Below are positions 1 to 29,997 of a DNA stretch of 29,997 nt, piece after piece (within the stretch, counting starts at the first letter, position 1; each line of letters starts with the position of its first letter). Location: positions 1 through 29,997 of the IMG/VR virus record IMGVR_UViG_3300005581_000084; one strand, written 5' to 3'. Made by a program: the position numbers and the translations under genes. The notes under the pieces are model-generated. The model searched no databases, had not been told where the DNA came from, and saw only the letters and a list, made by a program, of their open reading frames with translations. Source of the stretch: a virus.

Positions 1-238
1 ACCTCACTATACGGGTTGAAGTTTTCTATTTCGTATTCTCTACAATTACATCCCGTTGGTGATGGTGTTGGTGTTGGTGTAGGAGTTTTTGTTGGTGTGG
101 GGGTTGGTATATCCGCAGCACATTCCTCACAAGTTTCGTAGGTTATGGTTATATCATTCGTGTTTGAGTTGGTCGTAATATCGAAGACAAAATAACACGT
201 ATTTCCTCCGTTGGTTGTCCTTACCACTTGACCCAATG
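1..238. repeat. Terminal overlap, left copy
   Basis: Bases 1-238 align with 29760-29997 with no gaps and about 19 mismatches (about 8 percent). Thirteen of these fall in the 40 bases (51-90) coding for the Thr-Pro linker. Confidence 0.9.
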
Positions 239-2912
239 AATAGTAGGTTGTCGAACGTGCGAGTATCTGTCGTCCCCCTAAGCAGTCCTCCAAAATGTAG
301 TAGTAGTATTGAGTTATTCCTGTTGGTGTAGGTTGTGGTTGTGGTGGAACGCAGTCGAGTTCCCTATAAATGATAACCTCGTCCATCGGGTCGGTGCAGG
401 AACAATTGTCATAGAATAATGGTAAGAATGACCCTGTTTGGAAGGGGACTTCTATTACTTCGTATGTTACGTTTGGTCTGTAAATATCATCCAAAATTGT
501 ATAACAATTTCCGTCCAATTTTACCCTCTTATTTCTATACGCCCATAGTGTATAGTTTAGGTCCGTATTTGAGTATCTAAAATCGGAGGGGTCCGAACAA
601 TTTTGTAGTTTGTAATATCTAACGGGGTGTGGTTCATATTCACCAGTAATTTTTATCAGTTCCACTTCGGTCAATGACCTTTTTGTAAGGTCGAACCCGT
701 TTATCCTGTTTATTCTATAATAGTTTCCCTGAACGAATACTCGTTCATTCCCTTGTAGTTCCGCAATTTCCTCTGGATGTAGATAAAATGATGCGATAAG
801 GACCCTGTTGTCCGATGATGTTAGGTCCTGTATGTAGTCCTCGTAATAAACGTCGTATAGGTCCTTATAACAACTGAAGTCATATTCTTGGTTATTGAAT
901 CGGTGTGTCTTATTGAAATTCACTGCGTGTGTAAAACCTGATAGTCCGAAGGGGTATGTCCCGAACCTGTTATATTGGGGGAACATATCCACCCTTTGGT
1001 TTTCAAGGTAAAATGAGTTATTACCTGTAAAACCTGACGGGTTGGTCCATTTCCCCACGTTGTTAGCCGGTAGGTTCAGTCCTCTGAATACGATACGTGG
1101 TTTTGTCTTACGTGCGTTGTAGAATAATTCTACTTGTCCTTCGTTGTTTTCCTCACGAGTGATGTAGTATATCGGTATGGTAATGTTGGGGGTATTTACG
1201 TTACGGAGGATATCATCGACGGGGTGTGAAACTATTCCGTTGAACTCGGTGGTCTCCGACTTATAGTCGAGGTCGAGTTGGACGAACCTTGTTCCGTAGG
1301 TTATATTTCTACTCTTTGTAAATTCCGTATTTCCGTAGTCCTCGTCGTCTTGGGTGTTATAGAATAATGTTCCGTTTATTACCGAAGTTGTCGGTAATAT
1401 CGATATGTTTGAGTTGTAGTCAAGTCGGTCTGACCAGTCTAACGTCGTCCCCCTGTTTAGGTAGTCAATAATTGGTTCCACGATAAAAGTATCCTCGTCG
1501 TCTGTATCGGGGGTCACGACCAAATTGAATCGTCTGTTTATCGTTGAGATAAAGTCAATTTGTTTCTGTTCGGTCTCGGGTAGTTCCTTCTCCAATTTTA
1601 CGTCACCCAATATCGTTCTCGGTCCGTTTAGTATTTCCAATTCTGCGTAGGTGAGTTCCGCAACGAACGGACTTCCATTCAAATTTACATCGATGGCGTA
1701 GGAATAGGACGGGTCCAAATATACGTTGAAGGTGGTTGTCCTAATTAGATATTGAGTCACCGGTATAAGGGCTGAGTATGAGTATAGGGTTGTTCCCGTA
1801 GTTCCGTTGGGTCCTCCTTGTTCTATTTGGTGAAAAAATACCTCGACCAATGAGTCGTTGGGAAATACGGGGTCTATATCGGTCTCCGTGTTGAACGCCT
1901 CGATCGTCATTTTTAGTTCGTAGTTTCCTGGTTGTTGAACCACGAAAGACGATGTAGAAAATTGTTGAGCGTTTATGTTATTTGATATCACCGGTAGTTG
2001 AGTCACTCGTTCCATAGAGACGAAGGTTCCCGGAGGAGATGGTAGTGTCAACCAATTTATCGTCGTCGATGAAAAGTTGAATGTGTTTCGTGCGTTTTGT
2101 CTGAAGTGGAACTCAGGTCGTATCGTTTGGTTCAGGTATAGTTGGTCGACGTTGAAGGTCAGGGGTAGGTAGAACCTTTTGAAGTATGAGGTCTCAAAAA
2201 AGTCTGACTTTATTCTGAATCCGGCTTCCTCAAATATTTTATAATACATCCATTTTAGTTGGATGGCGGGTTTTAGGTAGTAGTATCGTAGTGGTGTTCC
2301 AATATAGTCAAAATAACCCGACACGTTCCCTGTTCGGTAGTCAATGATGGGGGTTGAGTTGGTTATGATATCTTTGTTGTCGTCGTATTCGTATCCGTAT
2401 TGAGCGAGCATATACGTGAGTCGTCCGTCCTCGTAAGGTTCGGTTCCCCCACTGAAGTCGGGGTCATATAAACTTCGTGTTATTACATCCAATGTATAGG
2501 GGTGGTCGAGTTCGGTATAGTCGAGGTCTCGTAATACCTTATCCCCCATATTGGATGTTAGTAGTCCTACGTTGGAATAAAATGTTACGTTATAGGTCAC
2601 GTTTTTATTTAGGATTGATACATTTTCAAGTCGTATGTATCCCTTTATCAGGGTATATCCATCCTCCATAAATTCCGACTCAAATATGTTTCTTATATCG
2701 TAGTCCGTCATAGATGAATTTACATCGTAATAGTGTTGGAATATATCGTTGTTTTCCTTTGAACCTGGTATGGAGAACGTCTTTGTATAGGTTGAGTTTT
2801 TACTGGTGATATCCTGTATCTCTGCATAGGAATAGTCCAATGAGATAACGTCGTCCTCGAATAGGTCGATGTATCTGTATTCTCCGTTGATAGTGGTTCG
2901 TAGGTATAACAT
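1..2912 (-). CDS. Large baseplate/tail-tip-like protein, C-terminus cut by window edge
   Basis: An open frame starts with ATG at 2912 and runs without a stop past base 1, so at least 970 residues are visible. The start overlaps the stop of the upstream gene by one base (TAATG). The N-terminus (MLYLRTTINGEYRYIDLFED) and the long beta-rich body resemble the large tail-tip or baseplate proteins of Bacteroidota phages, which sit downstream of the tail fibre and joining genes; this is a resemblance from memory, not a search result. Near the C-terminus, cysteine-containing modules (CEECAADIP, CNCREYEIEN) are separated by a Thr-Pro linker encoded around bases 55-115. The visible end reads into the same sequence found in the frame at 29093-29997, so the two are probably one gene of about 1192 aa in a circular genome. 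Host-surface contact is an inference from position and modular C-terminus. Confidence 0.8.
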   Translation of the reverse strand, partial: MLYLRTTINGEYRYIDLFEDDVISLDYSYAEIQDITSKNSTYTKTFSIPGSKENNDIFQHYYDVNSSMTDYDIRNIFESEFMEDGYTLIKGYIRLENVSILNKNVTYNVTFYSNVGLLTSNMGDKVLRDLDYTELDHPYTLDVITRSLYDPDFSGGTEPYEDGRLTYMLAQYGYEYDDNKDIITNSTPIIDYRTGNVSGYFDYIGTPLRYYYLKPAIQLKWMYYKIFEEAGFRIKSDFFETSYFKRFYLPLTFNVDQLYLNQTIRPEFHFRQNARNTFNFSSTTINWLTLPSPPGTFVSMERVTQLPVISNNINAQQFSTSSFVVQQPGNYELKMTIEAFNTETDIDPVFPNDSLVEVFFHQIEQGGPNGTTGTTLYSYSALIPVTQYLIRTTTFNVYLDPSYSYAIDVNLNGSPFVAELTYAELEILNGPRTILGDVKLEKELPETEQKQIDFISTINRRFNLVVTPDTDDEDTFIVEPIIDYLNRGTTLDWSDRLDYNSNISILPTTSVINGTLFYNTQDDEDYGNTEFTKSRNITYGTRFVQLDLDYKSETTEFNGIVSHPVDDILRNVNTPNITIPIYYITREENNEGQVELFYNARKTKPRIVFRGLNLPANNVGKWTNPSGFTGNNSFYLENQRVDMFPQYNRFGTYPFGLSGFTHAVNFNKTHRFNNQEYDFSCYKDLYDVYYEDYIQDLTSSDNRVLIASFYLHPEEIAELQGNERVFVQGNYYRINRINGFDLTKRSLTEVELIKITGEYEPHPVRYYKLQNCSDPSDFRYSNTDLNYTLWAYRNKRVKLDGNCYTILDDIYRPNVTYEVIEVPFQTGSFLPLFYDNCSCTDPMDEVIIYRELDCVPPQPQPTPTGITQYYYYILEDCLGGRQILARSTTYYSLGQVVRTTNGGNTCYFVFDITTNSNTNDITITYETCEECAADIPTPTPTKTPTPTPTPSPTGCNCREYEIENFNPYSE

Positions 2913-4789
2913 TATAGGTTTGAGCGGTGTTGTTGAATTGGGTTATATTCGTATGTCAGAGTATATTGGAATACCTTATTGTATCTTTGTTTATATTCTT
3001 GTATTGAATTTGACGTAATTGTAACCGGTATTAGGTGGGGGGTTTTCGTGTATGACTCTGACGGAATTACCTCTGTATTATAGTAGAAGTCCTTCATCAA
3101 ATAAACGTGTGTTGATAGGAATAATTCCTCAACAATTTTTCGGTCGTTTTCCTCCATAAAATGACTCTGTGCTTCTACAACTTCTAATATGGTTTGGTCG
3201 TAGATAATATTTCTTTGACTATTGAATAGGGGGTTGTATATCGAGTTGTTTTTTATCAGTCCTTGAGCATATACCGAGTTTTCCTTATTATAGGTTTTGA
3301 TATTTTTTCTGTCGAAGGTCCATACGTCCCAAACTCCGTTCTGGTTGAGGAATAAAAAGTGTTGTGGGTCTGATATACATTCGTTACCATAAACTTGATA
3401 TACGACCCCCTCAGTTATTCTACGGGTATAATTCACTTGTCCCCCCGTCGATCCTGTTGTTTCAAGGTAAAACCCAAAGTCGTTACCAGATAGGTCTCTT
3501 TGGTCCCCAAATCCGTAGGGTGTCCAGACTTTATACATTATCCTATTGTCGGGTGTGGAACTTGTATATGTCCCGTGTATTGAAGTATCAAAAAATGATA
3601 ATAAATTTGACCCTGTTTTTCCTTTGAATGTATCTGAGTTTGTTCCGAGTGGTATTGTCTGAAAGTCCTTGTAAAAGAACGATATTACCATAGGACATTC
3701 CCAGTGGTGACTTCGTTTTCTACATTGTATCGTGGTCGTTCCTATGGTTGGTGCTGAGAATGTGTAGGGGAAATATTCATCTGAAAATGTGGTAAGAAAT
3801 TGTGCAGGAGTATCCCCTGAAATATTCGTATAGGTCTGCCACTCATATCGGTATTTATCCCACCATAGGTGGTTGTTTTCTCCGTTTGTATTTCCTGTCC
3901 CCCACCACGAGTTGTTGTAGTTGTTTATCTTTTTATTCTGTTGGACACCGGGCCATATCGTTATAACTTGGGGGTTATCCTCACACGCAGGACAGAATTC
4001 GGATATAAATACCCATCCTGGCACTTCGGTTTCGTCTGACCATTGGAATGAAAAACGACATTCTGAATAGTTTTCAGTAATGGTGAGAATATCGTTCCTT
4101 CCTGGTTCGGTCGTTGCGGTGTATGACCCTGTTTGTGCGGTAGTTGTTCCTGATGCAACAAATGTTCCCGTATTGGTCTGTTGTAGATAGGTCCACCCTA
4201 AAAGGTTCGTGTTAGCGTAGTCGGGTAGTGCGGCTCCCGCTCCTGTTATATTGACTCTGTTCGGTGAACCTGCATAGGGTAGTGCTGCAGTATCGAGTGA
4301 GTAATTCCACTCGGATGGTATTATTTGTGGTTCGTCACAAATGTCCGTTATTATCGTTCCTCCACTTGTTTGGTATTCCTCTCCAACCAAGACACGATAT
4401 TCCGCCACGTGTGGTAAAAATGGATATGTGGGGTTTGTATTGAATTGGTTAGATGGTTGTAGAGTGTATAAAGAAAATGGTATCTGTCCGTTGGGGTTCG
4501 AGAGAGATGAATAATTCATCGCTCCGTCTTTTAGTTGGCTCAAACTACTTCTCGTATTTGGTTTTGTGTAGTTTTTTACAATATCTCCAACATCCACTAT
4601 TCCCACTCCGTATGAGTTAGGTGCAACTTTTACTCTGGCAATTCTCTCGGGGGTTGTAAATGGGTTTATCCATATATCGAATACGTATCTCATCGAGGTA
4701 TTTCCCGATAAGGTAGAGGATGCGTTGTAAATATGCTGCGCGTTGGAGGGGGTGTAGTTGAGTGGTTGTTGGTTTATAGTTATACTCAT
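2912..4789 (-). CDS. Tail protein, probable baseplate/distal tail component
   Basis: This 625-aa frame starts with ATG overlapping the previous stop as ATGA (4786-4789), which points to translational coupling. The N-terminus (MSITINQQPLNYTPSNAQHI) is followed by a sequence rich in Thr, Asn, Tyr and Trp, as expected for beta-rich tail proteins. Around the middle is a patch with several cysteines (EFCPACEDNPQ and a CRKRSHHWEC segment) that could bind a metal or form disulphides. There is no signal peptide or membrane segment. It lies between the gp10-like joining protein and the large baseplate-like protein, a place that in Bacteroidota siphophages holds baseplate or distal tail proteins. No catalytic motif was seen. 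The structural role is inferred from context; the exact family is not recognised. Confidence 0.75.
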   Translation of the reverse strand: MSITINQQPLNYTPSNAQHIYNASSTLSGNTSMRYVFDIWINPFTTPERIARVKVAPNSYGVGIVDVGDIVKNYTKPNTRSSLSQLKDGAMNYSSLSNPNGQIPFSLYTLQPSNQFNTNPTYPFLPHVAEYRVLVGEEYQTSGGTIITDICDEPQIIPSEWNYSLDTAALPYAGSPNRVNITGAGAALPDYANTNLLGWTYLQQTNTGTFVASGTTTAQTGSYTATTEPGRNDILTITENYSECRFSFQWSDETEVPGWVFISEFCPACEDNPQVITIWPGVQQNKKINNYNNSWWGTGNTNGENNHLWWDKYRYEWQTYTNISGDTPAQFLTTFSDEYFPYTFSAPTIGTTTIQCRKRSHHWECPMVISFFYKDFQTIPLGTNSDTFKGKTGSNLLSFFDTSIHGTYTSSTPDNRIMYKVWTPYGFGDQRDLSGNDFGFYLETTGSTGGQVNYTRRITEGVVYQVYGNECISDPQHFLFLNQNGVWDVWTFDRKNIKTYNKENSVYAQGLIKNNSIYNPLFNSQRNIIYDQTILEVVEAQSHFMEENDRKIVEELFLSTHVYLMKDFYYNTEVIPSESYTKTPHLIPVTITSNSIQEYKQRYNKVFQYTLTYEYNPIQQHRSNL

Positions 4790-5334
4790 TTCGATGGTAT
4801 ATTTTTTTCGAGTAGTTTGTCGAAGAAGTCGTTTATTGTTCCCGCTATCATCTCGTCCGCTTCGGCTTCAAATTGAGCCTCCAATGAGAGAATTGCATTG
4901 TCGTAGAAAAAGGTCGGTGCGATACCATATCTTTTTATGTTCGTTGATATTCCGAACGCAGCCCCTCTTGGGTTAGGGAACCCTTTTGTTCGTGCCCACT
5001 CCTCGAGGGGGGATATAGGGACGTATTTTCCCCTTTGTCGTCCGTAGTTGACGTATTCCCAATAGTCCAACATTAGGAGTTCGAATCCGTCGGGGGTTAC
5101 CTTCCCTTCAATGGACTCGTATAACTTGTTTCCTATTGGTGACTTTACAAAGTTTCCCGAGTATCTTTTGTTCCTTACTCGTCCGTCTATTTCCTCCGAG
5201 TATGCGTCCCCCTCTCCGTCTCCCTGTTTGTTTATTCCAGGTGCTGCGAAGTATGCCATATTGAGTCGGGTTCGTAATTCTTTTACGAACCTCTGACCCC
5301 ATAGGTTTAGGAAGTTTTCGAACTCGGGTTCCAC
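4786..5334 (-). CDS. HK97 gp10-like head-tail joining / tail completion protein
   Basis: This is a 182-aa frame. The first usable codon is GTG at 5334, two bases after the stop of the fibre gene (TAA at 5339-5337); the first in-frame ATG would be residue 25 or so (MAYFAAPG), so the exact start is uncertain. The C-terminal half has the pattern of small neck or joining proteins: an aromatic-rich WEYVNYGRQRGKYVP segment, then EEWARTKGF and a GISTNIKRYGIAP segment, ending in an acidic helix. The family links head and tail or completes the tail. Its stop overlaps the next start as ATGA. Assignment rests on sequence feel, length and neighbours; a minor tail protein is the main alternative. Confidence 0.6.
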   Translation of the reverse strand: MEPEFENFLNLWGQRFVKELRTRLNMAYFAAPGINKQGDGEGDAYSEEIDGRVRNKRYSGNFVKSPIGNKLYESIEGKVTPDGFELLMLDYWEYVNYGRQRGKYVPISPLEEWARTKGFPNPRGAAFGISTNIKRYGIAPTFFYDNAILSLEAQFEAEADEMIAGTINDFFDKLLEKNIPSK

Positions 5335-5336
5335 GT

Positions 5337-7667
5337 TTAGACTGGTAAGAAGTTTAGGTGTTCATCAAGATAGATATTCCCGTCAATTATGGTTCCGTAG
5401 TATAAAGTTCGTGCGTTGTTGGTGGGGTTTGGAACTCCTCCACCTTTTGTATAGACGACACCACCGGTTATGAAGATATCTGTTAGGGTGTTAGTTCCGT
5501 TGTTGTATACCACGAATTGAATGGTCTGACCCTCACGAGCGTTTATGAATGTCGGTTCTGTGTTTCCTGTTAGTTCGAACTTGTAGATGGTTCCTTGTGA
5601 TAGGTCCACATTTATAGAACCTGAAACCGCTCCTCCGTTTATGACCTTGAATGACTCAGTTTTGAAGGTGTGTTGGTTTTCAAAGTGTGAGGTATTATCA
5701 AATTGAGCGGTCTGACCAAATGTCCCCAACATAACTGCGTTGGTCTTATTTGAAATGGTAGACCCTGAACCTGCGATGATGGTTGAGTTTTCAGAAATTG
5801 AGTTGATGGTATGACCCATACCTCCGATAATTTCACTTCGTGATGAGTCATATATTTTTCCATTATTAGAGTTGGTGATGTAGTTGTAGTTTCTTGAAGC
5901 ACCGGTAATTTGTGCGTTATCACTTTGTAAAATGTAGTGGTCCGAACCTCCATCACAGGTGATGAGTGATGAATTGGAATTGTCAATAAAACAAGAAGTC
6001 ACTGCGTTACCATTTATCGTAGAGGATATTGAATTGTAAATACCCGCATCGACAATATTTCCTGTTGAGGTTATAGTTGATGAGTTTGAGTAGTGTATCA
6101 TCGCATCCTGAACTTCCACGCCACTAATATTTGATGTTAGTGCTCCGAGTAGGGAGTTTCTCAATGTGGTTGAGGTTCCTATGATGTCACCATCGTCTGT
6201 AGCAATAATGTGGTTGTATGCGGTATCGGCAGAACTCGAGTTTGTAATATTACAATCCTTGGCTCCCACCATAGTATTATATCTCCCTCGTGCGGAAGTC
6301 AATGTTTTTGATAGGGTAATATCACTTCCCGATGATGCGATAGTTGAGTTGAATCCACCACCGATAATTTTATTATCCCCACTTCCTATGATTGATGAAT
6401 GGTCTGAGGTATCCAAAAGGTTATCAAAACCGCCAGCCATAAACCCGCCTTCTAAAGTTCGAATAATGCTACTTGATTGACCTATTATAACGTTTCTGTT
6501 ATCCCCTCCGTCGTGTAAAATTTCGCAAGCCGCAGACGCCATAATAACATTATTCTGTGCGGCATCTATACCTGATATTTTACTCGTGTTTGATGCGATA
6601 ATGGTTGACTTATTTACCCCACTTCCTGATAACACGTTTCCATCCCCTCCGATGATATTAGAGAATTCTCCGCTCCCTCCGATGTTGTTAGCGTAACCAA
6701 ATAATATACCTGATTGTCTCATATCAGCGGTGTAGGTATTACCCTCCCCTGCGATAATTGTGTTTTTGATATAAGAACCAATGTTATTGGATTCACCGCC
6801 AGCAATGAAGTTATTACTTCCACCCCCAATTATGTTACCACGTCCTGCGACAATGGCACCATTTTCACCCCATTGAATGTCGTTATTTATACCCCCTCCA
6901 ATGAAGTTGTTATATTCTCCCTGTATCGTGTTGTTTTGTCCCGCCACAATTCCTGCATGAGCACCACCGGTAATATTATGTAGGTGTCCATTTAGAATGG
7001 TGTTGTAGTTACCCGCACCACTCTCAATTCTATTTTGGTATCCTCCGTAAATGGTATTACCCGATGCGGTTGACTGAACCTCGTTGTCGAATCCTGCGAT
7101 GGATGCTCCATAGGGTGAGTCCATTTCTGCTGCTGTGTCGTATTTGTTGATAACCGAATTGAGTCCAGTTCCCGTGATAAACATTGAGTCACCGCTCGTT
7201 CCCGAAGTTCCTGATGAACCTGAACTTCCGCTTGAACCTGAACTTCCGCTCGTTCCGTTTATTCCTGATGAACCGGAACTTCCACTCGAACCTGACGTTC
7301 CTGATAAACCGGAACTTCCGCTTGAGCCCGAACTTCCGCTTGATCCCGAACTTCCACTTGAGCCCGAACTTCCGCTTGAGCCCGAACTTCCGCTCGTTCC
7401 GTTTATTCCTGACGTTCCGCTCGAACCTGACGTTCCTGATGAACCCGAACTTCCGCTCGTTCCACTGACTCCTGAACTTCCGCTTGAACCTGATGTTCCG
7501 CTTGAACCTGATGTTCCGCTGGTTCCCGAACCTGAGGTTCCTCCACTCATTACGAGGTTTGTTTTTATTTTATATGTTGTTGTTTCTCCCGAGTTGTTGA
7601 ATACGAGGTATCCGTCTGTTGGGTTTCCGTAGAACTCAGGTAGTTGACTAATTTTTAGGTTTGACAT
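5337..7667 (-). CDS. Tail fibre-like protein: collagen-like Gly-X-Y stretch plus YadA-like beta-helix
   Basis: This 776-aa protein has three parts. Residues 1-45 form a short N-terminal anchor (MSNLKISQLPEFYGNPTDGY). Residues about 46-155 are Gly-X-Y triplets almost wholly of Gly, Ser and Thr with a few Asn-Ile or Leu positions, collagen-like but without proline. From about residue 165 to 690, repeats of the type NNTIQGEYNNFIGGG and SNNFIAGGESNNIG look like the left-handed roll or trimeric beta-helix of YadA-type head domains. The last 75 residues form a small beta domain. Such trimeric architecture is typical of phage fibres or receptor-binding proteins. The gene lies between the tail-terminator-like gene and the gp10-like gene. 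The leader before ATG is A-rich. The exact adhesion target is unknown. Confidence 0.8.
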   Translation of the reverse strand: MSNLKISQLPEFYGNPTDGYLVFNNSGETTTYKIKTNLVMSGGTSGSGTSGTSGSSGTSGSSGSSGVSGTSGSSGSSGTSGSSGTSGINGTSGSSGSSGSSGSSGSSGSSGSSGSSGSSGLSGTSGSSGSSGSSGINGTSGSSGSSGSSGSSGTSGTSGDSMFITGTGLNSVINKYDTAAEMDSPYGASIAGFDNEVQSTASGNTIYGGYQNRIESGAGNYNTILNGHLHNITGGAHAGIVAGQNNTIQGEYNNFIGGGINNDIQWGENGAIVAGRGNIIGGGSNNFIAGGESNNIGSYIKNTIIAGEGNTYTADMRQSGILFGYANNIGGSGEFSNIIGGDGNVLSGSGVNKSTIIASNTSKISGIDAAQNNVIMASAACEILHDGGDNRNVIIGQSSSIIRTLEGGFMAGGFDNLLDTSDHSSIIGSGDNKIIGGGFNSTIASSGSDITLSKTLTSARGRYNTMVGAKDCNITNSSSADTAYNHIIATDDGDIIGTSTTLRNSLLGALTSNISGVEVQDAMIHYSNSSTITSTGNIVDAGIYNSISSTINGNAVTSCFIDNSNSSLITCDGGSDHYILQSDNAQITGASRNYNYITNSNNGKIYDSSRSEIIGGMGHTINSISENSTIIAGSGSTISNKTNAVMLGTFGQTAQFDNTSHFENQHTFKTESFKVINGGAVSGSINVDLSQGTIYKFELTGNTEPTFINAREGQTIQFVVYNNGTNTLTDIFITGGVVYTKGGGVPNPTNNARTLYYGTIIDGNIYLDEHLNFLPV
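7195..7550 (-). repeat. Degenerate tandem repeat encoding Gly-Ser-Ser/Thr triplets
   Basis: Within the fibre gene, 9-base units (on the plus strand of the type GAACTTCCG / CTTGAACCT) recur about forty times with point changes, encoding the Gly-X-Y stretch. The unit length is a multiple of three, so copy-number change by slippage or unequal recombination would keep the frame and alter fibre stalk length. Confidence 0.85.
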
Positions 7668-7686
7668 TTATTTTTGGTTTTTTGTT

Positions 7687-8277
7687 TTAGTTATACTCAT
7701 ATTCAACCCCGTCGTCATCTTGAGTTGTGGTGATGTTGGTATCCTCGTATAAAATGTTAGCATCTACGGGGAATGGTTCGAACGGAGCGATGCATCTGTT
7801 GAGCGGCATATCAACCTGTAATGTTAGGTTGAGGTTCCAACCCACCAATATATCATCATAGGCTTCCGAGAAGGGGGTTATCGTCGTCGGTAGTGTAAGG
7901 TCATATCGTTCTTGGTAGTCCCCTTGAGTTTGAGTTACCGAGTATTTGAATTGAGCGAGAACGTCCTGAGCGATGGCTAACGTATCACTCCATAGGTCGA
8001 CTTCAATATCGTAATTGTTAGCGTTCATAATATCACATATTAGGACGCTAAATTGGTAATTTACGAACGAGTCGTCTTGGACTACGTTTTGGGGTATTAC
8101 GAACATTAGGGGGTATATCGGTGCTGACCATTCGGGGTTATTACTTTGTTTGTCCCTCTGTTGAGTCAGGTATATTAGTTGTTTGATATCCCCGATACCG
8201 AATGAGTTTAGTTGTTTATGTTGTTGACATAACAGGGCTAAGTCGTCGGTTATATTTTTGAAGTTTATGTAGTTCAT
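7687..8277 (-). CDS. Tail-terminator-like structural protein
   Basis: This 196-aa frame starts MNYINFKNITDDLALLCQQH. It has a helical N-terminus followed by an alternating strand pattern and no membrane segment. Its ATG overlaps the stop of the -1 frame of the upstream chaperone gene as ATGA (8274-8277), so it is probably translated by coupling from the frameshifted product. Position directly downstream of the chaperone and upstream of the fibre, plus length and fold pattern, suggest a tail terminator or minor tail protein of the type common in Bacteroides and Flavobacterium phages. I do not recognise a named family. Structural role is inferred. Confidence 0.6.
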   Translation of the reverse strand: MNYINFKNITDDLALLCQQHKQLNSFGIGDIKQLIYLTQQRDKQSNNPEWSAPIYPLMFVIPQNVVQDDSFVNYQFSVLICDIMNANNYDIEVDLWSDTLAIAQDVLAQFKYSVTQTQGDYQERYDLTLPTTITPFSEAYDDILVGWNLNLTLQVDMPLNRCIAPFEPFPVDANILYEDTNITTTQDDDGVEYEYN

Positions 8278-8537
8278 AATTTAGATAGTTGTTTTTTCAT
8301 CTCACGTTCCCTCAACATATTTAGGTCCTTCTGATAGGTCAAAAAGTTTAGGACTTCGAGTAGAGGTTTTTGAGCGACTTGGTGTATTTTGAGAATATCG
8401 TCACCGGATAAATATACCAACGACGCAAACCAACCCCAAAATTGGTCAAAGCCTTTATCGTCGTCCACTTTACTTTCAACCATATTCGGTGGAAAGATGA
8501 GTGTGTATTTAGACGTAATATGGTTTCTAAATTGTAA
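8274..8537 (-). CDS. Tail assembly chaperone, -1 frameshift extension (GT-like)
   Basis: The -1 frame is open from the T9 run to the stop at 8274 and adds 87 residues after Val-Phe-Phe of the upstream frame, giving a fusion of about 256 aa. The extension contains well-formed protein sequence (FDQFWGWFASLVYLSG, then a charged C-terminal helix ending KKQLSKL). An internal ATG at 8483 could start a 69-aa protein, but the G/GT layout of siphophage chaperone genes makes frameshifting the more likely route. The stop forms an ATGA overlap with the next gene, which supports real translation of this phase. What remains unsure is whether slippage happens at the ribosome or the polymerase, or whether the homopolymer length is a sequencing error. 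Confidence 0.65.
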   Translation of the reverse strand, partial: LQFRNHITSKYTLIFPPNMVESKVDDDKGFDQFWGWFASLVYLSGDDILKIHQVAQKPLLEVLNFLTYQKDLNMLREREMKKQLSKL

Positions 8538-9043
8538 AAAAAAACCAGAGCCCCATTTAGATATTTTACTGGTAGTCGTCTAAATAACTCCGCCCTGTCT
8601 TTTAGGAGTGAAGCATCGTAGGGGGTTAGTTTCCCGTTTTCGTCTGTCTCTCTGTATAGTAGTGCCATCAGTAGGTTTAGTTCTGAGACCTTTTTAGCGG
8701 GGTCTCTCGATAGGAATTCGTCTATATCGATGAACTCCCCGAAGGTCAGGTTTTCGAGGTCTATAAAGTGATATTTTTGGTCTCTAAACTCAAACTCTTT
8801 ATGGAACTTATCCCCATCTTTTAGTAGGTATTCCGATAGGTAGTGAGCCGTTTTATAGACCCCCTCCCATTCTGCGTCTCGTAGTTGTTCGGTAGTGAGT
8901 CCCGTGGCGATGGAGATAAGGATGAGTGAAAAGTCGTTGTTATCGTATAGGTCTTTTAGGGTGTTGAGTTTCATCCATAACTCGATGGTGGGTTCGTGAA
9001 CCCTGTATTCTTTTCCTTCGTATTCTACGTAATGTTTCTCCAT
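8348..9043 (-). CDS. Tail assembly chaperone, zero-frame (G-like) product
   Basis: The zero frame gives 231 aa starting MEKHYVEYEGKEYRVHEPT. The N-terminal two-thirds is a compact helical protein of the type seen in phage tail assembly chaperones, which hold the tape measure during tail assembly. At codons 167-169 (Val-Phe-Phe) the gene contains nine T in a row (8544-8536), and a second open frame in the -1 phase continues to 8274. Reading through without slippage ends at 8348 in a basic, low-complexity tail that looks less protein-like. The ATG lies at the end of the 15-base TATACTTAYCNNTAT element shared with other late genes. TerL lies 27 bases upstream. Confidence 0.7.
   Translation of the reverse strand: MEKHYVEYEGKEYRVHEPTIELWMKLNTLKDLYDNNDFSLILISIATGLTTEQLRDAEWEGVYKTAHYLSEYLLKDGDKFHKEFEFRDQKYHFIDLENLTFGEFIDIDEFLSRDPAKKVSELNLLMALLYRETDENGKLTPYDASLLKDRAELFRRLPVKYLNGALVFFYNLETILRLNTHSSFHRIWLKVKWTTIKALTNFGVGLRRWYIYPVTIFSKYTKSLKNLYSKS
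8534..8547 (-). promoter_or_regulatory. Slippery site for -1 frameshift (T9 run)
   Basis: On the minus strand the sequence CTGGTTTTTTTTTACAA contains nine T (8544-8536), read GTT TTT TTT TAC in the zero frame. A one-base backward slip gives TTA CAA and enters the open -1 frame. Homopolymers of this length support both ribosomal slippage and transcriptional slippage. Confidence 0.6.
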
Positions 9044-9056
9044 ATAGGTAAGTATA
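9042..9056 (-). promoter_or_regulatory. Late-gene element TATACTTAYCNNTAT, copy at chaperone gene
   Basis: The minus strand reads TATACTTACCTATAT, running into the ATG of the chaperone gene. The same 15-base pattern occurs upstream of the portal, scaffold and protease genes. If it is a -10-like element the transcript would be nearly leaderless; it may instead act in translation. Confidence 0.5.
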
Positions 9057-9070
9057 AATTGTGGGGGGGT

Positions 9071-10327
9071 TTAGTATATGTAGTAGGTTCCTTTTGTTTT
9101 ACGTTCCTTGAGGGTGTTGTATCCTATACATAAACTCATTATGATATCGTCGTGAGCCCCTTGTATAGCCCCGTAGGATATCTTTCTTGTTTTTAGTGAA
9201 TATTGATAACTGAATGTTTTTAGTTCCAAGTATAGTTCCGAATTTAGTCGTTCCGTAGGTAGGAATATTTGTCCCTCGTTGGTTCCGTATATGAAGTCCT
9301 CGATGATATTTTGTTTCGATGCGTTGGTAGTTAGGAAGGGTAATACGTTTTTATATCTCTGTTTTAGTTGTTCGAATAATACGTCTCCTATTGAGTTGAC
9401 CTCCACCTGACATAATGCGTCGTATCGTTTTAGTTCCCTCTCAATGTTTCCAAGTATTTCCCCCCACGGCTTTTGTCTCTCTCGATAGAAAAATACGAGT
9501 TTTCCCGTGTCATCGAAGATGGTAAGGACTGAGTAGTCGTCTTGTCGACCGAAGTCCACACCTGCGTAGTATTTGACCCCTTGTCGTGGGGGTTCGTAGT
9601 GGTTTACCACGCAGTATCTGTCTATATCTACGAATACCTCACCACCCGAGTCAATAAACTCACCCATTATTTCCTGTTTGAATATTTCCTCTGGTAAGGA
9701 CCTCCTCGCTTCATCGAGTTCGTCGTTGGTTATAAATGGTGTATCGTAGGATGAACCTTTTAGGTATAGATAACTCTTTTCGTGGGGGTCCTGTCCCTTT
9801 ACCGATAAGGAGTATAAGTAGTTTTTACCTTTTGGTGTTGATATAAATAATACCTTTTTACCCCTTACCAATATCGTTGGTTTTAGGACCATATTCCACA
9901 CCTCATCTCGTAGGAACGCAGCCTCGTCTATTATAAGGTAGTCGTTCGTAAAACCTCGTAGTGAGTCAGGTCGTTCCCCCGATTTGAAGTGGATGACCGA
10001 ACCATTTACGAGGGTTATCATTAGGTTAGTTTTGTGGTTGTCTCTTACCAATCCCGACCCTACGATAGCCTCGTGCATCGATGTAAAAACTTTTCGTGCT
10101 TGAGCATAGACGGGGGATACCCACATCAGAACAGAGTTCGGGTTTTCCAATGCCCATTTTAGTAATAGGTTTTGGGCTAATAGAGTTTTTCCCCACTGAC
10201 GACCTGTTGTAAGGACGATATATTTTACCTCCTCGTTGTCAATGAGGTTTATCTTTGTCCTTTGATCAGGGTGGGGGATAAATCCTTTTACCTGTAATTT
10301 CTTACTCGTCTCCGAACTTGAATTCAA
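9071..10327 (-). CDS. terL: Terminase large subunit
   Basis: This 418-aa protein is the DNA-packaging motor. Visible ATPase motifs are a Walker A-like TGRQWGKT (41-48), Walker B with catalytic acid YLIIDEAAF (130-138) and the coupling motif FISTPKGK (161-168). The C-terminal RNase H-like nuclease shows GVDFGRQDD (Asp258) and the distal HDD at 392-394. Length is normal for a compact phage TerL. No ATG is available at the N-terminus: an in-frame stop lies 18 bases upstream of TTG at 10327, and the next Met is near residue 68, inside the ATPase domain. TTG is therefore the likely start, within the end of terS (26-base overlap). The element upstream and the neighbours fit a packaging operon. Confidence 0.95.
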   Translation of the reverse strand: MNSSSETSKKLQVKGFIPHPDQRTKINLIDNEEVKYIVLTTGRQWGKTLLAQNLLLKWALENPNSVLMWVSPVYAQARKVFTSMHEAIVGSGLVRDNHKTNLMITLVNGSVIHFKSGERPDSLRGFTNDYLIIDEAAFLRDEVWNMVLKPTILVRGKKVLFISTPKGKNYLYSLSVKGQDPHEKSYLYLKGSSYDTPFITNDELDEARRSLPEEIFKQEIMGEFIDSGGEVFVDIDRYCVVNHYEPPRQGVKYYAGVDFGRQDDYSVLTIFDDTGKLVFFYRERQKPWGEILGNIERELKRYDALCQVEVNSIGDVLFEQLKQRYKNVLPFLTTNASKQNIIEDFIYGTNEGQIFLPTERLNSELYLELKTFSYQYSLKTRKISYGAIQGAHDDIIMSLCIGYNTLKERKTKGTYYIY

Positions 10328-10751
10328 TGGTTGTGGTATTGTTTAGGTCAAGTTTATCTGGTTCATTTAGTCCCTGAAGTTTAGCGATAGCATCGAGGGT
10401 TTGTCGTGCGTTGGTATAGTCCCCCTCCTCCATCGCTTGTTGGTATATTGTCCAATATTGTAGTAGGTGTTTATCTACGAGTTTATTTCTGTCGTGTCTA
10501 AACCTTTCTTTTACCTGTTCCCAAACTCTATTCCAATATACGTTTCCCATTTCTTTTGATATTCCCTGTCTCCTACAATATTCCACGTATTGTTTGTAGG
10601 ATAGGTGTTTGTTGAGTATCATTTTTGTTGACTCTCGTAAAAATACCTCCACTTCGGTTTTAGTCATCTTATGGAGTTTATATCCGTTTTCTCTCCCCGA
10701 GCCTTTTGGTCGACCGGGTGTTTTGTTTATTTCGTTTAGTTCCTCACTCAT
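10302..10751 (-). CDS. terS: Terminase small subunit
   Basis: This 149-aa protein starts MSEELNEINKTPGRPKGSGR, a basic Gly-Arg-rich N-terminus, followed by a helical DNA-binding region (TKTEVEVFLRESTKMILNKH) and a second helical pair that would form the oligomerisation core, then a short acidic tail. The pattern and its position overlapping terL make it the best small-subunit candidate. Small subunits recognise the packaging start site and stimulate the large-subunit ATPase. The ATG overlaps the upstream stop by four bases (ATGA-type at 10748-10751). Confidence 0.75.
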   Translation of the reverse strand: MSEELNEINKTPGRPKGSGRENGYKLHKMTKTEVEVFLRESTKMILNKHLSYKQYVEYCRRQGISKEMGNVYWNRVWEQVKERFRHDRNKLVDKHLLQYWTIYQQAMEEGDYTNARQTLDAIAKLQGLNEPDKLDLNNTTTIEFKFGDE

Positions 10752-10990
10752 TTTGTTTCGTATAGGTATCGGTGGTGTAGGTGTTTTCTAATAGTTACAA
10801 AACACTTACCACATCCTGGTTGTTTATTTGTTTTGAATACCCTGTTGTATAGGTTATAGAACCACGCTGTTTCTTGGGGGGTATAAATCGCTTTGTTATA
10901 GTCATTATAAGCCATCTCCAATTCCTCTAATGAGTAGTTCCTAAATGTTGTTGGAACTTCATTCGTTTTATTCTCACATTCCTTACACAT
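10748..10990 (-). CDS. Small conserved-looking CxxC protein
   Basis: This 80-aa protein starts MCKECENKTNEVPTTFRNYS and carries two cysteine pairs: CKEC at residues 2-5 and CGKC near residue 60, which could form a zinc site. The C-terminus is His-rich (KHLHHRYLYETK). Similar short proteins occur beside terminase genes in Bacteroidota phages. Both ends overlap neighbours by a few bases, so it is embedded in the packaging operon. A role in packaging or transcription is possible but not shown by the sequence. Confidence 0.65.
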   Translation of the reverse strand: MCKECENKTNEVPTTFRNYSLEELEMAYNDYNKAIYTPQETAWFYNLYNRVFKTNKQPGCGKCFVTIRKHLHHRYLYETK

Positions 10991-11252
10991 ATCCTCTGTT
11001 TTTTCCTTTTGTTTTTAGGTAGAACTGAATCGCATTTAGGTTCCCCTTGTTTATCTCTTGGATAAGTTTATTCTCTACGTAGTCGATGGTTTTTTCATTT
11101 ACCTCTTGTATCATAATTGAGAATAAAATATCCTCCGTCCACTCGTCGTAATCCTCTCGAGTGTATTTAGTTTTCTCGAGTGCTAACGTTACGTTCCCCA
11201 TCGTCTTTTCCAAGACATCGAGGAATATTTTTTGGTCAGTAGTCAGTTCCAT
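10983..11252 (-). CDS. Second TerS-like / phBC6A51-type HTH protein
   Basis: This 89-aa protein (MELTTDQKIFLDVLEKTMGN) ends in AIQFYLKTKGKNRGYV, a tail typical of phage small terminase subunits and of phBC6A51-like helix-turn-helix proteins. The N-terminal half has the shape of a short HTH (LDVLEKTMGNVTLALEKTK). It overlaps the methyltransferase gene by 17 bases and the CxxC gene by 8. It may be a second DNA-recognition subunit for packaging, or a regulator; the TerS proper is taken to be the gene overlapping terL, but the roles could be reversed. Confidence 0.65.
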   Translation of the reverse strand: MELTTDQKIFLDVLEKTMGNVTLALEKTKYTREDYDEWTEDILFSIMIQEVNEKTIDYVENKLIQEINKGNLNAIQFYLKTKGKNRGYV

Positions 11253-12519
11253 TTATCGTCACTTTTAGTTCGGGGTCGTTATGTTTCATCCTGTCTATAA
11301 TTACCTCACAATATTTAGGGTCCAATTCCATTCCGTATAGTCGTCTCCCGAGTTGGTGAGCTGCGACCATCGAACTCCCCGACCCCAAGAATAGGTCTAA
11401 ACATAAACCCTTCATCGGTGAGGAGTTGTTTATTATTTTTCCTGATAGGGGGATAGGTTTTTGAGTTGGGTGGACGTAGGTCACCACTGCATCTTTTCTT
11501 ATTTCCCACGTATCTGTATTTGACACCAAGTCCTCAACTATTTTTATGAGGTCCTCTTTTTTTAGGTTCTTTATTTCTCCTCTGTCTTTTAGGTTCATAA
11601 TGGTCTGTTTGTCTCGTCCCCCATACCAACCGACCCCTGTTCCGTTATTCTTGGATAGGTATAAACAATTCTCGTGAGCGAAGTGGTAGTCACTTCTATT
11701 TAGGACCATCCCTTTTATCCATATAACTTTTTGTCTCTCTTTATATCCGTTGTTTTTCAGTGAGTTTATAAAGTGGTTGTAGTTTTGGTCTGCATACCAC
11801 ACATAAGCCGCTGCGTTGTCTTTGGTATGGTTATATGCGTTTTTGAATGCCTCGTGTAGGAATATGTATAGTCCATCTCCTCGTAGGTCATCGTTCTCGA
11901 TAACCTCCCAATCCTTCCCTGCGGGGACTCCGTCGTAGGTGACTCCATAGGGAGGGTCTGTTAGCAGTAGGTCCGCTAACTCACCCTTCATTAGTATTTC
12001 AACGTGGTCGGGGTCTGTTGAGTCCCCACACATTAGTCGGTGTGGTCCTATCTCTATTATATCCCCTATTTTTATTCTTGATGTAGGGGGGACTACTCCG
12101 TTGTAGTCATCCTCCTCGGCTTCGTCCTTTTGGTAGAACTTATTATCTGGTATATCAAGTCCCCATTCGATTAGTAGGTTTTGGTCCCAAGTTTCCTCCA
12201 ACATATCCCAATCCCATTCCCCGTATGATAGGTTGTCTTTTATAATGAATTCCTCCTGTTGTTGTGGTGTAAGGTCCTTTACCTTGATGAATGGGACTTC
12301 GGTGTATCCAAGTTCTTTTAGTGCCGTCACCCTCATATTTCCCCCTAATACGATGTTGTTTTCGTTGAGGATGATAGGTCTGAGTTCTAACATTTCAGGG
12401 AAGTCCTGTATGGACTTTTTTAGTTGTTCGAGTTTGTCCTTTTTGATGCTTCGTGGGTTACCATCGTTTAGGTTTATTTGGTCGATGGATATCGTTCCGT
12501 AGTATTTTTCTGTTTCCAT
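11236..12519 (-). CDS. ParB-like domain fused to N4/N6 DNA methyltransferase
   Basis: This 427-aa protein has two domains. Residues 8-95 form a ParB/Srx-like nuclease-fold domain with the motif GGNMR (59-63). Residues 150-415 are an amino-methyltransferase: catalytic DPPY at 188-191 comes before the SAM-binding DLFLGSGS at 375-382, the beta-class order, with HPTQKP at 350-355. Such fusions are common in phages and mobile elements and methylate adenine or cytosine N4. No restriction gene lies nearby, so protection of phage DNA from host restriction or marking of packaging DNA is the likely role. The target site cannot be read from the sequence. It sits in the operon between the HTH gene and the small TerS-like gene. 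Confidence 0.93.
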   Translation of the reverse strand: METEKYYGTISIDQINLNDGNPRSIKKDKLEQLKKSIQDFPEMLELRPIILNENNIVLGGNMRVTALKELGYTEVPFIKVKDLTPQQQEEFIIKDNLSYGEWDWDMLEETWDQNLLIEWGLDIPDNKFYQKDEAEEDDYNGVVPPTSRIKIGDIIEIGPHRLMCGDSTDPDHVEILMKGELADLLLTDPPYGVTYDGVPAGKDWEVIENDDLRGDGLYIFLHEAFKNAYNHTKDNAAAYVWYADQNYNHFINSLKNNGYKERQKVIWIKGMVLNRSDYHFAHENCLYLSKNNGTGVGWYGGRDKQTIMNLKDRGEIKNLKKEDLIKIVEDLVSNTDTWEIRKDAVVTYVHPTQKPIPLSGKIINNSSPMKGLCLDLFLGSGSSMVAAHQLGRRLYGMELDPKYCEVIIDRMKHNDPELKVTINGTDY

Positions 12520-12520
12520 A

Positions 12521-12739
12521 TTATTTTAGTTTTCCGTTTAGTAATTTATACCATAGGTATTTACCCCTAATATCATCGGGGGTGGGGACTTCTTTCCACC
12601 TATGCTCTTTTTTTATCTTGGTGATGTTGGGTCTCGAGGTATCAAAGTATTCAGCAATTTCGTGGTGTTTGTATATCCTCGTTGATAGTAGATGTTTGAT
12701 AAGTTCCACCTTCTCATCGTTTAGTTTTTGTTTACCCAT
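12521..12739 (-). CDS. Small helix-turn-helix DNA-binding protein
   Basis: This 72-aa protein starts MGKQKLNDEKVELIKHLLST. A clear HTH spans about residues 9-45: EKVELIKHLL, HHEIAEYFDTSRPNITKIKK, followed by HRWKEV. That last pattern resembles the HTH modules attached to HNH/NUMOD homing endonucleases, but no nuclease is present. It overlaps the sigma-like gene by 19 bases and stops one base before the methyltransferase start. It may be a regulator working with the sigma factor. Confidence 0.75.
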   Translation of the reverse strand: MGKQKLNDEKVELIKHLLSTRIYKHHEIAEYFDTSRPNITKIKKEHRWKEVPTPDDIRGKYLWYKLLNGKLK

Positions 12740-13215
12740 AGTTTTATTAGTTTTTGTTTGGTTTCGTTTATGTATCTCCCCACCGAGTTCAGGGGTATAG
12801 TTGTCTTTTTACTGACTTGGGTTAGTGTCCCAAGTTCCAACCACATTATGAATAGGTCCTTCTCAAACCACGATAGGTTCTCTAATTGACAATAAACCCA
12901 TCCGAGTTCTGCGGGTTCCATATATGGTTCGTCCATTTGTTCGTGTATTTCAGGGTTGTAGTCGGTTTGTTTGTCTTGGTATTTCTTATTCTCGTAGTAG
13001 TATTTTGAGGTCTTGGAGTAGTAGTTGTTTTTTAGGGTTCGTATAAAAAAATACTTTCGTCTATCGGGGGGGACTTCCCGTATCTGTTTGTTTTGTAGTA
13101 GTTGTTCCATTACCGATTGGAATAGGTCGTCTGCGTCCGCTTGATGTTTGACGATATTTTTGGTGGTATTATAAAGGTCTTTATAGTTCCTATTTATCCA
13201 CTCGTTCATATCCAT
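12721..13215 (-). CDS. ECF-like sigma-70 family factor
   Basis: This 164-aa protein has the two-domain layout of ECF sigma factors. Residues 10-75 look like region 2 (ADADDLFQSVMEQLLQN, then YFFIRTLKNNYYSKTSKYYY). Residues 105-160 look like region 4 with a C-terminal HTH (DLFIMWLELGTLTQVSKKTT, then PLNSVGRYINETKQKL). Similar proteins are found in Bacteroidota phages and are presumed to direct host RNA polymerase to phage promoters. It is the first gene of the block that leads into packaging and, in a circular map, all virion genes. A second Met at residue 3 is an alternative start. It has its own terminator-isolated leader with a possible promoter at 13250-13279. Confidence 0.75.
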   Translation of the reverse strand: MDMNEWINRNYKDLYNTTKNIVKHQADADDLFQSVMEQLLQNKQIREVPPDRRKYFFIRTLKNNYYSKTSKYYYENKKYQDKQTDYNPEIHEQMDEPYMEPAELGWVYCQLENLSWFEKDLFIMWLELGTLTQVSKKTTIPLNSVGRYINETKQKLIKLWVNKN

Positions 13216-13249
13216 AGTCCTTACTTTTTATTTTACCGGGTTATGACTA

Positions 13250-13279
13250 TAAATATATCATGATAATAAAAAAGTTCCA
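13250..13279 (-). promoter_or_regulatory. Possible promoter for sigma-factor/late block
   Basis: On the minus strand TATATTTA (13257-13250) matches the -7 box used at other promoters here. The -33 position, 19 bases upstream, is TGG rather than TTG, so it may be weak or activator-dependent. Confidence 0.4.
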
Positions 13280-13288
13280 CCTAAAATG

Positions 13289-13324
13289 AAAAAACCCCCA
13301 CTATTTATCGTAGTGGAGGTTTTG
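13289..13324 (-). terminator. Rho-independent terminator
   Basis: Arms 13295-13303 and 13311-13319 form a nine-pair stem with one G-U pair and a seven-base loop. On the minus strand six T follow directly, ending the transcript of the 76-aa gene; four T on the other side make it possibly bidirectional. Confidence 0.8.
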
Positions 13325-13363
13325 AGGTTCCTTACTGGGTGCATTAGTTAGTTCAGTTCCTCC

Positions 13364-13594
13364 TTATTTTTTGTATTTTTCTTTTATATGTTGTTGAGCC
13401 TTATTCAGGGACTCTTTGATGGTATCGTTTGTTTTATGTTTTACACACACTACCAGTAGGTCTGTTATTCTTACGAGGTCCTCGAGGTCGGGACATATTC
13501 CACACATTTCGAAGTATTTGTGAGCCAAGTGACTCTGGTTTTGATACATTATTCTGTCCTCGTTGGGTCTTGTTTCTAAAGTTGTTGTTGCCAT
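13364..13594 (-). CDS. Hypothetical 76-aa protein, monocistronic
   Basis: The protein starts MATTTLETRPNEDRIMYQNQ and is mostly helical, with a CGICPDLEDLVRITDLLVVC segment and a basic C-terminal helix. It has its own promoter at 13631-13660 and a strong terminator downstream, so it is expressed alone. The leader before ATG is very A-rich, typical of Bacteroidota translation signals. Function is unknown; the isolated transcription unit in the regulatory region suggests an early role. Confidence 0.7.
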   Translation of the reverse strand: MATTTLETRPNEDRIMYQNQSHLAHKYFEMCGICPDLEDLVRITDLLVVCVKHKTNDTIKESLNKAQQHIKEKYKK

Positions 13595-13630
13595 TTTTTT
13601 TTTGTTTTTGTTTAGTTTATTTGTCTATTA

Positions 13631-13660
13631 TAAATATAGTAAAGTTTTTTTCTGAACCAA
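13631..13660 (-). promoter_or_regulatory. Promoter for the 76-aa gene (TTG-N19-TATATTTA)
   Basis: The minus strand shows TTG at 13660-13658, 19 bases, then TATATTTA at 13638-13631, close to the Bacteroidota -33/-7 pattern. The -33 context ACTTGGTT is shared with the promoter at 14541-14571. Confidence 0.6.
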
Positions 13661-13664
13661 GTTT

Positions 13665-13820
13665 TTATCCATCTTTTTTTATAAGTTCCGTCAGTGAATT
13701 TATATCGCAGTTTGGATATTCTTTTCCGTTGTATTCCACCTTTACGTCTGTTTCGTTTATTTCGAGTATCTTTATTCTCCCTTTTCCGAGTTTGTAGGTT
13801 TTACCTTCTTTGAGTTCCAT
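13665..13820 (-). CDS. Hypothetical 51-aa protein
   Basis: A short frame (ATG at 13820, TAA at 13667-13665) encodes MELKEGKTYKLGKGRIKILE followed by a strand-rich segment ending TELIKKDG. The pattern of alternating strands (KTYKLG, IKILEI, VKVEY, KEYP) looks like a small beta-barrel. It begins one base after the stop of the 87-aa gene, so it is the last gene of the operon from 14511. Function is not known. The tight spacing and protein-like composition support it. Confidence 0.65.
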   Translation of the reverse strand: MELKEGKTYKLGKGRIKILEINETDVKVEYNGKEYPNCDINSLTELIKKDG

Positions 13821-13821
13821 T

Positions 13822-14085
13822 TTATGTTAGGTAGTAGTTATAGTCGGTTTTTATGTGTTTGAATTGTTTTAGAAGTCCGAGTTTAGTTAGGTATCTTTTA
13901 TTTGTTATGGTTGTCCATTTTCCTTTGATACCTTGATATCCGAAGTTGTAGGAGTATTTACCCTTTTCGTCCTCTCTGGTGACTTGGATAAAGTAATTTT
14001 TATGTCCGTCCCACCTATTTCCCGTGATATACTGATCATCGAGTTCGTGGTCCATCCATTGTTGTATTCTATCTATCGATCTCAT
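13822..14085 (-). CDS. Hypothetical 87-aa protein
   Basis: The protein starts MRSIDRIQQWMDHELDDQYI, with a strand-rich middle (KNYFIQVTREDEKGKYSYNF) and a basic C-terminus ending KTDYNYYLT. No known motif is seen. It overlaps the stop of the preceding small gene by four bases (ATGA at 14082-14085). Two of the few GATC sites in the window lie in this gene. Confidence 0.65.
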   Translation of the reverse strand: MRSIDRIQQWMDHELDDQYITGNRWDGHKNYFIQVTREDEKGKYSYNFGYQGIKGKWTTITNKRYLTKLGLLKQFKHIKTDYNYYLT

Positions 14086-14276
14086 ATTGGGTTTTCTTGT
14101 TTTATGTATTGTCCTTTTATTCGTAGGTATTCTGATATATCAAGAGGGAAGTCCTCGAGGATAAGGGTGTAGTAAACACTTTTGATGGTCTCGTTGAGTT
14201 TGTGGTTGTCTATCGTTAGTATGAGTGTATCTACGTAGTCCATCATCTGAAGTTCGTTGTCAGTTAGGTTTTTCAT
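14082..14276 (-). CDS. Small acidic helical protein, paralogue of the upstream gene
   Basis: This 64-aa protein is a clear paralogue of the 77-aa product just upstream. Shared blocks are MMDYVDTLILTID against MMDYYDGLIITTD, then VYYTLILE against IYNTLIFE, and EYLRIKGQYIK against RYLKVKVQYLN. It ends in an ATGA overlap with the 87-aa gene and starts one base after the 77-aa gene stops. Function is unknown; a tandem pair of small acidic proteins in a phage early region is a common setting for host-takeover or anti-defence proteins, but this is only inference. Confidence 0.7.
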   Translation of the reverse strand: MKNLTDNELQMMDYVDTLILTIDNHKLNETIKSVYYTLILEDFPLDISEYLRIKGQYIKQENPI

Positions 14277-14277
14277 A

Positions 14278-14511
14278 TTATTCTCCCTCTTGTAGTTTTC
14301 GGATGTTATCCCACTCTTGTTTGTATTGGTGGGTTTCGTTCAGGTATTGAACTTTGACTTTGAGGTATCGGATAATATCGTCGTGTTCGAGTTCGAAGAT
14401 AAGGGTGTTGTAGATACCTTCGATGGCTTTGGTGAGTTTTTCATCGTCTGTGGTGATGATGAGTCCGTCGTAGTAGTCCATCATCTCGAGGTCGTCTTGG
14501 TGTAGTTTCAT
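14278..14511 (-). CDS. Small acidic helical protein, first gene of leftward early operon
   Basis: This 77-aa protein (MKLHQDDLEMMDYYDGLIIT) is the first gene downstream of the promoter at 14541-14571. It aligns along most of its length with the following 64-aa protein, so the two arose by tandem duplication. The C-terminus adds a charged extension (QEWDNIRKLQEGE) missing from its partner. No motif of known function was seen. Confidence 0.7.
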   Translation of the reverse strand: MKLHQDDLEMMDYYDGLIITTDDEKLTKAIEGIYNTLIFELEHDDIIRYLKVKVQYLNETHQYKQEWDNIRKLQEGE

Positions 14512-14540
14512 TTTTTGTCTTGGGGTTTTCTATTATGATG

Positions 14541-14571
14541 TAAATATATGACGAATTATTTTATCAACCAA
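14541..14571 (-). promoter_or_regulatory. Leftward promoter, -33 box overlapping the rightward promoter
   Basis: On the minus strand TTG (14571-14569), 20 bases, then TATATTTA (14548-14541). The -33 region lies in the inverted repeat CAACCAAGTTG (14565-14575), which also carries the -33 box of the rightward promoter. It drives the operon 14511 to 13665. Confidence 0.65.
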
Positions 14572-14603
14572 GTTGTGGGGGAACTTTTTTTGTTATATCT
14601 TTG
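14572..14603 (+). promoter_or_regulatory. Rightward promoter (GTTG-N20-TATCTTTG)
   Basis: GTTG at 14572-14575, 20 bases, then TATCTTTG at 14596-14603, an exact match to the Bacteroidota -7 form TAnnTTTG. Transcription would start about 14608-14612, which sets the start of the 73-aa gene at the ATG at 14632 and excludes the upstream ATG at 14548. Confidence 0.75.
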
Positions 14604-14607
14604 TCGT

Positions 14608-14627
14608 GTTGAACCTCTAACCTCTTT
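14608..14627 (+). repeat. Leader repeat, copy 1
   Basis: GTTGAACCTCTAACCTCTTT forms the expected 5' leader of the 73-aa gene and recurs exactly at 15223-15242. It holds two tandem AACCTCT units. Its place four bases after the -7 box in both copies suggests an operator or RNA-level control element. Confidence 0.8.
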
Positions 14628-14631
14628 TATT

Positions 14632-14853
14632 ATGGAACAGAAAATTTCTTTCACTTTCACCCCCAAGTCAGTATCCCGCCACTTTGGAACGACTGAAGAG
14701 TTCGTCTCTGAATATTGGGATGTTTTTGAAGGTTGGTTGTCTAACCACATTCACAACAATTTGGGTGAGATCTGGTGGGAGGACTACGATGAGCTCCTCG
14801 AGTCCATCAATGAATGTCTTGATGAAGAAATTTCTGAATTCCCTTCAGTATAA
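14632..14853 (+). CDS. Hypothetical 73-aa acidic protein, rightward cassette gene 1
   Basis: The start is set by the promoter at 14572-14603: the first ATG in the transcript is at 14632, giving MEQKISFTFTPKSVSRHFGT. The rest is strongly acidic with several Trp and ends SEFPSV. The TAA stop merges into the -33 box of the next promoter. Codon choice favours C-ending codons more than the leftward genes nearby. Small acidic early proteins in phages often bind host proteins or mimic DNA; nothing here proves that. Confidence 0.75.
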   Translation: MEQKISFTFTPKSVSRHFGTTEEFVSEYWDVFEGWLSNHIHNNLGEIWWEDYDELLESINECLDEEISEFPSV

Positions 14854-14885
14854 TTTGTGGGATTCATTCCTTTTACTTACCTTTG
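14854..14885 (+). promoter_or_regulatory. Rightward promoter (TTTG-N20-TACCTTTG)
   Basis: TTTG at 14854-14857, directly after the TAA of the previous gene, 20 bases, then TACCTTTG at 14878-14885. Both boxes and spacing match the Bacteroidota consensus. The leader that follows is related to, but diverged from, the repeat in front of the other two cassette genes. Confidence 0.8.
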
Positions 14886-14916
14886 TCCTGTCTAACAATC
14901 CAAAACCCTTTTTACT

Positions 14917-15186
14917 ATGTCACTTACCAAGTCCCTACCTATCTCCCTTCTGAAGACCATCTCTGATAAAAACTATGAGTCAGGTCGTCCTGTTCACACC
15001 ATCGACTTCGACTCTATGTTGGAGGAGTATCCCTCTCTTGAGTCCCTCGAGTTGTTGGGTATCGTCAACCACCGAGATCGTGGTTGCGAGGCTCACTTCA
15101 AAAGCCCGAAGGGTGGTATTATGTGGTTACGTCTCGGACTGACCAAAGGTCAACTGAAGAAAGTTCAGTCAGTTGTCGGTATCTAA
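14917..15186 (+). CDS. Hypothetical 89-aa protein, rightward cassette gene 2
   Basis: The protein starts MSLTKSLPISLLKTISDKNY and ends in a short basic helix (TKGQLKKVQSVVGI). A segment near residue 60 (RDRGCEAHFKSPKGGIMWLR) looks like a beta hairpin. It has its own promoter 32 bases upstream, and its stop runs into the next promoter. No family was recognised. Confidence 0.75.
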   Translation: MSLTKSLPISLLKTISDKNYESGRPVHTIDFDSMLEEYPSLESLELLGIVNHRDRGCEAHFKSPKGGIMWLRLGLTKGQLKKVQSVVGI

Positions 15187-15218
15187 TTTGTGTATTCCAA
15201 ATATCCAACGTATCTTTG
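15187..15218 (+). promoter_or_regulatory. Rightward promoter (TTTG-N20-TATCTTTG)
   Basis: TTTG at 15187-15190 follows the TAA of the 89-aa gene directly, then 20 bases, then TATCTTTG at 15211-15218: a textbook Bacteroidota promoter. From the -7 box onward, 30 of 32 bases equal the promoter-leader at 14596-14627. Confidence 0.85.
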
Positions 15219-15222
15219 TTGA

Positions 15223-15242
15223 GTTGAACCTCTAACCTCTTT
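15223..15242 (+). repeat. Leader repeat, copy 2
   Basis: Exact second copy of GTTGAACCTCTAACCTCTTT, again four bases after the -7 box and just before the ATG (15249). Confidence 0.85.
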
Positions 15243-15248
15243 ATCACG

Positions 15249-15503
15249 ATGAAAAACTACACCTCCCTCCGTCAAGTTACCGAAGCCTACAAGTCGGGTG
15301 AACTTATGTCGTCTTATACCTTCACCTTCAAGGGTTTCCATTGTTGGTGGGGTGGATATGACCTCCGTGATGGTGTTGTTGAGTGTTCCTTCAACCGACT
15401 TCGTTGTGACCCATCCACCGATGCTCAGTATAAGGACTTTGATCGTCTGTCTCGACTCGATGTTTTCTGTCGTAATTACGCTGTGGACGTGGACCTCTCC
15501 TAA
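15249..15503 (+). CDS. Hypothetical 84-aa protein, rightward cassette gene 3
   Basis: The protein starts MKNYTSLRQVTEAYKSGELM, has an aromatic core (FKGFHCWWGGYDLRDGVVEC) and ends in an acidic tail. Four cysteines are spread along it. The gene has its own promoter and the repeated leader, and is followed by a strong terminator. No family was recognised. Confidence 0.75.
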   Translation: MKNYTSLRQVTEAYKSGELMSSYTFTFKGFHCWWGGYDLRDGVVECSFNRLRCDPSTDAQYKDFDRLSRLDVFCRNYAVDVDLS

Positions 15504-15534
15504 TTTCTCTGTGTTGTTTTGTGTTTTCTTGGGT

Positions 15535-15565
15535 TGGGGGGTCTTTCGGGACCCCCCTTCTATTT
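15535..15565 (+). terminator. Rho-independent terminator of rightward cassette
   Basis: GGGGGGTC (15536-15543) pairs with GACCCCCC (15550-15557), an eight-pair stem with a six-base loop, followed by a T-rich run. It ends the rightward cassette just before the convergent 90-aa gene, whose stop codon overlaps the T-rich run. Confidence 0.85.
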
Positions 15566-15832
15566 TATCATAGTCCTGTTTTGGAATCTCGTCTGTAAGA
15601 GGAGTTCGTATATCGTTTGGTCCTCTGATATCTTTTCTTTGAGAAAGTCCCGTAGAATCGATAAAACACCCATCGTTCCGAGTGTTCCGACCTTTTTCTC
15701 ATCTATCTTTGTGGTTCCTTCGTGTAGAACGTATCCGAACTCGTGTGGAGCATCACCGGTGAAATATAGGGATAGAGTATATTTTGGTATTTCTACTTTG
15801 AGGTGTTCGGGTAGTTCTGGTTCTTTATTCAT
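15560..15832 (-). CDS. Hypothetical 90-aa protein
   Basis: The protein starts MNKEPELPEHLKVEIPKYTL, with strands in the first half (YTLSLYFTG, FGYVLHEGTTK) and a helical second half (GVLSILRDFLKEKISEDQTI). The start overlaps the upstream stop by eight bases. It is the last gene of the operon from 17575. Function is unknown. Confidence 0.65.
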   Translation of the reverse strand: MNKEPELPEHLKVEIPKYTLSLYFTGDAPHEFGYVLHEGTTKIDEKKVGTLGTMGVLSILRDFLKEKISEDQTIYELLLQTRFQNRTMIK

Positions 15833-16163
15833 AATAAACTATATGGTCTGTTATCATATCGATAAATTGATGAACTTCCTGTTCTGGTTTTCCATCGAAT
15901 GTTGGATATGCATATAGAAAGTTTCCCATTTTGTATTTGTTATTGAGAATATAATTTGACTGATATAGGTCGTAAATTGTATCGACGAAATATACATCAA
16001 GTAGTTCCCTTTTTTGTCTCACGACCATTGAGTATCCGAGTTCGTCCTCCTCTACAAATTCCATAGTCAGTCCGTTCGGTGCGTGTAGTGATAGTTTAGT
16101 GAGGTATTGAAATATTTCTTGCCTGTTCCAAGTTTTGTAGTCGAATTCTTTTACTAAGTTCAT
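15825..16163 (-). CDS. Hypothetical 112-aa protein
   Basis: The protein starts MNLVKEFDYKTWNRQEIFQY. It has a helical N-terminus, a beta middle (LTMEFVEEDELGYSMVVRQK) and an acidic C-terminus. Its first 68 bases overlap the end of the 127-aa gene in another frame, a long overlap for this genome. An internal start is possible: the next Met is at about residue 34. Function is unknown. Confidence 0.6.
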   Translation of the reverse strand: MNLVKEFDYKTWNRQEIFQYLTKLSLHAPNGLTMEFVEEDELGYSMVVRQKRELLDVYFVDTIYDLYQSNYILNNKYKMGNFLYAYPTFDGKPEQEVHQFIDMITDHIVYYE

Positions 16164-16479
16164 AAAGTTCTATTAGTTCGTTTTTATACATTTTTATCAA
16201 TATCATATCCTTACTATTTCGTTGGAAGAATATATTTTGGTTTATTAGTTCCACCTCGAGTATGCCTTCGGTGTTGGTCTCTTTTATGAAGAGTTGGGAG
16301 TTATTCTTGAACGCATCGACTATTTGTCGTCTGGTAAAGAATATTCCGTCTTGAAATAATTCCTTATCTATCATTATGAGTTCCATATCATCGATGTAAA
16401 TCCCAAAGGATGTTTTGAGTCCAACTTTATTGAGGTTACTGAATACTTGGAATAGTTTTTCGAGTCTGGTTTTTTTCAT
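16096..16479 (-). CDS. Hypothetical 127-aa protein
   Basis: The protein starts MKKTRLEKLFQVFSNLNKVG, followed by strand-rich segments (TSFGIYIDDMELIMI) and a C-terminal helix rich in Leu and Glu. No known motif was seen. The gene follows the 184-aa gene after about 11 bases and overlaps the 112-aa gene by 68 bases. Confidence 0.65.
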   Translation of the reverse strand: MKKTRLEKLFQVFSNLNKVGLKTSFGIYIDDMELIMIDKELFQDGIFFTRRQIVDAFKNNSQLFIKETNTEGILEVELINQNIFFQRNSKDMILIKMYKNELIELYELSKRIRLQNLEQARNISIPH

Positions 16480-16490
16480 ATTGATAAATA

Positions 16491-17045
16491 TTACTTTTTG
16501 TTTTTTTGTAATTCCTTGAGTCGTTGGTTACGTTCCTGTTCTGTTACCTCTGTTGGTTTTAGTTGGAGTAATGGTTCGAGTAATTTTTCTATTGGAATGG
16601 TATATCCTTTATTTGTATCGTTGGTTCCATTGAGTTTGTAGGTTGTTATATCCAAAACCCATCCTTCCTCAAGTCCTTTATCGATTATTTCTTTGAGGTA
16701 TTTGGTTTTTACCATTATCGTTATAGGACCTATTTTCCCGTCGTTTTGGAGTATGGGTAGTATGTAGGTATCACTTTTGGTAGAAGATATCCCAGAAGGT
16801 CTGAAAACGTCCCATTCGGGTTTTTTCATTGAGTATTCTATGAATACATTTCCGTATTGTCTTACACTCGGTTCTAATTGGACTTTTATCTCCGCTGTTT
16901 TTATTGAGTCATCTATCTCTTGTTCGAATTGAGTGAAGCTTGAATAAACATCTCCTCTGTTTTTTATATCCTTGAGTAATTTTTCAAGTCGTTTGTTCTC
17001 GATGGTTATATCGTATTCCGTTGAGGTTTTATTTTTATTTTTCAT
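16491..17045 (-). CDS. Hypothetical 184-aa protein
   Basis: Two starts are possible: ATG at 17060 (MGDRVMKNKN) or ATG at 17045. The second forms an exact ATGA overlap with the stop of the DUF6291-like gene (17042-17044), the junction used throughout this genome, so 17045 is preferred. The protein is lysine-rich with a coiled N-terminal third (IENKRLEKLLKDIKNRGDVY), a strand-rich centre and a basic tail (NQRLKELQKNKK). The composition would suit nucleic-acid binding, but no domain was recognised. It lies between the DUF6291-like gene and small unknown genes. Confidence 0.65.
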   Translation of the reverse strand: MKNKNKTSTEYDITIENKRLEKLLKDIKNRGDVYSSFTQFEQEIDDSIKTAEIKVQLEPSVRQYGNVFIEYSMKKPEWDVFRPSGISSTKSDTYILPILQNDGKIGPITIMVKTKYLKEIIDKGLEEGWVLDITTYKLNGTNDTNKGYTIPIEKLLEPLLQLKPTEVTEQERNQRLKELQKNKK

Positions 17046-17575
17046 AACTCTATCCCCCATTTCTTTTTAGCAACTTCTTGAAGTTCCTTGAGAGCTTGTT
17101 TTTGTTCCTCGTCTGTAAAAGTATCCTGTATGTGGTTGTAAGAAATTTCCGTAGAACTTCTGATAGAACTTCTATTATAATTATTTGGAAAAATTATTTG
17201 TTCAATAATTTTTCCATTATTAGTTCTATTATTATTACTTACTTTTTCTTTTTCTTTTACTTGCTCTTGCTCTTGCTCTTGCTCTTGTTGGTAAGGGGGT
17301 TGGTATCCCCCTTCCTTACCCCCTTCGGTAGGGGGTTCGATAGGGTCTCTTTTTTCTCCTATTTTGGTCTTGGTTTTATCCTCGTATCCCTTTACTTGTT
17401 GGTCGACGAGGAACTTCCAAGAACCCCATATTATTTGACTTATCCCCTCAAGTTGAGGTTCCGTTCCGTTGAATTGTCTTTCAAGGAGAGCGTCCATTAT
17501 TTGGACTTTGGTCTTATCATCGAGTAGTTTGTATGTCTCGTAATATGACCTGTAAAAACTGAAGGCTTTACGCAT
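17042..17575 (-). CDS. DUF6291-like protein, head of a five-gene operon
   Basis: This 177-aa protein has an N-terminal half (MRKAFSFYRSYYETYKLLDD, then a WGSWKFLVDQQVKGYEDKTK helix) that fits the DUF6291 pattern seen in many phages next to replication genes. A Gln-Glu repeat (four copies of a six-base unit) and a Pro/Gly-rich linker join it to a C-terminal helical part (DEEQKQALKELQEVAKKKWG). In related phages such proteins are thought to take part in replication initiation, like DnaD-type proteins; here that is only inference. It follows the promoter at 17632-17660 and couples to the next gene by ATGA. Confidence 0.7.
   Translation of the reverse strand: MRKAFSFYRSYYETYKLLDDKTKVQIMDALLERQFNGTEPQLEGISQIIWGSWKFLVDQQVKGYEDKTKTKIGEKRDPIEPPTEGGKEGGYQPPYQQEQEQEQEQVKEKEKVSNNNRTNNGKIIEQIIFPNNYNRSSIRSSTEISYNHIQDTFTDEEQKQALKELQEVAKKKWGIEL
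17261..17287 (-). repeat. Six-base tandem repeat encoding Gln-Glu
   Basis: Four copies of TTGCTC on the plus strand encode an alternating Gln-Glu run in the DUF6291-like protein. Copy-number change would keep the frame and change linker length. Confidence 0.85.
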
Positions 17576-17631
17576 TTTTTATTTTTTTTTTAGGTAGTGG
17601 TTTCCCACCGGTTTATGTGCCATTTCAAACG

Positions 17632-17660
17632 TAAATATAGTCGAGAACCGGAAAAGTCAA
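17632..17660 (-). promoter_or_regulatory. Promoter for the DUF6291-like operon
   Basis: On the minus strand GTTGAC has TTG at 17660-17658, then 18 bases, then TATATTTA (17639-17632), followed by ACGTTTG. The same -7 box is used at 13631, 14541 and 17832. Confidence 0.55.
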
Positions 17661-17673
17661 CTCGGTGGGTGAA

Positions 17674-17703
17674 TAAAAAAACCCCCCTTTTTCAAGGAGG
17701 GTT
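17674..17703 (-). terminator. Strong terminator at the end of the late block / small RNA
   Basis: On the minus strand AACCCTCCTT (17703-17694), a four-base loop GAAA, and AAGGGGGGTT (17689-17680) form a ten-pair stem with one G-U pair, followed by seven T. It would stop leftward transcription from the head genes and end the small RNA candidate. Confidence 0.9.
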
Positions 17704-17825
17704 ATAGTTAGGGGGGAGAGGACTTCGGTGGACCCAAAAAAGAGTAAGACAAATAAACCCTGTAAACCCCAACCGAGTCATAAATGGCTGAACTCCCCCC
17801 CTTGTAATTTTTTTGTTTTCGTGTA
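17675..17825 (-). ncRNA. Candidate structured small RNA, about 150 nt
   Basis: A leftward promoter (TTG, 19 bases, TATATTTA at 17861-17832) and the strong terminator at 17674-17703 bracket about 150 bases with no leftward gene. Within it GGGGGGAG (17800-17793) can pair with CTCCCCCC (17718-17711). Inside that stem, GACTCGGT/GG (from 17779) can pair with CC/ACCGAAGTC (ending 17721), ten pairs with one bulge on each side. Nested stems plus own promoter and terminator are the layout of a bacterial or phage small RNA. The inner loop is large and A/U-rich. It could instead be only the structured end of the late mRNA. No known RNA family was recognised. Confidence 0.45.
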
Positions 17826-17831
17826 TAGTTA

Positions 17832-17861
17832 TAAATATAAACTTTTTATCTTTTTCGTCAA
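17832..17861 (-). promoter_or_regulatory. Leftward promoter for small RNA candidate
   Basis: On the minus strand TTG (17861-17859) within TTGAC, 19 bases, then TATATTTA (17839-17832). It matches the other leftward promoters. The -33 box touches the start codon of the rightward zinc-ribbon gene. Confidence 0.5.
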
Positions 17862-17862
17862 T

Positions 17863-18129
17863 ATGGATGAACGTCGTATTTGTAAAATTTGTGGTAATTC
17901 TTTCTACGTAGGAATCCGTGCTCGATGGGTATGCTCCTCCTGTAGTCAAAGAAGTGCTATTGTTGTCGGAAAAACTCGTCTCAAGGACCTACATTATCCT
18001 AATAATTTATCTAAGCAGAACGATGTCAATTCCGCTCGTGAGTTATTGAATGACTTGGGTTATAATGTTGAGGGGGACGTTCATCAGCAATTTTTGGAAC
18101 GTTGTCGTAGTCGTGGAATTATTTTTTGA
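17863..18129 (+). CDS. Zinc-ribbon protein, 88 aa
   Basis: The likely start is ATG at 17863 (MDERRICKICGNSFYVGIRA), since the open frame upstream runs through the terminator and the structured RNA region. CKIC and CSSC form two cysteine knuckles (residues 7-10 and 24-27), a small zinc ribbon, followed by a basic stretch and an acidic helical C-terminus ending RSRGIIF. It may bind nucleic acid. It lies alone on the plus strand, facing the late block, and its end overlaps the end of the 56-aa gene by 11 bases. An AT-rich tract (TATAAATATA) just upstream may include its promoter, with TTTG at 17812-17815. Confidence 0.75.
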   Translation: MDERRICKICGNSFYVGIRARWVCSSCSQRSAIVVGKTRLKDLHYPNNLSKQNDVNSARELLNDLGYNVEGDVHQQFLERCRSRGIIF

Positions 18130-18289
18130 CTCGTTTTAGGTCACGAATAATTCTCATTTGTTTTTCTCTCCAACGTCCATAACACACCGCCATCGCTTGG
18201 TTCGATGGGAACTCGTCTTTGGTTACTTCATAACATCGGTTGATGTATTCTCTTTGGGTTTCACTATTTCTTGGGATTGGTAGAGGCAT
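18119..18289 (-). CDS. Short 56-aa protein of a common phage type
   Basis: ATG at 18289 and TAA at 18121-18119 give MPLPIPRNSETQREYINRCY, then a middle with EFPSNQAMAVCYGRW and a basic tail ending RDLKRVKK. The layout (MPLP start, a Cys before the middle, EFP..QA.AVCY..W) is one I know from short phage proteins encoded beside structural genes or fused to head proteins; their function is unknown. It overlaps the 94-aa gene by 26 bases and is the last gene of the late block before the terminator at 17674-17703. Confidence 0.7.
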   Translation of the reverse strand: MPLPIPRNSETQREYINRCYEVTKDEFPSNQAMAVCYGRWREKQMRIIRDLKRVKK

Positions 18290-18548
18290 CGTGTTCCTTC
18301 ATTAGTTTTTTTAGTTCGTGGTTTTCCTCAAGGAGGGTTCCAACTTTTTTCTCGAGGGCATCTATTTTTACGTTCAAGGACCTTATCTCCTCCTTCATAT
18401 CATCGATGATGGTTTGATAGATATTGATACTTTTTTCCAAATTGAGTAGAAGGACACTTTCGGTCTCTGCTCGTCCTTTTCTTATCCCAAGTAGGAATGT
18501 TACAAACCCTGTAATTGAGGTCATTAGGAGTGAGATAAATGGTTCCAT
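18264..18548 (-). CDS. Membrane-anchored coiled-coil protein, holin- or spanin-like
   Basis: This 94-aa protein has one N-terminal membrane segment (residues 3-22, FISLLMTSITGFVTFLLG) followed by a basic stretch and a long coiled coil (SLNVKIDALEKKVGTLLEEN). This layout fits small holin-like or spanin-like phage proteins, or a membrane-bound accessory. No lysis enzyme is encoded next to it, so the lysis role is only a guess. It lies at the end of the head operon. Confidence 0.65.
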   Translation of the reverse strand: MEPFISLLMTSITGFVTFLLGIRKGRAETESVLLLNLEKSINIYQTIIDDMKEEIRSLNVKIDALEKKVGTLLEENHELKKLMKEHDASTNPKK

Positions 18549-18570
18549 TTCGTTTTACTTTTCGATAGTT

Positions 18571-18600
18571 GTTGATGAGGCTTGATGAGGTTTGATGATG
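18571..18600. repeat. Three 10-bp direct repeats (TTGATGAGG-like)
   Basis: GTTGATGAGG, CTTGATGAGG and TTTGATGATG lie head to tail in the short gap between the connector gene and the coiled-coil gene. One helical turn per unit suggests a protein-binding site such as an operator or small iteron. Confidence 0.7.
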
Positions 18601-18612
18601 CTCACTACTTAT

Positions 18613-19215
18613 TTACCATCCATCACAGCAGTAGTCAGGGTCTGTTCGGTCGGTGTATGAAGGAAGACCTGGATATCCTCCTCCGAAACGTGGAAGTCGT
18701 CTCCTTCCTGTATCGATGTAAATTCCTGAATAATAATTTTCCTTCGCTGGTCTCATTCCATCGATTGTGGAGTATGAGAAGTAGAGTGGGTAGTCACCAG
18801 GATGGTTTTGTATCCAATCCATCATTCTCTGAGCGTAGAACTCGTATCTTGCTTCGTGGATGTTACGTAGGTAGGTTAGGTTTCCCTTATCTACGGGTTG
18901 TCCCTGTTCGGTCTGTCCTATAATGACGGACTTGTTCATTACCCTCATCCATAGGGTCGGTAATGACTCCCAAGTGGCTCTCCATAGGAGATATGGTTGT
19001 ATGTAGTCCTGTAATAGTGTTAGGTCTGGACCCGATAGGGTGTTGTTTTGTGCTCCGTTGAGGATGTAATTGTAGAAGGATGTTCCGAGTAAATTTTGGA
19101 GTCCCAAGTCCTGAGCAATTTGAACCCCCGCCAATAATAATTTCTCATCGACGTTATCATTTATTTCGGTGAACGCCTTTATTTTTTGAGCACTGACTAA
19201 TAAAACCGCTGCCAT
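18613..19215 (-). CDS. DUF6712-like head-tail connector protein
   Basis: This 200-aa protein starts MAAVLLVSAQKIKAFTEIND and is largely helical up to about residue 140 (GVQIAQDLGLQNLLGTSFYN; DYIQPYLLWRATWESLPTLW), then has a Gly/Pro-rich tail with CCDGW at the end. The helical pattern and its place directly after the portal gene fit the DUF6712 family of Bacteroidota phages, presumed head-tail connectors. It starts one base after the portal stop, implying coupled expression. The C-terminal Gly-Tyr-Pro-rich tail is unusual. Confidence 0.65.
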   Translation of the reverse strand: MAAVLLVSAQKIKAFTEINDNVDEKLLLAGVQIAQDLGLQNLLGTSFYNYILNGAQNNTLSGPDLTLLQDYIQPYLLWRATWESLPTLWMRVMNKSVIIGQTEQGQPVDKGNLTYLRNIHEARYEFYAQRMMDWIQNHPGDYPLYFSYSTIDGMRPAKENYYSGIYIDTGRRRLPRFGGGYPGLPSYTDRTDPDYCCDGW

Positions 19216-19216
19216 T

Positions 19217-20347
19217 TTATTGAGGTGTATTTGGTAGTTCGGGGGTTATGGACTCTACTGGATTAGTATCAAAAATTTCGTTTTGAATTATCTCCAATTT
19301 GTGTAGTTTTTTGTCCCTCAAGAATAGTAATTTCTCGAATTGTTCTAATAGTTGGTCCTGTAATGGAACGATTGTAGTTCGTAGGAAGTGTTCGTATCCC
19401 TCAACGACTTCGTTTTTGGACCCAAGTTGTCCTGGTGTTTCTATTCCCAAAAGTTTTGGGGATGTTATTCTATGACCGGTTAGAATCGTGTTCCTCACAA
19501 TTTCATCCATATCTCTATAAAATTGGTCAGAGTTATTTAGGTTGAGTGGTGTAATGGTTGGTTCGTGTTCCTTGTCCTCTGCGAAGTTTAGGAATAGTCC
19601 CCCTGCGTTATTCGTTGATGAGTATTTGTCCATCAGGTGTCTGTATACCTGACTTCTCTCCTCCTCTGATGGAATACCATTATTCAAGGAAATAAAAATT
19701 GACGGGAAGAATCCGTTTTGTAAGTTTTGTAGGTGGAAGTTTTTGATGTTGATATCAATTTCCGTGGCAACCCTACTTCCTATCCACTCTGGCATCGGAT
19801 AGTATGTTTGGTTAGGTGCGTATCCCATATACCAATAAATTTGAGAGGGGTCCTCATCATTCAGGTCAAATGCAGGTATGCTGAAGGGTTTGTATTTCCT
19901 CTCATTTCTCCAATCAGCACTATACCAATATTCCTGAACAAAGTCACGATAATCGACTTTTCCTGAACGTAGTTTAGATAGGTCCATGTGATACATTTCT
20001 GATATTCCGTCTCCCATCTTATTTTTTACCACGTTGAGTGCGAATCCGTTATGGATAACAAAGTCCATTGCGGTCTTTTTATAAATTTCCCTCAATGAGT
20101 TCATTCCGTTGACCATATAAAGGGTTGAGTCCTGTCCGTCTATTAGGAGTTTTTCACCCCAAACAGCATCTCGTTTTGCATTTAGACAGGCTCTGTTGAT
20201 AGCGGAATAATTGTATAGGTCGATGGAGTGACTGGGCCATAAATTATCCCCACCCCAAAGTATCCATTCCTTGTTAGTTATGGTCTCCTCGAAGGTTGGT
20301 AGGTTCACCACCTCAAAGTCGAGTTTGAATAAATTATCCCTGTTCAT
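19217..20347 (-). CDS. Portal protein
   Basis: This 376-aa protein has features of compact phage portals: an N-terminal ILWGGDNLWPSHSIDLYNYS segment, the clip or stem region with many helices, and a C-terminal helical region (SKNEVVEGYEHFLRTTIVPL then QDQLLEQFEKLLFLRDKKLH) seen in PBSX/HK97-type portals of Bacteroidota phages. The portal forms the DNA channel at the capsid vertex and docks TerL. It heads the connector genes and has the conserved late element 28 bases upstream of the start. Confidence 0.8.
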   Translation of the reverse strand: MNRDNLFKLDFEVVNLPTFEETITNKEWILWGGDNLWPSHSIDLYNYSAINRACLNAKRDAVWGEKLLIDGQDSTLYMVNGMNSLREIYKKTAMDFVIHNGFALNVVKNKMGDGISEMYHMDLSKLRSGKVDYRDFVQEYWYSADWRNERKYKPFSIPAFDLNDEDPSQIYWYMGYAPNQTYYPMPEWIGSRVATEIDINIKNFHLQNLQNGFFPSIFISLNNGIPSEEERSQVYRHLMDKYSSTNNAGGLFLNFAEDKEHEPTITPLNLNNSDQFYRDMDEIVRNTILTGHRITSPKLLGIETPGQLGSKNEVVEGYEHFLRTTIVPLQDQLLEQFEKLLFLRDKKLHKLEIIQNEIFDTNPVESITPELPNTPQ

Positions 20348-20374
20348 CTCTTATTTTGTGTTGTATTTTGTTGT

Positions 20375-20389
20375 ATAAAGGTAAGTATA
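20375..20389 (-). promoter_or_regulatory. Late-gene element TATACTTAYCNNTAT, copy at portal gene
   Basis: The minus strand reads TATACTTACCTTTAT, 28 bases before the portal ATG and inside the short gap after the propeller gene. Confidence 0.5.
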
Positions 20390-20396
20390 AAAAAAC

Positions 20397-22724
20397 TTAT
20401 AGTCCAATTGTATCACTACTTCCGTTTAGGTTACGTCGAATGGCGTGTTGATATGCTTCGAAGTCTACAATCACCTGTGGTGGGAAACATACCCCCGTAT
20501 AGTAACCAAATAATGTGCTTCTACTCTGAGCGTCAATAAATATCGTTTCTCCTATTTGGGAATCAGGACTAATATTTATCGAACAATATCCATCACTAAA
20601 TGTTGTATCAGGAACCCCTGTTGTCAGGTCAAGTCGTCCGAAGTGTCTTGGGTTACCATTGACTTCAGTTATATTTCCGTGATAATAGAACCATCCATTT
20701 GTGGTGTCAATTTCAAAGTCGAACATATTTCCACCAAAGGTCCTCACCCAAGGCGTATCCCAAGTTCCATTCAAGTTGAGCCTAACGACCTCATCAAATG
20801 AGTTTCCGTTGAATGATGTTCCAGTGGCAACCATCCATATTTTTCCACCGATAATTTTTACTTTATAGGCGATTCCTGTATTGAACGCAGTCCCGATATT
20901 ACCGGCAAATGTAGCGTCAATAGCACCAGTAGTTGGGTTTATTTTCACAATTCTATTTCTACCAACACCAGCATATAATGTGAATGAACCAACCACCAAT
21001 AGGTCTCCATCGGGATGGAAGCACATATCAAAAATTTGACTATTGAAGTTGAAGCCCTGTATTATATTTCCATCGAGGTCTATTTGAGCCAAACGTGGAG
21101 CCCCGAATGCTCCCCATGTTAGAAAGTTTCCACCCACATACATAGTAAGTCCATCTTGGGATAATAATAATTTGTTCACCACAGCATTTGGTCTTGCGTT
21201 ATTATAGAATGTTGTATCGTAAGCACCTGTTTGGTCAAGTTTTATAATATTGTATCCTGTAAGGTTTGAGTATCGTCCAATATTACCCCCTGCGTATATG
21301 TATCCGTTATTGTCAAATTCCAATGTCCTTACATATTCATTGGTGAATAACTCTGAGAATTCAGGGTTGAATGTTGTGTCTATCAGTCCATTTGGTTGTA
21401 GTCGACATAATTTTGTAATATCGTAACCATTATAGGAGTAAAACTTACCTCCGACATAAACACTACTTCCACTAAATTTAGCCGTATGAACGTCTCTATC
21501 AAAACCACCACCTATTATCCACATTACTGGTGTTGGTGTCGGTGTTGGTGTTTCTGTTGGAGTGAATGATGGTGTTATAGACGGAGTTATTGTCGGGGTT
21601 ATTGTTGGAGTCGGAGAAGGACATACTACGACCCCTGAAACCACGCCAACGGGGTTTATTTCGAGTATAACCCCCAAGTATTCTGCGTATCCGACCGGTG
21701 CTGATATCGTGAGGTTATTATCGAGATATAGGTTTGTATTGTTTTGATATACAGGGTCCGTTCCGTATAAGGTGAGTGTTATTGTTCCTCCTCCTGAACA
21801 TAACATATTTAGGTTTCCATCGTAGGTTACCGAGAATGAATATTTCGGTATCGGACTCGTTGTTGGAGTTGGTGTTGGTGTTGGAGTTTCTGTTGGTGTC
21901 TGCGTGGGTGTTGGTGTCGGAGTGGATGAAGGACATACTACGACTCCTGAAACGACACCAGCGGGGTTTATTTCGAGTATAATACCCAAGTATTCTGCAT
22001 ATCCCACTGGCGCAGGTATGGTCAAGTTTATATCAAGGTATAAGTTCGTGTTATTTTGATATACCGAGTCGAGTCCGTATAGAGTCAAACTTATGGTCCC
22101 TGAACCTGAGCATAGGTTGGATAGGTCTCCGTCGTATTGAACGAGGAACGGGTATTTTGGTATTTGTGAAGTAGTTGGTGTAATTGTTGGTGTCACCGAC
22201 GGAGTTGGTGTTATCGTCGAGGTCGGTGTAGGCGATGGTGTTGTCGTTGGGGTCGGTGTTGGTATGTTCGGGGTCACCGATGGTGTCGGTGTTGGTGATA
22301 CCGGAACTTCGTCGTCTGATATAAAAATAAAATTAGCGTTGTCCTCATTATTTGAGGTCCATTGGTAATATGGATTCGGAACTGCGGGGTCCTCTACAAC
22401 CGCTCGTCCGTCCCATAACATTTGTCCCGATTGAGAGGGGTTGGTATTTCCGCTTGAGGTTTGTTCATAGACCTCAACCCAATATTGTCCGTCGTATTGG
22501 AAATATACTTGTGGTGGGAGTAATGATAAATTTGTAGTGGGTGCCTCGACGAATCGGAATTCGTCGTATCGGTCATTTATTAGGATGACCTCTGGTATAA
22601 AGTTTATCTGGTTTTTTGACTGAATATGAGTGAAACTAAATAGGTAATAAGGGTTCTGTATCGTCCTGTTGAGGGATACCGATAGTGATATATTATTTGT
22701 CTGTCCCTTTTTTATTAGTATCAT
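20397..22724 (-). CDS. Virion decoration protein: duplicated modules on Thr-Pro linkers plus delta-60 beta-propeller
   Basis: This 775-aa protein has a clear modular layout. Residues 1-140 resemble small virion proteins encoded near capsid genes in Bacteroidota phages (MILIKKGQTNNISLSVSLNR). Then come a Thr-Pro linker (142-186), a 75-residue module (190-265), a second linker (267-292), a near-copy of the module (294-369), a third linker (371-399) and a C-terminal domain (403-750) of delta-60/DUF5122-type repeats such as VGGKFYSYNG and YAGGNIGRYS, a beta-propeller. Such proteins may bind surface glycans or proteins. The propeller repeats vary in length and degree. It sits between the portal and the capsid genes, a site not expected for a tail fibre, so it may decorate the head. 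No signal peptide is seen. Confidence 0.8.
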   Translation of the reverse strand: MILIKKGQTNNISLSVSLNRTIQNPYYLFSFTHIQSKNQINFIPEVILINDRYDEFRFVEAPTTNLSLLPPQVYFQYDGQYWVEVYEQTSSGNTNPSQSGQMLWDGRAVVEDPAVPNPYYQWTSNNEDNANFIFISDDEVPVSPTPTPSVTPNIPTPTPTTTPSPTPTSTITPTPSVTPTITPTTSQIPKYPFLVQYDGDLSNLCSGSGTISLTLYGLDSVYQNNTNLYLDINLTIPAPVGYAEYLGIILEINPAGVVSGVVVCPSSTPTPTPTQTPTETPTPTPTPTTSPIPKYSFSVTYDGNLNMLCSGGGTITLTLYGTDPVYQNNTNLYLDNNLTISAPVGYAEYLGVILEINPVGVVSGVVVCPSPTPTITPTITPSITPSFTPTETPTPTPTPVMWIIGGGFDRDVHTAKFSGSSVYVGGKFYSYNGYDITKLCRLQPNGLIDTTFNPEFSELFTNEYVRTLEFDNNGYIYAGGNIGRYSNLTGYNIIKLDQTGAYDTTFYNNARPNAVVNKLLLSQDGLTMYVGGNFLTWGAFGAPRLAQIDLDGNIIQGFNFNSQIFDMCFHPDGDLLVVGSFTLYAGVGRNRIVKINPTTGAIDATFAGNIGTAFNTGIAYKVKIIGGKIWMVATGTSFNGNSFDEVVRLNLNGTWDTPWVRTFGGNMFDFEIDTTNGWFYYHGNITEVNGNPRHFGRLDLTTGVPDTTFSDGYCSINISPDSQIGETIFIDAQSRSTLFGYYTGVCFPPQVIVDFEAYQHAIRRNLNGSSDTIGL
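21520..22300 (-). repeat. Three Thr-Pro linkers and a duplicated 75-aa module
   Basis: GGTGTTGGT-like repeats on the plus strand at about 21526-21612, 21856-21922 and 22168-22300 encode Thr-Pro linkers. Between them lie two module copies (about 21617-21845 and 21929-22157) differing at few residues, a recent internal duplication. Confidence 0.8.
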
Positions 22725-22741
22725 ATTGGTCCAAGGCTAAT

Positions 22742-22769
22742 AAAGGGGGTCGGTTTCCCTTCCCCCTTT
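22742..22769. terminator. Hairpin between tube-like and propeller genes
   Basis: AAAGGGGG (22742-22749) pairs perfectly with CCCCCTTT (22762-22769) around a twelve-base loop. Only three T lie at the 3' end on the minus strand, so it may attenuate or protect mRNA rather than fully stop transcription. Confidence 0.5.
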
Positions 22770-22779
22770 GGTGTTTTTA

Positions 22780-23328
22780 TTATGGGTTGATGGTAAGACC
22801 ACTTACCACCGATGATAATGGTAAACCAAGTGGGTTCATAGGGTCGTTGGAGAAAAACGAAAGAGTGACCGAATATTGATTCGCATCACCAAAGCTCGTT
22901 CCTGTTACGCCGCTTCCCGCTGAAAGATATCCTCCTGCGAGTGCGTCTCCATCGATACCTCCGAGATACCAAATAGTTCCGTTGTTGTCCTCAACAAACG
23001 CTTTCAAGCCTCTATTCTGAGCCATTAGACGGACTTGGTCTCTTTTTTGAACATCCATTTTGTGGAAGTTCAGGAGTAAGTCCTGTTGGTAGAATAGGGT
23101 TCCGTTTTCTAATGAAGAATTGAAAGTTTCTGTCAAGGAACTGGTCTGTTTTTGAACATCGTATGTAAAAATGTTCCCCACACCGGTTAGTCCTGTAATA
23201 GCACTATCCACGTTGTAGGTTATGCCCGTTACGCTTCCCGCAACGAGGTATGCTTTGACAATTCCACCAACATTTGACGCACACGCCAAGTTGATAGAAG
23301 ATGTCTGAAAACACGCTGAATAACTCAT
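22780..23328 (-). CDS. Structural protein, possible tail tube or capsid-associated
   Basis: This 182-aa protein starts MSYSACFQTSSINLACASNV. It is beta-rich with a Gly/Ser/Thr-rich region (DALAGGYLSAGSGVTGTSFG) near the C-terminus followed by NQYSVTLSFFSNDPMNPL. Similar patterns occur in major structural proteins following the capsid gene in Bacteroidota phages, often tube or decoration proteins. The gene follows the capsid gene by 30 bases, and a hairpin follows its end. High expression is plausible because of the place next to the capsid gene. Confidence 0.6.
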   Translation of the reverse strand: MSYSACFQTSSINLACASNVGGIVKAYLVAGSVTGITYNVDSAITGLTGVGNIFTYDVQKQTSSLTETFNSSLENGTLFYQQDLLLNFHKMDVQKRDQVRLMAQNRGLKAFVEDNNGTIWYLGGIDGDALAGGYLSAGSGVTGTSFGDANQYSVTLSFFSNDPMNPLGLPLSSVVSGLTINP

Positions 23329-23358
23329 AGTTCCTTGTTTTTTTTATTGAGGTTTATT

Positions 23359-24312
23359 TTATGCTAAGCCGTTTGAAGCCCAGTTTGAAGGGAAAGGAAT
23401 TTGTGCTCCAATTTTGAAGTTACATCTTACTCTTACTTCGTCGTCGTTTCTGTCGTAAAACATTTCCAAACGCTCTGAGTCACTCATAAGGTCAGTTCCA
23501 ATTACCAATTGCGATTTTTTTCCACAAACAATTTGGTTGGTGCCGCTCATACCGGGTATCCCTACGACCTGAATATTGGTGCCAGGGTGAAAGGTGATAA
23601 ATTCCGTTCCAGCCGCTCTTGTTTCAGCACCAAAATTGTAGTAGTTAGCCGTTCTCAAGTCGATGGTGTATTTTCTGTATAATGCCATAGACATCATTAC
23701 AATAAGGTCGTCGTCCTCCTGAACTTTATCAGGTAGAGTTTGGATAAGTTGGTCCACGCAAGTCAACATCACACCAACCGCTGGAGTCGTTGCCGATACC
23801 ACGATATTTACGGGTTCTGAAGTTCCTGTGGAGAATAGAGAGTAGAATCCTTCGAAGCAGTCCGTGCCACCTGAAGCGACCAACTGAGCCTTCCATAATT
23901 TATCCTCTACGTATTTCTGGATTTGTTCCACTTTTAGTTTAGCAATTTGTTCCTCAAATGGAACTGACTCGTTGTATGAACCTGCGTTCAAGAATTGACC
24001 AGCCCAATAATTATTCAAATCAGCGGGACAAAGTGCCTCGTTGACCTTATAATTACAGACAGAAATATCTCTCTGCGTGAAAGTTGTTTGTCCGCTTGGA
24101 CTCCAACCACAACCGCCGTCCTGAACGTTCAAAGTTGATGTCAAAAGGTTGATAGCCTGTGTTCCTTTGATACCAGACTGAACATATCCAATTTCTGCGG
24201 TTTTCGCCTTTACAACGGCTTCCATAAGAAGAAGACCTCCTACTTGGTCCGTGTAGGTTTGTAGACCTGCAAGGTTGAAATTGAACTCGTGTTTTTTCAA
24301 GTTATTATTCAT
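23359..24312 (-). CDS. Major capsid protein
   Basis: This 317-aa protein is the best major capsid candidate: it lies directly after the scaffold-like gene and protease, has a capsid-like length, and includes N-terminal helices (VGGLLLMEAVVKAKTAEIGY), a long spine helix (EEQIAKLKVEQIQKYVEDKL) and a strand-rich C-terminal half with DDLIVMMSMALYRKYTIDLR and VGIPGMSGTNQIVCGKKSQL. The fold should be HK97-like. Several cysteines lie in the first half (CGWS, VCNYK, ALCPADL). The order protease, scaffold, capsid is usual. Confidence 0.85.
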   Translation of the reverse strand: MNNNLKKHEFNFNLAGLQTYTDQVGGLLLMEAVVKAKTAEIGYVQSGIKGTQAINLLTSTLNVQDGGCGWSPSGQTTFTQRDISVCNYKVNEALCPADLNNYWAGQFLNAGSYNESVPFEEQIAKLKVEQIQKYVEDKLWKAQLVASGGTDCFEGFYSLFSTGTSEPVNIVVSATTPAVGVMLTCVDQLIQTLPDKVQEDDDLIVMMSMALYRKYTIDLRTANYYNFGAETRAAGTEFITFHPGTNIQVVGIPGMSGTNQIVCGKKSQLVIGTDLMSDSERLEMFYDRNDDEVRVRCNFKIGAQIPFPSNWASNGLA

Positions 24313-24326
24313 TTTTTTTATTTTTT

Positions 24327-25079
24327 TTAGTTGTTTTGTTTATTTCTCAAAGATGCGATAAGTTCGAGTTTTGAGAATTTGTTTTTTTCCTCACTTTGTA
24401 GATATCCTCTGCGGTCAAATACTTTTTCACCCGCCGGTTCGTTAGCAATTTTTGTGAACTTTTCATTCATAATTCCTTGCTCTTTTTTCAGCTCTACAAT
24501 TTGTTGGGTTAGTTTCTCAAGAACCGATGCGAATTGACTCATCATTTCCTCAAGTGAACCTTCCCCTGTTTCGTCAGGTCTTTTCATTCCGGTGATGGTC
24601 CCTTCGGAATCAACAACAAATTCGATACCCGACTTTGTAGTATGAGACCCTTCAGGGGCTTGAACGAATTCACCAGCTTGGTCCTTGACGTAAAGTTTTT
24701 TACCGACTTCGAAGTCCCCGTCCGTTCCCACAATGGTTCCGTCGATGAGTTCTGCTTCGTCAAACTTTCTGAGTTCGGTCTCGTCAATATTTGAGTCCTC
24801 CGATATCTCGTCAACTGGTGTTCCCTCTGTGGAAATTTCCTCCACGTTGGTAACCAGTCCTGCTTCAACTTTTATCTTTTGTCCCATCTCGAGTTCGTAT
24901 TCTCCGTCTGAAATTGGTAATTGACCTTCAGGTGTAATAACATATACAGGGATACCCTCCATAAATTTTTCACCTTCAATTCTCAATTCTGTTCCTTCTT
25001 TGGTTCTGTATTCTCCGAACGCTTCGAATGACTTTCCGATAAGTTGTGCGATTTTTCTTTTTATTTCATTTCTTGTCAT
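24327..25079 (-). CDS. Capsid scaffolding-like protein
   Basis: This 250-aa protein has two repeated beta-hairpin units (EGQLPISDGEYELEMGQKIK and GDFEVGKKLYVKDQAGEFVQ), then a C-terminal coiled coil (LEEMMSQFASVLEKLTQQIV) with a charged tail. Scaffold proteins of Bacteroidota phages often show this layout: acidic hairpins followed by a coiled coil. It lies between the protease and the capsid gene, and would be cleaved or released on maturation. The conserved late element lies 25 bases before its ATG. Confidence 0.75.
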   Translation of the reverse strand: MTRNEIKRKIAQLIGKSFEAFGEYRTKEGTELRIEGEKFMEGIPVYVITPEGQLPISDGEYELEMGQKIKVEAGLVTNVEEISTEGTPVDEISEDSNIDETELRKFDEAELIDGTIVGTDGDFEVGKKLYVKDQAGEFVQAPEGSHTTKSGIEFVVDSEGTITGMKRPDETGEGSLEEMMSQFASVLEKLTQQIVELKKEQGIMNEKFTKIANEPAGEKVFDRRGYLQSEEKNKFSKLELIASLRNKQNN

Positions 25080-25103
25080 AGAAATAGAAGTTTTTATTGG
25101 TTT

Positions 25104-25118
25104 ATACCGATAAGTATA
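25104..25118 (-). promoter_or_regulatory. Late-gene element TATACTTAYCNNTAT, copy at scaffold gene
   Basis: The minus strand reads TATACTTATCGGTAT, about 25 bases before the scaffold ATG, in the gap after the protease gene. Confidence 0.5.
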
Positions 25119-25124
25119 GTTGTA

Positions 25125-26882
25125 TCAAGAAAATACCACTCTCTCGTTGAAATATCCCTCAATGGAATATCCCCTATACTTACCCTGTTTTATATCCTCC
25201 CAAAATTTCCTGTTTTTTACCTTCATCGTGACGACCCAAGTTCCCGTCGGGTATTCAAGTCCAAGTGAGTAGGACTTATCTACTTTGGGGTCATCGACCA
25301 ACCACGACTCGGTTACGAATGTATCGGGTGCAGGAATTTCTGAATGGTTTATATTTGTTTGGTCCGTTTTTTTGGACTCCATAAATTTTTCTGATAATAC
25401 TTTGGTTGTGTCTTGAGAGAAAAATACGTAGTATAATTCCTCTGTAATTGGGTTCCTTCTTATTATCATTCGGTTTGGTATAATAGCCGCTCCCGTTATT
25501 TCCATTTTATCGTCGTCGTATGAGAACCCGTATTTAGTTCCTTCCTCTGAAAACCCCGTAGGGACTCCTGATATGGATACCCCCGACCCTGCGCAGTCCC
25601 AACACATTTCCTCTGGTATGCAATTCGGAACGTCGACCCCGTCTTTTTCTTTGGTTCCGTAAGCAACATATCCGTCTTGACAGGGGTTGTCGTATAACAT
25701 ATCCTCATCAACTCCCATTTCCTTACGTATCTCCTCGAGTTTTTTCTGTGCCCACTCTATACCTTCATCTGAACCCCAACCTTCCCAAGCAACGTATCCT
25801 CTATCCTTCCAAGGCGTTCCCTCAAACTCGGGAGCAATTTCTGAGTTTTTTTTGTGTCGTGCGAAGGACGCCATTCGTGCGATGGTATCTACGGATATCG
25901 GCTCTCTATTACAGAGTTGGTTAGCCCTGGCTAAACCTGTTCTCTCCATTCCGTCTACTTCGTCTCGTCCGTATTTTTCTATCCATCCTAATACTTTACA
26001 CGCTGAATCGGAGGCTGACTGAGGGTAGTCGTTATAGGACTGAAATTCGTGTGTCTCACACGCCATATATCCTATGTAGTCCCCGACCTTATGTTCGTGG
26101 TATCCCTCACATCCAAGTAGTTGACCGAATTTGAGTGCGTCCTCCTTACTTGAGAATAGTGGTTGTCCATCTATCATAGCGAGTATTCCGAATCGTTCCT
26201 CCACCAAAATTGCTCTCTGTTGGACTTGTGTTGATGGTTGGTTCCACGCAGGGCTTCCCTCCTCAAGAGGTCTCTGGCGTCCTGTAATAGGTCCTGCGGG
26301 TCTATAAACCACCTTCATCCATAGATGACGGCAGTTATATGAACCACGCCACGTAAAAATATCATAACAACCAAATTGGTCGTTAGCGCAGTCCTCCGTC
26401 ATTTTACGGATATCCTCAATTCTGAATACTCTATCGTATCGTATCATCTCACGACAAAAGTCCCTTGAGGTTGGTATTATAGTATCTCCTTGAGCTTGGG
26501 GGTTTTTGATGTATTTGTATCTTACTCGTCTGTTCGGTAAGTCCGCCATCGATGGTTGGTTCGGTTCAGCGGTTACCGCTCCTTCGAATAATTTTAGTTC
26601 CTGTTCCAACGAAATGACTGGTTCGATGGACTCTATAACCCATCCCATCATTTCCATTATACCTGTTGGGGTTCCGAGTTGGTTGATACTTTTCGCTAAC
26701 CCAACTTGTTCCTCCATCTCAAACATTTCACCGATAAAGGTGAGGTCCGTTGGGGGTAGTGTAGGGTCGTCCTCTGTGAATGTGAGAAAGTTTGACTCGT
26801 GGGCTGGTTTGTCCACTAAAGCGATAGCGTCGACTCCTCCTTCTATTGACTCGGGGTCGAGGAATAACTCGATAATTTTCAT
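25125..26882 (-). CDS. XkdF-type prohead protease with inserted domains
   Basis: This 585-aa protein begins with the XkdF-type signature GVDAIALVDKPAHESNF (residues 16-32) and ends with the matching half of the fold: AAIIPNRMIIRRN, then SWLVDDPKVDKSYSLGLEYP, then YRGYSIEGYF. Between them lie about 390 residues of extra sequence: a Cys/Trp-rich block with SRDFCREMIRYDRVFRIEDI and GSYNCRHLWMKVVY, a second block with ARANQLCNREPISVDTIARM and YVAWEGWGSDEGIEWAQKKL, and NPCQDGYVAYGT. These are short domains known from phage head proteins. The enzyme should trim scaffold and capsid during maturation. XkdF proteins usually lack so many inserts. The catalytic residues cannot be named with confidence. 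Confidence 0.8.
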   Translation of the reverse strand: MKIIELFLDPESIEGGVDAIALVDKPAHESNFLTFTEDDPTLPPTDLTFIGEMFEMEEQVGLAKSINQLGTPTGIMEMMGWVIESIEPVISLEQELKLFEGAVTAEPNQPSMADLPNRRVRYKYIKNPQAQGDTIIPTSRDFCREMIRYDRVFRIEDIRKMTEDCANDQFGCYDIFTWRGSYNCRHLWMKVVYRPAGPITGRQRPLEEGSPAWNQPSTQVQQRAILVEERFGILAMIDGQPLFSSKEDALKFGQLLGCEGYHEHKVGDYIGYMACETHEFQSYNDYPQSASDSACKVLGWIEKYGRDEVDGMERTGLARANQLCNREPISVDTIARMASFARHKKNSEIAPEFEGTPWKDRGYVAWEGWGSDEGIEWAQKKLEEIRKEMGVDEDMLYDNPCQDGYVAYGTKEKDGVDVPNCIPEEMCWDCAGSGVSISGVPTGFSEEGTKYGFSYDDDKMEITGAAIIPNRMIIRRNPITEELYYVFFSQDTTKVLSEKFMESKKTDQTNINHSEIPAPDTFVTESWLVDDPKVDKSYSLGLEYPTGTWVVTMKVKNRKFWEDIKQGKYRGYSIEGYFNERVVFS

Positions 26883-26911
26883 ATCGATAAGTATATTTTT
26901 TTTATACTTAT
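26881..26911. promoter_or_regulatory. Late-gene element within a perfect inverted repeat, protease gene
   Basis: The minus strand reads TATACTTATCGATAT (26895-26881), running into the protease ATG. It is half of a perfect inverted repeat ATAAGTATA / TATACTTAT (26887-26895 and 26903-26911) with a seven-base T loop that overlaps the stop of the tape measure gene. Confidence 0.55.
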
Positions 26912-29067
26912 ACCAACGACCTACTTTTCACCTGTCTGTCGAGTTGTAGTTGGTTTGATGCTTGAGATGCAACCACGTAGGCTCTCACTGGTGTTTGGTT
27001 CCTACTCTTTACCCCTGCGATGAGTTCCATTTGAGCCATATCCACTCCGTTTTGTTGTAGTCCTCCCTGAAATTTAGCCCCTCCTCCAAGTTGATTCATA
27101 AGGTCCAAAGTCGGACGGAACATAGCGGTGCTTCTGGCGTTTATTACGCTCTCTCCGTTTGATAACATTGCAGGGATATTGTCGGTGGTTATTCCTCCCA
27201 TTCCTGATACGATACCTCCCGTTCCAAAGGTTGGTTTTGGTATGTTGTCGTTGACTGACATAATTTCCGAAACCTGTTTTAGTCCAAGTGCAATAGCAGC
27301 ACCCGCAGCTGCAACTCCGAGAACGGGTCCTATTCCAGGTATCCCCGCAACGGACTTGTAGGCTTCCGTGGCGGATAGGTAGGTGTTTATGGTCGCTTGA
27401 GCAACAGCAGCGACTTTACCGATAGCCGTGGTCTCCCCTGCGGCTTGTGCGATGAGTCCGAGTGAGTCCGCTTGTCGTCGTAGTTGTTCTCTTTCAATTT
27501 GTTCCTCCTGAGCAGCGGCATCGAGTTTCGCTTTTGTTACGTTTTTTGTCAGTTGAATTTCTGCGTCAGCGTATGTGGCTTTTATGAGTTGTAGTTGAGC
27601 AGCTGAGGCTCCTGACTTTTCAGCCATAGCAATTTCCAACCTCATTTTTTCATTCAACAGACGTATAGTGTTATCGAGGTCGTCCTCTGATAATTGTGCA
27701 AGGTTTTCATATTTCATCTTATCGAGTTCGATAAGAGAATTTATGTTAGCAAGTTCCCTGTTCAGTGCACTCTGAATGTCCGCTTCTTTTTTCGCTTGGT
27801 CCGCCTTGAATTTAGCATCTTGGTCTGCGGCTCTCTTATTCTCAATTTCTGCAATTTTTTGTTGAGTTTTTTCTACAACTTTTAGGATAAGTTCCTGACC
27901 TTTTAGGGCACTTACATTCAAACTTTTTATTTGTTCAATTTGTGCTTCCTCTTGGTTTTTGAGTTGTTGTATTTGTCGGTCGTAGTCGTTCTCAATGAGT
28001 TCGATGTTTAGGTTTTTTTCAAAGTCAGCCGCTTCTTTGGCTTTTCGTAGTTTTTCTTTTCTACGTTCCTCCGCCTCTTGCGACCTTCTTTGTCTTTCCG
28101 TATCTTGTTCCTTTTCGTCCGCTGCAACTTCCCTCAATAACGCCTGTTCCGCCTTGATGTTTTTCCTTCTTACTGCGGACTGGTTTTGTTGGGTGTTGTA
28201 TAGAGAAATTAGAGCCTGTTCCTCCTCATCGAGTAATTGAGTCGACTTACCCTGTTGTTTTATTTGTTCACGAATGTTAGCAAGTCGTTTTTTAGCGAGG
28301 TTTGTTTCCTTCGCCGCTAAGTCCTCCTCACTCTTTTTCACCTTTTGTAGTGCCTCTTGTCTCTCCCCCAATGACTTATTGGTATCCGATATAATTTCTC
28401 GTGCCTCTGCGAGTTGTTTGTTTTGTTTCGCCCTCTCAACGTTGAGGTCTCCCTCGGCTTCCTCAACTTCGTTTATAGCACGTGCGAGGTCACGTGCGTC
28501 GGCACTCGCCTTTGAAAATTGGTCAAACCCAAGTGCGGAAAGTCCTCTCTGAACGAGTTCAAGTCCTTTTAGGATCCCATCTACCAAAACCAATGCAATT
28601 TCTTGTAGGAGTCGAATTACGGGGTTCAGGACTCCTGATAATGCACCCATTACCTCCTTGAGTTTGAACGCCCCTTCCTCCGTTGAGGTCAGTGCTTTGT
28701 ATAGGGTGGTGAATATTAGTGCAATAGCGGCAATAGCAGCCCCGATTGGGTTAGCAATAAGGGTCATAAACGCCTTACCGAGTCCCATCACCCCTTGTAT
28801 AGCCTGTCCTACGGGACCTGGTATTCCTTGTAGTTTTTCCGAGAAGGACATCGTCGAGGCTTGAGCCTCGTCGAGTGCCCCTTTACTCTTTTTCAATTCG
28901 GTCTGTAATCCTTTGAATTCCTCCGAACCGAGTGTTGCTCCTTTTAGTTTGGTTTCTAATTGTCCAACCGATTGGGATATATCCTTTATGTTGTCCGCAC
29001 TTTTCTCAATAACCTCCCCGTTTTCGGTGACGAATTTGAGTTTATAAACTAATTCCTTTTGAGCCAT
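26908..29067 (-). CDS. Tail tape measure protein
   Basis: This 719-aa protein shows the usual tape measure layout: an N-terminal strand-helix segment (MAQKELVYKLKFVTENGEVI), a hydrophobic helical region (NPIGAAIAAIALIFTTLYKA, near residues 107-126), a long charged coiled coil (about 190-540, with many Lys, Glu, Gln and Arg) and a Gly/Ala-rich hydrophobic region (GIPGIGPVLGVAAAGAAIAL). The protein sets tail length and is ejected with the DNA. At about 720 residues it predicts a tail of roughly 100 nm by the usual 1.5 angstrom per residue rule. This supports siphovirus morphology. It lies between the baseplate-like gene and the protease, an unusual place next to head genes. Confidence 0.85.
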   Translation of the reverse strand: MAQKELVYKLKFVTENGEVIEKSADNIKDISQSVGQLETKLKGATLGSEEFKGLQTELKKSKGALDEAQASTMSFSEKLQGIPGPVGQAIQGVMGLGKAFMTLIANPIGAAIAAIALIFTTLYKALTSTEEGAFKLKEVMGALSGVLNPVIRLLQEIALVLVDGILKGLELVQRGLSALGFDQFSKASADARDLARAINEVEEAEGDLNVERAKQNKQLAEAREIISDTNKSLGERQEALQKVKKSEEDLAAKETNLAKKRLANIREQIKQQGKSTQLLDEEEQALISLYNTQQNQSAVRRKNIKAEQALLREVAADEKEQDTERQRRSQEAEERRKEKLRKAKEAADFEKNLNIELIENDYDRQIQQLKNQEEAQIEQIKSLNVSALKGQELILKVVEKTQQKIAEIENKRAADQDAKFKADQAKKEADIQSALNRELANINSLIELDKMKYENLAQLSEDDLDNTIRLLNEKMRLEIAMAEKSGASAAQLQLIKATYADAEIQLTKNVTKAKLDAAAQEEQIEREQLRRQADSLGLIAQAAGETTAIGKVAAVAQATINTYLSATEAYKSVAGIPGIGPVLGVAAAGAAIALGLKQVSEIMSVNDNIPKPTFGTGGIVSGMGGITTDNIPAMLSNGESVINARSTAMFRPTLDLMNQLGGGAKFQGGLQQNGVDMAQMELIAGVKSRNQTPVRAYVVASQASNQLQLDRQVKSRSLV

Positions 29068-29080
29068 AGGTTCTTTATTG

Positions 29081-29088
29081 TAAGTATA
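29081..29088 (-). promoter_or_regulatory. Partial late-gene element at tape measure gene
   Basis: The minus strand reads TATACTTA followed by CAATAAAG, matching the first half of the shared 15-base element but not its end. It lies 13 bases before the tape measure ATG. Confidence 0.35.
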
Positions 29089-29092
29089 ATTT

Positions 29093-29997
29093 TTATTCTA
29101 TACAGGGTCCGTTATCCACCACCTCAATGTTTGGGTTTTCTATTATTGTTCCCTCACAAGCGCAGTCCTGAATAAATGAGTCACCACCTATTATTGGGTC
29201 CTGTTCATTTCCATCGCAGTCCGTGTATGTTATGGTCTGTGGTAGGAAAGATAAGTTTGTAAATTCGTAGTCGATACACTCACAAAGTGGGGGTGTCGGT
29301 GTTGGAGTTTTCGTCGGTGTTCTCGTCGGTGATGGACTTGGAACTGAACAACACGATAGTTTGGTTATCACCACTTCCAAGTTCATCGTCGTCACGGAGT
29401 TATTACACGCACATATCGTTATGGTCTGACCTGGTATAATTGTATAGGTAGTTGGTGACCCTACGCATCCCCCACATAAAAGTGCGTCATAGTCGAGTAA
29501 TTGGTCCTCCGAGTTGTTAGTTATTTGGTAGTTATAACACGCACAATTCGATGGTGTCGGACTCGGTGTCCTCGTAGGTGTTGGTGTTATTGTCCTCGTT
29601 GGAGTCACCGCTGGTGTTGTCTCTATACAGGTTCCCAAGTCCCTTCCACTCACGCCTGCTGGTGTTATAAGTGACCCCTCACATAGGCAGTCAACAATAA
29701 AACTATAAGCCCCTATGGTTGGTGTCCTATGAACACCGAAGCAGTCGTCGTATTCTACCACCTCACTATACGGGTTGAAGTTTTCTATTTCGTATTCTCT
29801 ACAATTACAAGGTGTTTTAGATGGTGTCGGTGTTGGAGTTTGAGTTCTCGTTGGTGTGGGGGTTGGTATATCCGCAGCACATTCCTCACAACTTTCGTAG
29901 GTTATGGTTATATCATTCGTGTTGGAATTCGTCGTTATATCGAATACAAAATAACACGTATTTCCTCCGTTGGTTGTCCTTACCACTTGACCCAATG
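29093..29997 (-). CDS. C-terminal part of the baseplate-like protein: Cys modules on Thr-Pro linkers
   Basis: The frame is open at the right window edge and ends at 29093, showing about 300 residues. No true start is visible: the codon at 29995 is TTG inside the coding frame. The visible part begins with a beta domain (GQVVRTTNGGNTCYFVFDIT), then four Cys-containing segments separated by Thr-Pro linkers: CEECAADIP; CNCREYEIENFNPYSEVVEY; CACYNYQITN; CECIDYEFTNLSF. Each repeats a pattern of paired Cys, a short strand and a D.C.G-type turn. The first parts match the left-end gene in bases 1-238, so it most likely is the rest of that gene. The modules may be disulphide-bonded tail-tip domains. 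It ends 26 bases before the tape measure start. Confidence 0.75.
   Translation of the reverse strand, partial: LGQVVRTTNGGNTCYFVFDITTNSNTNDITITYESCEECAADIPTPTPTRTQTPTPTPSKTPCNCREYEIENFNPYSEVVEYDDCFGVHRTPTIGAYSFIVDCLCEGSLITPAGVSGRDLGTCIETTPAVTPTRTITPTPTRTPSPTPSNCACYNYQITNNSEDQLLDYDALLCGGCVGSPTTYTIIPGQTITICACNNSVTTMNLEVVITKLSCCSVPSPSPTRTPTKTPTPTPPLCECIDYEFTNLSFLPQTITYTDCDGNEQDPIIGGDSFIQDCACEGTIIENPNIEVVDNGPCIE
29760..29997. repeat. Terminal overlap, right copy
   Basis: Right-hand partner of bases 1-238. The first 50 bases are identical, the next 40 differ at 13 positions, and the last 148 differ at 6, mostly at silent positions. Confidence 0.9.

Follow-up and report, generated by a model that had tools for sequence, protein, structure and literature searches.

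A predicted small RNA with loops complementary to the start of an early gene in related uncultured phages

The locus and its transcription signals

The window, that is, the whole stretch of 29,997 nucleotides analysed here, comes from an IMG/VR virus record and carries the genome of a tailed phage, portal and terminase genes included, with nearly all genes running leftward. The C-terminal repeats of the ORF at 3-2912 recur in the ORF at 29093-29995 (window 1-2912 / 29093-29997), which suggests that the genome is nearly complete and circularly permuted, the overlap being a variant one. The early region, otherwise leftward, is broken by three small rightward ORFs at 14548-15503. A 287-bp gap separates the leftward gene 17042-17575 from the rightward gene of a zinc-ribbon protein (17863-18129, plus strand). 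The RNA unit lies inside this gap, divergent from the zinc-ribbon gene, which is its syntenic neighbour in the window's clade.

The first-pass annotation of this DNA had placed a leftward promoter, TTG-N19-TATATTTA, ahead of a strong terminator, with no leftward gene between them. The promoter is present at 17861-17832 (minus strand), with TTG at 17861-17859 as the −33 element, a 19-nt spacer and TATATTTA at 17839-17832 as the −7 box, and a transcript start is predicted at about 17825. At 17703-17673 (minus strand) lies an intrinsic terminator of 10 pairs with a loop of 4, followed by a T-run, which would form the RNA 3′ end and is the strongest leftward one in the scanned range 16000-20000. 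ORF inspection revealed no credible leftward gene between promoter and terminator. The same annotation had held the −7 box to be that of the leftward gene promoters. It occurs six times in the window, always on the minus strand (2.3 expected), and four of these copies stand directly upstream of leftward genes.

The predicted small RNA is about 150 nt long (17673-17825, minus strand). Its fold comprises a 9-pair outer stem, an inner helix and the terminator (−49 kcal/mol; z = −2.1 versus dinucleotide shuffles). This energy by itself is only modestly unusual, and the real support for a structured RNA is the comparative data rather than the fold energy. In the closing stem, for which eight G/C pairs had been proposed, the 5′ arm GGGGGGGAG (17801-17793) pairs with the 3′ arm at 17718-17710, and the equivalent stem covaries in the family described below. 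The bulged inner stem is likewise recovered (17779-17721); this helix has no counterpart outside the window and its close relative L024, which are identical in it. Two segments of the fold are exposed: seed 1, GCCATTT (17782-17788, minus strand), in a single-stranded linker with an unpaired probability of 0.97, and seed 2, GTTTATTTGTCT (17747-17758, minus strand), mostly in the apical loop. Taken together, promoter, terminator, fold and comparative recurrence support the self-contained, structured small RNA of the earlier description, as a prediction.

No known RNA family had been recognised at this place, and searches of the window and nine relatives against Rfam release 15 agree, with no matches at the gathering threshold and, at relaxed thresholds, only weak sub-threshold matches, chiefly on the terminator end. 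BLASTN of the RNA region against cultured phages likewise returned no match.

A family of RNA units in related phages

Many related viruses share small RNAs of a group not described before, and the window RNA is one of them. About 30 related uncultured phages of Bacteroidota type carry the unit, mostly once per genome. It consists of a TTG-N19/20-TATATTTA promoter, a closing stem of 8-14 bp, a loop of about 45 nt and a T-rich end. The loops often contain TATTC and GCCAT. Scans that used the portal, its neighbouring 200-aa protein and an early gene of 74 aa brought in further phages. The unit of the sister group, whose portal is about 35-40% identical, lies 20-490 nt downstream of this early gene, often with separate terminators flanking it on both sides. 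A strict pattern scan gave 8 matches in 780 kb of strand and none in shuffled sequence, while a loose scan for the stem alone was uninformative (568 real versus 496 shuffled matches). The promoter is conserved: TTG stands 19 or 20 nt from the box in 18 of 33 members, compared with 0-2 members at every other spacing, and the window shows a spacing of 19 upstream of its stem.

The sequence of the closing stem varies between phages, yet its pairing persists. Compensatory changes in homologues had been named by the first-pass annotation as a check on both stems, and for the outer one the outcome is a strong success. In 32 aligned members 89.1% of the cells of an 11-pair stem are paired, versus 61.4% after shuffling, with 110 two-sided changes versus 38.5, seen in all 11 pairs, and a covariation score of 0.757 versus 0.258; slid stem controls gave 51-63% paired. 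Fitting the alignment to the structure tilts these figures towards it, but the margin remains large.

A covariance model, R1, was built from seven sister-group members. Searched over 100 sources, it scored 56 sites, usually one per genome, among them syntenic sites from the window's clade, none of which had served to build it (E = 0.001 in L119 and L035, 0.09 in L028, 0.13 in L029, 0.21 in L116 and 0.29 in L014). Sites adjoining the zinc-ribbon gene in this clade show a TATATT box, a G-rich/C-rich stem and a T-run. At 17673-17839 of the window neither of the family models, R1 and R2, finds a match, though the clade mates L119, L035, L028 and L029 score; the reason is a longer leader and loop, the leader from box to stem exceeding that of other members by about 22 nt. 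The window RNA is thus an enlarged, divergent copy whose membership rests on synteny and position, promoter, stem and target pairing. It adjoins the zinc-ribbon gene, as in the rest of its clade, and has a G/C-rich closing stem of 9 pairs followed by a canonical terminator.

Homologues of the zinc-ribbon gene adjoin the RNA in eight relatives (L014, L020, L024, L028, L029, L035, L119 and L122), and in L116 (4500-4967) gene and RNA are inverted jointly relative to the other phages, like one module. In contig 3300020172_003163 (L024/L040) the RNA region is kept nearly letter for letter as in the window, while the adjoining zinc-ribbon protein is only 47% identical. This difference is direct evidence of non-coding constraint.

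The region lies directly upstream of the zinc-ribbon gene and its complement also has inverted repeats, as would be expected of a 5′ leader of that rightward gene, folded on the other strand. However, every member has its promoter and T-run directed leftward, the zinc-ribbon gene is absent from the sister group and folding of the plus strand does not improve on shuffles (z = 0.15), a result on which the leader reading was dropped as extremely improbable.

The unit might also be a mere transcription boundary, a large-loop terminator or insulator that ends the late operon and has no action in trans. Its place at the late/early junction, the T-rich run that ends most members and the canonical terminator in the window fit such a role. 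Every unit, however, comes with a spaced promoter of its own and is often flanked by separate canonical terminators; the sister-group unit lies on the strand opposite the portal gene, and loops of about 45 nt are ill-suited to termination. Nor would a terminator explain the complementarity of the loops to one start codon, described below, and we regard this alternative as unlikely.

Two other non-coding elements were observed. At a comparable position, more distant phages show a gene-free stretch bounded by a TATATTTA box and a canonical terminator (L041, about 4300-4420), possibly a further derivative of the RNA. A second recurring element of about 200-250 nt (L014 ~3270-3560, L116 ~5080-5370, L119 ~5750-6000 and L043 ~6960-7240) has a TATATTTATT-like box upstream and shares GACACCTTT ... 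GTTGGTTCTTTTTGNGGGGG ... ACACCTTTTT; Rfam gave no match for it in L014, L116 or L119, and it looks like another phage RNA gene.

Complementarity between the loops and an early gene start

The complement of the loops resembles a Bacteroidota translation start, being A-rich and then reading ATGGC. Member sequences read by eye showed that it encodes no conserved peptide. Complementarity was first tested in the sister group with the adjacent gene alone; the outcome, P = 0.0012, prompted a test of all gene families. For 24 families, each present in at least 6 phages, duplex energies of the loops were compared between their own and other phages' start regions. Only one family, an early gene of 74-90 aa, reached 0 of 4000 permutations (kinship ignored), with −15.6 kcal/mol for cognate duplexes versus −11.6 for the others (n = 17); the next-best family gave P = 0.002. 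In a sliding scan of 28 phages the cognate excess (z = −4.4 to −5.2) was confined to windows centred −10 to +20 around the AUG, with none at −120 to −50 or +30 to +160. Restriction of the complementarity to the start codon of one gene is thus a computed result.

Among 23 representatives mean perfect runs were 8.6 versus 7.3 (P = 8e-5 by permutation, kinship ignored). In five phages of the window's clade, where the gene lies kilobases from the RNA, the true pairing was the best of all 120 permutations (kinship ignored). The seeds vary with the target: many phages have GCCAT facing ATGGC, the L034 genome has GCGTCCA facing TGGACGC, and L028 combines GTTTTCCAT with ATGGAAAAC and TCCTATTTTTT with AAAAAATAGGA. 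Ranked within single genomes, the early gene comes first or second in six (G002, G004, G005, G012, G014 and G015). Fit to this target is poor in L133 and L140, whose target starts with ATGTC, and in G008, G010 and G013, so additional or changed targets are likely for some family members. Targets beyond the early gene may include host mRNAs.

The predicted target in the window is the gene at 13364-13594 (minus strand), which encodes a 76-aa early protein of this '..QSQLK..' family. AlphaFold2 predicts three helices (pLDDT 85), and neither Foldseek against the PDB nor searches of Pfam and PHROGs gave a significant match for the protein. A TATATTTA promoter box lies at 13638-13631 (minus strand), and downstream of it the mRNA is predicted to begin at about GACAAATAAAC. 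The target region (13590-13626, minus strand) runs from the mRNA 5′ end, AGACAAATAAAC (13626-13615), to the start AAATGGC (13596-13590). Directly downstream of the predicted target is a gene (12721-13215) with a weak match to sigma-70 region 2 (Pfam E = 1.5e-4), behind its own terminator and TATATTTA box.

Seed 2 offers 12 contiguous Watson-Crick pairs with the 5′ UTR at the mRNA 5′ end, and seed 1 offers 7 pairs with AAATGGC across the AUG. Both seeds are unpaired in the RNA's own fold (0.80-0.97) and in the correct antiparallel order. The duplex reaches −27.3 kcal/mol, versus −11.3 (s.d. 2.8) for shuffled loops (z = −5.6). The target ranks 1st of 39 window genes if only accessible segments of the RNA are used and 27th of 39 if all loop bases are counted against start regions of −20 to +20. 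Within the window, the 11-mer GACAAATAAAC is found at two places only, the target and the complement of the RNA itself. It is retained as the mRNA 5′ end in the L006 contig, which is about 93% identical to the window and comes from the same sample as L024.

The first-pass annotation had left the choice between a regulatory RNA and a decoy. The conserved complementarity to one start codon speaks for the former, and a decoy is not needed to account for the data. A role in protein binding or as a decoy, with the zinc-ribbon protein next door as a possible partner, would agree with the constant company of that gene in the window's clade and their joint inversion in L116, but the sister group has the RNA without the gene, and stem sequence is unconstrained while loop sequence tracks the target. 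We hold it to be very unlikely.

A trans-acting repressor of an early gene

We propose that the unit encodes a trans-acting antisense small RNA, with its own promoter and terminator, that pairs with the start of the 13364-13594 mRNA and represses its translation, and we consider this probable. Transcription by host RNA polymerase from the Bacteroidota-type promoter to the terminator would yield a short and stable RNA, with the G/C stem closing it. The unpaired seeds held by this stem would then pair in trans with the 5′ end and the start codon of the mRNA. With the AUG covered, initiation would be blocked and the mRNA level probably lowered, placing the early gene under post-transcriptional control; the exposed loops would thus probably act as an off switch for it. 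From these computed features we infer that the RNA is transcribed and pairs in the cell, as well as the direction and timing of its effect.

Bacteroidota ribosomes work without Shine-Dalgarno pairing, and in Flavobacterium johnsoniae starts are kept unstructured from about −20 to +20 (PMC6847099). Since such mRNAs must keep the start region unpaired to be initiated, an RNA lying across the AUG should prevent initiation. In Bacteroides, which lacks an obvious Hfq or ProQ, the small RNA GibS binds mRNAs around the start codon (PMC7366714). Phages, too, are known to control translation initiation by antisense RNA, as in sar of P22 (PMC12197685). Given GibS, sar and starts lacking Shine-Dalgarno sequences, a stem-protected RNA with start-codon seeds is most simply read as a translational repressor. 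The RNA could instead activate the same target by protecting its 5′ end or opening a structure. The longest match in the window does lie at the very 5′ end of the mRNA, and pairing there can make a transcript more stable. However, in most phages the match covers the AUG, which should hinder ribosomes, and the target leaders are A-rich and little structured; activation rather than repression therefore seems improbable.

Of the known systems, GibS of Bacteroides thetaiotaomicron (PMC7366714) is alike in being intergenic, about 145 nt long, expressed from its own promoter and paired with start-codon regions of mRNAs; own promoter and start-codon pairing are found, by computation, in the window RNA too. 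GibS is host-encoded, with a largely unstructured 5′ seed and metabolic targets, whereas the window RNA is phage-encoded, keeps its seeds inside a closed hairpin and has a predicted phage target. P22 sar, described as the antisense RNA of ant (PMC12197685), is likewise a phage RNA that hinders translation initiation on a phage mRNA by base pairing. Unlike sar, the RNA of the window's clade is encoded kilobases from its target and pairs by short, imperfect matches. The lambda OOP RNA, too, is a short antisense RNA by which a phage acts on one of its own mRNAs, but it is antisense to cII, works through RNase III degradation (PMC12197685) and belongs to a temperate enterobacterial phage; Rfam detected no relation between it and the window RNA. 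The window RNA (17673-17825) and its target (13364-13594) lie on the same strand, so it is not a cis-antisense RNA of the sar or OOP type. For 24B_1, a small RNA of phage Phi24B, repression of the phage gene d_ant has likewise been proposed, but it is a 20-nt processed product helped by Hfq (PMC12197685), and the window RNA implies no such processing.

The hosts of this phage group are most likely Bacteroidota, judging from the promoter type and the nearest cultured phages, which by portal are the Nonlabens phages P12024S/L (26% identity). In P12024S, R1 gave only E = 1.6, at an ordinary terminator-like hairpin, and no prophage turned up in the bacterial and archaeal genomes searched with the portal. 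To our knowledge, most phage small RNAs so far described come from enterobacterial phages whose hosts contain Hfq, and small-RNA action has hardly been explored in the Bacteroidota, a phylum without Shine-Dalgarno sequences. If the proposal is true, a conserved small-RNA family with a conserved predicted target exists in uncultured phages of probable Bacteroidota hosts, and the '..QSQLK..' early genes gain a first regulatory lead, with a concrete seed/target pair. Going further, we raise only tentatively the idea of a deeply conserved riboregulator whose stem is free to change while its loop seeds co-evolve with an important early gene at its start codon, and which might serve as an early-gene timing switch, independent of Shine-Dalgarno sequences and Hfq, widespread in uncultured Bacteroidota phages.
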